From NCBI RefSeq assembly GCF_002807665.1, contig NZ_PEAY01000001.1:1240001-1304000 (forward strand): DNA of 64,000 bases, in the 5' to 3' direction. Source of the DNA: Neoalteromonas facilis (GTDB lineage: Bacteria; Pseudomonadota; Gammaproteobacteria; Enterobacterales; Alteromonadaceae). The number at the start of each line of letters is the position of its first letter. Within the stretch, counting starts at the first letter, position 1. Positions 1-64,000 of this stretch are shown in pieces. The notes below the pieces were generated by a model that worked only from the letters and a program-made list of their open reading frames with translations, did not search any database and was not told where the DNA came from. A program made the translations under genes and the position numbers.

Positions 1-584
1 GGTAAAGTTAACTGTTGAGTGACGCCATTTTCTCGTTTCACTGTCAGCGGTAATCTGGATTCTCCGATGTAACGCATCAGCTCAAGGTTTACAGCCGACC
101 AATCAACCGTCTCTCTGTCACCAATTCTTAATATTTCATCATTAGCTTTTAAGCCCCCTTGATAGGCGTAACTATCCGTGGGGATCTCCCCCAGCAAGGG
201 CTTCACCGTTTGCACCCCGATCAGGTACATACAAAACAGTGCAAATACGGCAAAAATAAAGTTAACCCCGGGGCCAGCTGCAATTATCGCCATGCGTTGA
301 CCAACAGATTTAGTATTGAATGTTTTGCTCGCGAATTCAGGCTCGACTTTATCTACCCGCTCGTCCAGCATGCGCACATAGCCACCCAACGGAATAGCAG
401 CAACCACATATTCAGTTCCGGCTTTATCTACTGTCCTCCATAACGGCTTACCAAAGCCGATGGAAAATCGAATAACATGCACACCGCAGCGCCTTGCAAC
501 CCAGAAATGCCCCCATTCATGGACAGCAACGAGTATACCTAAGGCAACAATGAATGAGCCTAAATTCCATAAGAAATCAATCAT
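1..584 (-). CDS. rseP: Regulator of sigma-E protease RseP (N-terminal part, runs off the window)
   Basis: This is a site-2 zinc metalloprotease of the inner membrane that cuts anti-sigma factor RseA inside the membrane in the envelope stress response. The reading frame starts at the ATG at 584-582 and stays open to the window edge (about 194 codons). The first membrane helix carries the zinc motif HEWGH at about residues 22-26. It is followed by the conserved GFGKPLW and PLGGYVRMLDE stretches, and the first PDZ domain starts near residue 115. The start overlaps the dxr stop by 8 bases, so the two are translationally coupled. This is the usual dxr-rseP order in gammaproteobacteria. The second PDZ domain and the LDG active-site segment lie outside the window. 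Confidence 0.93.
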   Translation of the reverse strand, partial: MIDFLWNLGSFIVALGILVAVHEWGHFWVARRCGVHVIRFSIGFGKPLWRTVDKAGTEYVVAAIPLGGYVRMLDERVDKVEPEFASKTFNTKSVGQRMAIIAAGPGVNFIFAVFALFCMYLIGVQTVKPLLGEIPTDSYAYQGGLKANDEILRIGDRETVDWSAVNLELMRYIGESRLPLTVKRENGVTQQLTL

Positions 585-1776
585 GACATATTGCCTGAAT
601 TATCTGTTCCGCCTCACGTCTAGCTGACTTATCAATTTCCAGAATCTGTTGGATAGACGAAATCGTTTTTGGTTCCAATTGTTTCAGCGTCAACTGATTC
701 ACACGTGCAATATCGGTAAATTTTATTTGTTCATCCAAAAATGCGGCCACCGCCATTTCATTGGCGGCATTTAACTGGGTCGTCGCATACTGGCCTTGCT
801 TACACGCTTGTATTGCCAACTGTAAATTGGGGTATCGCTCAAAACAGGGCTTGGCAAACGTAAAGTCTCGCAATTGAGAAAAGTCGAGATACTCAACACC
901 TGCATCGATCCTTTCTGGAAAGGCTAATCCGTATGCGATAGGCGTTCGCATGTCGGGTTGCCCCAGTTGCGCTATAACTGAACCATCAATGTATTGGACC
1001 ATTGAATGAATGGTGCTTTGCGGATGCAACACCACTTCAATATCATCTGGTTGCACACCGAACAGCCAATGCGCTTCGATAAACTCAAGGCCCTTGTTCA
1101 TCATCGTGGCGGAATCGACTGATATTTTACGCCCCATATCCCAATTCGGGTGTGCACAGGCTTGATCGGGCGTAATGTGTTCAAATTCTTCCAATGGAGT
1201 GTGCAAAAAAGGCCCACCAGACCCCGTTAATAGGAGCTTAGCGATGCCATGTTGTTCAATGGCTCCGTATTGATATTCTTCCGGTAAAGCCTGAAAGATT
1301 GCATTGTGCTCACTATCAATCGGAATGATCTCGGCACCATATTGTTTAGCGGCTTGAATAAACAGCTCGCCACTCATGACCAAAGCTTCTTTATTAGCCA
1401 GCAACACCCGCTTACCCGCTTTAACCGCAGCCATCGTGGGTAATAAGCCTGCAGCACCAACAATAGCGGCCATAACGCTGTCAACTGCTTGCTCGCTGGC
1501 AACAAACGCTAATGCTTCATCACCGTATAAAATATCGGTAGAGATTTGGTGTTGCTCAGCTAGCTGTTTAGCCTTTTCGAAAGCGTCAGGATCGCTTAAC
1601 ACCGCATAACGTGGGGCAAAGCGTTGTATTTGTTCTATGAGTTTTTCAGCTTGAGAATGAGCGGTTATTGCAAAAACACGGTATTTGTCTGGATGGCGAC
1701 TAATGACATCCAATGTATTGCAGCCAATGGAGCCTGTTGCCCCTAATACAGTAATGGTCTGCACTACGCCATCCAC
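577..1776 (-). CDS. dxr: 1-deoxy-D-xylulose 5-phosphate reductoisomerase
   Basis: This enzyme converts DXP to 2-C-methyl-D-erythritol 4-phosphate with NADPH, the committed step of the MEP isoprenoid pathway. It is 399 residues long, close to the roughly 398 of E. coli Dxr. The Rossmann motif GATGSIG is at residues 12-18. The metal and substrate motif IDSEHNAIFQ and the second acidic segment MMNKGLEFIEA are both present. The open frame begins at an ATG inside the last codons of cdsA. A GTG four codons later (1764), which overlaps the cdsA stop as TAGTG, is an alternative start. It works upstream of UppS, which uses its isoprenoid products and lies in the same gene string. Confidence 0.96.
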   Translation of the reverse strand: MDGVVQTITVLGATGSIGCNTLDVISRHPDKYRVFAITAHSQAEKLIEQIQRFAPRYAVLSDPDAFEKAKQLAEQHQISTDILYGDEALAFVASEQAVDSVMAAIVGAAGLLPTMAAVKAGKRVLLANKEALVMSGELFIQAAKQYGAEIIPIDSEHNAIFQALPEEYQYGAIEQHGIAKLLLTGSGGPFLHTPLEEFEHITPDQACAHPNWDMGRKISVDSATMMNKGLEFIEAHWLFGVQPDDIEVVLHPQSTIHSMVQYIDGSVIAQLGQPDMRTPIAYGLAFPERIDAGVEYLDFSQLRDFTFAKPCFERYPNLQLAIQACKQGQYATTQLNAANEMAVAAFLDEQIKFTDIARVNQLTLKQLEPKTISSIQQILEIDKSARREAEQIIQAICHD

Positions 1777-2627
1777 GTTACATAGCAGAAGGCGAATACC
1801 GGAAATGCAGCGGTCAGGCTATCGATTCTATCCATTACGCCGCCGTGGCCAGGCAAAATTTTCCCGCTGTCTTTCATGCCAGCACAGCGCTTAAACATGC
1901 TTTCGTTTAAATCACCTAACGCTGATACCCCTACGGTAATTGCACCAATCACGATGTGCAACCATATGCGAGACGGATCAACTTGATAGTGTAATGCCGC
2001 AAATGCAATGATGGCGAAAGAGGCCGCAACTCCGCCTAATAATCCTTCCAAGGTTTTACCAGGCGATACGTTTGGTCGTAGCTTATGCTTGCCAAATTTC
2101 ACTCCCACGAAGAAGGCTCCAATATCCGCCGCCCAAACAATACCTAGGACGTAAAACATTAAAGAAGCGCCATAAAAAGGATCAACTTCGTACAAGCTTG
2201 TGCGCAAAGAGACAATGGCAACCCAAGTTGGGATCAAGGTACACAGCCCAAAAATAGCTCTGATGACAATGCTGTGCTTCCAAAACGCACTGAATTTGGG
2301 GTATGCCAATATCATGGCGAGTGAAAACAACCACCAGATACAGGCTACACCCAATATATAGGTATACACCGGATTGAGTTGGCCTTGATACCAAATCATG
2401 TTTTGGTCGACCACTTGAGCGAAGAAAATGCATATGGTCAGTGCGACAAGTGTATACACGGCTTTGGACATACGGCTGTCTAATCCGGACATCTTCGCCC
2501 ATTCGTATGCGCCAATCGCAATGACGCCGGCAATGGCAATTTGAAACTCAAAAACAGGTAGGAATAAAATCGCAATTAGCGCTAGAGGCGCTAATACGAG
2601 AGCCGTTAGAATGCGTTGCTTTAACAT
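1764..2627 (-). CDS. cdsA: Phosphatidate cytidylyltransferase (CDP-diglyceride synthase)
   Basis: This integral membrane enzyme makes CDP-diacylglycerol from phosphatidic acid and CTP, the branch point for all membrane phospholipids. The 287-residue protein is strongly hydrophobic with about eight membrane segments. Near residues 243-270 it carries the full family signature: SMFKR, then KDSGKILPGHGG, then DRIDS. The start overlaps the uppS stop by 7 bases and the end overlaps dxr by 13 bases, so it sits in the middle of a tightly packed operon. Confidence 0.95.
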   Translation of the reverse strand: MLKQRILTALVLAPLALIAILFLPVFEFQIAIAGVIAIGAYEWAKMSGLDSRMSKAVYTLVALTICIFFAQVVDQNMIWYQGQLNPVYTYILGVACIWWLFSLAMILAYPKFSAFWKHSIVIRAIFGLCTLIPTWVAIVSLRTSLYEVDPFYGASLMFYVLGIVWAADIGAFFVGVKFGKHKLRPNVSPGKTLEGLLGGVAASFAIIAFAALHYQVDPSRIWLHIVIGAITVGVSALGDLNESMFKRCAGMKDSGKILPGHGGVMDRIDSLTAAFPVFAFCYVTWMA

Positions 2628-3400
2628 GACACTTGCTCACCAGTCAGACCGAAACGACGTTGTCTATCACGAAAATCACTAACAGCTTCTGCAAATGTAT
2701 CTTCGTTAAAATCTGGCCAGAGGGTTGATGTAAAGTAAAACTCAGCGTAAGCACATTGCCACAACAAAAAATTGCTGATGCGGTGCTCACCACCCGTTCG
2801 GATCAATAAATCCAACTCAGGTAAATCAGCCATAGCAATATGCTGGTCAAATAGTGATTCAGTAATATCTTCAGGTTTAAGCGCGCCACGCTCAACTTGC
2901 GATGCAAGCTGTTGTGCAGCATTCACTATATCCCAACGGCCGCCATAATTAGCCGCGATGTTGAGTGTTAATGCTGTATTGTCTTGGGTTAACGCTTCTG
3001 CTTTTTTGATTTTACTGACTAATTTGTCATCGAAGCGACTGAGATCGCCGATAACACGGAGTCGTACTTGATTCTTATTGAGCTTCTTAACTTCACTATT
3101 TAAAACTAAATTAAACAGATCCATTAACACACTGACTTCTTCTTCAGGTCGTTTCCAGTTTTCACTGCTAAAGGCAAATAAGGTCAATGATTCGATATCA
3201 TGCGTGCGCGCATATTTTACCGCAGCTCTGACAGCATCAACGCCGGCTTTATGACCAAACGTTCTGATTTTCCCTTTCTTTTTTGCCCAGCGTCCATTGC
3301 CGTCCATAATGATAGCAACGTGCCGAGGGAAATCTCCACTTTGGCCATTGCTATCATCGCAGGTAACCTGCGATGTAATGCTGTCGGTTGACTTGTCCAA
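2621..3400 (-). CDS. uppS: Undecaprenyl diphosphate synthase (cis-prenyltransferase)
   Basis: This enzyme condenses isopentenyl diphosphate units onto farnesyl diphosphate to make the C55 carrier lipid for peptidoglycan and O-antigen/exopolysaccharide assembly. It is 259 residues long. The catalytic segment IMDGNGRWAKK lies near residue 31 and the conserved RTGGEHRISNFLLWQ stretch is near residue 200. About 25 polar residues precede the conserved core (DSITSQVTCDDSNGQ), so the true start could be slightly downstream. The gene lies between frr (5 bases upstream) and cdsA (overlapping). Its product also feeds the carrier-lipid steps of the polysaccharide cluster at 31-41 kb. Confidence 0.96.
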   Translation of the reverse strand: MDKSTDSITSQVTCDDSNGQSGDFPRHVAIIMDGNGRWAKKKGKIRTFGHKAGVDAVRAAVKYARTHDIESLTLFAFSSENWKRPEEEVSVLMDLFNLVLNSEVKKLNKNQVRLRVIGDLSRFDDKLVSKIKKAEALTQDNTALTLNIAANYGGRWDIVNAAQQLASQVERGALKPEDITESLFDQHIAMADLPELDLLIRTGGEHRISNFLLWQCAYAEFYFTSTLWPDFNEDTFAEAVSDFRDRQRRFGLTGEQVSC

Positions 3401-3405
3401 AAGAC

Positions 3406-3963
3406 TTACACTTCCATAAGTTCTTTTTCTTTGTCCGCAAGCAAGCTATCAACTTTTTTCACGAACGTATTAGTCAACGTCTGGATATTTTCTTCAGCCG
3501 CGCGACTTTCGTCTTCACTGATTTCTTTCTCTTTTAATAGCTCTTTGATGTCGCTATTCGCGTCACGACGTACATTACGAATAGCCACTCGGCCCTGTTC
3601 AGCTTCAGCACGCACAACCTTGATCAAATCTTTACGGCGCTCTTCAGTCAAAGGTGGCATTGGAATGCGAATAATCGCCCCTGCACTCATTGGGTTTAAG
3701 CCTAAATCAGATTGCATGATGGCCTTTTCAACCGCTTGAATTGCACTTTTATCAAAAACAGTTAGTGCCAACGTTCTGTTGTCTTCTGCTACAACGTTTG
3801 CGAGCTGACGCAAAGGCGTGTCTGCGCCATAATAAGAAACTTGAATAGAATCTAAAAGGCTTGGATGGGCGCGTCCAGTTCTGATTTTACTAAACTGTGA
3901 TTTCAACGCCGCGATACTTTTTTCCATGCGTTGTTCTGCGTCTAATTCAATTTCATCTATCAC
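3406..3963 (-). CDS. frr: Ribosome recycling factor
   Basis: RRF works with EF-G and IF3 to split post-termination ribosomes. The length of 185 residues is exactly typical. Family landmarks are the N-terminal [26 protein letters not shown] region and the [13 protein letters not shown] motif in the hinge and helical domain. It sits 17 bases downstream of pyrH and 5 bases upstream of uppS, the standard pyrH-frr-uppS order. Confidence 0.97.
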
Positions 3964-3980
3964 GGTTATGTCCTATTTTT

Positions 3981-4718
3981 TTAGTCTTGTTGTATATTCG
4001 CAATAAGGGTTCCGTCAGATTCGCCCATCACCACACGCTTTAAACAGCCCGGCTTATTCATGTTAAATACACGAATCGGCAAATTATGGTCGCGGGCTAG
4101 TGTAAATGCGGCCAAATCCATGACTTTTAATTCTTTCTCTAACACATCATTGTAGCCGATATGGTCATACAATACTGCGTCTGGATTTTTAACGGGATCT
4201 GAATCGTACACACCGTCTACTTTGGTCGCTTTAAGTACAGCATCAGCTTCAATTTCGATACCGCGCAAACATGCTGCTGAATCGGTAGTGAAGAATGGGT
4301 TGCCGGTTCCCGCAGCAAAAATAACAACGCGACCCGATTTTAATAAACTGATGGCTTCTGCCCAGTTGTAAGCGTCGCATACGCCATTGAGGGGAATCGC
4401 TGACATCAATCGTGCATTTACAAAAGCACGGTGCAGCGCATCACGCATTGCCAGGCCATTCATAACGGTTGCCAACATGCCCATGTGATCGCCAACTACT
4501 CGGTTCATGCCGGCTTTAGCTAATCCCTCACCGCGGAATAAGTTTCCGCCGCCAATCACTAGGCCAACTTGAACACCCAATTCGACCAACTCTTTGATCT
4601 CTTGTGCCATTCGGTCGAGTACTTTCGGATCAATACCGAAATCCTCGTCCCCCATTAAAGCTTCACCACTTAATTTTAAAAGAATTCGCCGATAGGCTGA
4701 TTTTGACGATACGCTCAT
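3981..4718 (-). CDS. pyrH: Uridylate kinase
   Basis: This enzyme phosphorylates UMP to UDP in pyrimidine nucleotide synthesis and belongs to the amino acid kinase fold. It is 245 residues long. The N-terminal [16 protein letters not shown] motif, the nucleotide-binding loop IGGGNLFRG and the [18 protein letters not shown] segment are all present. A Shine-Dalgarno-like AAGGAAAC lies just before the ATG. It is preceded by a terminator after tsf, so it is probably transcribed from its own promoter together with frr, uppS, cdsA, dxr and rseP. Confidence 0.97.
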
Positions 4719-4801
4719 GGAAGTTGGTTTCCTTATGACTACGGGTTGCTCGTATTGAAGTTCGTTTAAAACATGTGTGTCCAGTTAAAAACGCTACTCA
4801 C

Positions 4802-4828
4802 AAAAAGGGCACCTGAATTTAGGTGCCC
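4802..4828 (-). terminator. Rho-independent terminator after tsf
   Basis: A 7-8 bp GC-rich stem, GGGCACCT pairing with AGGTGCCC (4807-4828), is followed on the minus strand by a run of five T. It closes the rpsB-tsf unit before pyrH. Confidence 0.85.
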
Positions 4829-4873
4829 GTAGTTTATCTGACAATCACTTGATGCAAAAGTCGAGAAGCTGAA

Positions 4874-5746
4874 TTATTTCTTCGCAGCTTCCATTTGCGC
4901 AGCAACTTCTGCTGCGAAATCTTCAGTCTTCTTCTCGATACCTTCACCAACTTCGAAACGAACGAAGTTGATAACGTCAGCACCTTTAGACTTCAACAAC
5001 TCAGCAACAGACATTGAAGGATCTTTAACGAAAGGTTGACCCGTCAAGCTGATTTCGCCAGTGAATTTCTTCATGCGGCCAACAACCATCTTCTCTGCGA
5101 TGTCTGCTGGCTTGCCTGATTGAACTGCAATCTCAACTTGGATTTGCTTTTCTTTTTCAACTACGTCAGCTGGTACATCTTCTGGCTTAACGTATTGTGG
5201 GCTAGCTGCCGCAACGTGCATAGCGATGTCTTTAGCAAGCGCTTCGTCGCCGCCGCTAAGGATAGCAACAACACCGATACGACCGCCGTGAACATATGCA
5301 CCTAAAACATCACCGTCGATGTTAATAACACGACGAGGGCTGATGTTTTCACCGATTTTAGCAACCAATGTGTCGCGAGTTTCTTGAACAGTTGAACCAC
5401 CTAGGTCTGCTGCATTCAACTCTTCGATGCTATTGATGTTGTTGTCTGCTGCAACAGCAAGGATTTTCTTACCGAAATCCAAGAAGCCTTCGTCTCGAGC
5501 AACGAAGTCTGTTTCACAGTTTAGTTCCATCATGGTAGCGCGATTGCCGTCGATAGATGTCAAAATAACACCTTCAGCTGCGATACGGCCTGCTTTTTTA
5601 GCCGCTTTCGCTTGACCTGATTTACGCATGTTTTCAATCGCTAGCTCGATGTCGCCGTCAGTTTCTACGAGGGCCTTTTTACAATCAAGCATACCAGCGC
5701 CAGTGCGCTCACGAAGCTCTTTTACCAGTGCTGCAGTCACTGCCAT
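4874..5746 (-). CDS. tsf: Translation elongation factor Ts
   Basis: EF-Ts is the nucleotide exchange factor that recycles EF-Tu-GDP. The EF-Ts signature [19 protein letters not shown] lies in the N-terminal UBA-like domain, and a dimerisation and core domain with [16 protein letters not shown] follows. I chose the ATG at 5746 (protein begins MAVTAALV), which has TTGAGGAA seven bases upstream and matches the E. coli N-terminus. A longer frame starting at a TTG at 5764 adds six unsupported residues. The product is 290 residues. It follows rpsB, the universal rpsB-tsf pairing. Confidence 0.96.
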
Positions 5747-5780
5747 TTTAAATTCCTCAATCAATAAAAGTTATAAGCTA

Positions 5781-5835
5781 AAGGGGCTGTTTAGCCCCTT
5801 CATTTTGATTCGTGTCAGGCGTGCCAAGCACGCCT
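5781..5835 (-). terminator. Two hairpins between rpsB and tsf
   Basis: Stem AAGGGGCT/AGCCCCTT (5781-5800) and stem AGGCGTGC/GCACGCCT with a CAA loop (5817-5835) lie back to back in the 94-base rpsB-tsf gap. Neither has a strong T-tract on the minus strand. They probably act as a partial terminator or RNA-stability element that lowers tsf transcription relative to rpsB, as described for the E. coli operon. Confidence 0.6.
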
Positions 5836-5840
5836 CAAAA

Positions 5841-6572
5841 TTACTCTGCGGCTTCTACGAAGTCGTCTTTTTCTGCTTGTACTTCGACGTTGTTATCGCG
5901 ACCAGCGTTAATCGCAGTTGCAGCAGCATTCAAGTAAAGTTGGATAGCACGGATAGCGTCATCGTTACCAGGGATGATGTAATCAACACCGTCTGGGTCA
6001 GAGTTTGTATCAACTACACCTACAACTGGGATACCTAGGTTGCGTGCTTCGTTCACAGCAATGTGCTCGTGGTCCGCGTCAACAACAAAGATACAGTCAG
6101 GTAAACCGCCCATGTCTTTGATACCGCCAAGGCTGCTCTCAAGCTTAGCCATTTCGCGCTGAAGCATAAGCGCTTCTTTTTTAGTTAGCTTTTCAAAAGT
6201 ACCGTCAGTGCTTTGTTGCTCAAGATCTTTAAGACGCTTGATTGATTGACGTACTGTTTTCCAGTTAGTTAGCATGCCGCCCAACCAACGCTTGTTCACG
6301 TAGTACTGACCACAGTTCATTGCAGCTTCTTTTACAGCTTCGCCAGCAGCGCGCTTAGTACCAACGAAAAGGATTTTTCCTTTCTTAGCAGAAACACCTG
6401 TTAGGTAGCTCAATGCTTCGTTGAAAAGCGGAACTGTTTTTTCTAGGTTGATGATGTGAACACGGTTACGAGCACCAAAAATGAACGGCTTCATTTTTGG
6501 GTTCCAGTAGCGAGTTTGGTGACCGAAGTGTACGCCTGCCTGAAGCATATCGCGCATAGATACGTTTGCCAT
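5841..6572 (-). CDS. rpsB: Small subunit ribosomal protein uS2
   Basis: This is ribosomal protein S2, bound at the back of the 30S subunit between head and body. The N-terminus [19 protein letters not shown] followed by [14 protein letters not shown] is nearly identical to E. coli S2. The start chosen is the ATG at 6572, with TTGAGGACAATTT directly upstream; the frame is open 19 codons further but those residues are not part of S2. The protein is 243 residues with an acidic C-terminal tail. It is transcribed from a strong promoter at 6710-6738 through a leader of about 130 bases, room for the S2 autoregulation known in enterobacteria. Confidence 0.97.
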
Positions 6573-6709
6573 TAAATTGTCCTCAATTTGGGTTAGGCCT
6601 CCATACATCCCCAATACCGACTTACGCATTCGTAAGCACCCCGATATCAGTGCCGATGTATGTGTGTATTTTTAATATAATTTGCTCTTCACCTTCGAAA
6701 AGCGCGCGC

Positions 6710-6738
6710 TTTATACCACGACTGGATAGCACACTCAA
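6710..6738 (-). promoter_or_regulatory. Sigma-70 promoter of rpsB-tsf
   Basis: On the minus strand TTGAGT (-35) and TATAAA (-10) are separated by exactly 17 bases. The bases after the -10 are GCGCGCGC, a GC-rich discriminator of the kind linked to stringent control of ribosomal genes. The predicted transcript start near 6703 gives a leader of about 130 bases. The rest of the 6573-6962 gap holds only the upstream region of the divergent map gene, in which I could not place a convincing promoter. Confidence 0.75.
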
Positions 6739-6962
6739 GTTTTTAACGCTTTTTTTCGTTACATCAAGGGCAGCAGCAAACGATTAAGTTGGCGATAAAT
6801 GTGGCGGTTTTATAAATGGATAATGTGCTCCTTGCCATCGTGCAAAGACACTATTCATATTACTTATGCGCTATAGTTGATGGGATTACCTGTACAGGCT
6901 GCCCACATAACGATACCATTCAACGCTGAAAATTTTTAATCCATTATTCTTTAGAGGTCGTT

Positions 6963-7754
6963 TTGGGCGCGATTATCAAAACTCAAGAAGAAATCGAAAA
7001 AATGCGCGTTGCAGGAAAACTTGCAGCAGACGTATTGAATATGATCACACCACATGTAAAAAAAGGCGTGACGACAGATGAACTCAACACATTGTGTCAC
7101 AACTATATTGTTGACGTGCAAGGCGGAATACCAGCTCCACTAAACTATGGGCATCCACCGTTTCCGAAATCAATTTGCACATCCGTCAATCATGTGATTT
7201 GCCACGGTATTCCGTCAGATAAAAAACTCAAAGACGGTGACATCATTAATATTGACGTAACAGTCAAAAAAGATGGATATCACGGCGACACATCTAAGAT
7301 GTTCGTGATCGGCAAACCATCCATATTAGCCGAGCGCTTAATTCGAGTGACGCAAGAAAGCCTTTATAAAGCGATTAAGATCGTTAAGCCGGGCGTTCGT
7401 TTAGGTGATATCGGCCATATCATTCAGCAGCACGCGGAAGCGCATGACTACTCTATTGTACGTGAATATTGTGGGCACGGAATTGGCGCTACGTTTCACG
7501 AGGACCCTCAGGTAGTGCATTACGGCAGACCGAATACAGGTGACGTATTAGAAGCTGGCATGTGTTTCACCATAGAGCCTATGGTGAATGCAGGCAAACG
7601 CTACTCTAAGATACTGCCTGATCAATGGACTGTGGTGACCAAAGACAGAAGTCTTAGTGCGCAGTGGGAACACACCTTGCTGGTGACTGAAAATGGCGTG
7701 GAGATCCTCACACTACGCGAAGAAGAAGACATTGACCGCATTATTGAACACTAG
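6963..7754 (+). CDS. map: Type I methionine aminopeptidase
   Basis: This enzyme removes the initiator methionine from nascent proteins using a dinuclear metal centre. The metal ligands are all visible: the two Asp in NIDVTVKKDGYHGDTSKMF, the His in YCGHGIG, the Glu in FTIEPMV and the Glu in AQWEHTLL. The protein is 263 residues. The start is a TTG with GAGG about eight bases upstream. It is preferred because the sequence from residue 2 (GAIIKTQEEIEKMRVAG) aligns with the E. coli N-terminus, whereas the first ATG would remove conserved residues. It is divergent from rpsB, as in E. coli, and is followed 14 bases later by glnD. Confidence 0.95.
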   Translation: MGAIIKTQEEIEKMRVAGKLAADVLNMITPHVKKGVTTDELNTLCHNYIVDVQGGIPAPLNYGHPPFPKSICTSVNHVICHGIPSDKKLKDGDIINIDVTVKKDGYHGDTSKMFVIGKPSILAERLIRVTQESLYKAIKIVKPGVRLGDIGHIIQQHAEAHDYSIVREYCGHGIGATFHEDPQVVHYGRPNTGDVLEAGMCFTIEPMVNAGKRYSKILPDQWTVVTKDRSLSAQWEHTLLVTENGVEILTLREEEDIDRIIEH

Positions 7755-7768
7755 AGAATAACACGATC

Positions 7769-10441
7769 ATGACGGTGGCAGATGAAGCACAGCATATACT
7801 CACACTTGAGCATTTGATCGACTCTGTTCGTTCACTCGATGATCGAACGGACATCGCAGCCTTTAAGCAGGTCGTTAAAGAGAGTTACCAATGGTTGAAA
7901 TCTGCGTTTAGCACCTCGGCTGTTGATGAACTGGTGTCAGGTCGTGCCGTCTTCGTCGATAATTTGCTGCAACACCTCTGGCACCTATATGAGCTTGACG
8001 AAGTTAAGCATTTAACCTTAGTTGCTGTTGGCGGTTATGGCCGTGCTCAACTTCAACCCTATTCTGATATTGACCTTCTTATCCTGTGCGAAAAGGCACC
8101 TAGCGCGAGTACCCGTGAAAAGATAAGCGAGTTCATTACTCTATTGTGGGATATCAAGCTCGATATTGGGCAAAGCGTTCGTACCATTAAAGAGACCGTA
8201 ACGCTCGCCAAAGGTGATATTACCATCGCGACGAATTTGGTCGAAAGTCGTCGTCTTGCCGGGTCATCTGAGACATTTGAAAAACTGCTTAAGCAGGTCA
8301 ATGATAAAAAAGTTTGGACCAGTGACCGATTCTTCATTGCCAAAATGGAAGAACAACAAAATAGGCATGCTAAATTTCATGGCACAGCCTATAACCTAGA
8401 ACCCAATGTAAAAGAAAACCCTGGTTGCTTAAGGGATATCCAAACTATCGGCTGGGTCGCGAAAAAACACTTTAAAGAATATGACGGCTGGAGCTTAGTT
8501 GGTCACGGTTATTTTACTAAGCAAGAACACGCCGAGTTAATTGAGTGCCGCTCGAATTTGTGGCGTATGCGATTTGCCTTGCATATCGTGGCTGGGCGCA
8601 GTGAGAACCGCTTACTGTTTGATTATCAAACTGATGTCGCTGAAATGCTGGGCTTTGGCGATAACGGGAAATCATCGGTGGAAAGCATGATGAAAGGCTT
8701 TTTCCGCACGGTAAGACGTGTGAATGAGCTAAACCGCATGCTAATGCAGCGATTCAGCCAAGACATTCTTGGCAAAAAGGACTATGGCAATGTCGCTCTC
8801 AACCGCGATTTTGAACTGCATGATGGACTCATTTCCCCTTCTCGCCCAGATGTCTTTGACACGCCAGAGAGTATCTTTGACTTTCTATTATTAATCGCAG
8901 ATACCCCCAGTGTCAGTGGTTTAGATACCGATTGCATTCGACAGCTACGCAATGCACGCCGCGCATTTCAGGACGATTATTTAAATCAGCGCCCGGAATG
9001 TCGAATCAAATTCATGCAGTTGATGCGTCATCCGCATTTCTTTGATTTTGGTTGGGATATCATGCACCAATATGGGATCTTGCAGGCCTATTTGCCGGAG
9101 TGGAATCACATTGTCGGCATGATGCAGTTTGACTTGTTCCACGCCTACACAGTAGATGAACATACCCATCGTTTGGTAAAGCATGTAAACCATTATTTTA
9201 GCCCCGACAATAAGCGCTTCCCTCGCTGTGGACGAATTGCCAAGAATCTCGACAAACCAGAGTTACTCTACCTTGCTGCTATATTCCATGATATCGGCAA
9301 AGGACGAAACGGCGACCATTCTGTGCTGGGCGCAGAAGACGTTAAAGTATTCGCTAAAATGCATGGGTTAACTAAATCTGACACCGATTTGATTGCATGG
9401 TTGGTGCACAATCACCTGCTTATGTCGGTCGTTGCGCAACGTCGCGACATTTATGATCCCGAAGTCGTGAATGAATTTGCCAGCAAGATCAAAAGTCATA
9501 ATCATCTGAACATGCTATATGCGTTAACCCTGGCGGATATTCGTGCCACTAACGACAATTTGTGGAACGATTGGAAAGCGTCGTTATTGAGAGAGCTGTA
9601 TCTACTGACGCAGAAAGCGCTAGACAACGGTCTACAATGTCAGTTGACCATTTTTGAACGGGTGAACGAGAACAAACATGCAGCCAGACAATTGCTTGCC
9701 GACGGTCATTATTCAGATCACGCAATAGAAAGCTTATGGTCGCGTTTTGACCACGATTACTTTGCGCGCTACAAACCCGCACAAATAGCCTGGCATACTG
9801 AAGAAATCTTGGGCTTTAAGCTGGATAGTGATGATGCTCTGCTGGTCAAAGCTAACAACACAACAACTAAAGCTGGGACCGAACTATTCATATACGGTAA
9901 AGACAGGCCAGCATTATTTGCTCAAGTTGCCTCTGTTATTGATAGCCGCAACTTATCCATTCATGACGCGACTATCACCATCACCCATGATGGGTTTGTT
10001 TGTGACAGCATTATTATTTTAGATAACGATGGCAATCGCATAGATTCAGAGCAAAGACTTACTGCTCTGCAAGACGCGGTTAAAACACAAATGGCAGCGC
10101 CTGGGCGCTCGCACACCAACGCTCGTAAAATTGCGCGTCAATTGAAACAGTTAAATGTGCCCACCAAGGTGCGCTTTTTTAACCGCTCAGACGATGCCAC
10201 ATTAATTGAATTAGAAGCGCTTGATGCCCCCGGCATTTTAGCCAAAATAGGTCACGCATTCGTAGATTGTGACGTAACCTTAAAGCTCGCCAAAATCACG
10301 ACCATTGGCGAGCGAGCGGAAGACACTTTTATCGTTTCAAACGCTGATGGCGTGGCATTGAGCCCGGCACAACAAGTTGAACTTAAGAAACGCATTTTAA
10401 CCAACCTCGATGAACTGGAAGACATACAACATGACGCATGA
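7769..10441 (+). CDS. glnD: Bifunctional PII uridylyltransferase / uridylyl-removing enzyme
   Basis: GlnD senses glutamine and uridylylates or deuridylylates the PII proteins that control nitrogen assimilation. The 890-residue protein shows the full domain order. A nucleotidyltransferase domain has [17 protein letters not shown] (about residues 90-107). An HD phosphohydrolase domain has [14 protein letters not shown] near residue 510. Two C-terminal ACT domains begin near residues 708 ([13 protein letters not shown]) and 808 ([11 protein letters not shown]). All catalytic signatures are intact. It lies in the map-glnD-dapD order known from enterobacteria, and its stop overlaps the dapD start. 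Confidence 0.96.
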
Positions 10442-11258
10442 GTTGCAATCCATTATTGAAGACGCTTTTGAACAGCGTGACACTATCACTCCAACTTCTG
10501 GACACAATGTCGTAAAGGCAGCGGTGCAACAAGCTATCGATATGTTGAACTCAGGTGAAGCACGCGTAGCGGAAAAGATTGCCGGCGAATGGGTGGTTCA
10601 CCAATGGTTGAAAAAAGCCGTGCTGCTTTATTTCCGTCTGCACGACAATACTCCTATGAATGACGGTGTCAGTCAGTACTACGACAAAGTACCCTTAAAG
10701 TATCAAGACTACGACGCAGCTCGCTTTAAACAAGACGGCACGCGTGTTGTACCACCAGCGACCGTACGTACCGGTAGTTTCGTCGGCAAAAACGTGGTCT
10801 TAATGCCATCATACGTCAACATAGGTGCCTATGTAGATGAGGGCAGTATGGTTGATACGTGGGCAACCGTAGGCTCATGTGCACAAATTGGTAAGAACGT
10901 GCACTTGTCTGGTGGCGTTGGCATCGGCGGCGTACTAGAGCCGTTACAAGCAAATCCAACCATCATTGAAGATGACTGTTTTATTGGAGCACGTTCAGAA
11001 ATTGTAGAGGGCGTAGTAGTTGAGCAAGGCAGCGTTATTTCAATGGGAGTGTATATCGGTCAAAGTACACGTATTTACGATCGTGAAACCGGTGAAATTC
11101 ACTATGGTCGCGTACCAGCCGGCTCAGTTGTAGTGAGCGGGAGCTTGCCGAGTAAAGACGGTAAATACAGCTTATATGCCGCGATCATTGTTAAAAAAGT
11201 GGATGCACAAACTCGCGCGAAAGTGGGGATTAATGCCTTATTAAGAGCAGCGGAATAG
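10431..11258 (+). CDS. dapD: 2,3,4,5-tetrahydropyridine-2,6-dicarboxylate N-succinyltransferase
   Basis: DapD succinylates tetrahydrodipicolinate in the lysine/diaminopimelate pathway and so supplies peptidoglycan. It is a left-handed beta-helix acyltransferase, seen in the hexapeptide-like stretch from [19 protein letters not shown] onward. The start chosen is the ATG at 10431, giving 275 residues beginning [17 protein letters not shown], in line with the 274 residues of E. coli DapD; the longer open frame lies inside glnD. The start overlaps the glnD stop by 11 bases, suggesting translational coupling. Confidence 0.96.
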
Positions 11259-11271
11259 CTAAAAACAGATG

Positions 11272-11305
11272 AGTCGCTGAGTACATTATGGCTTACTCAG
11301 CGACT
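11272..11305. terminator. Hairpin between convergent dapD and yqcA
   Basis: A perfect 12-bp stem, AGTCGCTGAGTA pairing with TACTCAGCGACT, lies between the convergent ends of dapD and yqcA. There is no clear T-tract on either side, so it is a probable but not certain bidirectional terminator. Confidence 0.55.
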
Positions 11306-11357
11306 ACACTCTTGCCGTTAGCGCCTATCAACGCGCACGTTGGCAAGTAATTCATGG

Positions 11358-11801
11358 TTACATTTTTTCTACCGCGGCCAAGGCCCAGGGCACGACTTCG
11401 CTCTCAGGCTCTAACGTTTCAATCGCATCGACTTCTAACATGTCCACAACCGGCTGCCCTTGCAATTCCAGCAATAACTCCTGAAATTGACGTCCACCGC
11501 CACAATACGTATCACCGTAACTGCTGTCACCTAATGCCGCAACGGCAAATGGCTTACCCGACATCAATGGAAATTGATCCCGCAACTCAGAATAGAAAAA
11601 CTCTAAGTTTGGCGGCACATCCCCTTGCCCTGTTGTCGATGTGATCACCATCACCGCTTCGGCTTGTGAAAAATCATCAACCGCGGGATCCTCAAAAAGC
11701 GCAACCTCAACGCCTTTTTCTTCCAGCGCTTGTTGAACTTGTTCAGCTACATGCTGTGCGTTGCCGTATACCGAACCGGCAAAAATAGAAAGCTTCTTCA
11801 T
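11358..11801 (-). CDS. yqcA: Flavodoxin-like protein (YqcA/MioC family)
   Basis: This is a short-chain FMN-binding flavodoxin-fold protein of 147 residues. The phosphate-binding loop reads FAGSVYGNAQ at residues 7-16 and the STTGQGDVPPN loop near residue 55 contacts the FMN. GDSSYGDTYCGGG near residue 92 is the second isoalloxazine loop. In E. coli the equivalent gene is next to truC, exactly as here, where the two overlap by 4 bases. The electron-transfer partner is unknown. Confidence 0.85.
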   Translation of the reverse strand: MKKLSIFAGSVYGNAQHVAEQVQQALEEKGVEVALFEDPAVDDFSQAEAVMVITSTTGQGDVPPNLEFFYSELRDQFPLMSGKPFAVAALGDSSYGDTYCGGGRQFQELLLELQGQPVVDMLEVDAIETLEPESEVVPWALAAVEKM

Positions 11802-12562
11802 TCGTTTGTCTTCTTGTTTATGTCTAAATTAGCATTGCCAGCATCAACAAATACTCGCCAATTATCTATTAACTGAGCAAATGCAGGGGATAAACCTGCC
11901 TTTAGCACCAACTTTTGCCGCAAATGCGGATGCTGCAATGTCATCTCAGTACATGTTAGGGCCAATTGTTGAAAATTAAAGTGGTGACGCAAAAATTGAT
12001 TCTGTTTTCCGTCTCCATGCGTCGTATCTCCGACTATAGGATGACGAATATGTGCCATATGGCGGCGCAATTGATGCTTTCGCCCCGTTTTGGGAAATAA
12101 ATCAATATACGAGAATCTTGCCCCTTCATACCGCCCAACCGGCAACGGAATAGTGTAACGCTGAATACAATGGCACTCAGTGAACGCTGGCTGAGGCGGC
12201 TTATCTTGTCGCGCTTTACGATCTGTCTTGCGATCCAATATTTCCTTTAGCGGATAGTCAATATCCCATGCCCTAGGCATGTGTCCCCTGACTATCGCTT
12301 GGTAGCTTTTTCCAACTTCACGTTGTGAAAATTGCTCAGTCAAAAGCGCTGCGGTAGCGCTGTCTAACGCAAACAACAATACACCAGACGTTGGGCGGTC
12401 AAGTCGGTGCACAGGAAATACATACTGGCCAATTTGGTCTCGTACCATTTGCATGGCAAATTCAGTTTCACGCTTGGCTATCATACTACGATGTACTAAT
12501 AGCCCTGCAGGCTTGTCAACGGCAATCAGGTGTTCATCCCGATATATAATAGGCAGTGTCAC
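11798..12562 (-). CDS. truC: tRNA pseudouridine(65) synthase
   Basis: This RluA-type pseudouridine synthase modifies U65 of some tRNAs. It is 254 residues long. The catalytic motif HRLDRPTSGVLLFA (Asp in HRLDRPTSG) lies near residues 53-66 and the C-terminal TGRKHQLRRHMAHI motif is conserved. The identification as TruC rather than another RluA-type enzyme rests on its short length and its coupling to yqcA. It is divergent from the DUF3549 gene. Confidence 0.88.
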   Translation of the reverse strand: MTLPIIYRDEHLIAVDKPAGLLVHRSMIAKRETEFAMQMVRDQIGQYVFPVHRLDRPTSGVLLFALDSATAALLTEQFSQREVGKSYQAIVRGHMPRAWDIDYPLKEILDRKTDRKARQDKPPQPAFTECHCIQRYTIPLPVGRYEGARFSYIDLFPKTGRKHQLRRHMAHIRHPIVGDTTHGDGKQNQFLRHHFNFQQLALTCTEMTLQHPHLRQKLVLKAGLSPAFAQLIDNWRVFVDAGNANLDINKKTNE

Positions 12563-12623
12563 ACCATTACCTTAATCGTTCGTGCAAGATTAACTTGCTG
12601 TCGCTGTAAAAACGGTCAGTGTG

Positions 12624-12629
12624 TATAAT
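12624..12629 (+). promoter_or_regulatory. Probable -10 element for the DUF3549 gene
   Basis: A perfect TATAAT is found at 12624-12629. No well-spaced -35 is visible upstream. The transcript would start near 12636, downstream of the ATG at 12628, which is why the TTG at 12661 is taken as the start codon of the next gene. Confidence 0.5.
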
Positions 12630-12660
12630 GCCAAAATTTTTCAAACAGAGAGAAGTCAAA

Positions 12661-13692
12661 TTGTCAAAAAACATCGATTCCATTAGTGAGTTTTTGTTGC
12701 ACGCAGGCACTGATTATCGAGTGTTTGATATGGGACGTGGTATTCGCGAGATCCCGTCGCAGCAATTTTTGGAAATTGAAAACGGTACTCGCCCTGCGCC
12801 TTATCCTCGTCAACAGCATCAATGGACAGGGATCACCTATTGGAATCAGCAATTATCTGAGCAGCGCTATATTTGGTTTCTCAAATTGCCACTGGATGAA
12901 CAAGGCAAAGTAGTCGATGCTGCGCGCCGACACTTTTTAGAGCTCGTGGTTACTGCACTTGCTGAAAGCAAGCAAGATGTATCTCAGTCGCTTGAGAGCA
13001 CCAGTAAAGTACATGACAACCCATACATTTTTACGCCAACTCAACAACAACTGGCTGATTTTAATGCGCTTTCTCGACGAGCATGCGGGTTACCGACAGG
13101 CAAAGATTTCGCAGTCAGTAAACAATATTTGGATACGCCCCACCTGCTCGACTGGCAAAAGATATCGGTACAAGGTTTGTCAGACTGCGTGCACTTTGGG
13201 TCAAACGCAGATTGGTTTAACTGGCTAGACAACTTTTCACACAAATACCCAGCCCCGGTGCAAAAGCACTTGCTCAGCGGACTCGAAAACAAACCCATCG
13301 ACAATCAGCTTGCCAACCATATTGCTGAACTGTTCTCTCCTGAAGCCGGAGACACTGAGTTTAATTTGTGGTGTTTACGCAGTCTGGCCCAAGCAGAAAT
13401 TGCAGCGCCTCGCGTCAAGGTAGTTACCAGTCTGTTGTCGCAAGAACATGTGAGCCAAGATACGCTTATTGTTATCGCTGGTCGTCATTGGTCATTACTA
13501 CAAGAAGAGCGTCTGATGATGTTTCTTGAGCATGCAGCTAAAGCGAGTAACTCGCCTGACTTTTTCATTGGTTTGTTTGCTGATCTGGCACAAATCCCCG
13601 ATATCCGTACTCAGGTACTGGCGGCAATCCGTAACCCCAAAAGAAGCGAGCGTTTATCCACCGCAATAGGTTGGCTATTCAGTCAGAGTTAA
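12661..13692 (+). CDS. DUF3549 family protein, function unknown
   Basis: This is a conserved protein family of Vibrio and Alteromonas-like bacteria with no known function. The likely start is the TTG at 12661 (protein begins MSKNIDSISEFLLHAGTDYR), with GAGAGAAG about five bases upstream. The longer frame starting at 12619 would place an ATG inside a TATAAT promoter element. From the TTG the product is 343 residues. It is soluble, with no signal peptide or membrane segment, and its C-terminal half is helical and rich in short repeats. The next gene (DUF3301) follows after 6 bases, so the two form an operon. Confidence 0.7.
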   Translation: MSKNIDSISEFLLHAGTDYRVFDMGRGIREIPSQQFLEIENGTRPAPYPRQQHQWTGITYWNQQLSEQRYIWFLKLPLDEQGKVVDAARRHFLELVVTALAESKQDVSQSLESTSKVHDNPYIFTPTQQQLADFNALSRRACGLPTGKDFAVSKQYLDTPHLLDWQKISVQGLSDCVHFGSNADWFNWLDNFSHKYPAPVQKHLLSGLENKPIDNQLANHIAELFSPEAGDTEFNLWCLRSLAQAEIAAPRVKVVTSLLSQEHVSQDTLIVIAGRHWSLLQEERLMMFLEHAAKASNSPDFFIGLFADLAQIPDIRTQVLAAIRNPKRSERLSTAIGWLFSQS

Positions 13693-13698
13693 TCATAA

Positions 13699-14004
13699 AT
13701 GAACATATACGATCTCATCATACTGCTAATTATCGGACTTGTTGCCCTGCAATTTTGGCAAATCCGCGCCATGACTGAGCTGGCAAATCGATATGCCGCA
13801 CAGTACTGCAAACAACATAATTTACAGCTTGTTAGCGTGGCCAGAGATCACACTCGGCCAGGATTCTACCGAGGTATGCCGGTATGGAAGAGCCGCTACG
13901 CATTTGAGTTTTCTGCCAATCGAGAATCATTGAGTCAAGGTTGGTTTTACATGCAAGGTAAAACGGTTACCAACATTGATGTCCCCGCATACCCTATCAA
14001 TTAG
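13699..14004 (+). CDS. DUF3301 family small membrane protein
   Basis: A 101-residue protein with one N-terminal membrane helix (about residues 4-20) followed by a basic, cytoplasmic or periplasmic domain ending VTNIDVPAYPIN. It resembles the DUF3301 family, which in related genomes is found beside the DUF3549 gene and truC, as here. Function is unknown. Confidence 0.7.
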   Translation: MNIYDLIILLIIGLVALQFWQIRAMTELANRYAAQYCKQHNLQLVSVARDHTRPGFYRGMPVWKSRYAFEFSANRESLSQGWFYMQGKTVTNIDVPAYPIN

Positions 14005-14034
14005 CTCAAACTAATAATCCAATAAACGCTCAAT

Positions 14035-14070
14035 AAAAAGCCCGGTGTTATCTCTCGACTATACCGGGCT
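14035..14070 (-). terminator. Rho-independent terminator after the DUF885 gene
   Basis: Stem AGCCCGGT/ACCGGGCT (14039-14070) is followed on the minus strand by TTTTT. It also stands at the end of the convergent DUF3301 gene and may serve both. Confidence 0.8.
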
Positions 14071-14156
14071 ATATAGGACCACTTCAGCCATTTACCTAAC
14101 AGACTCAATACTCATTATGTTTCGGCCTGATGGGTCACATGGCATTAGTTTGCTAA

Positions 14157-15980
14157 TTAGTTCGCTTGCGCACTGATCCAGCGATCAATCTTCTGTTCTA
14201 AAACAGCCAGTGGTAAGGCCCCAGTACCTAACACTTGTGCGTGGAAACCTTTAATATCAAATTTATCACCTAAGGCTGCTTCGGCTTTACCGCGAAGCTC
14301 TTGGATCTTCAAAGCCCCCACTTTGTAAGCCAGCGCCTGAGAAGGAATCGCAATATAGCGTTCAACCTCTGCGACTACTTCGGTACGTGTCATGCCTGAG
14401 TTATCTAGCATAAAATCGATCGCCTGTTCGCGACTCCACCCTTTAGCATGAATACCGGTATCGACGACTAAACGCATTGCACGTAACTGTTCATCCTGCA
14501 ATGTGCCGTAACGATTCCACGGGTTCTCAAAGAATCCCATTTCATAACCCAAGGTTTCAGCATACAGCGCCCAACCTTCTACGTATGCGGTGTTGCCACC
14601 AAAACGCATAAACGCAGGTAAGGCTTCGTTCTCTTGTGCAAGGCTAATTTGGAAATGGTGACCCGGGGCGCCTTCATGTAAGTACAAGGTTACGTTGCCC
14701 GTTGTTAAACGGCTAGGCAGATCATAAGCATTGAAGTAAAAAGTACCCGGGCGTGAACCATCGGGTGTCCCTCTCTGGTATGAACCTCCCGCACTGAATT
14801 GCTCGATTGAAGGATCATATGGCTTTATTTCTAGCGCTGACTTCGGCAGCAATGAGAAGTAATCACCAATTTTCTCGTCCACCTGTTTGCCAATGGTGTA
14901 ATAACTTTCTGTTAAACCTTCTCTACTCTTCGGCTGGAACTTAGGATCCGTGCGAACGTAATTAAAAAACTCATTCAGTGTCCCTGAAAAACCCACCTCA
15001 TCTTTGATTTCCAGCATACCAGTTTTAATACGTTCCACCTCTTTTAAACCCAACTCATGCAGGTAGTCCGGTGTTAACGGTAAAGTGGTAGTGCTTTCCA
15101 CGAGCTGTTGATATAGCGCTTTACCGCCCTTCATGTCGCTTAAGCCAATCGTTTCGCGCGCGACAGGCAGGTACTCGTCGCGTAAGAAATCGCGCATACG
15201 TGTTGTGGCGTCATAAAGTGCCTGCGTAGCCTGCTCATATGCTTTAGTTAAACGGGCTTTATCATCTGCGCTAAAGTCTTCTGGGAACATAGTGACTGGC
15301 CCCCAGTACTGGGACTCCTTCAAAGGAATTGCCAGTTGCGTATCCAATTGTTTGATCACGCGGTCGATGGTTAATTTAGTTTCAAAAACACCACTTTCCA
15401 TTCCGCGTTTAAACCAGTCAATCGCGCGATCGTTAATCGCAATATAATCTTTGTGACGGGATAAATTGTCCTCATAATGTTTTACCGTTTTAAAAGGCGC
15501 AGCCCCTCTACCACTGGCGAACGTCGGATAAAAAGTATGAAAACCACTGAAATGATTGACTGGGCGTACCGCAGTCAAAGCCCGGATCTCTTCACTCAAA
15601 CCATTCAACGCCTGTTCCTGATCATACTTAAATACATCGTAAGCCAATTTATCAGTGTCGTTTAACTGTTCACGGTCAATATGTTTGAGCATTTCCAGAT
15701 TAAGTAGCGTATCGGTGCGAGAGGCGATGTACTGCGAGTCAGTCAAATAGTCACCTAATCGATGCGCTCGCCTCATATCACCGCGAAATAAACCCGAGAT
15801 AGGGTTTAACGCTAACTGACGCTCATCAGAATCTGCAAATAACGCAAACAAACGGTCATGAGCAGACTGAACTTGTTGCTGAGTGGTTGTATTTTCGTTT
15901 GGATTTGCCATTGCCATGATCGGCAGTGAGGATTGAACCACTACTGCGGTTCCAATCAACATTGTCTTGAATAACTTCAC
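14157..15980 (-). CDS. DUF885 family secreted metallopeptidase-like protein
   Basis: A 607-residue exported protein. The N-terminal signal peptide (MKLFKTMLIGTAVVVQ...) probably ends at AMA-NP. The family hallmark LHEGAPGHHFQ, an HExxxGHH zinc-binding motif, is present near residue 445, with a conserved GWALYAETLG downstream. DUF885 proteins are predicted zinc carboxypeptidase-like enzymes of the periplasm; the substrate is not known. It is a monocistronic gene closed by the terminator at 14035-14070. Confidence 0.85.
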   Translation of the reverse strand: MKLFKTMLIGTAVVVQSSLPIMAMANPNENTTTQQQVQSAHDRLFALFADSDERQLALNPISGLFRGDMRRAHRLGDYLTDSQYIASRTDTLLNLEMLKHIDREQLNDTDKLAYDVFKYDQEQALNGLSEEIRALTAVRPVNHFSGFHTFYPTFASGRGAAPFKTVKHYEDNLSRHKDYIAINDRAIDWFKRGMESGVFETKLTIDRVIKQLDTQLAIPLKESQYWGPVTMFPEDFSADDKARLTKAYEQATQALYDATTRMRDFLRDEYLPVARETIGLSDMKGGKALYQQLVESTTTLPLTPDYLHELGLKEVERIKTGMLEIKDEVGFSGTLNEFFNYVRTDPKFQPKSREGLTESYYTIGKQVDEKIGDYFSLLPKSALEIKPYDPSIEQFSAGGSYQRGTPDGSRPGTFYFNAYDLPSRLTTGNVTLYLHEGAPGHHFQISLAQENEALPAFMRFGGNTAYVEGWALYAETLGYEMGFFENPWNRYGTLQDEQLRAMRLVVDTGIHAKGWSREQAIDFMLDNSGMTRTEVVAEVERYIAIPSQALAYKVGALKIQELRGKAEAALGDKFDIKGFHAQVLGTGALPLAVLEQKIDRWISAQAN

Positions 15981-16103
15981 CTATCTCGCTTCCTAATTTT
16001 TTTATAATCGAGATTGATGGTAGTCGAAGCCAAAACTCTTATCGATAGAATATTCATGACTTGGGCAACAGCTTTGTAAATATATGTTTCAATAGGAAGT
16101 AAT

Positions 16104-16160
16104 ATGGAAAGAAAAAGCGACTGGCTACTAGCAAAGAGGATTAAGAAGCATTTTCAGTGA
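16104..16160 (+). CDS. Possible 18-residue basic leader peptide upstream of wzz
   Basis: An ATG at 16104 is preceded by TAGGAAGTAAT, a good ribosome-binding site, and opens a frame of 18 codons rich in Lys and Arg (MERKSDWLLAKRIKKHFQ). It lies about 110 bases before wzz, and a terminator-like element follows at 16199-16216. It could be a leader peptide or chance; no homologue is known to me. Confidence 0.25.
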   Translation: MERKSDWLLAKRIKKHFQ

Positions 16161-16198
16161 ATGATTGAGAAGAATCTAGACAACTTATAGTTCTGGTT

Positions 16199-16216
16199 AG
16201 CTAATTAGCTTTTTTT
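16199..16216 (+). terminator. Terminator-like element in the wzz leader
   Basis: A short AT-rich palindrome AGCTAATTAGCT is followed by seven T. The stem is weak. If real, it would be an attenuator between the 16104 small frame and wzz. Confidence 0.3.
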
Positions 16217-16272
16217 AACCAAGTAAAGACTTTAAACTAACACTATCAGCCTGTCTTTTACTTAGGTTTCTT

Positions 16273-17208
16273 GTGCACCTTATGCAATATCGAACAAATG
16301 AATATGACGTTTATCATCTAATTAAATTTTTATGGTTTAAAAAATACTACGTATTAACAATATCCTTTTGCGCTCTTGTAGTGTCTACAATTTGGTCTTT
16401 TAGTATGCCCAATGAATACAAATCTGAAATTACTCTAGCTCCAACAGAAGGTTCACATAGTTCAGCGTTATCAAACATGACGGCTCAATTTGGTGGGCTC
16501 GCATCTCTCGCGGGAATAAATATCCCGAACAACAGTGGAGACAAAGTAGCTCTGGCCATTGAGTATCTTCAAACAAGAATATTTTTAACGAAATTTATAA
16601 AAGACAATGAAATTCAGGTACCTTTAATCGCTGGGAAGGAATGGAATTCCGAAACTCATAAACTGGAAATTGACCCTCAAATCTACGACACAGAAAACAG
16701 CAAATGGGTCAGGCTTGGAAGAAGCGGAAGTATATCCCCTCCTTCTGATTTAGAGCTTTTCAATAGATTTACAAAGCTGATTGAAATTGACAGAGACAAA
16801 TCTAATGGCATTGTGACTATCAGTATTCAATTCCTATCTCCTACTTTATCAGAAGCTTGGTTGAGAAAACTTGTCAGCGAGCTGAATATGGCGATGCGAT
16901 CCAGAGACATTCAAAGGCTGCAGCAAGGTATAACGTATCTTGAAGGCCAAATAACTAAAACAAGTAATCAAGAGATGCGTCAAGTTTTTTACCGCTTAAT
17001 TCAAGAGCAGTCGAAACAACTCATGCTCGCCGAAATTTCTGATGATTACATTTTCGATGTCTTAGACCCGGCTTATATACCAATAGAACCAAGTGAACCA
17101 AATAGATTTCTTTTAGTTCTATTTTTCGTGTTTTTATCGACTGGTATGACATTGTTTGGCCTGATCCTCCACTTCTTAATTACACCACGAAAAAGCCAGA
17201 ATAAATGA
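16273..17208 (+). CDS. wzz: Wzz-type polysaccharide chain-length determinant
   Basis: This is a polysaccharide co-polymerase that sets chain length of O-antigen or exopolysaccharide with the Wzy polymerase. The 311-residue protein has the family layout: an N-terminal membrane helix (about residues 27-47, after EYDVYHLIKFLWFKKYY), a long periplasmic domain with helices, and a second helix near residues 281-302 preceded by the Pro-rich YIPIEPSEPNR. The start is a GTG with TTAGG seven bases upstream; an ATG three codons later is possible. It overlaps the acyltransferase start by 4 bases. There is no cytoplasmic tyrosine kinase domain, unlike Wzc. Confidence 0.85.
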   Translation: MHLMQYRTNEYDVYHLIKFLWFKKYYVLTISFCALVVSTIWSFSMPNEYKSEITLAPTEGSHSSALSNMTAQFGGLASLAGINIPNNSGDKVALAIEYLQTRIFLTKFIKDNEIQVPLIAGKEWNSETHKLEIDPQIYDTENSKWVRLGRSGSISPPSDLELFNRFTKLIEIDRDKSNGIVTISIQFLSPTLSEAWLRKLVSELNMAMRSRDIQRLQQGITYLEGQITKTSNQEMRQVFYRLIQEQSKQLMLAEISDDYIFDVLDPAYIPIEPSEPNRFLLVLFFVFLSTGMTLFGLILHFLITPRKSQNK

Positions 17209-17654
17209 CATTCAAAAAAAATATATTCGTAAAAACAAGAAATATTATTCGGGATAGCGTTGTTTCTCTAAATTTATTTATCTTAAGAACAATATTTGGA
17301 ATAAATATTGGAGAGGGGACTGTAATTAGCTTAAAAGCCCAATTAGATAAAACCAATCCGAAAGGCCTAAAAATTGGGAAATATTGCTACGTGGCTGCGG
17401 ATGCAATGCTGTTGAGTCATGATTACATTAATCGACGCCATGTTTCAACTCAGGTTGGCAACAACGTTTTTATTGGGGCAAAGTCCATTATTTTACCCGG
17501 AGTGGTCATCGTAGACAATGTTGTAGTTGCCGCCGGTTCGATAGTAAATAAGTCAATTTTGGAATCAAACGTAATAGTTGCCGGAAACCCCGCTATCATT
17601 GTTCGCCGTAATGTTAAAATTGGGAAACATGGCAGGAAGCAAGTTAACGAATGA
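17205..17654 (+). CDS. Hexapeptide-repeat acyltransferase
   Basis: A 149-residue left-handed beta-helix transferase that probably O-acetylates a sugar of the surface polysaccharide. Hexapeptide repeats run from about residue 35 (IGEGTVISLKAQLD) to the C-terminus (IGAKSIILPGVVIVDNVVV). A conserved catalytic-type His is in LLSHDYINRRH. It is placed between wzz and the polymerase with 4-base overlaps on both sides, so the three genes are one translational unit. The acyl group and acceptor are not determined. Confidence 0.75.
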   Translation: MTFKKNIFVKTRNIIRDSVVSLNLFILRTIFGINIGEGTVISLKAQLDKTNPKGLKIGKYCYVAADAMLLSHDYINRRHVSTQVGNNVFIGAKSIILPGVVIVDNVVVAAGSIVNKSILESNVIVAGNPAIIVRRNVKIGKHGRKQVNE

Positions 17655-18874
17655 ATTTTGAGAACATGGCTCTAAGGCAAGTAAGTCTTGAACGCTTCAT
17701 ATTATTACTTTTTTCCATGTATCTTCTTGTCGACTCCATCAACGGCTTTCTTGTTTCAGAACTGAACTTTCCCAGCATTGTGTCGGTTGCTTACAAGCAA
17801 CTTTTGTTGTTGTGCTTATTCGCGTATTCAACTGTATATTCACCCATAGCTCTGAGATACTTGTGTGTACTTTTCAGTGTTTTCACAGCATGGGCAATGC
17901 TTAGGTTTGTTTTTATTGACGATATAGGATTCATTCATGCCTTTCAGGAAGGCCTTAAAGTCATATACTTTTTTGCTGTACTTTCAGTTTTAACGCAATT
18001 TGTTTCACTAAATGAACTGACTGTGTACCGAGTTGTAAACACCGCAACGGCCACAGTAGTTTTGAATATTATACTTTCACTAGTCGGATTTGGTACTACA
18101 TCATACGGAGATTTCGGTGCTAAAGGCTTCTTTTACGGTGGAAACGCTCTTTCTGGAATTGTTGTTCTAACGGCATCTGTATCTCTTGCTAGAAGCATTA
18201 AAAAGTCATTCATACGGTACATAGCAACTAGTCTATTCTTTATGTTGATAGCAGCATTGATTGGAACTAAAAGTGGAATTTTAGGCGTTTTTATTGCTGC
18301 TACGTTGATTGCTACCATGCGTGCTGACATTAAAACATTCATTTGGATATTTGCTTATTTAGGCGCTTTAACTATAGCGTTTACCTTCATGTTAGAGAGT
18401 ATTTCAAACTCTCCTCTATTCACTCGAATGGAACACTTTTACGAGCAAGGAGGCGTTCAGCGATTATTGTTTTCGGGACGAGAAGAAAAGTACTTTCATA
18501 TAGTCCCCTACTTTCTTCAATCTAGTTTAAGTGAATTGCTTTTAGGGTTTAATGCGGGATCGCTTGAAGCATTGAAGTCAACTCGAACAGAGTTTGATGT
18601 AGTCGATATGTTTGTTTTATTTGGAAGTGGATTTTGTTTTGTTGTGTTTCTTTCTTATTGCTATGTTTATTTTAGGTTGACAAAAAATCTAGATACTCCC
18701 ATCGTTCTGGCTGCGAATGCATCTTTTATTGTCTTAATATTTATCGCCACAATAGCAGGACATGTTCTATTTAACGGTGTCGTCACTCCCTTCTGGGGCT
18801 TTATTTGCGCTGCTGCACTAAACTTATCTATAAAAAAAGATATTAAAGTTACTGACACAACTAGTCTTAAGTAG
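17651..18874 (+). CDS. Wzy-like polysaccharide polymerase / O-antigen ligase family membrane protein
   Basis: A 407-residue polytopic protein with about ten to eleven membrane helices and few conserved motifs. A large extra-membrane loop near residues 255-300 contains RLLFSGREEKYFHIVPYFL, where Wzy/WaaL proteins carry their active-site Arg and His. Membership is inferred from topology and from its position after wzz. Its sequence is AT-rich compared with the housekeeping genes on either side, which suggests transfer. Translation is coupled to the acyltransferase. Confidence 0.7.
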   Translation: MNFENMALRQVSLERFILLLFSMYLLVDSINGFLVSELNFPSIVSVAYKQLLLLCLFAYSTVYSPIALRYLCVLFSVFTAWAMLRFVFIDDIGFIHAFQEGLKVIYFFAVLSVLTQFVSLNELTVYRVVNTATATVVLNIILSLVGFGTTSYGDFGAKGFFYGGNALSGIVVLTASVSLARSIKKSFIRYIATSLFFMLIAALIGTKSGILGVFIAATLIATMRADIKTFIWIFAYLGALTIAFTFMLESISNSPLFTRMEHFYEQGGVQRLLFSGREEKYFHIVPYFLQSSLSELLLGFNAGSLEALKSTRTEFDVVDMFVLFGSGFCFVVFLSYCYVYFRLTKNLDTPIVLAANASFIVLIFIATIAGHVLFNGVVTPFWGFICAAALNLSIKKDIKVTDTTSLK

Positions 18875-18887
18875 ACTCGGTTCACAT

Positions 18888-19226
18888 GAAAAAGGCGAAG
18901 CATCTCTGCTTCGCCTTTAGAAATTCGAGCGTCCCTCTCTGCGTTCCATTGCTACTGAAATCTTCCCGATTAAAATCCGTATACACCCCTTTCCTTCTTT
19001 TCTCACTCGTCCTAAGTGAGCTACTCATCCTGAGTAGGTCCTTTCCTTATTTTCCATCTATCCCATTCATCCGTGCAATGGGGGTTTCATCCTGAAACTG
19101 TCCTGGGTTATCCACGTCATCCTGACTCATTCCCTATAGTGCAAGTCTTCCTGGCTTACAGCTCCAATCCATAGAGCGTCCTGAGCTGTCCTTATGTCTT
19201 CCTGACATGTCGTGTTTCCTTGTGAC
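18888..19226 (-). ncRNA. csrB: CsrB-family regulatory RNA (sequesters CsrA)
   Basis: The minus strand carries about 24 GGA triplets in 339 bases. Seven are in the CsrB repeat CAGGA(U/A/C), and several lie in loops of small perfect hairpins: CTACTCA-GGA-TGAGTAG (19021-19037), GTTTCA-GGA-TGAAAC (19084-19098) and ATGTC-AGGAA-GACAT (19194-19208). CsrB RNAs bind many CsrA dimers this way and titrate them. The RNA starts near a TATAGT -10 element and ends at a perfect terminator, giving about 340 bases against 369 for E. coli CsrB. In E. coli, csrB lies near syd as I recall; here syd is 2 kb away. The transcript start is estimated. Confidence 0.9.
18889..18918 (-). terminator. Terminator of the CsrB-like RNA
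   Basis: An 11-bp perfect stem, AAAGGCGAAGC pairing with GCTTCGCCTTT, is followed on the minus strand by TTTTTC. It is an ideal intrinsic terminator for the minus-strand RNA and also marks the end of the wzz operon on the other strand. Confidence 0.9.
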
Positions 19227-19232
19227 ACGATA

Positions 19233-19238
19233 ACTATA
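19233..19238 (-). promoter_or_regulatory. -10 element of the CsrB-like RNA
   Basis: TATAGT on the minus strand sits about seven bases before the first hairpin of the RNA (TCGTGT...ACACGA). The -35 is poor (GCGCGAC region), as is usual for promoters that depend on the GacA/UvrY activator. Confidence 0.6.
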
Positions 19239-19394
19239 TCGAGATGAGAAAATGTCGCGCTATGAATTTTCAAAGAAAAGTAAGAAATTATGTCCATTTA
19301 AAGTGAAGCGCCTAAACAAACGTTTAAAAACAAAAGGTTACAGGATTAGGGTAGGCGTAAAACCTAAGAAAGAAACCTGAATCGCCTACGCTCA

Positions 19395-19412
19395 TGTAAG
19401 CGATCTCTTACA
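19395..19412 (-). promoter_or_regulatory. GacA/UvrY binding site (upstream activating sequence) of csrB
   Basis: A perfect inverted repeat TGTAAG-N6-CTTACA, which matches the GacA box consensus TGTAAGN6CTTACA exactly. It lies about 170-185 bases upstream of the predicted csrB start, the usual position for these sites. It falls between csrB and the GNAT gene stop, so it is not part of a coding sequence. Confidence 0.8.
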
Positions 19413-19427
19413 AGGTTTTGTATCGTG

Positions 19428-20075
19428 TTATTGCCCTTCTGGGCGAGGCCTGAACATGATGTGCCCCGTAATTTTGCTAAATGTGAGTTCTTGCTCGTAA
19501 TCGTAATGACCACCTTTGAAAAACGACAGGCACTTGGGCAACGTAACGTATACTCCCACCCCTTGGCTTTTATCATCTTCAAGTAGCACGCTATCGATAG
19601 CATTCATTAATACGTGACCTAATCCCTGATCTTGATAATCTGGATGTACACCAATAAACGATAACATGTGGTAGCTTTCTGCAGGCATACAGGTACGCAC
19701 CTTTTCTTCCTTTTCGATCATTTGCTTGGTGCCAAGAAAGCCCGCCGTGAGCAACATTTTTAAACGCCAGTGCCAATATCTGCCAGCACCAAATGCCGCA
19801 TCAGGCGCTATTAAACAGGCTACAGCGATGAGTCGCTCACCATCAAATAACCCAATGATCGGCTGTTTGCCTATCCAAAACGCATGCAATTCTTCTCGAA
19901 TTGCTGAACGAAGGCGTATTTCGTAGCCTTCTTTCTCGGCATCAAAAATATCCACAAACAATGGGTCATCAAAATAGGCGTTGTACAAAATTGACGCAGC
20001 AACCTTAAGATCTTCTGCTGTAAGGTAACTTGCCTTAACTTTTTCTGGAGAGAGTTTAACGACTTGTTGCCCCAT
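19428..20075 (-). CDS. GNAT family N-acetyltransferase
   Basis: This is a 215-residue acetyl-CoA-dependent acetyltransferase. The acetyl-CoA motif reads HPDYQDQGLGHVLMN near residue 146 (a Q/RxxGxG loop). The start chosen is the ATG at 20075 with TAGGAG seven bases upstream; the longer frame starts at a GTG 33 bases earlier without a ribosome-binding site. The substrate cannot be predicted. It is upstream of the csrB control region on the same strand. Confidence 0.8.
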   Translation of the reverse strand: MGQQVVKLSPEKVKASYLTAEDLKVAASILYNAYFDDPLFVDIFDAEKEGYEIRLRSAIREELHAFWIGKQPIIGLFDGERLIAVACLIAPDAAFGAGRYWHWRLKMLLTAGFLGTKQMIEKEEKVRTCMPAESYHMLSFIGVHPDYQDQGLGHVLMNAIDSVLLEDDKSQGVGVYVTLPKCLSFFKGGHYDYEQELTFSKITGHIMFRPRPEGQ

Positions 20076-20180
20076 CTTAATGCTCCTAACGCATGCAACA
20101 GTATTCACGATTGATTTTTATACAGTGGGGCTTTGTTAACGATTTGTAAAGTATTAAAAAGTAGAAATTGATGTTTACTT

Positions 20181-20209
20181 GCGCTAGCGCAATGAAATAG
20201 CGCTAGCGC
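20181..20209. repeat. Two adjacent copies of the palindrome GCGCTAGCGC
   Basis: The 10-base palindrome GCGCTAGCGC occurs at 20181-20190 and again at 20200-20209, nine bases apart. The two copies can pair with each other as an 11-bp stem. They lie downstream of the DUF3192 lipoprotein gene stop and upstream of the GNAT gene. This may be a terminator without T-tract or a protein-binding site. Confidence 0.55.
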
Positions 20210-20218
20210 AGGCGATCA

Positions 20219-20587
20219 TTAAAGATATTCGCGCAGTGCAGACTCGCCCCAGCCAATTAACACACCATTTTTAAATACTAATGGCGTGCACTCGTCTTTA
20301 GAGGTAATACCGTCACCTTGTGAGCGTTGAGTGCGGTAATAAAGTACGCGGAAGTCAGAGCCGTCGCGCTGGTAAAACTCATCAAAATCAGCCATCCCCA
20401 TACGTGAAGACACTGCTTCTAGCGTCATAGAAGTGTCTAGCTTACTGATATGGCGACGATTGTTGCTCTCTCGCTTTTCCCAGTTGCCCTGATGATAACC
20501 ATCACCATCACCACCTACTGAAACAACACAACCTGATAAAAATAATGGTGCGCACATCGCGCAAACAATGAGAGATTTCTTTAGCAT
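20219..20587 (-). CDS. DUF3192 family lipoprotein
   Basis: A 122-residue outer-envelope lipoprotein. The lipobox LFLSGC puts the lipidated Cys at residue 20. The C-terminal half carries the DUF3192 pattern: YYRTQ, then DGITSKDECTPLVF, then LIGWG. The Cys of DECTP is conserved in a second family member at 25793-26167. The fold resembles the SmpA/OmlA-type small lipoproteins that assist outer-membrane assembly, but the function of DUF3192 is not established. It is a single gene with its own upstream region of 275 bases. Confidence 0.75.
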   Translation of the reverse strand: MLKKSLIVCAMCAPLFLSGCVVSVGGDGDGYHQGNWEKRESNNRRHISKLDTSMTLEAVSSRMGMADFDEFYQRDGSDFRVLYYRTQRSQGDGITSKDECTPLVFKNGVLIGWGESALREYL

Positions 20588-20862
20588 TTGAGATATTCCT
20601 TAATAGCATGCTTGTTTGAGTAATTTGCGTAGTCTCTTACAAAATGCTTGCCACTTATTTAAGTCATTGATTTATATAAACTTTAAACATTTACCCATGA
20701 ACAATCACGACAACCTAAACGCCTATACCACTAATTTTTAGTGTTTTTGACTACTGGCAGTATCAAATTTGTCATGTATCCTAAGCGTCGCCAAAGACGA
20801 TTACACAGATTTTGGTTAAATTCTGACACTAACATTACGTTGTCCAATCAGGTGCATTAGAC

Positions 20863-21198
20863 GTGAATAATGAACTACAGCAGTTGTGCATATCGCTCTA
20901 CGCAAAAGGTATAGAGCCTACTACCAGTTTACTTAGGGCGAAATCCCAGCAAAAAACCAGTTTGCCGCAAGCAATTGAAACCATTAAATGGTGGCAGAAT
21001 CAAGATAAAGCAGAATTGTTACTTAAGCGTGGTCAGGAAGCCCCCAAAACGCCCAACAAAGCCGAAACAGCTTCCATGTCGTCTTACAGTCATGATTTGC
21101 GCGTAGAAGTGAGATCTTTAATGCAACGCATTGAATCGACCGAAGCCGAGCTTCAGGCGCTGAAAGATCACTTAACGCATATCCAGTCTTTGCTGTAA
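20863..21198 (+). CDS. Hypothetical protein with C-terminal coiled coil
   Basis: A 111-residue protein starting at a GTG, not recognised. The N-terminal 50 residues are helical and look like a winged-helix or KfrA-like DNA-binding start (AKGIEPTTSLLRAKS...SLPQAIETIKWW). The last 35 residues form a heptad pattern (VRSLMQRIESTEAELQALK). It ends one base before the convergent syd gene. A regulatory DNA-binding role is a guess from the shape only. Confidence 0.6.
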   Translation: MNNELQQLCISLYAKGIEPTTSLLRAKSQQKTSLPQAIETIKWWQNQDKAELLLKRGQEAPKTPNKAETASMSSYSHDLRVEVRSLMQRIESTEAELQALKDHLTHIQSLL

Positions 21199-21738
21199 TT
21201 AGCGAGTTAATGGGCGCAATGATGCAATAAACTCAGCGACGTTTTCTGCCAACACTTTACTCGGCTCTTTACCCACTTGTTCAAGCACAACTCGCCCAGA
21301 AGCATTATCAACACTAATGATAAAATCTTCTTCATCTGTCAGCGCAAAAAAGAGTGTTTCAGCCTGCTTTAATTGACGCTTCATTAACACGTGACCAATT
21401 AAGTTCTGCTGTAGTCGTTCAAAATCATCAACATTCCACACTTGTAAAAGGGTTAGATTGCCGTGCTCACTGCTCGCTTCAAGATGGTCACTAAAATAGC
21501 GACAAAAAAACGCTTTAAATTGCTCATCCAGTGTCAATTCAAGTGCCTTCTCCATATCGCCAAATTGGCACAGTCCGTTTTGCAGCACTGGTTTCCAATC
21601 AACATAATCACCATCGTTTGCGCTGACTTGCACACACGGGGACAGCCACTCAGAGTCAAATTCAATCGGCGTCAATGCTCCTGCGCTAATATAACCTTGG
21701 ACAAACTCATCCATCGCGTGATCAATATTTTGTATCAT
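21199..21738 (-). CDS. syd: SecY-interacting protein Syd
   Basis: Syd is a cytosolic protein that binds the SecY translocon and helps quality control of the SecYEG complex. The 179-residue product matches the E. coli length (181). It shares its landmarks WLSPC near residue 30, LLQVWNVDDFERLQQNLIGH and the C-terminal VAEFIASLRPL. It lies next to queF, the same neighbourhood as in E. coli. It is transcribed toward the 111-residue hypothetical gene and its stop touches that gene. Confidence 0.92.
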   Translation of the reverse strand: MIQNIDHAMDEFVQGYISAGALTPIEFDSEWLSPCVQVSANDGDYVDWKPVLQNGLCQFGDMEKALELTLDEQFKAFFCRYFSDHLEASSEHGNLTLLQVWNVDDFERLQQNLIGHVLMKRQLKQAETLFFALTDEEDFIISVDNASGRVVLEQVGKEPSKVLAENVAEFIASLRPLTR

Positions 21739-21814
21739 TCAAATTCAGCTCTCTAACAATATGCTGGTATCATACCGCGAAGAAAGCAATAAATCGTAGG
21801 AAACACCTTAAATT

Positions 21815-22657
21815 ATGTCAGAAAAGTCGCCACCATCAGATGAAATGAGTGCATTAACCCTTGGGAAATCGGTTGAATATATTGAGCAATATTCACCAGA
21901 ACTGCTGCAAGCCGTTCCGCGTAAAATCAATCGACAGACTATCGATTTAGAGGACGATGCTCTCCCCTTTCACGGTGTCGATATTTGGAATGGCTATGAA
22001 CTGTCTTGGTTGAATGAGAAAGGTAAGCCACTCATCGCTATAATGCAGTGTCAGGTACCTGCATATTCCCCTAATTTAATTGAGAGTAAGTCTTTTAAGT
22101 TATATTTAAATAGCTTTAACCAGTCGACGTTTGCCAGCGAAGAAGAGGTTGAACAAACCATTCAACGCGACTTATCCAAGTGTGCAGGTGCCACAGTTGA
22201 TGTGAAACTGATCCCACCACGGGATTTTAGCCAAATGACCATTCATCCTCTCATCGGAAACTGTATAGATGATCTAGATGTCGATATTGATACCTACGAT
22301 TATTGTCCGACACTGTTAGAAACATCAGATGAAGTCGTGACAGAAACACTGGTCAGTCACTTGCTTAAATCTAATTGTTTGATCACCAACCAACCGGATT
22401 GGGGTAGCGTGTTAATTCATTACAAAGGTCCGCGCTTGATCCACAGTGCAGTGCTGAAATATTTGATCTCCTTCCGCATGCACAATGAATTTCATGAACA
22501 GTGTGTTGAACGCATCTTTCTTGACATCATGCGCCTTTGCAAACCGGAAAAGCTTACGGTGTATGCGCGTTATACCCGTCGCGGAGGTTTAGATATCAAC
22601 CCGTTTCGTTCTAACTTTGAGCAGCCTTACGCTAATTTGCGTCTCGCTCGACAATAG
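21815..22657 (+). CDS. queF: NADPH-dependent 7-cyano-7-deazaguanine reductase
   Basis: QueF reduces preQ0 to preQ1 in queuosine tRNA modification. The 280-residue protein is the long, two-domain (YqfB/unimodular tandem) type. The catalytic Cys is in SNCLITNQPDWGS near residue 188, and the substrate-binding Glu is in LIESKSFKLYLNS. A downstream His/Glu pair, HNEFHEQCVERIF, is conserved. AGGAAACACC lies upstream of the ATG. Divergent from syd, as in E. coli. Confidence 0.95.
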   Translation: MSEKSPPSDEMSALTLGKSVEYIEQYSPELLQAVPRKINRQTIDLEDDALPFHGVDIWNGYELSWLNEKGKPLIAIMQCQVPAYSPNLIESKSFKLYLNSFNQSTFASEEEVEQTIQRDLSKCAGATVDVKLIPPRDFSQMTIHPLIGNCIDDLDVDIDTYDYCPTLLETSDEVVTETLVSHLLKSNCLITNQPDWGSVLIHYKGPRLIHSAVLKYLISFRMHNEFHEQCVERIFLDIMRLCKPEKLTVYARYTRRGGLDINPFRSNFEQPYANLRLARQ

Positions 22658-22779
22658 CGCATAGGGAAACGTGGTCTTTGTTGATCTATAACAACTTAGA
22701 CCACTAGGTTTATCCTCATCAAATAATTGACGTTGTTGGATTTTCGCGCAATGCTTACGGCATAGGGTTCGTACTCAAA

Positions 22780-22795
22780 CAAGAAGGACATCTTG
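22780..22795 (+). promoter_or_regulatory. Candidate CsrA-binding hairpin over the diguanylate cyclase start
   Basis: CAAGA and TCTTG form a perfect 5-bp stem with the six-base loop AGGACA. The loop contains the GGA core and the Shine-Dalgarno sequence, and the last three bases of the 3' arm are the TTG start codon. This is the architecture of known CsrA repression sites (GGA in a hairpin loop overlapping the ribosome-binding site). Confidence 0.5.
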
Positions 22796-24334
22796 AGTAA
22801 AAAGCAACTAGACGCGCTCAAACAACAGAACGAGCAGTTGGCCCAATTCATTATTCGTTTATCGAATTTTTATCAGGGTGCCAACGACAGCATTGACCAA
22901 GAAATGAAGGTCCTTAGAAGTCATATCTCGGGAACCCCTAACTATACGCTCGCGACAGTCAGCATCGGTAAGATTAATCAGTTACTGATGCAAAATGCCA
23001 AAACCGTTAAAAAGCAAACCTCAGAAACATTAGGGCGTCTTGAATCTGCAGTAAAACGATTGCAAGGTATTGCATCGATACCGGATAATTTGAAATCTGA
23101 AACGGCTCGTTTTTTGTCTTCATTGAGTATGCACAATGGCGATATGTTTTCGTCTTTTCCGCAATTTGAGCAGGCAATGCAGCTTTATCAACAGGCGCTG
23201 GACAATACTCACCCGCAAAAAGAAGTCAAAGCAAGTAAACAAGCCGCAGGTAAAGATACTGGATCAACAGACAAGGTCGAAATACCGATTGATGCCTCAT
23301 TGCACAGCGCGATCAGCAATGAGTTACAACAACTGATAGAGCCTTATTATCAGAAGAATCCGAAAGATAAGCAGCTCGCTGATATACGCAATAAGTTACT
23401 AGACGGTTTATCTGCCAACGAATTGATGGAATGCTGTTTAGTCTTTATACGCTTGATCGTAAAAGAAGTGGTCAAAGAAGTCGGTGTCAATGTTCGCGTT
23501 ATCGATCAGTTGCATCAATCGCTCATCAAAATGAACAAGGATATCGACTCTACAATAAGCGTTGCTCAGCAGAAATTAGAACAAAAAATTGAGCAAGATG
23601 CACAATTGCAAACTCACATTGATGACTTGGGCGATGCGGTTGTTAAATCTGAAGATTTAAGTGCGTTAAAGAATCAGGCACAACAGTACTTAACCAAAAT
23701 TCAAACCACCATGGATGAGCGTAAAGAAGCAGACAAAGAAGAGCAGAAAGCACTCATTACGTTGCTCGAAAGCCTGCAGCGCGAGTTATCTTCTATGGAA
23801 AAAACCACGCTTAAATACCGTAAAAAGCTGATAGAACAACGCACGCAAACCCACACAGATCCACTAACTCGCATCCCAAATAGGATCGCCTACAACGAGC
23901 GCATAGAACAAGAATTTAATCGCTGGCAACGACATAAAACACCACTGTGCATTGCGGTTATCGACATCGACCATTTTAAGCAAATCAATGACAAATACGG
24001 CCATGCGGCAGGCGATAAAACACTTCAAGTGATCGCAAAACAGTTAAAATCCAACCTGCGCAAAACTGATTTCCTTGCGCGTTGGGGAGGAGAAGAATTT
24101 GTCGCATTGTTCCCTGACAGCTCATTAAGTGACATTTTAGAGCCGCTGGACGAACTGCGCCGGAAGCTCGCCGCATTACCTTTTAAATTTAAACAAGAGC
24201 CCGTTACCATTACAGCATCTTTTGGCGTCGCGCAGTTTAATTCAAGCGATAGTATAGAAACCGTATTTGATCGCGCCGACGGGCATTTATATAAGGCCAA
24301 AAACAATGGCCGTAACCAAATAGTAAGTGATTAG
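22793..24334 (+). CDS. Diguanylate cyclase (GGDEF domain) with long helical N-terminal region
   Basis: Makes cyclic di-GMP from two GTP. The C-terminal GGDEF domain (about residues 345-513) has the intact active site GGEEF at 432-436 and the inhibitory I-site RKTD at 423-426, five residues upstream, so it should be active and product-inhibited. Residues 1-340 are almost entirely helical and coiled-coil, without membrane segments, and form an unknown sensor part. The start is a TTG with AAGGA four bases upstream. The gene lies between queF and ppnN. Its start is covered by the hairpin at 22780-22795, a candidate CsrA site. Confidence 0.9.
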   Translation: MSKKQLDALKQQNEQLAQFIIRLSNFYQGANDSIDQEMKVLRSHISGTPNYTLATVSIGKINQLLMQNAKTVKKQTSETLGRLESAVKRLQGIASIPDNLKSETARFLSSLSMHNGDMFSSFPQFEQAMQLYQQALDNTHPQKEVKASKQAAGKDTGSTDKVEIPIDASLHSAISNELQQLIEPYYQKNPKDKQLADIRNKLLDGLSANELMECCLVFIRLIVKEVVKEVGVNVRVIDQLHQSLIKMNKDIDSTISVAQQKLEQKIEQDAQLQTHIDDLGDAVVKSEDLSALKNQAQQYLTKIQTTMDERKEADKEEQKALITLLESLQRELSSMEKTTLKYRKKLIEQRTQTHTDPLTRIPNRIAYNERIEQEFNRWQRHKTPLCIAVIDIDHFKQINDKYGHAAGDKTLQVIAKQLKSNLRKTDFLARWGGEEFVALFPDSSLSDILEPLDELRRKLAALPFKFKQEPVTITASFGVAQFNSSDSIETVFDRADGHLYKAKNNGRNQIVSD

Positions 24335-24345
24335 TATTGAATATT

Positions 24346-25728
24346 ATGACACGAGTCCAACTTAACCCAGTGGGCTGGATCAGCCAGCTCTCCCAAGGTG
24401 AAGTTACATTACTAACCGAAACAGCTAACAGTGATCTTTACGACATTTTTCGCTATTGCTGTTTAGCGGTCTTAAATAGCGGTGTTGACGAAGACGATTC
24501 TGAAACCCTGTTTGCCCCGTACGAATCGTTTCAAGTGCGACTGTTGCGCCGTGAGCGTGGCGTCAAAATGGAGTTGATCAATCCACCAGAAGTTGCATTT
24601 GTGGATGGTCGTTTGATCGCAGGTGTACATGAACACCTGTTTTCGGTTCTTCGTGATCTTCTATACATGCACGTTAAATATAACGGTATTGCAGAATGTG
24701 AGCCTACGGTAGCTAGACGTTTATCTGATGTTACAGCCACGAGCATCACCGACATGGTGTTTGATATGCTGCGCCATGCCGATGCCCTAGAAGGAAACGA
24801 TGAACTCAACACAGTCGTGTGTTGGGGCGGTCACTCTATTGGTAATGAGGAATATCAATATACCAAAGAAGTTGGCTACCAACTCGGTTTACGCGAGATG
24901 AATATTTGTACCGGTTGTGGCCCAGGTGCCATGAAGGGCCCCATGAAAGGCGCCGCAATTGGTCATGCTAAGCAGCGTTACCGCAAAGGCCGTTATATCG
25001 GTATATCTGAGCCAAGTATCATTGCCGCAGAGCCGCCAAACGCCATCGTTAACGAACTGATCATCATGCCCGACATTGAAAAGCGTTTAGAGGCATTTGT
25101 GCGAGCGGCACATGGCATTGTAGTGTTCCCCGGTGGTGTGGGTACAGCGGAGGAACTTCTGTACATCCTTGGCATACTGATGCATGAACACAATTCGCAA
25201 CACCCCTTCCCTCTTATTTTAACCGGCCCCGCCAGTAGCGCCGGCTATTTTGAGGCCATTGATAAATTTGTCGGAGCCACGCTAGGTAAAGCGGCGCAGG
25301 ACAAATACCAGATTATTGTTGATGACCCGCGAGAGGTCGCTCGTAGCATGCGATTAGGGCGCGAAAAAGTAGAACAATATCGCCGAGCTGTTGGCGATTC
25401 GTTTAGTTTCAACTGGTCGCTCAAAATAGACAACATTTTTCAACGTCGATTTGAACCGACACATGAGTCGATGGCGGCGCTTGAATTACACCGCGACCAA
25501 CCCATTGCTGAACTCGCAGCCGTCTTAAGACAAGCTTTTTCAGGCATTGTTGCTGGCAACATAAAAGCGTCAACAGTCGCGCAAATTAAGCAACAAGGCC
25601 CATTCAACTTGTCAGGCGACCCTGAATTGATGAAGATGATCGACACCTTGCTGCAGTCCTTTGTGGAACAGCAACGAATGAAACTGCCAGGTAGCAAATA
25701 CGAACCTTGTTACACAATTAATGTTTAA
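24346..25728 (+). CDS. ppnN: Pyrimidine/purine nucleotide 5'-monophosphate nucleosidase (LOG family)
   Basis: PpnN (formerly YgdH) cleaves nucleoside monophosphates to base and ribose 5-phosphate and is activated by (p)ppGpp in E. coli. The 460-residue protein matches along its length. Landmarks are LLRRERGVKMELINPPEVAFVDGR without gaps, VCWGGHS, the LOG motif FPGGVGTAEELLY and ICTGCGPGAMKG. The start used is the ATG at 24346, which aligns with the E. coli N-terminus; a TTG three codons upstream is also open. It follows the diguanylate cyclase by 11 bases. Confidence 0.93.
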   Translation: MTRVQLNPVGWISQLSQGEVTLLTETANSDLYDIFRYCCLAVLNSGVDEDDSETLFAPYESFQVRLLRRERGVKMELINPPEVAFVDGRLIAGVHEHLFSVLRDLLYMHVKYNGIAECEPTVARRLSDVTATSITDMVFDMLRHADALEGNDELNTVVCWGGHSIGNEEYQYTKEVGYQLGLREMNICTGCGPGAMKGPMKGAAIGHAKQRYRKGRYIGISEPSIIAAEPPNAIVNELIIMPDIEKRLEAFVRAAHGIVVFPGGVGTAEELLYILGILMHEHNSQHPFPLILTGPASSAGYFEAIDKFVGATLGKAAQDKYQIIVDDPREVARSMRLGREKVEQYRRAVGDSFSFNWSLKIDNIFQRRFEPTHESMAALELHRDQPIAELAAVLRQAFSGIVAGNIKASTVAQIKQQGPFNLSGDPELMKMIDTLLQSFVEQQRMKLPGSKYEPCYTINV

Positions 25729-25792
25729 ATTTTTGTCATGCCGTTTTAAGCTTGCCGGGTTAAGATCAAATTAGTTGGAGTCGAACAGAAAC

Positions 25793-26167
25793 ATGAATAG
25801 CAAAGTAATCAAAATGGTTATCGGCGGTTTTGCTCTTTATGCAGTGTTTGTCTATTCGGTCGTGTCATTCTTTCCTGACAGCCCAGATGATATGGATTGG
25901 GAGGATCGGGAGCAGTACAACAAAGTACAAATTGCAAAACTCAACCTTGGCACGTCAAAAAAGGAAATACTCGCATTATTAGGTTCGCCAGATATTACTG
26001 AAGCTAAAAAGACGCGTGATGGCATGATGCAGGTCATGTTTTACCGTACTCAGCATATGAAGTCTGATGGCATAACCACGCAAAACGAATGCACCCCGCT
26101 GTTGTTCGAAGATGACATTTTAATTGCGTGGGGCGATGGCGTTTACCTGAACTTCCTTGAGGGATGA
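25793..26167 (+). CDS. DUF3192 family membrane-anchored protein
   Basis: A 124-residue protein from the ATG at 25793 (GGAG twelve bases upstream; a TTG at 25775 is an unlikely start because it lies in that site). One membrane helix at residues 5-27 is not a lipobox. The domain resembles the lipoprotein at 20219-20587: YRTQ, DGITTQNECTP, LIAWG. The central LGTSKKEILALLGSPD stretch is the SmpA/OmlA-like part. It overlaps the next gene by 4 bases (ATGA). Confidence 0.7.
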   Translation: MNSKVIKMVIGGFALYAVFVYSVVSFFPDSPDDMDWEDREQYNKVQIAKLNLGTSKKEILALLGSPDITEAKKTRDGMMQVMFYRTQHMKSDGITTQNECTPLLFEDDILIAWGDGVYLNFLEG

Positions 26168-27825
26168 CAGTAACTACTGCCAAAATAGAACAGGTTGTTC
26201 AAGCAATTGTTCAATTCCAGCGAGACTGTAATCAAGAATCAAGTTCGTCTCAATCGGTCAAAACGTCGCTGACGCTGGCCGATAGTTTCCTTAAAGCGTG
26301 GGTCACGGATGCACATCTTAGCTTTGCTCAATGCGAAGCTATCTACGCAAAATATACCGCTCACCGGTGGCTTATATCACTGAATCTAGTGTTGTTGTTT
26401 GCCAAAGGGCATCGCATTAGCGATACCTTTCTACAACATGTATTAGCTGGGCAAATATTGGCGTCAGGATTACGCAAAGTCAGTAAAGATGAACAAAGGC
26501 AACGTTTAACCAAACGCTGTATCCAAGCCACTAACACTGACCATTTTGAGGTTTTTCAGTGGGCTCTTAGAAAATCTTTGCAGCCAACCGATACACCGGT
26601 GATTGTCGATTTTGGCCGTGTCGACTGGTGCATTTACAACATCATCGTAAGTGCTATGCGGATAGCAGAAGCACTGGCTGCTAAAGCCAACATGCAACCT
26701 TCCAGTCTTTTTAGCGCAATTAAAAAGGAAGTTCGGCAGAATAATGATATGGCTCAAATCGTAGAGCCTATTCTGTGCCCGAGCTCTCCGGTGTATTCCG
26801 GTTTACTCGTTAAGCAACGGTCTCGTTCTTATGCGCTACTGCATGCTACTGGTGAGCAAATAACCATAGCAGCACCTGTTGCAACAGACGGAAATAAAAC
26901 CAAACTGCAGATAAGAAGCATTAAACCTGCTGAGTTTTACTCACACGTTCAATTGCAAAAGCGCGTGCCGGTGAATCGCCTTCGACATTTTTACGAAACC
27001 CCAAAAACTGCCAAATTTGCTGGCTCAGCGTATGTGAAGGCTTATAGCATTCAAAGACCACCGGCTGACTTATTGGACGTGTTAAAAGCGCTCCGTTTGC
27101 CCGATGTAGAGCCTATAAAAATAGCGAAGCTAATCGATAACAACGCCTTATTTACTCAACTATTGAACCATTCCGCTACGCAATTAAACCGTCTCAATAT
27201 TAACGTCAGCAATATCAAACAATCTATCATGACCCATGGTATGGAACGGATAGCAGCAGTACTGACTGAGCACGTTTTATGGCAGCGTTTGAGCGCGGCG
27301 CAGTTCCCTTTACACTTGCAATTTAAGTCCTTTGTAAATTGCTATCGTATGCTTGCGGCGGGAATAGCTGAGAGCTGTAAATTGGGCATTCCCCAACAAT
27401 TTAGCTTAATCGCATTGATCCACGCTTCTGCGTTTTTCACCCATGCCCCGCTCCGCCTGATCAATCATTGGCGTTATGATGATAGTGATATTAATAGTGT
27501 CGACTCACTACTTCCCAATGAATTAAATATTAACCTCACAGAGCACGCCTATACTCTTGCCAAAGCGTGGAACCTAGAATCGGAAATAACCAATACGTTT
27601 TCCTCAACTACAGGTAAAAACAAAGCTAAGCAACCGTACCATGACTGCTTAACCATCGCTTCCTATCTAACGCGCATGTGGCTACACCAGGGTGAAGTTG
27701 ATAATTCTGCGCTGTTTTCTCACCATCAATCTGCCTGTAGCCGATTATCGCTAACAGAATCCAAACTCCATGAATTGTTAGAAAAACAGAGCGAATATCT
27801 GCAATCTCCGGTGAACTTCAACTAA
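26164..27825 (+). CDS. Large uncharacterised protein with divergent HDOD-like region
   Basis: A 553-residue soluble protein, not recognised with certainty. Residues from about 313 to 420 follow the HDOD pattern (LPDVEPIKIAKLIDNNALF, then an IMTHGMERIAAVLTEHVLW helix), which in other proteins is a non-enzymatic regulator domain related to HD. No intact HD metal-binding pair was seen. The N-terminal 300 residues are helical. It is translationally coupled to the DUF3192 gene, so the two probably act together. Confidence 0.5.
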   Translation: MTVTTAKIEQVVQAIVQFQRDCNQESSSSQSVKTSLTLADSFLKAWVTDAHLSFAQCEAIYAKYTAHRWLISLNLVLLFAKGHRISDTFLQHVLAGQILASGLRKVSKDEQRQRLTKRCIQATNTDHFEVFQWALRKSLQPTDTPVIVDFGRVDWCIYNIIVSAMRIAEALAAKANMQPSSLFSAIKKEVRQNNDMAQIVEPILCPSSPVYSGLLVKQRSRSYALLHATGEQITIAAPVATDGNKTKLQIRSIKPAEFYSHVQLQKRVPVNRLRHFYETPKTAKFAGSAYVKAYSIQRPPADLLDVLKALRLPDVEPIKIAKLIDNNALFTQLLNHSATQLNRLNINVSNIKQSIMTHGMERIAAVLTEHVLWQRLSAAQFPLHLQFKSFVNCYRMLAAGIAESCKLGIPQQFSLIALIHASAFFTHAPLRLINHWRYDDSDINSVDSLLPNELNINLTEHAYTLAKAWNLESEITNTFSSTTGKNKAKQPYHDCLTIASYLTRMWLHQGEVDNSALFSHHQSACSRLSLTESKLHELLEKQSEYLQSPVNFN

Positions 27826-27935
27826 TTTAGCCATTATTGATATTTATTTCGAAGATAAATACTGTTCGCGCTGCGCGCGATCAAGTAAAATGGCCGGCTT
27901 CGACAGATAAAATGAACAGATTAAGAGGATATTTC

Positions 27936-28943
27936 ATGACACAACAACGTATCACGGTGATCCGTGGTGACGGCATCGGCCCGGATATTATCGACGCAAC
28001 GATTAAAATCTTAGATAAAGCCGGCTGTGACTTTGTGTATGACTATGCTGACGCTGGATTAATGGCACTTGAGAATCACGGCGAGTTGTTACCAAAAGAG
28101 ACCTTAGATCTTATCGCTAAAAACAAAGTAGCACTAAAAGGTCCACTGACTACTCCAGTAGGTGAAGGATTTACCTCTATAAACGTAAGCTTACGTAAGC
28201 AATTTAAGTTATATGCGAACCTTCGCCCTGTGTTGTCCTTTAAAGGCACTAAAGCGCGTTATGACGACATTGACATTATCACTGTGCGTGAAAATACGCA
28301 GGGTATGTACTCAGGTTTGGGTCAGGTCGTTTCAGAAGATGGTAACGAAGCTGAAGCAATGAGCAAGATCACGCGCGAAGGTGCAGAGAAAATCGTAACT
28401 TTCGCATACGAACTAGCGCGCCGCGAAGGCCGTAAAAAGGTAACAGCGGTTCACAAAGCTAATATATTGAAATCAACTTCTGGCTTATTCCTTAAGGTCG
28501 CACGTGAAGTCGGTGAGCGTTACCCAGATATCGAATCAACTGAAATGATAGTAGATAACTGCTGTATGCAATTAGTGATGAACCCACACCAGTTTGACGT
28601 TATCGTAACAACTAACCTTTTCGGTGATATCCTGTCTGACCTTTGTGCTGGCCTCGTCGGCGGTTTGGGTATGGCTCCAGGTGCCAATATCGGTGAAGAT
28701 TGTGCGATTTTCGAAGCGGTTCATGGCTCAGCTCCTGATATCGCAGGAAAGAATCTTGCAAACCCAACATCAGTCATTTTGGCTGCTATTCAAATGCTTG
28801 AATACCTTAACATGGCAGATAAAGCTGAAAAGATCCGCCGCGCTCTGAAAGACGTGATTGAATCGGGCGACCGTACAACACGTGACCTAGGCGGTGAATC
28901 AGGTACAACTGAGTTTACTCAAGCGTTATTAGATCGCCTGTAA
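27936..28943 (+). CDS. NAD-dependent isocitrate dehydrogenase (beta-decarboxylating family)
   Basis: Converts isocitrate to 2-oxoglutarate in the TCA cycle. The start is the ATG at 27936 with AAGAGGAT seven bases upstream, giving 335 residues (MTQQRITVIRGDGIGPD); the longer open frame is upstream sequence. The substrate motif INVSLRKQFKLYANLRP and the VRENTQGMYSGLG signature resemble the NAD-dependent, IDH3-like enzymes rather than E. coli Icd. Related isopropylmalate dehydrogenase was rejected because of this signature and the absence of leu genes. It is closed by a strong terminator. Confidence 0.85.
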   Translation: MTQQRITVIRGDGIGPDIIDATIKILDKAGCDFVYDYADAGLMALENHGELLPKETLDLIAKNKVALKGPLTTPVGEGFTSINVSLRKQFKLYANLRPVLSFKGTKARYDDIDIITVRENTQGMYSGLGQVVSEDGNEAEAMSKITREGAEKIVTFAYELARREGRKKVTAVHKANILKSTSGLFLKVAREVGERYPDIESTEMIVDNCCMQLVMNPHQFDVIVTTNLFGDILSDLCAGLVGGLGMAPGANIGEDCAIFEAVHGSAPDIAGKNLANPTSVILAAIQMLEYLNMADKAEKIRRALKDVIESGDRTTRDLGGESGTTEFTQALLDRL

Positions 28944-28971
28944 AACTAGAGTTACCTAGTGAATTTTAAAA

Positions 28972-29000
28972 AGCCAGATAGTCATTTATCTGGCTTTTTT
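28972..29000 (+). terminator. Terminator after isocitrate dehydrogenase
   Basis: Stem AGCCAGATA/TATCTGGCT with a GTCATT loop is followed by TTTTTTG, a classic intrinsic terminator. Confidence 0.9.
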
Positions 29001-29289
29001 GTTTCCGAGAATCAATCAATGGTTTGGCCGTAAATCAAAGTCGCCGTGCCTTCTTCTACGCTGCTATTCACATCCAATTTAAATCACAAAGCATTTCAAA
29101 TATTAATTCCAATCACCCTGATTAAAGTGGAATGGATTTGGATAAAACTGGCCAAAACCTGATCTCGACGTTGTTCCTAAATGGCACTAGTCTTTATTGC
29201 AGTTTCCTCCTCGCATAAAGCCAGGAGCAAACTAGCACATCATGCTATGTGCAAACACTTGTACTTTATATCAAACGGAGATTGATACC
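29001..29289. other. Intergenic region before comEA
   Basis: No gene is supported here. One minus-strand frame (29012-29083) reads like a C-terminal peptide (LDVNSSVEEGTATLIYG) but is only about 23 codons and is preceded by stops; it may be a gene relic or chance. The Shine-Dalgarno of comEA (GGAGAT) is at the right end. Confidence 0.4.
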
Positions 29290-29607
29290 ATGAAAAAACA
29301 CATCACATTGAGCGCTCTAGTTGCGCTTACAGGCCTTATCTTTATGCAACCAGCGTTTGCTGCTGAGTCGCCCTCAAACAAGAGCAATGTGTCGGCCACT
29401 AGCCAAGCGCAAAGCAGTCTACTCGATTTAAACAGCGCCACGCTAGAGCAACTATCAGCGCTTAAAGGTATAGGCAAAACTAAAGCTAAAGCGATCGTCG
29501 AATACCGACAATCTGTGGGGAAATTCCACCACGTCGATCAGCTAAGTGAAGTACGAGGTATAGGTGAGAAATTATTAGCAGCCTTAAAGCCGCAACTGAG
29601 AGTGTAA
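29290..29607 (+). CDS. comEA: Secreted ComEA-like helix-hairpin-helix protein
   Basis: A 105-residue exported protein. The start is the ATG at 29290, preceded by GGAGATTG; the longer frame is not supported. The signal peptide runs to about AFA-AES (residues 23-24). The mature part is two HhH motifs, LNSATLEQLSALKGIGKTKAKAIVEYR and LSEVRGIGEKLL, the pattern of the periplasmic DNA receptor ComEA. In the competence pathway it pulls incoming DNA into the periplasm. No other competence gene is in the window. Confidence 0.85.
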   Translation: MKKHITLSALVALTGLIFMQPAFAAESPSNKSNVSATSQAQSSLLDLNSATLEQLSALKGIGKTKAKAIVEYRQSVGKFHHVDQLSEVRGIGEKLLAALKPQLRV

Positions 29608-29614
29608 CTAAATT

Positions 29615-29642
29615 GCAGCCACTAATACTGGCTAGTGGCTGC
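29615..29642. terminator. Hairpin between convergent comEA and galU
   Basis: A 10-bp stem, GCAGCCACTA/TAGTGGCTGC, separates the two gene ends. T-tracts are weak on both sides, so it is a probable bidirectional terminator. Confidence 0.55.
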
Positions 29643-29650
29643 GTTTCCGA

Positions 29651-30544
29651 TTACTTTGCCATGGATTTCAAAAAAGCATTAAATTCAGCTTTCAGCTCAG
29701 GATGGCGCATCGCATATTCCACATTGGCTTTCATATAGCCAAGTTTACTACCGCAATCATGGCTCTTACCCTTCATGTAATAGGCATCGACTTGCTCTTT
29801 GTCCATCAACGCCGCGATTGCATCCGTTAGCTGGATCTCGTCGCCAGCACCGGGAGGGGTCGAGGCCAGGCAATCCCAAATGCCTTCGGACAACACGTAT
29901 CGACCTACCACAGCCAGATCAGACGGCGCGTCATCTACTGCAGGCTTCTCAACCATGCCGTGGATCTTGCCCGACTCACCTTCATTGAGTTCACTGCCCT
30001 CGAGATCAACAACACCGTACTTATTCACTTCTTCGTGCGGCACTTTCTCTACCATAATTTGACTGACGCGACTGGTATTAAATTTCGCTACCATGTCAGC
30101 TAAATTATCTTTTTTCGGGTTAGAAGCTGCATCATCAATGATCACATCCGGTAACACCACTGCAACAGGTGCATCACCAACCATTGGACGTGCACATAAG
30201 ATGGCATGCCCAAGGCCTTTAGCGACGCCTTGGCGCACGTGCATGATAGTTACATCAGTAGGACAGATAGACTGTACGTCTTCTAGTAGCTGACGCTTTA
30301 CACGCTTTTCTAGGGTTGCTTCCAATTCGAAAGATGTATCAAAGTGGTTTTCGATACTATTCTTACTCGCATGAGTCACTAAGATGATTTCTTTAATCCC
30401 GGCTGCAACACACTCTGCGACTACATATTGGATCAACGGTTTATCAACTACCGGTAACATTTCCTTCGGGATGGCTTTCGTTGCTGGCAACATACGCGTG
30501 CCCAAGCCTGCTACAGGGATAACCGCCTTCTTTACTTGACTCAT
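29651..30544 (-). CDS. galU: UTP-glucose-1-phosphate uridylyltransferase
   Basis: GalU makes UDP-glucose, the precursor of UDP-galactose (via galE) and UDP-glucuronate (via ugd). The 297-residue protein has the nucleotide-binding loop [17 protein letters not shown] near residues 14-30 and the [19 protein letters not shown] region. Its start overlaps the stop of the upstream ugd pseudogene by 4 bases (ATGA), so the two were an operon. Translation of galU may now depend less on ugd than before. Confidence 0.95.
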
Positions 30545-31489
30545 TTACTCGATTCCTTCACTGATAATCCTCGACCTATGCCATAGTAATGCAATCCGTG
30601 TTCCTGCATCAACTCTGGCTGATACAAATTACCCCCATCAAATATGACAGAAGCTTTTAGCTTTTCTTTTAACACGTTAAAGTCAGGGGCTCTAAATGAT
30701 TGCCATCAGTGCAAATAACCAATGCATCAGCGCCACTTAAAGCAGATTCCTTGGTGCCGACTAATATGAGGTCGTCGCGCTCACCATATATTCGCTGGGC
30801 TTCTTCCACTGCCTCAGGATCAAACGCCTGAATTATTGCGCCTGCCTGCCACAAAGCTTCCATCAGTACACGGCTAGAGGCTTCACGCATATCATCTGTA
30901 TTCGGTTTAAACGCTAATCACCAAAGTGCAAACCGCTTGCCTTGCAGGTTCGCGCCAAAATGGGCCTGAATATAATCAAACAACTTCTCTTTTTGGCGCG
31001 CGTTTACGGCTTCTACGGCACGAAATATTTTCGCATCAAACCCGGCCATAGATGCACTACGAGAGAGCGCTTGCACATCTTTTGGGAAACATGAGCCATA
31101 ACGAGATCCGCTGTGCCCACCGGCACGGTTGACTTATTCACAATAAATGTCGGGCACTCCATGCGCAGATCGATGGATTCAGCAACCGCTGGCACATACT
31201 TAAGATCCGCCGAACCGTCTTCGTAAGGAGGTGTACCGAGAGCAATAAAGGTAACCTCTCCGTGCTCAACGTTAACTTTAGGATCGGAAGTAAAAATTAG
31301 GCGCTTGGACGCATAATTACTTGTCACAAGTGGCGTTAAACCTAGCTTATAAATGGGAAAAGTCCCTTTCTTCAAGTTCTCGACTTTGTGCCCTCCCACG
31401 TCAACACAAATCACACCGTGGCCTACTTCAGCTAACACTGCGGCTTGAACCAAGCCAATTTACCCAATTCCAAAAACGGTTACTTTCAA
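30541..31489 (-). pseudogene. ugd: UDP-glucose 6-dehydrogenase, broken by at least four lesions
   Basis: This remnant of Ugd (makes UDP-glucuronate) still reads as the family in all parts but not in one frame. Codon 10 of the start region is TAA, so GIGYVGL reads GIG-stop-IGL (31460-31462). The KSTVPVGTAD part runs out of frame near 31107, where an internal deletion of about 375 bases joins it to the GSRYGSCFPKDV catalytic-Cys segment. A TGA at 30918-30920 interrupts [14 protein letters not shown] one-base loss near 30690 shifts the last 55 codons, which are otherwise intact and end at 30541. The number of lesions excludes a single sequencing error. Confidence 0.9.
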
Positions 31490-31676
31490 TGATATATTCT
31501 ACTCTCTTCCATCAAAGAGGTTGTTCGGTCGCATGCAGTACCTATGTGATTTATTTTTACATCAATTAATGCCTCTGCAATTGAATAAGATAAAGGGCTA
31601 AACTATAATTATCTGGCTTTCTAGCAATGTTAATTTTCTTTCCAGCAAATATGCTGTGCATTCAAGGACTACTGAT

Positions 31677-32705
31677 TTGGCAACACTTTTCCCTTTTTTG
31701 ATCGCGTTCATATCGGTTTTTACACTTGTATTTCTGTTACGCCCCGTCGCTCAAAATATGGGATTAGTGGATAAACCCTGCAACCGCAAACAGCATGTAG
31801 GCGAAGTGCCATTGATTGGCGGACTAGCCATTTACGTCGCAATCACAATTTGTAGTTTTGTGGTTACGCCTTTCGATGCCAATTACAAGATATACATGCT
31901 ATCTACATCGTTCATCGTACTTATCGGTGCTCTAGACGATTACCATGATTTAGACGCCCGACTACGTTTGATTGCCCAATTTTTAATTGGTGCTTTAATG
32001 GTATTTGGTGCTGGGTTATACATAGAGGACTTAGGAAATATTGCTGGCGGGGGAATTATAAGCCTAGGATTAGTAGGTCCTATATTTACAGTACTCGCGG
32101 TTGTAGCTTGTATTAACGCGTTCAACATGACGGACGGTGTGGATGGTTTAGTAGGAGCAATGAGCCTCAACACATTTATATCGCTGGGAATACTTTCGTT
32201 ACTCAGCGGCGTATCACTGAGTATTGACATTACGGCTATGCTTACCGGCGCAGTAGCTGCTTTCTTGTTTTTCAATTTCGGCTATTTTAAGAAAGGTAAA
32301 TACAAAATTTTCATGGGTGATGCTGGTAGTATGTTAATGGGCCTCACCGTGATCTGGTTATTGACCTATTCAACCCAAGGCGAATCCGCCTTCATTAACC
32401 CTATTACTGCAGTATGGCTTATTGCTATCCCTCTAATGGATATGTTTTCGGTAATGTTCCGTCGCACTTTAGCTGGCAATAGCCCCCTAAAAGCTGACAG
32501 AGACCACCTGCACCACCTACTCCTTGCTAAAGGATACTCTAGCAAACAAACTACACTCCTAATCACTCTTCTTAACAGTGTTTTCTGCCTTATTGGAATA
32601 AGTAGTGAGCTATTATCGTTTAGCCAAACGTATATGGCCATTGTGTTCGTAATTTGTTTCGTAATATACAACCAAGCACTAACTCATTGTTTTAAGTATA
32701 AGTAG
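31677..32705 (+). CDS. WecA-like undecaprenyl-phosphate sugar-1-phosphate transferase
   Basis: Starts surface polysaccharide synthesis by moving a sugar 1-phosphate onto the C55 lipid carrier in the inner membrane (PNPT/WecA/MraY superfamily). The probable start is a TTG at 31677 with AAGGA eight bases upstream; a GTG at 31656 is open too. The protein is about 342 residues with ten to eleven helices. Motifs are ALDDYHD, NAFNMTDGVDGLVG (catalytic), MGDAGSMLMG and DRDHLHHLL, all as in WecA. It is divergent from the ugd-galU operon. The sugar is probably GlcNAc or a related HexNAc. Confidence 0.88.
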   Translation: MATLFPFLIAFISVFTLVFLLRPVAQNMGLVDKPCNRKQHVGEVPLIGGLAIYVAITICSFVVTPFDANYKIYMLSTSFIVLIGALDDYHDLDARLRLIAQFLIGALMVFGAGLYIEDLGNIAGGGIISLGLVGPIFTVLAVVACINAFNMTDGVDGLVGAMSLNTFISLGILSLLSGVSLSIDITAMLTGAVAAFLFFNFGYFKKGKYKIFMGDAGSMLMGLTVIWLLTYSTQGESAFINPITAVWLIAIPLMDMFSVMFRRTLAGNSPLKADRDHLHHLLLAKGYSSKQTTLLITLLNSVFCLIGISSELLSFSQTYMAIVFVICFVIYNQALTHCFKYK

Positions 32706-32733
32706 TAATCAATAGTACGTTTAATAACACTAT

Positions 32734-33195
32734 TCAAAGCAAGCTATTTCTGACTAACGACTGCAAATGCTCAGCATAAAAGAAAGGCGTTTTGGAAAAG
32801 GGCGTCAACGGTTTCTCAACATTTTTAACCAAAGAAATTTTTTCTCCAATAGAGGTGACTTGCCAAGCAACATGTGCGTAGTTATTGTTTTGCACGAACT
32901 GAGCCAAGTCCGATTGGTGCTTATCTACGCGCTCGAGATTAGGTACTAAAATCAGAGGTTTACCCAGCTCTAACAACCGATAGGTGGAGCCAGCACCACA
33001 ATGGGAAATGACACAATCTGCGTCTAAATACTCTTGCTCTATACGATTAGAAAATTCAAAATATGGATATTTTTTGGGCTTGTAATTTGAAGGCCCGATT
33101 TGCAATGTAAACGACACATCTGGTATGTCAAGCTGATCAATATGAGCAATCATTGAGTCAAATGTCGTTGTCCCAACGGTTACAAACACCTTCAT
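32734..33195 (-). CDS. PssE/Alg13-like glycosyltransferase catalytic subunit
   Basis: A 153-residue protein equal to the C-terminal half of a GT28-type transferase (Alg13/PssE). It has the VTVGTTTFDSMI N-terminus and the donor-binding motif SHCGAGSTYRLLELGKPLILVP near residue 61. In other bacteria it pairs with PssD/Alg14. The adjacent gene encodes that partner and the two overlap by 4 bases. The complex adds a sugar, often glucuronate or N-acetylglucosamine, to the lipid-linked chain. Confidence 0.85.
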   Translation of the reverse strand: MKVFVTVGTTTFDSMIAHIDQLDIPDVSFTLQIGPSNYKPKKYPYFEFSNRIEQEYLDADCVISHCGAGSTYRLLELGKPLILVPNLERVDKHQSDLAQFVQNNNYAHVAWQVTSIGEKISLVKNVEKPLTPFSKTPFFYAEHLQSLVRNSLL

Positions 33196-33677
33196 AATAA
33201 ACCTACATATGTTGACTTCGGATAGAGTTTCAATAAAGACTTATTTTGAACCCAAAACTCATTAGCTATCCAGTACATGATTCGTCCAGTAAATGACTTA
33301 GTCTCAAATCGACTCCATGTTTCAATGTGGATCACCTTGATACCGAGTATTCTTGCAATGGCAGATGGAAGTATTACGTGACCGGGGCCTGTTGAAATGA
33401 CTAACTTTACCCTATAACGTGAAAAGGGTAATACTGCTCCCCGAAAAGATCGCACTATATTCTGGAGCGTCTTAAAAATACTTTGTTTACTATGTTTATC
33501 TCTAATTTCTAAGCAAGGAAAATAATCGTCGCCGCCGTTAAATTGCTTGCTATCATCGCTGTACACAACATATGAAGCACTTTCAATCGCAGGTAGGAAC
33601 TTCGCTAATCTTAACATCTGCGCGGCATGCCCACCTTCACCATAAGTCAGTAAAATTGCCTTTTTCTTAGTGCTCAT
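33192..33677 (-). CDS. PssD/Alg14-like glycosyltransferase membrane subunit
   Basis: A 161-residue protein equal to the N-terminal half of a GT28 enzyme. GEGGHAAQMLRLAKF near residues 14-28 and STGPGHVILPSAIARIL near residue 115 are the family motifs. In eukaryotes Alg14 is the membrane anchor for Alg13. It lies directly before the PssE gene with an ATGA overlap. Confidence 0.85.
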   Translation of the reverse strand: MSTKKKAILLTYGEGGHAAQMLRLAKFLPAIESASYVVYSDDSKQFNGGDDYFPCLEIRDKHSKQSIFKTLQNIVRSFRGAVLPFSRYRVKLVISTGPGHVILPSAIARILGIKVIHIETWSRFETKSFTGRIMYWIANEFWVQNKSLLKLYPKSTYVGLL

Positions 33678-33681
33678 TTAT

Positions 33682-34779
33682 CTAAAGTTCACTTTTTGCA
33701 TTAAATAGACGTATTAAAGGCTGGTTTACCTCGCTGGATTCATAGCGCAGAGAAGTTGCTCTAGCATTGTTAGCTAATACCTTGTAATCAGCAGCCGCCA
33801 TATCCAAGCAAGCGTGTATAGCATGTCTGAGAGAATTAGCATTATTGACCTCGAAGGCTACACCATTTTCACCGTCAATCAGGTAATCGGAAATACCGGA
33901 ATTAAGAGGTGCGATCACCGGCGTTGCACATGCCATGGATTCTATTCCTACAAGACCCAAACTCTCCCTTTCAGACGGAAAGATAAAGAAGTCTGCAGTT
34001 TGAAAATACTTCACTAGTTCGCCTTGCGGCAAATGTGCAATAAACTCTTGTTCAATCCCTGAGATAGTTTCTAGTTTGCGTGTAATCATCTCTCGTAATG
34101 GTCCATTACCAATAATAGTTAAATGCATCCTTTGCCTTAATTCAAACGCTAACTGATTCAGAGCCTCAACTAACACTTCATAACCTTTAGATGGCACCAA
34201 CCGTCCTACAACCAAAAAGCGCTTTCTTCCGTCGAATGAAAACTTACCAGTAAGCGGCGGAGAAAAAACCTTCGTATTCACTCCTCCTGACGGGCTTACC
34301 ACTAGTTTTTGTCGCGAACAGTTATAGTTTTTTACAACGTAAGCTTTATAAAATTCAGAAGGTACAACGAGTGTTTCAGCCTTATCAATAAAGCGCTGCA
34401 CCAGCCAATGCTTGCATCTTGATACTTGACTATTACCTTCATTAAACACATCAGTTCCATGAATATGTCCAACCACGTTTGGGATCCGCCAAGGTATGAG
34501 CGCGAAAATTAAGCCTGAATGCAATATATAGTGTACATACACGCCAGAAAACCGAACTGCAGTGCACAAATAAAGGAGTGTTTTAATATAAAAAATAGAA
34601 TACTGAATAATTTTAAACCACCTCTTGCCTGCTGTTTTATCAATCACACAGTACGTTAGTGGTATACCATTACGCTGTAGAATTTCTGCAATATTGCGCA
34701 CAAACGTACCAAAAGCAGGGGATGCTTCTGACGGATACATATTTGAAATCAACAAAATTGGCTTCCGTGTTGCGTTCAC
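33682..34779 (-). CDS. Glycosyltransferase family 4 (GT-B)
   Basis: A 365-residue GT4 enzyme. The start used is a GTG at 34779 with AAGGGA six bases upstream; it overlaps the stop of the GT2 gene as GTGA. The longer frame to 34863 lies inside that gene. The donor-binding EX7E motif is at ERESLGLVGIE near residue 270, and VGRLVPSKGYEVLVEAL is the typical GT4 middle. The sugar is not known. Confidence 0.85.
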   Translation of the reverse strand: MNATRKPILLISNMYPSEASPAFGTFVRNIAEILQRNGIPLTYCVIDKTAGKRWFKIIQYSIFYIKTLLYLCTAVRFSGVYVHYILHSGLIFALIPWRIPNVVGHIHGTDVFNEGNSQVSRCKHWLVQRFIDKAETLVVPSEFYKAYVVKNYNCSRQKLVVSPSGGVNTKVFSPPLTGKFSFDGRKRFLVVGRLVPSKGYEVLVEALNQLAFELRQRMHLTIIGNGPLREMITRKLETISGIEQEFIAHLPQGELVKYFQTADFFIFPSERESLGLVGIESMACATPVIAPLNSGISDYLIDGENGVAFEVNNANSLRHAIHACLDMAAADYKVLANNARATSLRYESSEVNQPLIRLFNAKSEL

Positions 34780-35642
34780 GATTTTCCCTTTAAACGCTTT
34801 AACCTTATTAGTGCCAATGCAGGAAATAGGGAGGTCACTGAGTACTTCAAGAAGTCGACCCAATTATGGCTTGTTAACGAACTCAAACTTGCGCGCTTCC
34901 CCGACGCTTTAGCCTGAATAAAAGAGTGGTCGCGTAGATTGACTGCCGACATTTCTGACGCGTATTTGTTGAAGTATTTCATGTAGCCTGCCAATTTTTT
35001 ACCCGAAGTACTGATTCGTGGCTCATCATGACCAACGTGAACGGTGTAAAGAGGAACACCAATACGCTTAGCATCACCATACTTTAATATCAAACGCGTC
35101 CACATGTCCCAATCTTGGCAGGCTGGAAAATCTTCATCAAACAATCCAGCATCAATTATGCGCTGCTTCTCGACTAAAACCTGATTGAATGCATAATCTT
35201 TTGATAGGATATCTTGTTTTGAAATAACCATATTTTTTGCTCCGACAGCTTTTTTTGTTGCTCCGTAGTGCCAAAAAATTCCCGCGCATACAAACGAGTA
35301 GTTGGGGTCGTAGGCCGCGAGTAAACTAGACAACCTTTCGGGCATAAACTCGTCATCATCATCTAATCCCGTAACAAAGTCTCCTGATGCCAAAGAAATA
35401 GCCTTATTCCTGCAGTTACAGGCTCCCAGACTCTCATCGTTAAATAAAACCTTGACCCATTCTTTCTCACTCGCCAAGGAAATTAAATAGTCGCGAGTTC
35501 CGTCAGTCGAACCATCATCTACGATAATTAACTCAATATTGTTATAGGTCTGAGCGACAACAGAACAGATTGCTCGCTTCAACAATTTCAAGCGATTTTT
35601 GGTTGGCATATATATTGTTATTAAAGGGGAGGGTGCTTTCAC
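34776..35642 (-). CDS. Glycosyltransferase family 2 (GT-A)
   Basis: A 288-residue enzyme starting at a GTG. The GT-A core is at the N-terminus: PTKNRLKLLKRAICSVVAQ, then IIVDDGSTDGTRDYL, then the metal-binding acidic cluster GLDDDDEF (about residues 89-96). It is first in the minus-strand string GT2-GT4-PssD-PssE. The roughly 250 bases upstream separate it from the divergent lipoprotein gene. Confidence 0.88.
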   Translation of the reverse strand: MKAPSPLITIYMPTKNRLKLLKRAICSVVAQTYNNIELIIVDDGSTDGTRDYLISLASEKEWVKVLFNDESLGACNCRNKAISLASGDFVTGLDDDDEFMPERLSSLLAAYDPNYSFVCAGIFWHYGATKKAVGAKNMVISKQDILSKDYAFNQVLVEKQRIIDAGLFDEDFPACQDWDMWTRLILKYGDAKRIGVPLYTVHVGHDEPRISTSGKKLAGYMKYFNKYASEMSAVNLRDHSFIQAKASGKRASLSSLTSHNWVDFLKYSVTSLFPALALIRLKRLKGKS

Positions 35643-35895
35643 TACTTTAGTCTTTTACATTGCGGGAATAAGTTCTTACACTTACTCTTTTGTTAATTTA
35701 TTTCGCTAGAAACCGGCGATGCTTCAAGCCGAACTCACTGAACTCTGCAGTTTTAATAAATTTATGTTTTTATCAAAAAAATTCATCTGGATGATATCTC
35801 AAACCAGCTTTCAAACAAAGACACAAAGCTTTACCAATATTATTTTCTTCAAAAATTGATACAATGCTTTCGATAAAAAAACAGACCAATTATGC

Positions 35896-36678
35896 ATGCC
35901 TCACATGTTAAAACTCCCGAAGACAATACGTTATACCATTTTATTTATGACCTTAGGTTTGCTGAGTTGCAACGATAAAGAAACGATTTTTCTTGAAGAC
36001 GACTCCAGCACACTCGTTGACACGGTTATAAATGGTCTTCGTTATCGGTTAGGGGCCAATGGGACAATTGATATTACAGGTTCCAATTCATGGGTTTTCA
36101 CGAGTCACACTAATACTAACTGTTTTCAAAAAGATACAACCAGATGCAGCAGAATAGACATCAATTACAGTCAGAGTAGCTATAAGCCCGGAAGAGTTTC
36201 AAGCTTCAACTTTGAATTTACGCTTCTTAGCATAGATGAATCCGCACCTCCACCATATGTTATTATCTTTCAAGATTGGGTTAGGATTCATGATGATGAC
36301 ATTGATGGAAATCGACCAATTTCGACTATTAAACTAGAGTTTGATAATGGAATAAAACTTCGCCATTATGATAACGCTTGGCAATGGTCTAGCCCTCCTA
36401 TCCAAGGGAATCCTGCATCACTTCCTGAGGATCGCCTAAATGGTGAATACTCTATTGAAACTGGAGTTACCTATGCAGTGGAATTTGTTATCTTTGATGA
36501 CTCAAGAGCATCACTCATAGTCAACGATATCGTTGTCAGCGATGCTATATACCAGACAAAACACCCGTCAAATTCCCATGCAATTCAGTGGGGTCTATAT
36601 TGGGCCAAGGGTTATAATACTGAGTTAGATCCATTGAAAAGGATCGTTATTTCAATAGATGAATTTAAAATACCATGA
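35896..36678 (+). CDS. Secreted lipoprotein, possible polysaccharide lyase-like beta-sandwich
   Basis: A 260-residue lipoprotein with lipobox LGLLSC (Cys at residue 25). The mature part is rich in beta strands and aromatic residues, and includes IIFQDWVRIHDDDIDGNRPIS and LRHYDNAWQWSSPP. The pattern recalls concanavalin-type folds of heparin/glucuronan lyases, but I do not recognise a family and the function is open. It stands at the head of an operon of sulfotransferase, glycosyltransferase, flippase and GH88 genes, where a lyase acting on the polymer would fit. Confidence 0.55.
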   Translation: MPHMLKLPKTIRYTILFMTLGLLSCNDKETIFLEDDSSTLVDTVINGLRYRLGANGTIDITGSNSWVFTSHTNTNCFQKDTTRCSRIDINYSQSSYKPGRVSSFNFEFTLLSIDESAPPPYVIIFQDWVRIHDDDIDGNRPISTIKLEFDNGIKLRHYDNAWQWSSPPIQGNPASLPEDRLNGEYSIETGVTYAVEFVIFDDSRASLIVNDIVVSDAIYQTKHPSNSHAIQWGLYWAKGYNTELDPLKRIVISIDEFKIP

Positions 36679-36684
36679 GAAAGT

Positions 36685-37347
36685 ATGAAAGTTAGAGATA
36701 TTCCCTATCGAATATTTGAAAAGCTCCCCTTGCCTGTATATCCCTATAGACAATACATGCATCGAAAAAAGTGTATTTTTATCCACATACCTAAATGTGC
36801 TGGAACGAGTGTCTTAAATGCCCTCGGACATAAAAGAGGAAGAGATCATGTCGAAGTGCGGCACTATTTAGGCTCAAACCCAATATGGTTTGACAATTAC
36901 TTTAAATTTACTATATGCCGCCACCCTGCCGATCGTTTAAGATCTGCTTTTAATTATGCTATATCAGGCGGTAATCGAAGTTCAGCAGATTTATTATTAC
37001 AAAAACATCTAAAGGGTACTAAAGGGTTATTCAATAACTTTTGTGAAGAATTTCTCACTGAACAATCTGTGTTGCAATATCCAATTTTTATGCCTCAGTG
37101 GATTTTCGTACACTTGCCCGAGAGCGACATTGCAGTTGACGCGGTACTTAGGTTTGAGAGACTTGCCGACGACTGGAAGCAAGTAAGTAAAAAGATTAAT
37201 GTAAGTGAAAATCTCCCTTTACATAATAAAGCTCGCGAAAATATACAATCCGCAGTTTTGAGCAAAGAATCTCTGATAAATATCGAGAGGATCTATAAAA
37301 GAGACTATGAATTATTCGGTTATGAGATGGGCAGTTACTATCGATGA
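36685..37347 (+). CDS. Carbohydrate sulfotransferase (sulfotransfer_2 family), first copy
   Basis: A 220-residue enzyme that would transfer sulfate from PAPS to a sugar. The 5'-phosphosulfate loop FIHIPKCAGTS is at residues 32-42. The 3'-phosphate motif CRHPADRLRSAF is near residues 77-88. A conserved MPQW segment follows. It begins 6 bases after the lipoprotein gene and overlaps the next glycosyltransferase by 4 bases. Confidence 0.85.
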   Translation: MKVRDIPYRIFEKLPLPVYPYRQYMHRKKCIFIHIPKCAGTSVLNALGHKRGRDHVEVRHYLGSNPIWFDNYFKFTICRHPADRLRSAFNYAISGGNRSSADLLLQKHLKGTKGLFNNFCEEFLTEQSVLQYPIFMPQWIFVHLPESDIAVDAVLRFERLADDWKQVSKKINVSENLPLHNKARENIQSAVLSKESLINIERIYKRDYELFGYEMGSYYR

Positions 37348-38519
37348 ATGTTCTTGTAATGCCTTCATGGTTTGGGGATCACAGGTATCCAACACTTGGG
37401 TCTTTTTTTCTTGATCAAGCCGTCGCACTCGGTAAATATGGCCACTCTGTTCACATTATTTATCCTTCGCCATACTCTATAAAAGAAATGTTAAAGTTCA
37501 GGCTAGGAAAGAAGTGGATACACAAGAGCTGTGTATCTATCAGAACAAAAAGTTATTTTACTATTCCGTTAGCAAGAACTTTTAATGTTAAATTACGGTT
37601 ACGGGAATACTTTAATTTATTTGAACAGCATATTTCCGAATTTGGACTCCCTGACATTATTCATGCTCATAGCGCTGCACTCGGTCCATCTGGTTCCGCA
37701 GGGATCGCAGCTAACTTAATCGGCAAAAAATACAAGATCCCCGTTGTAATAACAGAGCATGCCTCAGCCTTTCATACCGGTAATTTTTCTGAGCATGAAA
37801 AAGAACTGATGTTAGAAGCCTTCGAATCAGCAAACAGTTTAATAGCTGTTTCTCAATGTCTTGAACGTGATCTTCGTACATTTGGTGTAACAAGGCAGAT
37901 CAGTATTATTGGAAATATTGTGGATACCGGAAAGTTTAAACCCATTCGGCTTAAACGAAGGCCTTTCTACGAATTTATTCTTGTGGCTTACCTTAGGCCC
38001 ATTAAGCGCATAGATAAAGTTATAATGGCATTTTCACAACTTTCGCTCACTAATGCTAAATTGACGATTATTGGAGATGGTACATGTAGGAGCGCATTGG
38101 AAAAACTCGCAGCTAAATATTGCCCTGATAAACAAATTGAGTTTACCGGCGAACTCGATAGAAAAGATGTAGTGAAACGACTTCAGAATGCCGATTGCTA
38201 TATCAACACTTCAGATTATGAGACCTTTGGAGTAGCCGTCCACGAAGCTTTAAGCTGTGGTTTGTCCGCCATATCAACGAATAGCGGTGGTCCTAACGAG
38301 ATATTAAAATGCTTAGGGTATAAAATTATTGAGAACTACAGCGACCAAGTATTAGCTTCAATGATGGAAAAGCAATTAAAAATCGACTTAAGTAAAAAGT
38401 CTATGGCCACTAAACATAAGCAATATGACATGATGTGTTCCCGTTATAGTGAAGAATCTTTTACTAAACAGATTGAAACTATATTTGACAACATACTCGC
38501 TCGAGCAAATTCACGATGA
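37344..38519 (+). CDS. Glycosyltransferase family 4 (GT-B)
   Basis: A 391-residue GT4 enzyme. The N-terminal VMPSWFGDHRYPTLGSFFLDQA pattern is typical of capsule GT4 proteins (start ATG at 37344). The EX7E motif is ETFGVAVHEALSCG near residue 294, and VAYLRPIKRIDKVIMAF lies before it. Sugar unknown. Coupled by 4-base overlaps to the sulfotransferase and the flippase. Confidence 0.85.
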   Translation: MNVLVMPSWFGDHRYPTLGSFFLDQAVALGKYGHSVHIIYPSPYSIKEMLKFRLGKKWIHKSCVSIRTKSYFTIPLARTFNVKLRLREYFNLFEQHISEFGLPDIIHAHSAALGPSGSAGIAANLIGKKYKIPVVITEHASAFHTGNFSEHEKELMLEAFESANSLIAVSQCLERDLRTFGVTRQISIIGNIVDTGKFKPIRLKRRPFYEFILVAYLRPIKRIDKVIMAFSQLSLTNAKLTIIGDGTCRSALEKLAAKYCPDKQIEFTGELDRKDVVKRLQNADCYINTSDYETFGVAVHEALSCGLSAISTNSGGPNEILKCLGYKIIENYSDQVLASMMEKQLKIDLSKKSMATKHKQYDMMCSRYSEESFTKQIETIFDNILARANSR

Positions 38520-39808
38520 AAGTAATTGACATCAGCAAGTTGATTTCAATTCCTTTATTGCTAAAAGTGAACGCTACTATCCTTGGTTTCATATTTAACC
38601 TATATGCTGCAAGATTACTATCTAGCGTGGAGTATGGCCTTTTCGCTTTATGCCTGCTATTGATTATCGTATTTGCATGCATCTGTCGCTTTGGTCTTGA
38701 TCAATCTGTGGTGAGATTTTTATCTACCAGTTATGCTGATAAGGAAGAATTAAAACAAAGACGGACTTTTTGGCTAGCAGTTAGCATAGCCAGCGTGGGG
38801 TTAGTAATAATGGGTTTTCTTGTCTCAATTGGACTTGATGAACTCATCGCCGAAGCACTTGAAAAAAAACAAATAACTCCTCTCGCATTTAAGTGTTTAT
38901 TGACTGCAATCCCAGTATGCTTACTTTCAATAATTTCTAGTACATATCGCGCGTTCAGATCTTCCAATCTAGCAGTGCTCTTTTCGGGTAGCGTCACTCT
39001 TTCTCTGTCACTATTGGGTATGTGGTTGTTTCAACCCAAAAGTGCAATAGAATTGCTAAATATATATATGTTTAGCGGTTACATGGCTCTTATATTTGCC
39101 TTAGTGCATTGTTCGTTAAAATTTAAATTATCTTTTTCCCTGCCATCTAAAGAGATCACCAATCAACTTCTTTTCAGTAGTAAATCACTTTGGATAGTGG
39201 CATTAACAGCTCTAATTATTCAACAGGGAAGCAGTATTATATTAGGTAAATATGTAACCCTTTCTGAATTAGCCATTTTTACTGTCTGTTTTAAAATTGC
39301 CACTTTAATGAGTTTTCTCTTATTTGCGCTAAATACTGTGTACTCTCCTCGAATAGCAGTGTTATATCATGAGAATAATTTGAATGGTTTGCGAGAACTG
39401 CTTCGAGCGATAAATAAGCTCGCTCTAATTTTTTCACTCATTATTTTCGCTAGTATTGTCGTTCTAGGCGAGTATATTTTGGGTTTTTTTGGTAGTGAAT
39501 ACGAAAGCGGATATTCAATTTTGGTTGTTCTTGCACTTGGTAACAGCGTAAATGTAGTGACAGGGTTGGTCGTCACTACGATGGTCATGTCAGGTTACGA
39601 ACTTCTACATAAACGCATAGCGATTAGCTGCGCTATTCTTACTTTATTATTGTCATTCATACTTATTCCACAGTTCGGTTTATTGGGTGCAGCCATTACC
39701 ATTTCAGTCTCTATGGCTACTCAGAATATAGTTTCCTATTTTATAGTTAAGTTTAAAATCCTTAAGACAAACAAAAATAAGCAGAGCCCATATGATATCA
39801 GAACATGA
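38516..39808 (+). CDS. Wzx-type polysaccharide flippase
   Basis: A 430-residue membrane protein with about twelve helices of the MATE/Wzx (polysaccharide biosynthesis) type. The N-terminal LYAARLLSSVEYGLFALCLLL and FGLLGAAITISVSMATQNIV near the end are typical Wzx landmarks. It moves the lipid-linked repeat unit across the inner membrane, for polymerisation by Wzy. The wzz and Wzy-like genes are 20 kb away at 16.3-18.9 kb, not in this operon. Confidence 0.82.
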   Translation: MKVIDISKLISIPLLLKVNATILGFIFNLYAARLLSSVEYGLFALCLLLIIVFACICRFGLDQSVVRFLSTSYADKEELKQRRTFWLAVSIASVGLVIMGFLVSIGLDELIAEALEKKQITPLAFKCLLTAIPVCLLSIISSTYRAFRSSNLAVLFSGSVTLSLSLLGMWLFQPKSAIELLNIYMFSGYMALIFALVHCSLKFKLSFSLPSKEITNQLLFSSKSLWIVALTALIIQQGSSIILGKYVTLSELAIFTVCFKIATLMSFLLFALNTVYSPRIAVLYHENNLNGLRELLRAINKLALIFSLIIFASIVVLGEYILGFFGSEYESGYSILVVLALGNSVNVVTGLVVTTMVMSGYELLHKRIAISCAILTLLLSFILIPQFGLLGAAITISVSMATQNIVSYFIVKFKILKTNKNKQSPYDIRT

Positions 39809-40487
39809 TCAATGCATTTTTATTCATATTCCTAAGACTGCGGGGCAAAGTGTTGAACAAGTCTTTTTAGAGCGAGCTGGATTGACATGGGAAAACAGAG
39901 AAGCACTGCTACTTAAACGAAATAGCGATTCTAGTCTGGGGCCACCGAGGCTCGCCCACTTAACAGCTAAGGAATATACTGAATACGGTTACATTTCTAT
40001 GCAAAAATTCATGTCTATGCATAAGTTCACCGTAGTTAGAAATCCATGGGACAGATTGGTGTCTGAGTTTACTTATCAAAAGTACTCTTTCAGTTTTAGA
40101 AATTTCTTATTGAAGAACTTTCCCAAGCCTGGATCTGATGACTATATAAATCATCACGGTCATTATCGACACATCATGCCTCAGATAGAGTTTTTAACCA
40201 ACCTAGATGGCGAAATATGTGTGGATAGCGTTATTAAATTTGAAAATATCAAAGCAGACTTCGCTGAGGTTAGTAAAGCCATAACCGGCCAAGAACTAAC
40301 GCTACCTTATCGAAATAAAACACAAGCTCCTTCGGGCTTGAGCAAGCTCAAAAATAGATTATTTAAAAAGCCTGAACGTAAGCACTACAGCACCTACTAT
40401 GACGATGAATGCATAGCTTTCGTAGCCGAATTGTACGCTGCAGAAATTGAGCTTTTTAAATATGACTTTGAAGATCTAAGAGCCTAA
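39792..40487 (+). CDS. Carbohydrate sulfotransferase, second copy
   Basis: A 231-residue protein with IHIPKTAGQSVEQVF at residues 11-25 and VVRNPWDRLVSEFTY near residue 80, the two PAPS-binding motifs. It differs strongly from the first copy (36685-37347), so it probably sulfates another sugar or position. The start lies 17 bases inside the flippase gene. Confidence 0.85.
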   Translation: MISEHDQCIFIHIPKTAGQSVEQVFLERAGLTWENREALLLKRNSDSSLGPPRLAHLTAKEYTEYGYISMQKFMSMHKFTVVRNPWDRLVSEFTYQKYSFSFRNFLLKNFPKPGSDDYINHHGHYRHIMPQIEFLTNLDGEICVDSVIKFENIKADFAEVSKAITGQELTLPYRNKTQAPSGLSKLKNRLFKKPERKHYSTYYDDECIAFVAELYAAEIELFKYDFEDLRA

Positions 40488-40509
40488 CTGAGTAGTAGGA
40501 ACGAGTGTA

Positions 40510-41679
40510 ATGAAAGCTGTAATCGCATTTTTGTTTCTGCTATTGACGGGCTGCAATAGCGAAACAGATTCAAGCACTAACACAGACCAAAGTGCAAAAA
40601 ACTATACTGTTGATGAAGCACTTAACCTCGCCTTAACCAAATATAGTCATACAGCAACGAACCTTTCTTTAAACGATGGATACCCGCGTGTTGTGGAGAA
40701 TGGCAGGTGGCGTGCTATTGCAAACGAGGACTGGACAGATGGTTTTTACCCAGGAATCCTTTGGATGCTATCTGAGTTGGATCCTGAAATGGAAAGCAGA
40801 GCAGAAAAGTGGACTATACCTCTAACTTCCAGAACCAGCTTTGGTGGCCATGATATTGGGTTTATCATAAATAATAGCTTTGGAAAAGCTTATAACACAA
40901 CGGGCAAACACGAATACTTAGAAGTCATTAAGACAGGGGCAATTAACCTTTCGGCTCGCTACTCTAGCGCAGTCGGAGCAATTCGCTCGTGGGATTTTGG
41001 ACGATATAAATATCCAGTCATCATCGATAACCTGATGAACCTTGAACTGCTATTTAACGCCAGTACTCTCATCGTTGTTCCGGAATGGCATGAACAGGCA
41101 GTCTCTCATGCATTTAAAACACTAGATAATCATGTGCGATCAGACTTCAGTAGTTTTCACCTTGTCGACTACAACCCATCAAATGGTGAAGCCATATTCA
41201 GAGGAACTGTACAAGGTGCCGCTAATGACTCTACCTGGGCTAGGGGGCAAGCTTGGGGTATTTATGGCTTTGCTATGATATACGAAATGACTGGACTCTC
41301 TGAATTTGAAGTCACTTCATACCAGATGGCAAAATATTTTATGCAAAACCTACCATCTGACAATGTACCCTTTTGGGATCTTAACTTAAACAACCAAAAT
41401 GAACCTAGAGACAGTTCTGCAGCGGCTATTGCTGCTGCGGGCATGCTTAGACTGAGTCACAACACACAATCAAAAGAACAACAGGATCAGTTAACTGAAT
41501 GGGCACAACTCCTAACGTACAGCTTGCTCACTAGCGAATACCTTAATTCAGACCCAAAGTATCCTGCACTCTTAGTCGCCGCAACAGGGAATAAACCAGC
41601 TAATAGAGAAATCAATACTAGCCTTATTTACGCAGATTATTATTTTATAGAAGCGTTATTAATACAAACCCCTAAATAA
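40510..41679 (+). CDS. GH88 unsaturated glucuronyl hydrolase lipoprotein
   Basis: A 389-residue lipoprotein (lipobox LLTGC, Cys at 15) of glycoside hydrolase family 88. These enzymes remove the 4,5-unsaturated uronic acid that polysaccharide lyases leave at chain ends. Family landmarks are WTDGFYPGILWML, the catalytic-Asp motifs GGHDIGF (Asp 115) and IDNLMNLELLF (Asp 173), and DSTWARGQAWGIYGF. Last gene of the plus-strand operon. Its presence indicates that the polymer contains uronic acid. Confidence 0.88.
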   Translation: MKAVIAFLFLLLTGCNSETDSSTNTDQSAKNYTVDEALNLALTKYSHTATNLSLNDGYPRVVENGRWRAIANEDWTDGFYPGILWMLSELDPEMESRAEKWTIPLTSRTSFGGHDIGFIINNSFGKAYNTTGKHEYLEVIKTGAINLSARYSSAVGAIRSWDFGRYKYPVIIDNLMNLELLFNASTLIVVPEWHEQAVSHAFKTLDNHVRSDFSSFHLVDYNPSNGEAIFRGTVQGAANDSTWARGQAWGIYGFAMIYEMTGLSEFEVTSYQMAKYFMQNLPSDNVPFWDLNLNNQNEPRDSSAAAIAAAGMLRLSHNTQSKEQQDQLTEWAQLLTYSLLTSEYLNSDPKYPALLVAATGNKPANREINTSLIYADYYFIEALLIQTPK

Positions 41680-41799
41680 TTCGAATTAACAATAAACCGC
41701 TACGCCATAGCTTATTTTGATTTTTATAGTCATTTAACACCTCTATGCAAGGCATTGTATTCAATTATTAAAGCGAGCTGTTTGATTTTAGGGGGATTG

Positions 41800-42652
41800 T
41801 TAAAGTTGGCCTGTTCGTTGGCTTTGTAAAATTCTCGATGTTGATCCAAGCGGATATTATGCGTGGCACAATAATCCTCACTCGAAGCGTCACAAAGCCA
41901 ATCAACGTCTAGTAGGATTGATTAAACAATTCTGGCTGGAATCAGGTGGTGTGTATGGCTATCGCAAGATCCACTCGGACTTACGTGGTGTGGGTGAAGC
42001 GTGTGGTCTCAATCGCGTATATCGCTTGATGCGCTCTGAAGGTCTAAAGGCACAACTAGACTATCGCAGACCACACCATCGAGGTGACGATAGTCACAAT
42101 GTTGTCCCTAATCGATTAAAACGTCAGTTCAACCCTATGGCGCCTGATAAAGTCTGGGTTACGCATATCCGAACACACGAAGGCTGGTTGTATCTGGCTG
42201 TGTTTGTAGATTTGTTCTCACGCAAAGTCATTGGTTAGTCAATGCAGTCTCGCATTACTAAAGATATTGTCCTCAATGCGCTGCTGATGTCTGTGTGGCG
42301 GCGTAATCCAAAGCAACAAGCGATGGTACATTCTGATCAAGGCAGCCGCTACACCAGCCATAACTGGCAGGCTTTCCATAAAGCTAATGGAATGGAAGGC
42401 AGTATGAGCAGACGAGGAAACTGCCACGATAACACTGTGGCTGAAAGCTTCTTCCAGCGATTGAAACGTGAACGTATCAAACAGAAAACCTATTCCCCAA
42501 GGGATGATGCCATAAGCGATATTTTTGATTACATCGTAATGTTTTATAACAGTAAACGAAAACATGATTCCAATAATCTATTGTCACCAGTAGAGTATGA
42601 GAACCGTTACCAAGAACGGCTGAGAAGTGTCTAAGTTGTTAGTGGCGATTCA
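41800..42652 (+). mobile_element. IS3-family insertion sequence remnant
   Basis: The element has lost its left end, orfA and the start of orfB. What remains are orfB (from 41807 in frame) and a right terminal inverted repeat: TGTCTAAG then GTTAGTGGCGATTCA at 42628-42652, ending in CA. It lies between the GH88 gene and the S-layer-like gene and cannot move by itself. Confidence 0.8.
41807..42634 (+). pseudogene. IS3-type transposase orfB, inactive
   Basis: The frame runs from 41807 (reads WPVRWLCKILDVDPSGYYAW, an orfB start region) to an in-frame TAG at 42236-42238, where family members have TGG, so VIGWSM reads VIG-stop-SM. It continues in the same frame to 42634. In the DDE domain the first catalytic Asp is missing: VTDITYIRT is expected but VTHIRT is present near 42158-42172, a 9-base deletion. 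The second Asp (VHSDQGSRYTS) and the Glu (NTVAESFF) remain. Confidence 0.8.
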
Positions 42653-42823
42653 ACAAAGGCTTTAAGATCCAACAGCAGTATTTAGTGACTAAATAAACGT
42701 CGTATTAAGAAGAAATCAGCATTTAGTGCAACTCTAATCTTCACTGAGTAAAGATAAAGCAATCGAATAAATTTATCCACGAGAAAACAGAGACTTCCTG
42801 TTACTGAAGAACTGTTAACATAA

Positions 42824-42851
42824 AAAAAGGCGAGCTAATGCTCGCCTTTTT
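42824..42851. terminator. Bidirectional terminator after the S-layer-like gene
   Basis: Stem GGCGAGC/GCTCGCC with a TAAT loop, flanked by runs of A and T on both sides. On the minus strand the gene at 42875 ends just before it. Confidence 0.9.
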
Positions 42852-42874
42852 GATACTTAAATTGGAACTATCAA

Positions 42875-44296
42875 TTAGTTGAAAGTACCAACTGTTAGGC
42901 GGTCAGTATCAACTTGATTGCTGAACTTAGCACCAACTGTCATTGTTACGTCACCGTTAGGTACGTTAGTAGTAAACTCTAGAGCTACTTTGAAACCTGT
43001 AGTAGCTGCATCGTAACCTTCAGTCGCTAGTGTTGAGCTAACTTCTGATAATAAGTTACGAACACCTGGAGCTGCAGCAGACACTAATAAACCAGCGTCT
43101 TGCCATGCAGTGTGCTCACCTTCTACCATGTAACGAAGTGTAATATCACCAGTTTGAGTACCAGTATTTGTGTGACGGATGATTGGTTGAGTAACTGGAC
43201 CAAATGGTACGTATGGTACTTCAACAACTGAGCCATTCAAGCCCCAATCACCAGCTGCACCGCCACTCAACAACGCTGAATCACCAGCAACTGCACCAGC
43301 TACGTTCGTGCTATCAGAGTCAGTACCGTGATCAGTAAACTCTACTTCAACGTCTACAGTAAAGTCTTGCTCGGCAAGTGCTGCTGGAGCTACCGCGCCT
43401 GCTGTAAGTGCATCATCAGAAACGTCAACTGTTACTGTTTGAGCAGCTACACCTGCATGTTCAACGATGATTTTCTCTGCATCAACAGACGTTAAAGTAC
43501 CGCCACCAACAATAGTGATTGCAGCAGCATTGTTCAGCTGAACCCCTGCAGTATCAGGATCATCGTCCAAAATTGACCAGTCACCGTAGATAGTATAAAT
43601 CATGTTAGTTGGAGTTGCATCGTACACAACACCTGCTGCGTCATTCACAGGAGTGATTACAATTCCATCAGTTGTAACGCCAGTACCGTCGTCAAACGCC
43701 AAACGATTTTGATTTACGTCAATCGTTGCATCAAATGCTGTGGTGACTGATGCAGAGAACTGATCTTGCGTATCTAGAAGGACCGCAGTGCCATCTGTAC
43801 CTGCTGGAGTATCAAGAGCAACACCCGTGCTCGTCTCAGCAGCATAAGTTGCTGATACTGAACCACTAGCTAAAAGATCTGCCTTATCGAAAATCAAGTG
43901 AGTTTCAGCAGTAAAGTCAACTGTCGCACCGATAGTAGTTTCTGCATTAAGGCCATCGTAAGTCAACTCAGTCACACGATATGTAGCCTGAGTGGTTGTT
44001 GCGTTCAACAAACCAAGTGTCATGGTGTCGGCGCCGTCAACTAGCGTTGGGTTTAGTGACGCTGGAAGCGCAGTAGTGTCCAAATCTGCACCAGTAAACG
44101 TCAATGTTAAGATATCACCAACAGTGTATTCAGCACCTAACGTGATAGATACAGCTGGAGCTGCAACTTTAGTCGCTGTAGTTACACCTTCAACAGAAAC
44201 AGTTCTTGTTGTTACACCACCAGCTAGATCCGCAGCTGCTAGTGCATTACCAGCGATACCTGCAACGGCGAGTGCCACAATAGATTTTTTAAACAT
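42875..44296 (-). CDS. Secreted S-layer-like surface protein
   Basis: A 473-residue exported protein with signal peptide MFKKSIVALAVAGIAGNALA. The start is the ATG at 44296 with GGAG ten bases upstream; an ATG three codons earlier is too close to that site. The mature part has no Cys, few Met and Trp, and is rich in Thr, Ala, Val, Asp and Gly with many beta strands. This is the composition of S-layer and surface-array proteins; the start resembles what I recall of Pseudoalteromonas SLR4. It lies directly downstream of a type II secretion operon that may export it. Function by composition and context only. Confidence 0.6.
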   Translation of the reverse strand: MFKKSIVALAVAGIAGNALAAADLAGGVTTRTVSVEGVTTATKVAAPAVSITLGAEYTVGDILTLTFTGADLDTTALPASLNPTLVDGADTMTLGLLNATTTQATYRVTELTYDGLNAETTIGATVDFTAETHLIFDKADLLASGSVSATYAAETSTGVALDTPAGTDGTAVLLDTQDQFSASVTTAFDATIDVNQNRLAFDDGTGVTTDGIVITPVNDAAGVVYDATPTNMIYTIYGDWSILDDDPDTAGVQLNNAAAITIVGGGTLTSVDAEKIIVEHAGVAAQTVTVDVSDDALTAGAVAPAALAEQDFTVDVEVEFTDHGTDSDSTNVAGAVAGDSALLSGGAAGDWGLNGSVVEVPYVPFGPVTQPIIRHTNTGTQTGDITLRYMVEGEHTAWQDAGLLVSAAAPGVRNLLSEVSSTLATEGYDAATTGFKVALEFTTNVPNGDVTMTVGAKFSNQVDTDRLTVGTFN

Positions 44297-44411
44297 TTTA
44301 TCCATTCTCCAAAGTTTCTAGAAACAAAGAGTTTAGTAAGTGATTGGTATTAGTTAGCACTTTCCCAAATTCTCTTTTTAGTTTTACATTTTAGGTTGAT
44401 CGCCATAGGCC

Positions 44412-44472
44412 GTCGCCTAGGCGACATCCAACCGTATGGTAGTGTAGGCCCCAAAGGTTGAACATGTCAACC
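44412..44472 (-). promoter_or_regulatory. Structured leader of the S-layer-like gene
   Basis: Within the leader there is a perfect 14-base palindrome GTCGCCTAGGCGAC (44412-44425) and an inverted repeat GGTTGA-N5-TCAACC (44456-44472). Both are in the transcribed region between the promoter and the start codon. Confidence 0.55.
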
Positions 44473-44499
44473 ATAAAGCCTCAATATATGATTGTTTTA

Positions 44500-44528
44500 C
44501 TTATACATATTAATAAAACCATACTCAA
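44500..44528 (-). promoter_or_regulatory. Sigma-70 promoter of the S-layer-like gene
   Basis: TTGAGT (-35) and TATAAG (-10) with exactly 17 bases between them on the minus strand. The predicted start near 44493 leaves a leader of about 195 bases. The rest of the 44306-44623 gap holds only this leader and the end of the secretion operon. Confidence 0.7.
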
Positions 44529-44623
44529 ACCTATACTATTTAATAAGTTTACTAGCGCGTTCCCTTAAAAATAGCGTAGTTAAGTTATCAAAACGTCTGA
44601 TAAAAACAAGTAAGAATAACGAG

Positions 44624-46675
44624 TTAATTGAATTTAATTCTCTCTAATTCTGCTTGCAATTCATTTTTTACGCCTTCCCACTCGGTTGCATTTGAAATCA
44701 CTCGTGGCGTTACCAAAACGACTAACTCTGTTTTATCACCCGATTTTGACTTAGATTTAAACAAATTGCCAAAAAGTGGGAGGTCGCCTAATAACGGTAC
44801 TTTGCTTTCACCAGAACTATTGTTTTCACTGATTAGCCCCCCGAGCACTACCATCTGGCCATCTTGCGCGATAACCTCTGTTCTTATTTTTCGCTCAAAA
44901 ATAGCAGGCGTTCCACTTACCGTTGAAACGCCATCTACTTGGTTACTGATAGATTGGCTGATCTCAAGCGTTACTATGCCTTTTGCATTGACAGTTGGGG
45001 TCACGGATAATTCTACGCCAGTTTGACGGTAATCAATATTTGTCCTCGCTAAACTGTTCGCATCATTGGCATCTATAGTAGTTCCAGTCACAATTGGGAT
45101 TTCTGTCCCAACATTAATATTGGCTTCTACGCCATCTCTCACAACTAAAGAAGGCCGTGAAATGACATTCACCAGACTGTCTGACTCAAAAAGTTGCATG
45201 TTGACTGAGCCACTGCCTCCAGTTAAAACGTAGCTGAGTCCGCCAACATCTCCCAGACCAAATGCTCCTGACGTTGATAAACTGTAATCTCCGCGACTGA
45301 AGGCAAACTCAACGCCCTGCGCAAACTTATCCGTAAGAGTAACCTCTGCAATTAGTACTTCAAGTGCTACTTGTCGTGGCATAACATCCAAACGCCTAAT
45401 CAATGGCAGTAGCTGCTTATACCTTTTACCGTTTGTATTAAAAACTAACGAATTAGACCTCTCATCTATCACTAATCTGGTTCCATCTTTGCCACTCGCA
45501 ACTAGCCCTGCGCTAGTCTCGCTCTTGCGGACATCTTCACTTTGCTGCCTCCCGCTTGTTTGATTCCCAATAGGAGAGGCAGAGGGTGCATCGCCCATCA
45601 ACCTTGCAAGACTCTCACCCAAATCAATGGCCCTTGCATACTGAGGTTCATAAACAAAATAATCTAGGCTGTCTTCATCAGAAGGCTGATCCAACTGTTC
45701 CAACCAAAAAACTGTTCTCTGAATTACAGGCGGCGTGTTCGCGAACATTATTAAAGTGTTTAGCCTATGCAAAGTTATAAATGATAATGCTGATTCGGGT
45801 TTATTTTCCCCGCTAGCAATTCCTTCCTGGTTAAGGATTTCAGGTAGTTTCTCAACTAATAAATCGAGTGATACAAAAACCGGTTTGTACAATGCAATAT
45901 GCCGATTGCTATAAATCGGTTGATCAACCAACTTTATAAACTCAAGGGCTTTGAGAATATCATTTCGCTTGCCTTGAATTAGCATTAAATTTCTTTCTAA
46001 ATAAGGTGTCACTTTAACGCCTACAAAGCGACTTATCGTAGTGGCGAGGGATGTTTGTGCTCCGTGTACAAAAGGTACCATTTGTAATATATCTAACGAA
46101 GTTTCAGGAACACTTTCAATTGTATTACCGTAACCAAAGGCTGTATTCGATGTGGTATCGGCACTCCCCTTGACAATGTAAAAAAGTCCATCGGAGAACC
46201 TAACTGCGTACCCCCTCTCTTGCAAAAGCTCAAAACTTAACTGGAATAATCGTCTTTCAGATATCCTCTCTCTAATATTCAAGCTAACGGGATTGTTGTC
46301 TGACTGGACATTTTCGCCAAGCACATAATTAACGGAGAGCAAATCACCAAATACATAATGCAAATATTCTTGAAACGGAAGTGAATCTGCTGACACAGAG
46401 ACAGACTCTGAGTCAGAAAAACCTGCAAGCATATCAGTTGCATTATTTAAGTTGGTGTCAGCACCCTCATATGGAAACAGATACTTAACTGCTCGGCTCT
46501 CTTGCTTATCTTCACCAGACGCTATGGTGTCAGCGCCTGAAGCGTTTGCTTCTACTTTTCCTGTTAAGTATGAATTAGATACATTTAGGGGTTGCGTAGG
46601 TGCAGCACACCCAGAAATAACTGCCACCAGAAAATACAAGGAAACATTCTTGCTAAATTTCATATTCATTTTCAC
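44624..46675 (-). CDS. gspD: Type II secretion outer-membrane secretin (GspD-like), lipoprotein
   Basis: A 683-residue secretin that would form the outer-membrane pore. The N-terminal lipobox VISGC (Cys 23) suggests a self-lipidated secretin without separate pilotin. The N-terminal N-domains are followed by the C-terminal secretin domain: VALEVLIAEVTLTDKFAQGVE, then NVGTEIPIVTG, then VVLGGLISE, then LGDLPLFGNLFKSK, then ELVVLVTPRVI. Also resembles MshL, but the presence of gspE-K genes upstream favours a type II system. Coupled to the upstream small gene by a 14-base gap. Confidence 0.85.
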   Translation of the reverse strand: MKMNMKFSKNVSLYFLVAVISGCAAPTQPLNVSNSYLTGKVEANASGADTIASGEDKQESRAVKYLFPYEGADTNLNNATDMLAGFSDSESVSVSADSLPFQEYLHYVFGDLLSVNYVLGENVQSDNNPVSLNIRERISERRLFQLSFELLQERGYAVRFSDGLFYIVKGSADTTSNTAFGYGNTIESVPETSLDILQMVPFVHGAQTSLATTISRFVGVKVTPYLERNLMLIQGKRNDILKALEFIKLVDQPIYSNRHIALYKPVFVSLDLLVEKLPEILNQEGIASGENKPESALSFITLHRLNTLIMFANTPPVIQRTVFWLEQLDQPSDEDSLDYFVYEPQYARAIDLGESLARLMGDAPSASPIGNQTSGRQQSEDVRKSETSAGLVASGKDGTRLVIDERSNSLVFNTNGKRYKQLLPLIRRLDVMPRQVALEVLIAEVTLTDKFAQGVEFAFSRGDYSLSTSGAFGLGDVGGLSYVLTGGSGSVNMQLFESDSLVNVISRPSLVVRDGVEANINVGTEIPIVTGTTIDANDANSLARTNIDYRQTGVELSVTPTVNAKGIVTLEISQSISNQVDGVSTVSGTPAIFERKIRTEVIAQDGQMVVLGGLISENNSSGESKVPLLGDLPLFGNLFKSKSKSGDKTELVVLVTPRVISNATEWEGVKNELQAELERIKFN

Positions 46676-46689
46676 CTAAGACATAGTCT

Positions 46690-47226
46690 TTATTTTCTTG
46701 ATTTGTACATTGTCAGAGTGAGAGTTTCGACTTCACTATTTGAGTCGCTTCCTACATTGTCTGATTTTTTCGTTAAAGAAACGTTGGTCGTATCTATTAT
46801 GTTTATCTTGTAACCCTGATATTCATCATTATCGCTCAGGGAGACCAGAATGACATTCCCAGATTTGCCTTTGGTTGAAAGCAATATCTTGTTAGTCTTT
46901 TCAGCCCGATCACTTATAAAAACACCGAGCAATCTTATCTGTTGTCCATCCAACACCAACTGAGTGAAGTTTCCATTCTCGAGAACCTCGCTTACAAGTT
47001 CTGGCTCAGAATCGCCAGTTCCGGCCAAATTTTGTTCATAACGACGTATAATCTCTTCAACACTCGATACACGCGTATTTGTTACACTAGGAAAAAAGGT
47101 AACCAAATCATCTTGTAAAGATGCAATATTCATTTCTGTATATTGAGTTGACTCTCTCTCACCTATAAAAACATTGATCGCCACGTACGAGCTAACGAGA
47201 AAAACGAAAACACGAAAAAGGTTCAT
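46690..47226 (-). CDS. GspC/PilP-like inner-membrane adaptor
   Basis: A 178-residue protein with one N-terminal membrane helix (about residues 3-21) and a periplasmic domain. Residues near 93-165 (IRLLGVFISD, ILLSTKG, GYKINIIDTTNVSL) follow the homology-region pattern of GspC and PilP, which binds the secretin. A PDZ domain is absent. It lies between the GspM-like gene and gspD with a 4-base overlap upstream. The assignment is inferred from position and pattern. Confidence 0.5.
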   Translation of the reverse strand: MNLFRVFVFLVSSYVAINVFIGERESTQYTEMNIASLQDDLVTFFPSVTNTRVSSVEEIIRRYEQNLAGTGDSEPELVSEVLENGNFTQLVLDGQQIRLLGVFISDRAEKTNKILLSTKGKSGNVILVSLSDNDEYQGYKINIIDTTNVSLTKKSDNVGSDSNSEVETLTLTMYKSRK

Positions 47227-47798
47227 TCTTCTGCTCTATTAAATTTAAAAAATACTAACGAAATCACTCCTCTTGCTCGCCCAAGCGAAGTTTCATTGTG
47301 ATATTGAACCGATAATCTAAAATCACTTAACTTGACAAAGTGCGGAGATGAATCAAGTCGCAATAGCAGAAGAATGATGTCTGACAGTTTGCCTTCAACA
47401 GTCATTGAAAGACGCTGCGCTGTGTAAGCTCCATCGCTCAAGGTTAAGGGCGATTCCCAACCAATATTCTCAACATTAATAGAATATTCACTCAAAAGTA
47501 AATTTAATCGCCGCTGTTCTTCCAACTGGAATTCATTTGAATCCTCAGTGCCGATAAAAACACCATTGAATTCAGAGAGCATGCTTTTTAACTTATCTAC
47601 TTCCGATGCAATCGAGTCTTGGTTCGCAACCAAGGTTTTAACTCTATCGAGTCTCGACTGCTCCATTGCTATCGAATCTTGATTAATATTGATCCAGTCG
47701 ACCCAAGGATAAAACACAAATCTGATAAGAACTAAAATACCAATCACCCAGAAATAGAGGTCGTACTTCCGTATTTCTTCACTCAGTGATTCACTCAT
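47223..47798 (-). CDS. GspM/PilO-like inner-membrane protein
   Basis: A 191-residue protein with one N-terminal helix (YFWVIGILVLIRFVFYPWV) followed by a coiled-coil and a small alpha/beta domain. This is the architecture of GspM and PilO, which pairs with GspL/PilN. It overlaps the GspL-like gene by 8 bases. Sequence identity to known GspM is low. Confidence 0.6.
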   Translation of the reverse strand: MSESLSEEIRKYDLYFWVIGILVLIRFVFYPWVDWININQDSIAMEQSRLDRVKTLVANQDSIASEVDKLKSMLSEFNGVFIGTEDSNEFQLEEQRRLNLLLSEYSINVENIGWESPLTLSDGAYTAQRLSMTVEGKLSDIILLLLRLDSSPHFVKLSDFRLSVQYHNETSLGRARGVISLVFFKFNRAEE

Positions 47799-48918
47799 CT
47801 AATGAAACCTCCACTGGAATAAAGCTTATCACGAATCTTTCTCGCCCCCGATTACTTCTGACTGGCGAATCAAATTTCACGTCAGCAGCGGTATCAATTT
47901 CAGATAATTTAGTCAATATGGACGTAGCTTGTTCAGCTTCACCACTAATAACAACCCGATCATTATTGAAGACAACTCGTTGTATTCGAGCATCCTCTAC
48001 TATAGAAAGATAAGCATTCCAAATCAGGTGTGTTGGAATTTGCTGTTGAGCCAATTCACTATGACCATGTATAACTTTTCTCAGAGTTTCGACTTGTTGC
48101 TGCTCACTCAACGCTGTATCTACTTCCGGCCCATACTTGGATAATTGCTCTTGAATACTCCACTGGTTATACAACAAAAAACCAGAGTAAAGAATTAATC
48201 CTGCAAAAAAAGTACTGCAACTTACGAGTCCGGCATTCTTAACTAATTCTTTTATTAGGCCAGAAGTAAAGGTTGGCAATCGAGCAAATGTTACTATGTT
48301 TGAAAACACATTTTTATAGAAAACATTAAGGATTTGCTTATACGTTTGCCTTTGAGATATGCGTTTAAGCTCCAACGTATCCGGTAGCCCACAAGCAAGT
48401 GAGAAATGTTGCTTATCCTTAATTACTGCTGTCGTGGGTTGAGAATAAACTACTCCCTTTGACTTAATTGCAAAGTAAGACGAGTCTAAATCGTTAGAAT
48501 ACGTTTGTGTTATGAAACCATTAGAAACCGCAACAAGCCAACTTTCAGGTATCAGGCAAAACGCGTCAGGAACGGAGTCGTCAAAAGTCCATATGTTAAC
48601 TATTGTTTTCCCTTTCTCAGTTTTTACAATCTTGTATGAGTACCTGTTGCCTGAATACTCTAACGCTAATAACTTCTTTACATCGCTATGAGACTCGATA
48701 GGCAATACTCTGACTTCCTCGTTGTAACGACTCCTATGCACGATCGCGATCAATTGCCTCAAAATTGACATTGGTTCAAAAGAAGTTACTTCATTCTGCA
48801 AGAGTGAATTAATTGGGATTACATTGTTCGGCCCCACGTATATAGAACACCCTGCAATGAAAGTATTCAAAAACGCTGAGTTTGCTCTATGCTCGTTGCT
48901 CATTTGCTTATTTCGCAC
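47791..48918 (-). CDS. GspL/PilN-like inner-membrane assembly protein
   Basis: A 375-residue protein. The N-terminal half (about residues 15-215) is a cytoplasmic domain, followed by one membrane helix near residues 228-248 and a coiled-coil plus ferredoxin-like periplasmic domain. That is the GspL layout, which links the ATPase GspE to the pseudopilus. The start is a GTG that overlaps the gspK stop as TAGTG; an ATG five codons later is possible. GspL similarity is weak in the cytoplasmic part. Confidence 0.6.
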   Translation of the reverse strand: MRNKQMSNEHRANSAFLNTFIAGCSIYVGPNNVIPINSLLQNEVTSFEPMSILRQLIAIVHRSRYNEEVRVLPIESHSDVKKLLALEYSGNRYSYKIVKTEKGKTIVNIWTFDDSVPDAFCLIPESWLVAVSNGFITQTYSNDLDSSYFAIKSKGVVYSQPTTAVIKDKQHFSLACGLPDTLELKRISQRQTYKQILNVFYKNVFSNIVTFARLPTFTSGLIKELVKNAGLVSCSTFFAGLILYSGFLLYNQWSIQEQLSKYGPEVDTALSEQQQVETLRKVIHGHSELAQQQIPTHLIWNAYLSIVEDARIQRVVFNNDRVVISGEAEQATSILTKLSEIDTAADVKFDSPVRSNRGRERFVISFIPVEVSLDE

Positions 48919-49814
48919 TAAAGTTTACTTATGTTCAATTCGTTAATCGGCCCAGAGGCGCCTGATGCATATGGATTAACATTCCATATACTTTTTTTCA
49001 CCATTGTAATTTCACCGACCGTTGAGCTTATCGTGACATCTATATTGTTTGAGAAGTTAAACCATACACTTTCATCTGGTGCAATGTTCACTATCGACTG
49101 AAAGTCTACTAGAGAAACAAAACCAATCTGCCTTGCGGCAGCGACCATATCAGCCTCTTCGTTGGAACTCAATGATGCGATAAGTTTTTCATCAGATAAG
49201 TACGGATTCAACCAACCGGTACTATGAACAGTAAGCAGGTTTGTCAGAGCAACTATTTCTTCCTGAGAAAATAGGTTTAACTCTTGTAATTGCTGCTTAT
49301 GCGTAAACATTGTATTTGGAAGCCTAACGCTATAAGAATTAGACTCCAAGGTAGTACTTGATGTTACTACATCGTCGGGATCTTGCGCGTCAATTAATAG
49401 TCTACAAATAAAATTGGAGCGAGCATGAGGAATTCCATATTGTCGTAAAGCTGGCACCAGTTTTTCGCAATCAACGTAATTAAGGCTGAGTAATCCTGCC
49501 TGATCTTGTAACTCGATTTCTGACGTATTGAGTAATGAAAATCTCTGACCATAAAAATTCCAATCTATAAAATTAGATCCTGTGTTCAGTTCATTAACAA
49601 ATTTTTCTCTTGTTAAGAGTTCAAACGCAATAATACTTTCCGCATTAAACAACTCAATTTGTGACTGTACTCTATATTGGGAGATTTGGGCGACAGCAAC
49701 CTGTTTTCTTGCCATATCTGTTAGATAAAGCAAAAGGACAGATAAAATAGAAATCAATAACAACACTTGTACAAGTGCGATACCGGTATTCACGCCTCGA
49801 ATTTGTGCTTTCAT
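48918..49814 (-). CDS. gspK: GspK-like minor pseudopilin
   Basis: A 298-residue protein with a type III signal-type start: a short basic leader, then GIALVQVLLLISILSVLLLYLTDMAR, without the usual Glu at +5. The large C-terminal domain (Cys pairs at NYVDCEKL and FICRLLIDAQDPDD, with an acidic calcium-site-like stretch) is typical of GspK, the tip of the pseudopilus. It follows gspJ directly (next base). Confidence 0.8.
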   Translation of the reverse strand: MKAQIRGVNTGIALVQVLLLISILSVLLLYLTDMARKQVAVAQISQYRVQSQIELFNAESIIAFELLTREKFVNELNTGSNFIDWNFYGQRFSLLNTSEIELQDQAGLLSLNYVDCEKLVPALRQYGIPHARSNFICRLLIDAQDPDDVVTSSTTLESNSYSVRLPNTMFTHKQQLQELNLFSQEEIVALTNLLTVHSTGWLNPYLSDEKLIASLSSNEEADMVAAARQIGFVSLVDFQSIVNIAPDESVWFNFSNNIDVTISSTVGEITMVKKSIWNVNPYASGASGPINELNISKL

Positions 49815-50516
49815 TTAAAGCTCAGTACGACTTTCTATAGCGTTTGTCATGTATCTCACTGACTTTTCGTCTAGTTTCAACCTGTAGTCAGCAAGACCCG
49901 ACTCATCAATCACGGATATGTTTATTTCGAAAGGCATAATTTGACGTTCTGTACCGTCGAAAACTGCCGTCCAGCTGGGTGATATTTCTGAGTCATAATC
50001 ACTGGCCTCCCCCTGTTGGTCGTATGTTTCAAATCCATAATATGAAATATTAAACTCACTCAAATCGTCAAATAACACGATGGAACGGTCAAAAACAAGC
50101 TCCTGATCAGTTGAAGTAAGCTCTAGCATGGGCATGGAAACCGCTTGATAAACGACCTCAAATCTTCCGTCCTCTTGTTGAGTGGCATTAATACGAAAAA
50201 CCTCTGACGAAGTAGCATCAAATAGCCCTTGACTATTTATAGATAAAAGACTCTTTTCATTACCAATAAAAAAAAATACGGGCTTCAATTCTCCATTTTG
50301 CTCATGCTCTACTATGTGAGGAGCAATCAAATGCAACTGTCGCTGTATAATTGCAAGCGATTTCATTTTATCTATGGCGCAATCATATTCTTTTGTTTCA
50401 TATTCCCATTTAGAAGACAAGAGTAGATATATATAACTACCCGTCATTAACATTGCTGACAAAATTGTCATCGAGATCATTAACTCTACAAGTGTAAAAC
50501 CTTTCTTACTCGTCAT
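49815..50516 (-). CDS. gspJ: GspJ-like minor pseudopilin
   Basis: A 233-residue pseudopilin. The prepilin peptidase site is KKG-FTLVELMISMTIL at the N-terminus, with Phe at +1 and Glu at +5. The long C-terminal domain of about 200 residues distinguishes it from GspH and GspI. Overlaps gspI by 11 bases. Confidence 0.8.
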   Translation of the reverse strand: MTSKKGFTLVELMISMTILSAMLMTGSYIYLLLSSKWEYETKEYDCAIDKMKSLAIIQRQLHLIAPHIVEHEQNGELKPVFFFIGNEKSLLSINSQGLFDATSSEVFRINATQQEDGRFEVVYQAVSMPMLELTSTDQELVFDRSIVLFDDLSEFNISYYGFETYDQQGEASDYDSEISPSWTAVFDGTERQIMPFEINISVIDESGLADYRLKLDEKSVRYMTNAIESRTEL

Positions 50517-50946
50517 TCCAACTCAACTCATACAACTGAAATTCCCTTGAAGTGTCACCATTATTAACCTGCACGTGAATATTCCATAAAGCATATTTTC
50601 TTGGAAAATTCTCAAGCTGTTGTGAATCAGGATTAAAAAATCGTGGTGGAGATGCTCGTTGAACTAACTGCAATGAGATAGAGTATTCAGTCGAAAAAAC
50701 TTTAAATACTCTCCCATTCAGTACTGTGGGATCGCTATTCCGACGGACCATTTGACGCACATTATTAAGAATAATTGGGACACTAGTATCAATGGTTAGA
50801 TTATCAACTGCTTTTTGGTTGGATAATAAATTAGTTCTAAAAACCAATGTCAAAGACGCTAGCGCCGCAACCATAATAACAGTCGCAACCAATACTTCCA
50901 CTAACGTAAACCCGTTCGGATACTTATACCTAAGTTGTCTTTTCAT
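50506..50946 (-). CDS. gspI: GspI-like minor pseudopilin
   Basis: A 146-residue pseudopilin with prepilin site PNG-FTLVEVLVATVIMVAAL. The start used is the ATG at 50946; the open frame goes 10 codons further into gspH. It overlaps gspH by 17 bases and gspJ by 11. Confidence 0.75.
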   Translation of the reverse strand: MKRQLRYKYPNGFTLVEVLVATVIMVAALASLTLVFRTNLLSNQKAVDNLTIDTSVPIILNNVRQMVRRNSDPTVLNGRVFKVFSTEYSISLQLVQRASPPRFFNPDSQQLENFPRKYALWNIHVQVNNGDTSREFQLYELSWNDE

Positions 50947-51343
50947 CAAAAACCCAAACGTTCTCTTTTCCATCAACTGCGTAATGAACTTCTGTTTGGT
51001 CCAAAAACCCTAAAGCATTAATTTTTAATGTCGTGGTAGCAAAACGCAGCTGTCTAAAACCGAGCACATTTAATTCTTTCCCTGACTCCCCTTCAATTCG
51101 AATTTCCTGCCCACTGAGAGTTATGCGAATTGACTGGTGAGTGAGAAAACTCCTCTCTTTCCAATGCTTTATTAATAAGCGAGCTCTAAGGAGTTCAGAG
51201 CGTGCTTCAGCATTATCAAGAGTTTTCACCGCAAAAGGCCCAACTAATGATATCAACATTGCCATAAGGCTTAAAACCACCAAAATCTCGACTAACGTAA
51301 ACCCATGCTTTTGGCAACGAGAAAGGCTAGAATGAGAATTCAT
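50930..51343 (-). CDS. gspH: GspH-like minor pseudopilin
   Basis: A 137-residue pseudopilin with prepilin site KHG-FTLVEILVVLSLMAML (cleavage before Phe, Glu at +5). Small C-terminal domain. The start overlaps the gspF stop by 17 bases. The assignment to H rather than I rests on order and size. Confidence 0.75.
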   Translation of the reverse strand: MNSHSSLSRCQKHGFTLVEILVVLSLMAMLISLVGPFAVKTLDNAEARSELLRARLLIKHWKERSFLTHQSIRITLSGQEIRIEGESGKELNVLGFRQLRFATTTLKINALGFLDQTEVHYAVDGKENVWVFDEKTT

Positions 51344-52529
51344 TCACAGACACCATACTTAACAACATTGTAATTACGATCCCACCAACAAGAACTCCCA
51401 TAACAACTATCATGACTGGTTCGATAAAAGCTGTAATTCGCTGTGTCCATCGCTCAAATTCATTACGTGAGCGAGTTGTAATCTCCGAGAATACTAGAGA
51501 AAGATTACCAGAGCTTTCTCCGACCTCGATTAGAGATATATGAAATGAAGAGTAAATAGAAACGCCATTAAATGACTTAGCTAGTGAATTTCCTGCCTTG
51601 ACCTTGTCTATCGCAATTGCGATTTGTTTTCTGATGCTTACATTGCTGACTGAATTCAGTGCTTGAGATAGAGCCCGGTCTACAGATAGACCTGCTGACA
51701 ATGTCAACGAGAGAGCATTATTAAACCTGATTCTTTCGAGTAAGGTAACAGCAGAAGAAGCCACCGGAAGTGACAACATGAGGGACTGGACGGCATACCT
51801 CCACCTGTCAACTCGCAATGCATATTTTATGACTACACCTAAACCAATCAATACAAAAAGTAGAAAAACTTGATATTGATTAATCCATTCGCTTACCCCC
51901 AGTAGGGCTTCCGTATACCAGGGAAGCGTTTCAATTGAATCGAACATCGTAGACATGCGTGGAATTATAAAGTTGAAGATAAAGAAAACGCTTAATACAC
52001 AGATACAAAAAATAACGAACGGATAGGTCAACGACGTAATGATTTTTTGCTTAAGTGATTGCTGAAATTTAAGGTCGGTTGCAAGCCTTTCAAACACACT
52101 TGCTAAGTCACCTGTGCTCTCGCCGACCTCAACTAAATTTACGTAAAGTGGTGAGAAAGTTTCGGGTTGTAACCGCAATGCTTCAGCCAAAGTGCTCCCA
52201 GAATGCAACTGCTGAGAAATATGATAAAACAAAGAGCCAAGAGCCTCGCTTTCTATATTTTCTTCCAAAATCTCAATCGACTTATCTATACGGACTCCCG
52301 ATTTTAGAAGCAGAGATAATTCTGATGTAAAAAACTCCAACTCATCTAGCGTAACCTTCCGCTGATCGGAAAAAAAAGGCAATTTCGTCTTTTGCTCCTC
52401 TTTTATCTCCGTACATAACAGGCCTCTTGCCCTTACTATTTCAGCGGCTTCTATCCTACCTTTTGCTTTAACCACCCCTGTAGATCGACCTCCTGAATCA
52501 TCATACCCCTTGTATTTATATACCTTCAT
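51327..52529 (-). CDS. gspF: Type II secretion inner-membrane protein GspF
   Basis: The 400-residue platform protein has two repeats of the T2SSF domain (about residues 65-190 and 270-393), each a helical bundle with membrane helices. Landmarks are LELFTSELSLLLKSG-like (here LEFFTSELSLLLKSGVRI) and VEVGESTGDLASVFERLA. It couples GspE rotation to pseudopilus growth. Overlaps the gspE stop by one base. Confidence 0.9.
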   Translation of the reverse strand: MKVYKYKGYDDSGGRSTGVVKAKGRIEAAEIVRARGLLCTEIKEEQKTKLPFFSDQRKVTLDELEFFTSELSLLLKSGVRIDKSIEILEENIESEALGSLFYHISQQLHSGSTLAEALRLQPETFSPLYVNLVEVGESTGDLASVFERLATDLKFQQSLKQKIITSLTYPFVIFCICVLSVFFIFNFIIPRMSTMFDSIETLPWYTEALLGVSEWINQYQVFLLFVLIGLGVVIKYALRVDRWRYAVQSLMLSLPVASSAVTLLERIRFNNALSLTLSAGLSVDRALSQALNSVSNVSIRKQIAIAIDKVKAGNSLAKSFNGVSIYSSFHISLIEVGESSGNLSLVFSEITTRSRNEFERWTQRITAFIEPVMIVVMGVLVGGIVITMLLSMVSVNEFSF

Positions 52530-54181
52530 TAGCCAGCTACCCTAAGCACTTCGCTGATCGTCGTAACCCCCTTAAGAACCTTTAGAAACCCATCTTCTTT
52601 AAGTGTTCTCAATCCCTTTATAGCATTTAAGTCTCTTGCTTCACGAGAAAAAGAGTCATCCTTCTTCAGTGCTTTAACATCATCGTCACATCTCAAATAT
52701 TCTGCAATTGCAACTCTTCCGACATACCCGGTATTATCGCAATGCTGACAACCTGTTGAAGTTTTGATGTTTTCTATATTTTCTCCATGAAGATCTGCAA
52801 GTTTTTCCAAAATGGATTTGTACGGTGAATCATCCTTCAACTTGTGGTGCCTCGCGCAATTTTCACAAAGCTTTCGAACCAAACGTTGGGCAACAACCGA
52901 TAAAACAGCTGAATTGAGCAAAAATTCATCAACCCCTAAATCCACTAACCGTGTGTATGCAGAAGGGGCATCATTTGTGTGGAGTGTGGAAAAAACTAAA
53001 TGACCTGTCAATGCTGACTGCATTGCAATTTTTGCCGTTTCAGCATCTCTAATTTCGCCCACCATGATAATGTCTGGGTCCTGGCGCAAGACCGTTCGTA
53101 AACCCGACGCGAAAGTAAATCCGATTTCCGAATTCACCTGAACCTGATTAATACCTTCAAGCTGATATTCAACAGGGTCTTCAAGAGTAATGATTTTCAC
53201 ATCATCACTGTTTAGCTTATTAAGCAGTGTATATAAAGTTGTTGTTTTACCAGAGCCCGTTGGACCTGTTAACAAAATAACTCCAGCAGTAGAACTAATG
53301 TCTTCTTCTATTAAACACCTCAGGTCTTCTGATAGGTGCAGTCGGTCCATATCATAGCGAACGCTTTCCTTTCGGAGAAACCTCAATACAATAGATTCCC
53401 CTTCATTTAAAGGAAGAGATGACACTCTAATATCAATAGCTTCACCACCGACTTTTGTTTCTATTTTTCCGTCCTGGGGACGCCGCCTTTCAGCAATGTC
53501 CATGCCTGATAAGATTTTGAGGCGTGTGATTAGTGGCATTTGCATTCGCGGAATGATTTTTTCCGCCTCGTGGAGAACGCCATCAATTCGGAAACGCGCC
53601 CTGTATTGCCCATCAATGGGTTCAATATGCATATCAGAGGCGTTTCTTTTTAATGCTCTGATCAATAATGAGTTTAACAAATTGACAATCGGCGCTTCCG
53701 ACGCCAATTCAATTAATTTCTCCTCATCACTTACTGTGCTTATCCCCGCACTATCTTCGAAAATAGAGCCTAGGCGAGTCATTAAAACCTGCAACTCACC
53801 TTCTGTAGCAATGTACAATATGGTCTTTAGTTTTTTCTTTGCTATCCATTGATTTATATCCCTATTGACTGGGTTTAAGCATGCAAAAGTCCATTGATTT
53901 CCTTCTACATTAAGAGGAACCCAGTTTTGATTTATTAGGAATCGATACTCTGTTTCGGTAATCAGTGGCACTGGTTCGTTCAACCAGTCAGCAATATCCA
54001 AACAAGGGATGTCAAAATAAGTGCTGTAAATTAGAGGTAATTGATCACTGGGCAGAGCTCCCATATTAACCAATATGTTTTCCAAGCTACCTCCTTGTTT
54101 TTCTTGGTAGGCTTTAGCTTTATTTAAATCCTCAACCTCTACGCCAAAACAGTCAGACAGCGTTTTTTCTAAGTTTTTCAT
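52529..54181 (-). CDS. gspE: Type II secretion ATPase GspE
   Basis: The 550-residue hexameric ATPase drives the pseudopilus. Residues 1-150 form the N-terminal N1E domain. The Walker A box GPTGSGKT is at 306-313, the Walker B and Asp/His boxes (DPDIIMVGEIRDAETA) at 369-384, and the metal-binding CxxC pairs at 439/442 and near 480 (CQHCDNTGY). All ATPase motifs are intact. Start overlaps gspG by 4 bases (ATGA). Confidence 0.92.
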   Translation of the reverse strand: MKNLEKTLSDCFGVEVEDLNKAKAYQEKQGGSLENILVNMGALPSDQLPLIYSTYFDIPCLDIADWLNEPVPLITETEYRFLINQNWVPLNVEGNQWTFACLNPVNRDINQWIAKKKLKTILYIATEGELQVLMTRLGSIFEDSAGISTVSDEEKLIELASEAPIVNLLNSLLIRALKRNASDMHIEPIDGQYRARFRIDGVLHEAEKIIPRMQMPLITRLKILSGMDIAERRRPQDGKIETKVGGEAIDIRVSSLPLNEGESIVLRFLRKESVRYDMDRLHLSEDLRCLIEEDISSTAGVILLTGPTGSGKTTTLYTLLNKLNSDDVKIITLEDPVEYQLEGINQVQVNSEIGFTFASGLRTVLRQDPDIIMVGEIRDAETAKIAMQSALTGHLVFSTLHTNDAPSAYTRLVDLGVDEFLLNSAVLSVVAQRLVRKLCENCARHHKLKDDSPYKSILEKLADLHGENIENIKTSTGCQHCDNTGYVGRVAIAEYLRCDDDVKALKKDDSFSREARDLNAIKGLRTLKEDGFLKVLKGVTTISEVLRVAG

Positions 54182-54573
54182 TGATGCTCGATATCTGCGT
54201 CAGGACCTTCTCCACCGACTTTACCGTCTGCCCCATAAGATAATAGCTTATATGGCATATCACCTTCCTCGCTTATTGAGTATTCATATGCGTTTCCCCA
54301 TGGATCCAAAGGAATAGCTTTAGGTAAATAGGGACCGTTCCATCGGGCTGAGTCGCTATTCCGAAGCTCATCCAAAGATGCGGGATATCGCCCCATATCC
54401 AAACGGAAAGTATCAATTGCTGTTTCAAAAGCATTCATTTGAGTAGCCGCTATACCTCTCTCGGCACTGCCGAGCTGCTGAAAGAACTTTGGAGCAACTA
54501 GTGATGCCAATAATCCCAAAATAACAATAACAATCAATAACTCTATCATGGTGAAACCTTTGCTGCGTTTCAT
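54178..54573 (-). CDS. gspG: Type II secretion major pseudopilin GspG
   Basis: A 131-residue major pseudopilin. The prepilin site is SKG-FTMIELLIVIVILGLLASL. The C-terminal GADGKVGGEGPDADIEHQ carries the acidic calcium-binding region of GspG. The start used is the ATG at 54573 with AGAGG nine bases upstream; a TTG directly before it is also open. It is the first secretion gene after the SLBB gene. Confidence 0.92.
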   Translation of the reverse strand: MKRSKGFTMIELLIVIVILGLLASLVAPKFFQQLGSAERGIAATQMNAFETAIDTFRLDMGRYPASLDELRNSDSARWNGPYLPKAIPLDPWGNAYEYSISEEGDMPYKLLSYGADGKVGGEGPDADIEHQ

Positions 54574-54595
54574 CAATTGTACCTCTTAATTAATC

Positions 54596-57298
54596 TTACA
54601 AACTTCCGATAGCTGCCACTGCAACTGCCAGCTGATATATTATTTGAGTGGCATTTGACCAAAGTGTTAGGTTATCAACATTATCTGAATCAAATGGGAC
54701 AACTATCGTGTCTCCAGGCCTAATGCTCGCCGACTCTCGATTCGAACCAAACCAGTAACTTTGGGCTCCCGGAATCATCACGGAACCATTTTTGCGAATT
54801 ACATATATGCGATTTTCATCCGCAAGTCCTCTAGTGCCGCCACTGAGTTCTATGTACTCATCTAGCGTCAGCCTCTCACTATATAAATGAGAAGTTGGCA
54901 CATACACTTCACCAATCACGTTAACGGATTGAGTTATGCTCGGGATTATCAGCTGATCACCGTCCTGAAGGGTTACATCAGAGCTGTGAGAACTAGATAA
55001 AATCGCCGGCAGGTCAATGACTAGTCGCCCGACGGCCTCTGCACTCACAAGGTCTTTTAATAACTCTTTAGCTTGATCATAACTTATGACAGACCCCGCT
55101 CCTTTTTGTTGTCGAAGACTTTCTGATGCAATTTGCTTGCGAAGCTCTTCGGCTAGACGCTTTAAATTTTCTCTTTCCTTTACCCGCAAATCCTCACGTG
55201 TAAACAGTGCTGCTTCTAAATCACCGAAATCAGTTACACCACCGACTCTCTCAAGAAGCTGAGTCAAAGTTTCACCTCTTTTAACCGTATATTCGCCGGG
55301 GAATTTAACTTCTCCTTTGACGACAACTTTCAATTCCTCTTGCCACTCTGGGATGGAAAAAAAATTGAGCCTATCTCGACTTTTAATCGTCAAACTATCT
55401 TTTGAACCAGCAAGAAACGTTTTAGGCTCAAATTCGAGATGGTTTATATTGGCTTCTCCATTTGGGTCTAACTCTAACCGAGTTATTTCAGCTCTGGATA
55501 AAAACGCAGATTCAGTCAGGCCTGAGGCAGCCTTTATTGCGCCTAACACGCTTAAATTTTTCGTCAATGGGTATTTCCCTGGCACTTTAACTTCGCCTGC
55601 GACTTCAAAGATACTAATTGGTTCGCCAACACCAGCCTGCCTTTCTAGTGCTTTTAATACTGGCCTCAAAAGATTCTTTCTGGAGAAGAGTGAGACCTCA
55701 CTCATTTCACGCAGTTCATTAATTTCCTCTTCAGTTAATTTTATACGTGGAATTGCTTGTCTCTCTTCACTGTCTGATTGATTATTTTCAGTCCCTTCTA
55801 GAACACCGATTGATTGTAGGAACTCATCTTCCCGAATTCTTTTTTCCCACATTTCTTCAGACCATTGTTCAAGTTCCTTTTCTGTTTGGGCGTACGCTTT
55901 AATTGTACTTGGTAAATAAATCTTCTCTTCTTGAGAGGAAAACACGATTATTTGATCTTTTTCTTCTAGCACTATGTCACCATTTTCTTGCAGTGGCCCC
56001 AAAGTAAGATCTACTTGCCAAGTTTCAATGCGTTTTGAGTGTCCCTCTATTTCACGAACTATTAGCACATAGGTAAAATCAGCATTAGGTAATAGAGATT
56101 CATCAATATTCCCTAATAATTTGGATAAAAGTAATCCTTCGTGCCATTGATACGCGCCGGGCCTTGCTACAGCGCCAAGCAGATAAACTGAAGAACCAAC
56201 GTAATCTGAGGTTTTATCGACAAATATTCTGTCTCCTGGAAGAACAGTGAAATTATCTTCGTTGAGATTGGCTGTCAGCTGCACACGTTGCCCATTGATG
56301 ACGCGCTCAATACTGATTGCTTTGGTGAACGCATCAGGAAGCACCCCTGCGGCGAGGCTTAATACTTCCCGTAACTTATTCTCTCCAGATAGTTCATATA
56401 TTGCAGGTCGCCTGACCTGACCATCTACTTCAATTGAAAACTGCAAAGCTGGTACAAAAACCACATCATTCGTTTGCAATCTGACATTGTCTGAGGCATT
56501 GCCGTGACTCAATAATTCATATAGATCAAACGTAGAAACAGTTTTGCCGCCCCTTTTTATTTGAATTTGTCTAAGAGAGGCAATATCTGTCACTCCTCCA
56601 CTAGCAATTAAAGCTTCAGTCAAGCTTGATAAGGAACTTACATTATATCGCCCTGGGTTTGTAACTTCGCCCGCCACGAAAATATTTAAGGTGCTAATAT
56701 TACCCATTGTCACAATGGCTTTTGATCCAGTAATCTGCCTCTCGACTACGCTTTTAACATAGTCCTTAGCCTCTCCGAAGCTGAGTCCTGCGACAGATAT
56801 GGGACCAAGACGCGGAACAATGACATTACCGTCCGACTCAACTAGAAGCACGTACTCGAAATTTTCAGTACCGTACACCCTGAGAAGTATCTCATCACCA
56901 CTTTTAAGAATAAAACTATCTGGAACCATAATCGTGGGATTCAAATTACTATTGGCATTATTGGGCGAAAAAACGTCACTTCCATATAGTGTTAATTCAA
57001 CATCTTCAGTTTCTAAACTTGACAACTCCGAATCTTGATTGTTCGCATAACTTGAATAGGTGAAGGGCTCTTCAGCTTCAGTAGAATTGCTTTTTGTGTT
57101 TGTACTTCCATACCTCTGTTGGGACAAGATAGAAAGGTCAAACCCCATTTGACGCGCGAGGGTTTCTTGTTGAGCTTTAGGCAAAGCTTTGAACTGTTGA
57201 ATCTGCTGATTAGTCAACGATTGAGAAAAGCTTGTCCCAGTAAAAAATAATATCACACAAGAAACAACATTGATGATGAAACGTTTATCCGGAAGCAT
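54596..57298 (-). CDS. Multi-SLBB polysaccharide export protein (Wza-like)
   Basis: A 900-residue exported protein. A signal peptide covers residues 1-25 (TGTSFS-QS) and the Wza-type poly-export domain is at about 125-200. Then come six SLBB repeats with the pattern xVxGEVxxPGxY near residues 206, 288, 370, 563, 657 and 795, separated by a charged coiled-coil insertion (470-540). One terminal hydrophobic stretch (IIYQLAVAVAAIGSL) could anchor it. SLBB domains bind or line polysaccharide export channels. It opens the secretion operon, 22 bases before gspG, with AGGAAA upstream of the ATG. Confidence 0.82.
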   Translation of the reverse strand: MLPDKRFIINVVSCVILFFTGTSFSQSLTNQQIQQFKALPKAQQETLARQMGFDLSILSQQRYGSTNTKSNSTEAEEPFTYSSYANNQDSELSSLETEDVELTLYGSDVFSPNNANSNLNPTIMVPDSFILKSGDEILLRVYGTENFEYVLLVESDGNVIVPRLGPISVAGLSFGEAKDYVKSVVERQITGSKAIVTMGNISTLNIFVAGEVTNPGRYNVSSLSSLTEALIASGGVTDIASLRQIQIKRGGKTVSTFDLYELLSHGNASDNVRLQTNDVVFVPALQFSIEVDGQVRRPAIYELSGENKLREVLSLAAGVLPDAFTKAISIERVINGQRVQLTANLNEDNFTVLPGDRIFVDKTSDYVGSSVYLLGAVARPGAYQWHEGLLLSKLLGNIDESLLPNADFTYVLIVREIEGHSKRIETWQVDLTLGPLQENGDIVLEEKDQIIVFSSQEEKIYLPSTIKAYAQTEKELEQWSEEMWEKRIREDEFLQSIGVLEGTENNQSDSEERQAIPRIKLTEEEINELREMSEVSLFSRKNLLRPVLKALERQAGVGEPISIFEVAGEVKVPGKYPLTKNLSVLGAIKAASGLTESAFLSRAEITRLELDPNGEANINHLEFEPKTFLAGSKDSLTIKSRDRLNFFSIPEWQEELKVVVKGEVKFPGEYTVKRGETLTQLLERVGGVTDFGDLEAALFTREDLRVKERENLKRLAEELRKQIASESLRQQKGAGSVISYDQAKELLKDLVSAEAVGRLVIDLPAILSSSHSSDVTLQDGDQLIIPSITQSVNVIGEVYVPTSHLYSERLTLDEYIELSGGTRGLADENRIYVIRKNGSVMIPGAQSYWFGSNRESASIRPGDTIVVPFDSDNVDNLTLWSNATQIIYQLAVAVAAIGSL

Positions 57299-57578
57299 TA
57301 AGTTTCCTATGTTTTAGAATTGAGGTTTTTGCAAAAATTAATTTAGCTGGAAATGATAGCCTATTTGTTTGATTAGGAAAATATAGGTCTTCAAGATTTT
57401 ATTTAGGTTTTATTTGCACTGAAAGCGGTCTCTGAATTGGCTGGAGTAATCAGGAGATTTCACTGTCCTTGTATTACCCCTAGCTCTTTAGTATAAACTA
57501 ACGAACTTTTTTACAGATAGTTTTGACTACTAAACTCTTTAAATCTCAATAGTAGAAGTCCAAATTTGGAAAAATATA
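57299..57578. other. Divergent upstream region of the SLBB operon and the POT transporter
   Basis: No gene is seen in these 280 bases. They carry the ribosome-binding site AGGAAA of the SLBB gene and AT-rich sequence on both sides. No promoter could be placed with confidence. Confidence 0.5.
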
Positions 57579-59084
57579 ATGACAACAAAATCTAACGACA
57601 CAAGTTTCTTTGGCCATCCAGGGGGCCTGCAAACATTATTCTTCACTGAGATGTGGGAACGTATGAGTTACTACGGCATGCGTGCACTCTTGGTATTATT
57701 TATGACGGCCAGTCTTCAAGAGGAAGGCTTAGCGTTCACCGTTGCAACAGCAACGGCTATTTATGGCCTTTACACTGGCGCAGTCTACTTTATGGGATTA
57801 CCTGGTGGTTGGTTGGCTGACCGCTTACTGGGCGGCCAAAAAGCCGTATGGTACGGTGGTATTATTATCATGTCAGGGCATATTGTTCTGGCCATTCCTA
57901 GTACAAAAACATTCTTCATTGGCCTTATTCTCGTCGTGTTAGGCACCGGCTTGTTGAAGCCTAATATTGGCGCAATGGTCGGCATGCTTTATAGCGACGA
58001 AGACAAGCGCCGCGACAGTGGCTATACCCTCTACTATATGGGTATCAACATTGGTTCTGTCATTGGTTATATTGTATGTGGTTACCTTGCGACCAACTGG
58101 GGTTATCATTACGCTTTTGGTGCAGCTGCTGTAGGTATGGCATTAGGCCTTGTTCAATACAAATTGACCCAACCTAAGTTAGAAGGCGCCGCTGAAAAAC
58201 CTACCGTTGACCTGTCACCCAATGCTCAGCGCCTAAGCTGGATGGTTATTGTCGGATTCTTAATTGCACTAGTGCTAGTGACCACGATGGTGTCTACTGG
58301 CGCGATTGTTATTGACGCGGTAGCACTTGCAAAATATGTGGCTATATTCTTCACTCTAGTGTTTTTAGCCTATTACGCTGCAATATTTTTCTTTGGTAAT
58401 TTAGATGGCAACGAAAAGCGTAAATTGGGCGCCCTCTTCTTAGTCTGTATAGCCTCAATCTGTTTCTGGGCAGGATTTGAACAAGCGGGTTCTTCACTGA
58501 ACTTGTTCGGACGTGACTACACTGACCGAATGATTGGTGCATTTGAAATCCCACCGGCTTGGTTCCAATCTGCAAACTCATTCTTCATTATTATTCTTTC
58601 ACCATTCTTTGCCGCCCTATGGATCAACCTAGGCAAGCGCATGATGGACCCGTCATACGGCTTTAAATGTGCTATTGGTCTGATCATCATGGCGACTGGC
58701 TTTATAGTTATGTTCTTTGCAGCTCAGCTTGCTGCCAGTGGCCTGAAAGTGGCACCTTATTGGTTGGTAATGACTTACTTCTTGCATACTGTTGGTGAAT
58801 TATGTCTGAGCCCAGTAGCGTTAAGTGCTGTAAGCAAACTATCGCCTAAACGATTTGCTGGACAAATGATGGGTGTTTTCGTGCTGACTTATTCAATCGG
58901 TAACGTAGTTGCAGGCTTACTTGCTGGGAACTTTGACCCAAGCCGTTTAGATGAAATGCCTGGGCTCTACATGCAGATCAGCTTATTCAGTATCGCCATC
59001 GGTATTGTGGTGCTGTTATTCGTGCTTAAAACTCGTGTGTGGGAAAAATTACCTGCGAGCCAAGCGAAAACTGCTGACGCATGA
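57579..59084 (+). CDS. POT family proton-dependent oligopeptide transporter
   Basis: A 501-residue symporter for di- and tripeptides, with about fourteen membrane helices. The N-terminal family signature FFTEMWERMSYYGMRALLV has the ExxERFxYYG-type motif (here EMWERMSYYG). GINIGSVIGYIV is the second signature. Closest type is DtpT/YdgR-like. The next gene overlaps its stop by 4 bases. Confidence 0.92.
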   Translation: MTTKSNDTSFFGHPGGLQTLFFTEMWERMSYYGMRALLVLFMTASLQEEGLAFTVATATAIYGLYTGAVYFMGLPGGWLADRLLGGQKAVWYGGIIIMSGHIVLAIPSTKTFFIGLILVVLGTGLLKPNIGAMVGMLYSDEDKRRDSGYTLYYMGINIGSVIGYIVCGYLATNWGYHYAFGAAAVGMALGLVQYKLTQPKLEGAAEKPTVDLSPNAQRLSWMVIVGFLIALVLVTTMVSTGAIVIDAVALAKYVAIFFTLVFLAYYAAIFFFGNLDGNEKRKLGALFLVCIASICFWAGFEQAGSSLNLFGRDYTDRMIGAFEIPPAWFQSANSFFIIILSPFFAALWINLGKRMMDPSYGFKCAIGLIIMATGFIVMFFAAQLAASGLKVAPYWLVMTYFLHTVGELCLSPVALSAVSKLSPKRFAGQMMGVFVLTYSIGNVVAGLLAGNFDPSRLDEMPGLYMQISLFSIAIGIVVLLFVLKTRVWEKLPASQAKTADA

Positions 59085-59380
59085 AGTTCTACTTCTCTAC
59101 CCGGCAAATCCCCCAATTGAGGGATTTGCCATTACAACAGCGCATGATCGCGCTCGAACATGCGGCGTTGAAAATGACCGTACCTGAGCGTTCATTATTA
59201 AACGTCCTCAAATTACTCATTATTGTGCCGGTGTTTATTTTCATACTACAAGTATCTGAAAATTGGACTGCGCTACTTTGGGCGGCCTTAGTGCTTCTCG
59301 TCTATCCTTTATTTATAAAGCCACTGCAATACAGCTTAAGTGCTAAATATCTCTCTGATGAATTAGGGAAAACATCATGA
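59081..59380 (+). CDS. Small two-helix membrane protein, uncharacterised
   Basis: A 99-residue protein with two membrane helices (about residues 45-80) and a conserved [20 protein letters not shown]-terminus. It may belong to a conserved Alteromonadales family (DUF6170 from memory, not checked). It is coupled to the transporter before and to galE after by 4-base overlaps. Confidence 0.6.
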
Positions 59381-60393
59381 AAACGATTCTTGTTACCGGC
59401 GGTGCAGGTTATATCGGTAGCCATACCGTTCTGCAGCTACTCGAGCAGAACTACAACGTCATTGTATTAGACAATTTGAGTAATTCATCAGAAGTCGCTC
59501 TGGACCGCGTCAACGATCTCACCGGTAAATCGGTTATCTTCAAAAAAGGAGATATTCGTGATGAGCAAGCACTTAACCAAATATTCTTTGAACATGAAGT
59601 CGATTCCGTTATTCATTTTGCAGGGTTAAAGGCCGTCGGTGAATCGGTCGAACAACCGTTAAACTATTACGAGAATAATGTGTTTGGCACGCTTCAGCTG
59701 TGTAAAGTGATGCAGTATCACGGCGTCAAGAACCTTGTTTTCAGCTCCTCCGCTACGGTATATGGTGATCCCATCGCGCTGCCACTGCGAGAAGATATGC
59801 CAACTGGACAGCCTACTAATCCGTATGGCCAATCCAAGTTGATGGTTGAGTTGATCCTGAACGATTTATATCAATCCGATCAAGAGTGGAATATTGTGTT
59901 ATTGCGCTATTTCAATCCGGTGGGCGCTCATCCATCAGGTATGATTGGCGAGGACCCCAGTGGTATACCGAATAATCTAATGCCTTTTATTACTCAGGTT
60001 GCCACCGGTAAGCGAGCGCAACTGAGTGTGTTTGGTGATGACTACGATACACCCGATGGCACTGGTGTACGCGATTACATTCACGTTGAGGACTTAGCCA
60101 ACGGACATCTAAAAGCCTTAGATAAACTAGACGCGAATGCTGGTTTATGTACCTTTAATCTGGGTACGGGCCAAGGTTACAGCGTATTAGACATGGTTAA
60201 AGCTTTTGAAGCAGAGAGTGGACAAAAAGTCCCTTACCAAATCGTTGCCAGACGCAGTGGTGATGTTGCGTCGTGTTATGCAGACCCTACACTTGCTAAA
60301 AACGAACTCAATTGGGAAGCCCAAAAAGGCTTAAAAGACATGTGTCGCGATTCATGGCGATGGCAATCACAAAATCCAAACGGATATAAATAA
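59377..60393 (+). CDS. galE: UDP-glucose 4-epimerase
   Basis: A 338-residue SDR epimerase that interconverts UDP-glucose and UDP-galactose. [10 protein letters not shown] at residues 7-16 binds NAD, and the catalytic YxxxK is YGQSKLMVE near 150. Feeds the polysaccharide cluster with UDP-galactose from GalU's UDP-glucose. Coupled to the small membrane protein. Confidence 0.95.
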
Positions 60394-60416
60394 AGCGGTC
60401 ATTAGACCGCTTTTTT
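60393..60416 (+). terminator. Terminator after galE
   Basis: Stem AAGCGGTC/GACCGCTT with an ATTA loop, followed by TTTTTT. Also faces the end of the GH3 gene on the other strand. Confidence 0.9.
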
Positions 60417-60418
60417 AT

Positions 60419-62236
60419 TTAGAACGCCTGCAATCCATAACCTATTGGGAATAGAGCCTTAGGTGAACTTTCAGGCAATGGTAGATCGTCAATAGCTTTC
60501 GGCCACGCATGCGGTAAACGCCCTGTGGGTGTAAATCCATCCACACTGAATAACAAGTCAGCCACTCCACTGCCTTCTGATCCAGGTAACCACGCCGCAA
60601 TAAAGGCATCACTGTGAGCCAACTCATCATTCACAATAAGCGCTCGGCCTGATATCAATATAGTGATCACCTGTTTACCCAGCGCTTTACAATTAGCAAG
60701 CTGCGCTTTTTGTGCTTGGCTTAGCCACAGTTCGTGAGTGTCTCCTTCCCCTTCTGCGTAGGGTCGTTCTCCAACAACCACCACTACCTTCTCTGCATGC
60801 ATGTCTGCACTGCAACCTTGAGGCAAGTATTCAACATTTTGTGCAACATCCTCAATACCACTCAAAATCGAAGTCGCGCCTCGATAGCTTTCGGTTACGC
60901 CTTGCCATCGAATAGTCCACCCGCCACTTTGCAAGCCCGTGTTATCAGCATGTTCACCCACAACAGCCAGTGCCTCTTGAGGGTCAAGCGGTAACGCCTG
61001 AGTTTGATTCTTTAACAATACCAAAGACTCTCGTACCGCCTGACGTGCAACATCGCGATGCGCTGGACTCCCCACCGCTGACGCATAAGCTCTTTTGCTA
61101 AAGGGATTACTAAACAGGCCAAGATTAAATTTCATATTGAGGATACGCCTTACAGCATCATTAATACGCTCCATTGCAACCGTACCATCCAGCACGGAAG
61201 CTTTGAGCTTTGTAATGAATTCAACGTGATTCCCGGGCTGCATGGCGATATCGATACCCGCATTGATCACCGTATGCGGCTCTCCAAATCGCAGGCCACC
61301 ATTCCAATCAGTCAACACAACGCCTTCAAAACCAAGCTCTTGCTTTAACAGCCCCTGAACCAATTCCCCGTGCTGATGCATTGGCGTGCCATTGACCGAA
61401 TTAAATCCGACCATAACGGCTGCCACATTATCCTCAAGGGCTTGTTGATAAGAGGGTAAATGGCGTTGGTATAAGGCCTCATCACTAATAATGGCGTTGC
61501 CCCCTTCTACACCGCCTAATGTTCCACCGTCACCTAAATAATGCTTTGCTGTTGCGGCAATCGTCTGGTCAAAGGCGAGGGATTGGCCTTGCAGTCCAGC
61601 AATAGATGCCTGACTTGCCGCCCGGGTAATATCCAAATTTTCAGAGAAACCTTCATAAACACGCCCCCAGTGCTCGTGTTCTGGCATTGCGATACAGGGT
61701 GAAAAGGTCCAATTGAATCCCGTTCCTACCGATTCCAGTGCGGTAATGCGAGCGACCTCTTGAATAAGCGAGTAGTTGCGAGTCGCAGCCAGGCCTATAT
61801 TGTGAGGGAATACCACGGCACCTTCGAAAGTATTTTGCCCATGCACAGCATCGACTCCAATCAGCAATGGAATGCCCAAACGCGTACTCATCGCTGACCG
61901 TTGAAAGCTATCAAATTTATCCATCCATGCTTCAGGTGAATCGCCCGGCACTGGGCCATCGGTATGAATGATGCTCCCAATAAAAAACTCGCGCATCGTG
62001 TCCTCAGTTACACCGTTGTGCCAAACCGATTGAGTCATTTGCCCCAGCTTTTCATCTAGCGTCATAGCATTGATCAGCGCTTCTACTCGCCCCGACTGAG
62101 TCGGATACTGGCACAAATCAAAGGCTTCAGTGCCCCAGTGACAAATAATCTCTGGGGGCTTAGTGGGTTTGATGTAGGTACAACTGGAAATAACCAGCAA
62201 CAAAGCTAATTGAATTAGTCGCGTCAGCAATCTCAA
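60419..62236 (-). CDS. GH3 family beta-glucosidase lipoprotein
   Basis: A 605-residue exported glycoside hydrolase of family 3. The lipobox is VISSC (Cys 19). The catalytic N-terminal barrel has GVDAVHGQNTF and the nucleophile Asp in VVLTDWNGG near residue 298. The C-terminal alpha/beta sandwich follows (LVLLKNQTQALPL). Likely cuts beta-glucosides or beta-glucans at the cell surface or periplasm. Monocistronic. Confidence 0.9.
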   Translation of the reverse strand: MRLLTRLIQLALLLVISSCTYIKPTKPPEIICHWGTEAFDLCQYPTQSGRVEALINAMTLDEKLGQMTQSVWHNGVTEDTMREFFIGSIIHTDGPVPGDSPEAWMDKFDSFQRSAMSTRLGIPLLIGVDAVHGQNTFEGAVVFPHNIGLAATRNYSLIQEVARITALESVGTGFNWTFSPCIAMPEHEHWGRVYEGFSENLDITRAASQASIAGLQGQSLAFDQTIAATAKHYLGDGGTLGGVEGGNAIISDEALYQRHLPSYQQALEDNVAAVMVGFNSVNGTPMHQHGELVQGLLKQELGFEGVVLTDWNGGLRFGEPHTVINAGIDIAMQPGNHVEFITKLKASVLDGTVAMERINDAVRRILNMKFNLGLFSNPFSKRAYASAVGSPAHRDVARQAVRESLVLLKNQTQALPLDPQEALAVVGEHADNTGLQSGGWTIRWQGVTESYRGATSILSGIEDVAQNVEYLPQGCSADMHAEKVVVVVGERPYAEGEGDTHELWLSQAQKAQLANCKALGKQVITILISGRALIVNDELAHSDAFIAAWLPGSEGSGVADLLFSVDGFTPTGRLPHAWPKAIDDLPLPESSPKALFPIGYGLQAF

Positions 62237-62409
62237 CTTAGAGCACCTTTAGAATTTTTAACTTAGTCTAAACCATGTCGTTGATTGAAATTGATCATGC
62301 GGTCCAGCCCGTCGCACAGGCCACCCGCTTGAGCGGAATTGCGATCAAATATTGGCTTTTATGCTCATGCAAGGCAGAATCTCGGATAAACCCTTTTCAT
62401 AGACACGCT

Positions 62410-62883
62410 ATGCACTTCATCCGTAAACCCTTCAAAGAGATTGATAACACAACGCTGTACAGCATTTTGAAATTGAGAAGCGACGTCTTTGTCGTGGAAC
62501 AAGATTGTGTTTATCCAGATTTGGACAACAAAGATACCTTACCAGACTCCATTCACGTGTATAGCGTGACCGTGCCGGAAACTGATGAAGCCCACCTAGC
62601 TGCCTATGCCAGATGCCTTGCACCAGGGGTTTCCTATCAAGGGTGTAGCATCGGTCGAGTGGTCGTGTCTCCCCACGATCGTGGCAAAGGACTCGCGACT
62701 GAATTGATGACCGAAGCCATTACAGTCTGTCGTACCCACTGGCCTTCATCACCGATACAAATCGGGGCGCAATTATACCTAGAAGCATTTTATGCTTCGT
62801 TAGGGTTTCGAACCTTCAGTGAACCCTATGATGAAGACGGCATCATGCACGTTGATATGCAACTGGTTGTTGAAGCGCAATAA
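62410..62883 (+). CDS. ElaA-like GNAT acetyltransferase
   Basis: A 157-residue acetyltransferase. The start is put at the ATG 62410 (MHFIRKPFKEIDN) because the protein then matches the ElaA length and start; the open frame to 62275 has no known homology. Motifs are LKLRSDVFVVEQDCVYPDLD, the acetyl-CoA loop DRGKGLATELM and IGAQLYLEAFYASLGF. Substrate unknown. Confidence 0.85.
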   Translation: MHFIRKPFKEIDNTTLYSILKLRSDVFVVEQDCVYPDLDNKDTLPDSIHVYSVTVPETDEAHLAAYARCLAPGVSYQGCSIGRVVVSPHDRGKGLATELMTEAITVCRTHWPSSPIQIGAQLYLEAFYASLGFRTFSEPYDEDGIMHVDMQLVVEAQ

Positions 62884-62884
62884 A

Positions 62885-62912
62885 AAAGCCAGCGACTAAG
62901 GCTGGCTTTCTT
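62885..62912 (+). terminator. Terminator after the ElaA-like gene
   Basis: Stem AAAGCCAGC/GCTGGCTTT with a GACTAAG loop; a T-rich tail (CTT) follows, and an A-tract precedes, so it may also serve the opposite strand. Confidence 0.8.
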
Positions 62913-62961
62913 ATCAATTTATTTAAAAAGCATCATGTGCTAGAAGAGCTATTTAGTGTGC

Positions 62962-63744
62962 CTACTCTATGTCTTCTAGCATACTTTCAAAGTCTTCAAA
63001 ATCGAGTAGCTCTTCCTCATCAGGTTGCTCCTCTTCAATTTTACCGTCTTTGACCTGAAACTCTTTATTCTGGAAGTAGGCATTTTTCACAAATGCATAA
63101 GGGTCAGCAGAGGTTTCCAGCAATTGTTCTTGCTCCATTGCCCGTGCTCTCCCCTCTAATACTTCTACGCCCCAACGTAACAACGTGAAATTACTGTTTA
63201 AGTAAGTCATAGGAAAATAGGCGTTATCCACATATCGTCCGCCCACACCTCTGACATCACTTGGGCCGGCCGCGGGTAGCATTAGATACGGACCATTGCC
63301 GACCCCCCATACACCAAGCACTTCGTCAAAATCTTCATCTCGACGTGGCACCCCCATCTTCTCAGCCACATCTATGGTACCCACCAGGCCAATGGTAGTG
63401 TTTAAAACAAAACGCACCAAACTATCAAGTGAGGCTCCCACCTTGCCTTGTAACAGGTTATTCACCACGTTCACCGGCTCTTCTAAATTTTGTGCTGCAT
63501 TCAGCAAACCGGTTCTAGCAAATTGAGGCATGACAGTAACATAACCAACTGTGACGGGACGCAATATGTATTCATCTAAAACGTCATAGTTAAAATCCCA
63601 CATCACGCGGTTAACGGGCTCCAGTGGGTCACGTGGATCGGTCGATATGTCATTGGCTTGCACTTGCTCTTGGCTCTTATTGGAGGCGCACCCGCCTAAT
63701 CCGAGCATGAAGACTGTCAAGAGCAATACTAATTTTTGGTTCAT
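62962..63744 (-). CDS. mlaA: Outer-membrane lipoprotein MlaA (VacJ)
   Basis: A 260-residue lipoprotein (lipobox GLGGC, Cys 19) of the Mla pathway that keeps lipid asymmetry of the outer membrane. Family landmarks are DPLEPVNRVMWDFN near residue 40 and GVWGVGNGPYLMLPAAGPSDVR near residue 145. It has an unusually acidic C-terminal tail (EEEQPDEEELLDFEDFESMLEDIE in short acidic runs). The start overlaps the ccmI-like stop by 4 bases. Confidence 0.93.
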   Translation of the reverse strand: MNQKLVLLLTVFMLGLGGCASNKSQEQVQANDISTDPRDPLEPVNRVMWDFNYDVLDEYILRPVTVGYVTVMPQFARTGLLNAAQNLEEPVNVVNNLLQGKVGASLDSLVRFVLNTTIGLVGTIDVAEKMGVPRRDEDFDEVLGVWGVGNGPYLMLPAAGPSDVRGVGGRYVDNAYFPMTYLNSNFTLLRWGVEVLEGRARAMEQEQLLETSADPYAFVKNAYFQNKEFQVKDGKIEEEQPDEEELLDFEDFESMLEDIE

Positions 63745-64000
63745 TCAATTTCCTGATTAATCATCACTTCAACGTTAACTACCTGACCGGTAGTTGTTGG
63801 GATTTCTGTCATCCCCTGAAGTTCACCTTTAACGGCTTCTACATTTTCGTCCTTGGATATACGTGCAATCAGCCTAGCTCGTTCAATTTGATTTAACGTG
63901 AAATTTGGCATCATCGCATTTTGCTCTGTCAATGTGACATTCACGGGTAATGACGCGAGCGGCAATTTTACAACAGCGGCAGGCATTCTCATGGCACTGC
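63741..64000 (-). CDS. C-terminal part of a CcmI-like cytochrome c biogenesis protein (runs off the window)
   Basis: The last 86 codons of a protein whose frame is open to the window edge. The end (KLPLASLPVNVTLTEQNAMMPNFTL followed by ARISKDENVEAVKGELQG, in short runs) fits the C-terminal domain of CcmI/CycH, which holds apocytochrome c for heme attachment. The identification is from this short part, so it is moderate. It is coupled to mlaA. Confidence 0.6.
   Translation of the reverse strand, partial: SAMRMPAAVVKLPLASLPVNVTLTEQNAMMPNFTLNQIERARLIARISKDENVEAVKGELQGMTEIPTTTGQVVNVEVMINQEIE

Follow-up and report, generated by a model that had tools for sequence, protein, structure and literature searches.

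According to the open reading frame list of the window (the whole 64,000-nucleotide stretch of DNA analysed), the minus strand carries one string of an SLBB/Poly_export gene, eleven tightly packed type II secretion system (T2SS) genes and then slr4. The order SLBB-gspG-E-F-H-I-J-K-L-M-C/P-D-slr4 given by an earlier note on this DNA, with its reading frames and strand, was borne out. The features are as follows:

16273..17208, plus strand: Wzz chain-length regulator, nearby polysaccharide genes (PF02706)
31656..32705, plus strand: Glycos_transf_4 initiating enzyme (PF00953)
38516..39808, plus strand: Wzx-type flippase (PF01943)
42824..42851, minus strand: terminator-like 12-bp stem (12 pairs, 6 G-C) plus T run, 3' of slr4
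42875..44305, minus strand: slr4, S-layer protein, 476 aa (PF19526, E 2.7e-52)
44306..44623, minus strand: gspD-slr4 gap, 318 bp, with a promoter-like match at 44470-44441; gap kept in 14 relatives
44624..46675, minus strand: gspD-type secretin (PF00263, 3.9e-47; PF03958; TIGR02517 at 317.6 bits, below its cut-off of 351)
46690..47226, minus strand: gspC/pilP-like small protein, named by position, without significant family match
47223..47798, minus strand: gspM-like (NF040576, E 5.5e-5, below cut-off)
47791..48918, minus strand: gene in the gspL position, named by position only
48918..49814, minus strand: gspK-like minor pseudopilin (NF037980, E 1.9e-10, below cut-off; own GspK profile A1)
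49815..50516, minus strand: gspJ-like minor pseudopilin (PF07963; TIGR02532)
50506..50976, minus strand: gspI-like minor pseudopilin (PF07963, 1.4e-5; no NCBIfam match at 1e-5)
50930..51343, minus strand: gspH-like minor pseudopilin (PF07963; TIGR01708, 5.9e-7, below cut-off)
51327..52529, minus strand: gspF inner-membrane protein (TIGR02120 at 288.9 bits, below its cut-off of 424)
52529..54181, minus strand: gspE ATPase (TIGR02533 at 512.6 bits, below its cut-off of 630)
54178..54576, minus strand: gspG major pseudopilin (TIGR01710 at 121.2 bits, above its cut-off of 88.85); putative left border of the exchanged block, with a break in relatives
54596..57298, minus strand: large SLBB/Poly_export protein (OPX; PF10531, PF22461, PF02563), outside the putative exchanged block
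57579..59084, plus strand: divergent from SLBB, a gene of the ORF list which we take to encode a POT/MFS peptide transporter

This POT/MFS gene adjoins SLBB divergently in several relatives without Slr4 too. Other Slr4 loci have relatives of the Glycos_transf_4 enzyme in the interval from SLBB to gspG, and in several of them relatives of the Wzx-type flippase are found just beyond slr4.

With starts as the ORF tool calls them, the gaps in the window are 19 bp between SLBB and gspG, then -4 (G-E), -1 (E-F), -17 (F-H), -47 (H-I), -11 (I-J), 0 (J-K), -1 (K-L), -8 (L-M), -4 (M-C), 14 (C-D) and 318 bp (D-slr4). In the 14 relatives the D-slr4 gap measures 226-923 bp (median 445), and the inner gaps from E to D have a median of -4 (n=125, five of them above 100 bp). 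Of the earlier claim that slr4 has a strong promoter of its own, the conserved separate gap stands; the promoter comes down to a consensus match (TTGACA-18-TACACT, 10/12) in an upstream region that holds fewer promoter-like sites than its shuffles (29 versus 36.8 +/- 5.3).

The core of a T2SS was found in full: secretin, E ATPase, F, major pseudopilin G and minor pseudopilins, with a prepilin N-terminus in H, I and J. GspG is the sole gene above its NCBI cut-off. Since GspD, E, F, K and M match their own T2SS families below the cut-offs, the window T2SS appears to be a divergent lineage that lies in the T2SS superfamily and outside the canonical equivalogs. Family profile searches gave no significant match for GspL and the C/P gene, so that both names are positional, and comparing their profiles with those of the canonical GspL and GspC of the source genome, respectively, gave negative results. 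The top two Foldseek matches of the C/P model (pLDDT 68) are PilP/type IVa pilus chains, both weak (E 0.022 and 0.21). Among the cluster's genes, none was named as the prepilin peptidase GspO/PilD. The source genome also has a canonical T2SS on another contig, which passes the NCBI cut-offs for C, D, E, F, G and L, and a canonical-type GspE is additionally present in 21/21 genomes examined.

Judged by its sequence, the Thr/Ala/Asp-rich protein is Slr4, a known S-layer family: it scores 178.7 bits on PF19526 (curated cut-off 25) and is the only match to this family in the source genome. It contains 16.1% T, 13.9% A, 9.5% D and no Cys, and its presumed mature part has 60 acidic versus 12 basic residues. 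The N-terminus looks Sec signal-like by eye, and residues 1-25 have low pLDDT in the AlphaFold2 model (mean pLDDT 78), whose predicted fold is mostly beta; window proteins and related loci were the only model inputs. A structure search returned Ig-like adhesins, pilins, integrins and immune receptors with a query TM of at most 0.22 among the 50 matches listed, and therefore no fold was assigned. None of these 50 Foldseek matches was named as an S-layer protein, and no solved structure was related to Slr4 by sequence (best E 0.026).

The SLBB protein matches PF02563 (40.8 bits), PF10531 in six stretches and PF22461, and its C-terminus scores 14.4 bits on GfcC (PF06251, E 0.041), below the cut-off of 20. 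It is an OPX polysaccharide exporter, perhaps of class 2B. Near-full-length relatives occur in 82/394 genomes, 66 of them without Slr4 (170 genomes have relatives at a looser E of 1e-20). Because SLBB homology alone could not separate roles, we read the neighbourhoods in 57 non-Slr4 genomes, namely 55 of these 66 plus two with split matches (3/57 stretches were shorter than 5 kb). A wzz gene lay near the SLBB relative in 51 of the 57 loci; SLBB relatives normally head a wzz/polysaccharide locus. Of the 18 Slr4 genomes, 16 have SLBB no more than about 6 kb from the cassette, and polysaccharide-type genes lie beyond slr4 in 14/17 stretches fetched. The canonical GspE is on a different contig from SLBB in 9/17 genomes and at least 71 kb away in the other 8. 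On an SLBB tree of 76 rows, with short or broken copies left out and one copy (G311) truncated where the fetched sequence ends, at least 10 changes of the Slr4 label are needed, and none of 500 shuffles clusters the label as strongly.

PF19526 was found in 18/394 genomes of the order, and a search of a class-wide sample of 360 matched the source genome only, adding no genome. A separate scan with a three-sequence Slr4 alignment gave nine loci, three of which (L186-L188) appear to repeat G234, G374 and G147. The T2SS adjoins slr4 in all 18 Slr4 genomes, slr4 standing after gspD in 16 and divergent from gspG in two (G075 and G150). With at most six candidates scored per genome, the GspK profile gave at least 247 bits in 17 Slr4 genomes, 16 of which are inside the profile by construction; sister systems scored 154, 142 and 111 bits, the divergent G230 scored 56, and nothing exceeded 96.3 bits outside the Slr4 and sister-protein genomes. 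This linkage and profile specificity, together with the Slr4-GspD distance correlation given below, lend good support to the earlier proposal that the secretion line is dedicated to the S-layer-like protein. The T2SS-Slr4 pairing was published in 2020, so this central claim was already known. Two genomes depart from the pattern: G230 has a divergent cassette and is absent from the SLBB matches, and G052 has an interrupted slr4 frame with SLBB ~27 kb from gspG. Four Pseudidiomarina have only 13-15 kb between the GspE of the cassette and the canonical one, and in the three with SLBB on that contig, SLBB is farther from the cassette than the canonical GspE is.

The sister T2SS, with a different surface protein, occurs in three genomes, and one such protein is paired with it in 3/3. 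This protein (~590 aa, four Cys, with its own DsbA-like partner) and Slr4 have a C-terminal module of ~115 residues in common, which was absent from three other T2SS-adjacent secreted proteins taken as controls. An ORF at locus L167, picked up as SLBB at a weak blastp cut-off (1e-2), was rejected and belongs to the second surface-protein family.

Mantel tests covered 15/18 Slr4 genomes and left out those with slr4 interrupted (G052), SLBB broken (G175) or no SLBB match (G230). Slr4 correlates with GspD (partial r 0.445, P 2e-4) and, given GspD, stands at -0.187 with SLBB, so that Slr4 distances track the secretin and not SLBB; its correlations with GspE (0.23) and GspF (0.13) are weak. GspF and GspE correlate with SLBB (0.53 and 0.36, respectively), and the cassette is therefore not independent of its host. 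A weak correlation (0.10) links the distances of SLBB to those of canonical GspE. In AU tests, for which clades were chosen after a first tree was seen, the cassette clade G134+G244+G321 (support 100/100) was rejected by both canonical GspE (p 7.6e-73) and SLBB (p 4.1e-66), and the groupings G134+G234 and G147+G234 were left undecided by canonical GspE (p 0.13 and 0.10). Gene-by-gene identities switch sides between SLBB/PGT and gspG, with little or no switch in the fast-evolving I, J, L and C. These comparisons indicate that the gspG-to-slr4 block has probably been replaced between lineages beside a resident SLBB. Identities, linkage, covariation and tree conflict are read from the sequences, and we infer that exchange caused the conflict; trees would also disagree if ancient duplicates of the cassette had been lost differentially.

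We consider it very probable that the locus holds an exchangeable cassette, an S-layer gene with its own T2SS, within a polysaccharide locus that has a resident SLBB exporter. Slr4 would probably be expressed from its own transcription unit, reach the periplasm by Sec and exit via a second T2SS of its own, the product of the eleven genes ahead of slr4, while the ordinary T2SS on another contig would serve other substrates. The SLBB protein would be the resident outer-membrane polysaccharide exporter heading a Wzx/Wzy-type locus, and the gspG-to-slr4 cassette would be swapped between lineages as a unit, like capsule or O-antigen genes. Probably the arrangement exists because the coat attaches to, or has to be compatible with, the polysaccharide produced at the locus; a tie of this kind has been suggested for Aeromonas. 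For the source organism, we infer the secretion route, the lattice, expected to be square (p4) for an Slr4 protein, and the attachment to polysaccharide.

Other explanations were weighed against this one. It is extremely unlikely that these genes build a competence or type IV pilus-like machine and not a secretion system. In favour of such a machine, GspE reaches 494 bits on PilB as well and the best fold matches of the small C/P protein are PilP chains; against it, GspG clears its own cut-off, T2SS models give the best scores for D, E and F, and neither PilT nor PilMNO was noticed among the genes of the cluster. More than one substrate is exported by many characterised T2SS, and this one might mainly secrete other proteins such as enzymes, with Slr4 as one of several; we regard this as very unlikely, given the canonical T2SS present besides, the one-to-one presence of cassette and Slr4 and the pairing of the sister T2SS with one other surface protein.

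SLBB, T2SS and Slr4 might also form one co-evolved system for a combined protein-polysaccharide coat, SLBB coupling both exports. Such coupling would agree with the 19-bp SLBB-gspG gap on a shared strand, the proximity of SLBB, the polysaccharide-type genes past slr4, the clustered Slr4 label and the partial correlations with SLBB given canonical GspE (GspD 0.337, P 0.004; GspE 0.352, P 0.024). It is nonetheless unlikely in the face of the 66 SLBB genomes without Slr4, the absence of Slr4-SLBB covariation, the repeated label changes and one genome (G175) in which SLBB is broken into three frames and the slr4 and T2SS frames look intact. What remains of the earlier note's idea that SLBB joins the T2SS to polysaccharide export in one system is the proximity, which is only positional; when co-occurrence of the three parts was checked in relatives, T2SS and Slr4 stayed together and SLBB occurred independently. 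We lean away from, but take seriously, a neighbourhood without function, in which the polysaccharide locus is a hot spot of variable surface genes and the cassette sits there via frequent recombination between conserved flanks. The switch of sides beside conserved SLBB/PGT fits this, as do the closeness of the Pseudidiomarina cassette to the canonical T2SS and the ~18-32 kb that separate SLBB from slr4 in those Pseudidiomarina, Rheinheimera and Arsukibacterium genomes with both genes on a single contig (5/6). The placement of Aeromonas VapA and its T2SS in an O-antigen cluster, in the part of PMC3835674 available, suggests instead a functional reason, although it is not decisive.

Returning to the exchangeable cassette, S-layer type may switch like capsule serotypes, a coat protein with its matched T2SS replacing its counterpart beside the resident exporter. 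At least two surface-protein families on sister T2SS would then be involved, and the ~115-residue module would be the part recognised by the T2SS or attached to the polysaccharide of the locus; we see the chances of this as close to evenly balanced. How T2SS select what they secrete has long been an open question. Loci of this type seem to pair one machine with one substrate, in 21/394 genomes (18 with Slr4, 3 with the sister protein), and the apparent natural swaps, along with a C-terminal module common to two otherwise different substrates, make recognition testable. Should the coat also need to suit the polysaccharide of its locus, the evolution of S-layers would be tied to that of capsules in a common marine bacterial group, with possible consequences for phage resistance and biofilms.

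In the parts of their text available, Ali et al. 2020 (PMC7821379) describe Slr4 with an adjacent, probably dedicated T2SS in marine bacteria, and AnnoView 2024 (PMC11094555) describes the same pairing. The Pseudoalteromonas tunicata locus resembles ours in that slr4 immediately follows a T2SS operon (with G, E, F, K, D and further genes), proposed as dedicated in marine Gammaproteobacteria; its gene is longer (1,737 bp), and its deletion abolishes the S-layer (PMC7821379). In these parts of the Slr4 literature, including both papers, no gsp deletion is reported, so that even for P. tunicata the secretion route is a deduced one. For slr4 itself, the available text of PMC7821379 suggests horizontal transfer. 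The main text of neither paper mentions SLBB (0 occurrences), and neither polysaccharide-locus placement nor cassette exchange was found in the portions available. The putative exchange between species of the S-layer and T2SS package as a unit beside a resident exporter seems to be new. As far as PMC9603273 was available, the SLBB protein resembles class 2B OPX proteins (KpsD-like) in its Poly_export domain, several SLBB repeats, length, weak GfcC_C match and, by eye, lack of a lipobox, and differs in that its GfcC_C match is below cut-off. Caulobacter RsaA is likewise a Gram-negative S-layer protein but uses type I secretion, and surface molecules, lipopolysaccharide for example, are said to retain Gram-negative S-layers on the cell (PMC7821379, in the part available). 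The Aeromonas hydrophila AL97-91 cluster, which has no SLBB row in the part of Table 6 available (PMC3835674), differs in its S-layer protein, VapA, and in its order (E-F-G-G-J-J-K...D with rmlBADC). Like our locus, it places an S-layer gene and its own T2SS within a polysaccharide (O-antigen) cluster, and its authors suggest that the O-antigen anchors the S-layer.

Judged by its Pfam match (PF19526 "S-layer protein Slr4", E 2.7e-52), the secreted Thr/Ala/Asp-rich protein of the window is Slr4. The pairing of an Slr4 S-layer with an adjoining type II secretion system (T2SS) has been published (Ali et al. 2020, PMC7821379) and was described again by AnnoView in 2024 (PMC11094555); the main idea of the earlier note, an S-layer protein with its T2SS, is therefore already in print. 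The word SLBB does not occur in the main texts of these two papers, and our literature search combining SLBB, type II secretion and S-layer found no paper in the library searched.

We confirmed by open reading frames and family matches the gene string that the note had described. On the minus strand (57298-42875), a 900-aa SLBB/Poly_export protein is followed by eleven T2SS genes and the 476-aa Thr/Ala/Asp-rich protein. SLBB and gspG are 19 bp apart, the genes from gspG through gspD overlap or almost touch, and slr4 follows after a gap of 318 bp, with a terminator-like stem of 12 pairs on its 3' side. As for the strong promoter of its own attributed to slr4, the gap does contain a 10-of-12 consensus match, but promoter-like matches are not in excess in this region. 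That slr4 forms a separate unit is better supported by the gap itself, which is kept in 14 relatives (226-923 bp), the inner gaps from E to D having a median of -4 (n=125). Directly past slr4, IS3-like transposase pieces (41918-42634, named by eye) sit at the boundary to polysaccharide genes of the opposite orientation. The latter form two blocks, several genes being named by eye:

16273-18874, polysaccharide genes, one block
29651-41679, polysaccharide genes, the other block

Together they contain wzz, a polymerase-like gene, a flippase, glycosyltransferases, two sulfotransferase-like genes and a GH88-like gene, and are split by apparent housekeeping genes. A UDP-glucose dehydrogenase-like ORF (31013-31453, named by eye) is possibly truncated, with 146 aa against ~390 aa for a similar ORF of locus L160.

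Family scores indicate that the T2SS of the window is a second, divergent system. Its genome has four secretins, and contig C12 carries a canonical T2SS in which six components (GspC, D, E, F, G and L) are over the NCBI cut-offs; ORFs also occupy its H, I, J, K, M and N positions, and the N ORF, the one of these that was scanned, had no family match. In the window, GspG alone passes its cut-off, GspD, E, F, K and M are below theirs, and family scans and profile comparison assigned no family to the genes at the GspL and GspC positions. Furthermore, 27 cassette rows separate from 9 canonical rows in the E+F+D tree, and a canonical-type GspE accompanies the cassette GspE in all 21 genomes examined, "canonical" being assigned by score band, with family models checked in the window's genome only. 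More accessory T2SS, with a different gene order (E-F-G-...-D), were seen at loci L168-L184 (several families; L169/L171 in f12), where they adjoin large secreted proteins or sit within nucleotide-sugar gene clusters.

PF19526 was found in 18 of the 394 genomes of the order sample. Among 360 genomes sampled across the class, the window's own genome was the only one with it. A T2SS adjoins slr4 in 18/18, slr4 lying after gspD in 16 and divergent from gspG in G075 and G150. With a GspK profile built from 16 Slr4 genomes and at most 6 candidates scored per genome, 17 Slr4 genomes reach at least 247 bits (16 by construction), the next three genomes score 154, 142 and 111 bits, and nothing else among the candidates scored exceeds 96.3; the eighteenth Slr4 genome, G230, has a divergent GspK (56 bits). 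In Mantel tests on 15 of the 18 Slr4 genomes, Slr4 and GspD distances correlate after SLBB is accounted for (partial r 0.445, P 2e-4). The correlation is weaker with GspE (0.23; partial 0.252, P 0.006), weak with GspF (0.13) and absent with canonical GspE and SLBB (-0.02 each). Of the three-part co-occurrence that the earlier note proposed to check, the T2SS-Slr4 part is borne out by adjacency and by covariation with GspD. In the same genomes SLBB distances correlate with those of GspF (0.53), GspE (0.36) and GspD (0.35), which argues that the cassette machine partly follows its host. Two or three tandem slr4-like genes stand behind one T2SS in G374 (L035:13079-17551) and in Pseudidiomarina (L191-L193), and the slr4 frame of G052 (L047:2865-4411) is interrupted into pieces of 217 and 294 aa. 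Of 16 Slr4 proteins, ten lack Cys altogether and six contain 2-4.

The SLBB protein is a large OPX exporter, most like class 2B as defined in PMC9603273, with a sub-threshold GfcC match. At a threshold of E 1e-20, 170/394 genomes have a match; in 82 of them a single match is near-full-length (E at most 1.5e-149), and Slr4 is present in 16 of these 82 and missing from 66. These 66 genomes and the lack of Slr4-SLBB correlation do not support a co-evolved SLBB-T2SS-Slr4 unit. At 57 SLBB loci read in genomes without Slr4, wzz lies within 6.5 kb in 51 and T2SS genes are in view at one, that of G347, a sister-cassette genome (see below). SLBB-domain matches turn up at three more places in the window's genome, so this gene need not be its sole exporter.

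SLBB lies within ~6 kb of the cassette in 16/18 Slr4 genomes, the exceptions being G052 (~27 kb) and G230 (no SLBB match). In 14 of the 16 it comes before gspG. Four of these (the window, G213, G005 and G233) have no gene in between, eight have wzz and/or the initiating transferase there, G244 has two other genes and G374 six. The remaining two, G075 and G150, carry SLBB on the far side of slr4. Genes resembling the window's polysaccharide genes were found past slr4 in 14/17 stretches fetched. Where an Slr4 genome has an SLBB match (17 genomes), canonical GspE and SLBB lie on different contigs (9) or at least 71 kb apart (8). We also found the cassette in six further named genomes (Arsukibacterium, Rheinheimera and four Pseudidiomarina), with SLBB ~18-32 kb from slr4 on the same contig in five and on another contig in one. 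In the four Pseudidiomarina (G399-G402) just 13-15 kb separate the cassette GspE from the canonical one, making the two T2SS neighbours, so a rule placing the cassette always inside a polysaccharide locus does not fit. From these counts, the cassette is housed beside the exporter in most Slr4 genomes of the sample, and the exporter is not specific to it. In G175 the SLBB gene is broken into three reading frames (L033:17074-19762, L250), next to apparently intact frames for the T2SS and slr4, which suggests either a coat without the SLBB exporter or a sequencing error; that slr4 and the T2SS are kept there speaks against a strict SLBB-coat bond.

Gene trees point to an apparent exchange of the cassette next to a resident exporter. 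SLBB copies group mostly by host family; mapping the Slr4 label onto their tree takes at least 10 changes, although the label is more clustered than in 500 shuffles. The cassette tree unites G134, G244 and G321 at 100/100, a clade rejected by canonical GspE (p 7.6e-73) and SLBB (p 4.1e-66); conversely, the canonical GspE and SLBB trees both pair G244 with G302, two members of one genus, at 100/100, and the cassette rejects this pairing (p 8.4e-89). Other groupings are less clear-cut. SLBB rejects G147+G234 (p 0.001), which has 100/100 in the cassette, and canonical GspE does not (p 0.10); G134+G234 (81/81 in the SLBB tree) is rejected by the cassette, with p 0.13 for canonical GspE. The cross-family pairs G175 with G311 and G347 with G330 in the E+F+D tree also point to exchange. 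Old duplicate cassettes followed by losses are a possible source of the same conflict. For an exchange, the left border of the moving block can be read gene by gene. Identities for G244-G302 versus G244-G134 are 61% and 42% in SLBB, turning to 57% and 78% in GspG, 61% and 74% in GspE, 46% and 72% in GspF, 41% and 59% in GspD, and 28% and 48% in Slr4; there is little difference for the fast-evolving I, J, L and C (28/30, 28/30, 23/24 and 19/25). The transferase encoded between SLBB and gspG follows the SLBB pattern (G147-G321 76%, G134-G234 73% identity). These values place the left border at gspG and suggest that slr4 moves with the machine.

The three genomes with intermediate GspK scores (G330, G347 and G357), which have no PF19526 match in the search of the 394, carry the sister cassette, a related T2SS. 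Each has beside it a secreted-looking protein of 581-596 aa with four Cys, placed after gspD in G330 and G347 and before gspG in G357; a search with this protein found exactly these three among the 394 genomes. Over its final ~115 residues the four-Cys protein aligns with the C-terminal part of Slr4 (hhalign probability 94.9%, E 4.6e-8), and the same comparison with three other T2SS-adjacent secreted proteins gave at most 2.9%. Module match and placement together argue that a single T2SS lineage is associated with two families of surface protein that share a C-terminal module. The four-Cys family may form an S-layer too, and may be among the 108 published homologues. In 3/3 genomes a DsbA-like thioredoxin gene lies beside it:

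L160:7095-7832, DsbA-like thioredoxin gene
L166:16526-17257, DsbA-like thioredoxin gene, the one of the three with a lipoprotein signal matched (PF08139)
L167:3492-4319, DsbA-like thioredoxin gene

We propose that Slr4 would cross the inner membrane by Sec and then fold, and that the private T2SS would push it out for assembly on the surface; a lattice has been shown for Slr4 of P. tunicata only. The coat may be anchored by the locus polysaccharide that the SLBB protein exports, or may have to fit it. The apparent exchange beside a resident exporter and the C-terminal module common to two substrate families are both worth following. The closest parallel is VapA of Aeromonas, with S-layer and T2SS genes within the O-antigen cluster, for which the authors suggested anchoring by O-antigen (PMC3835674).
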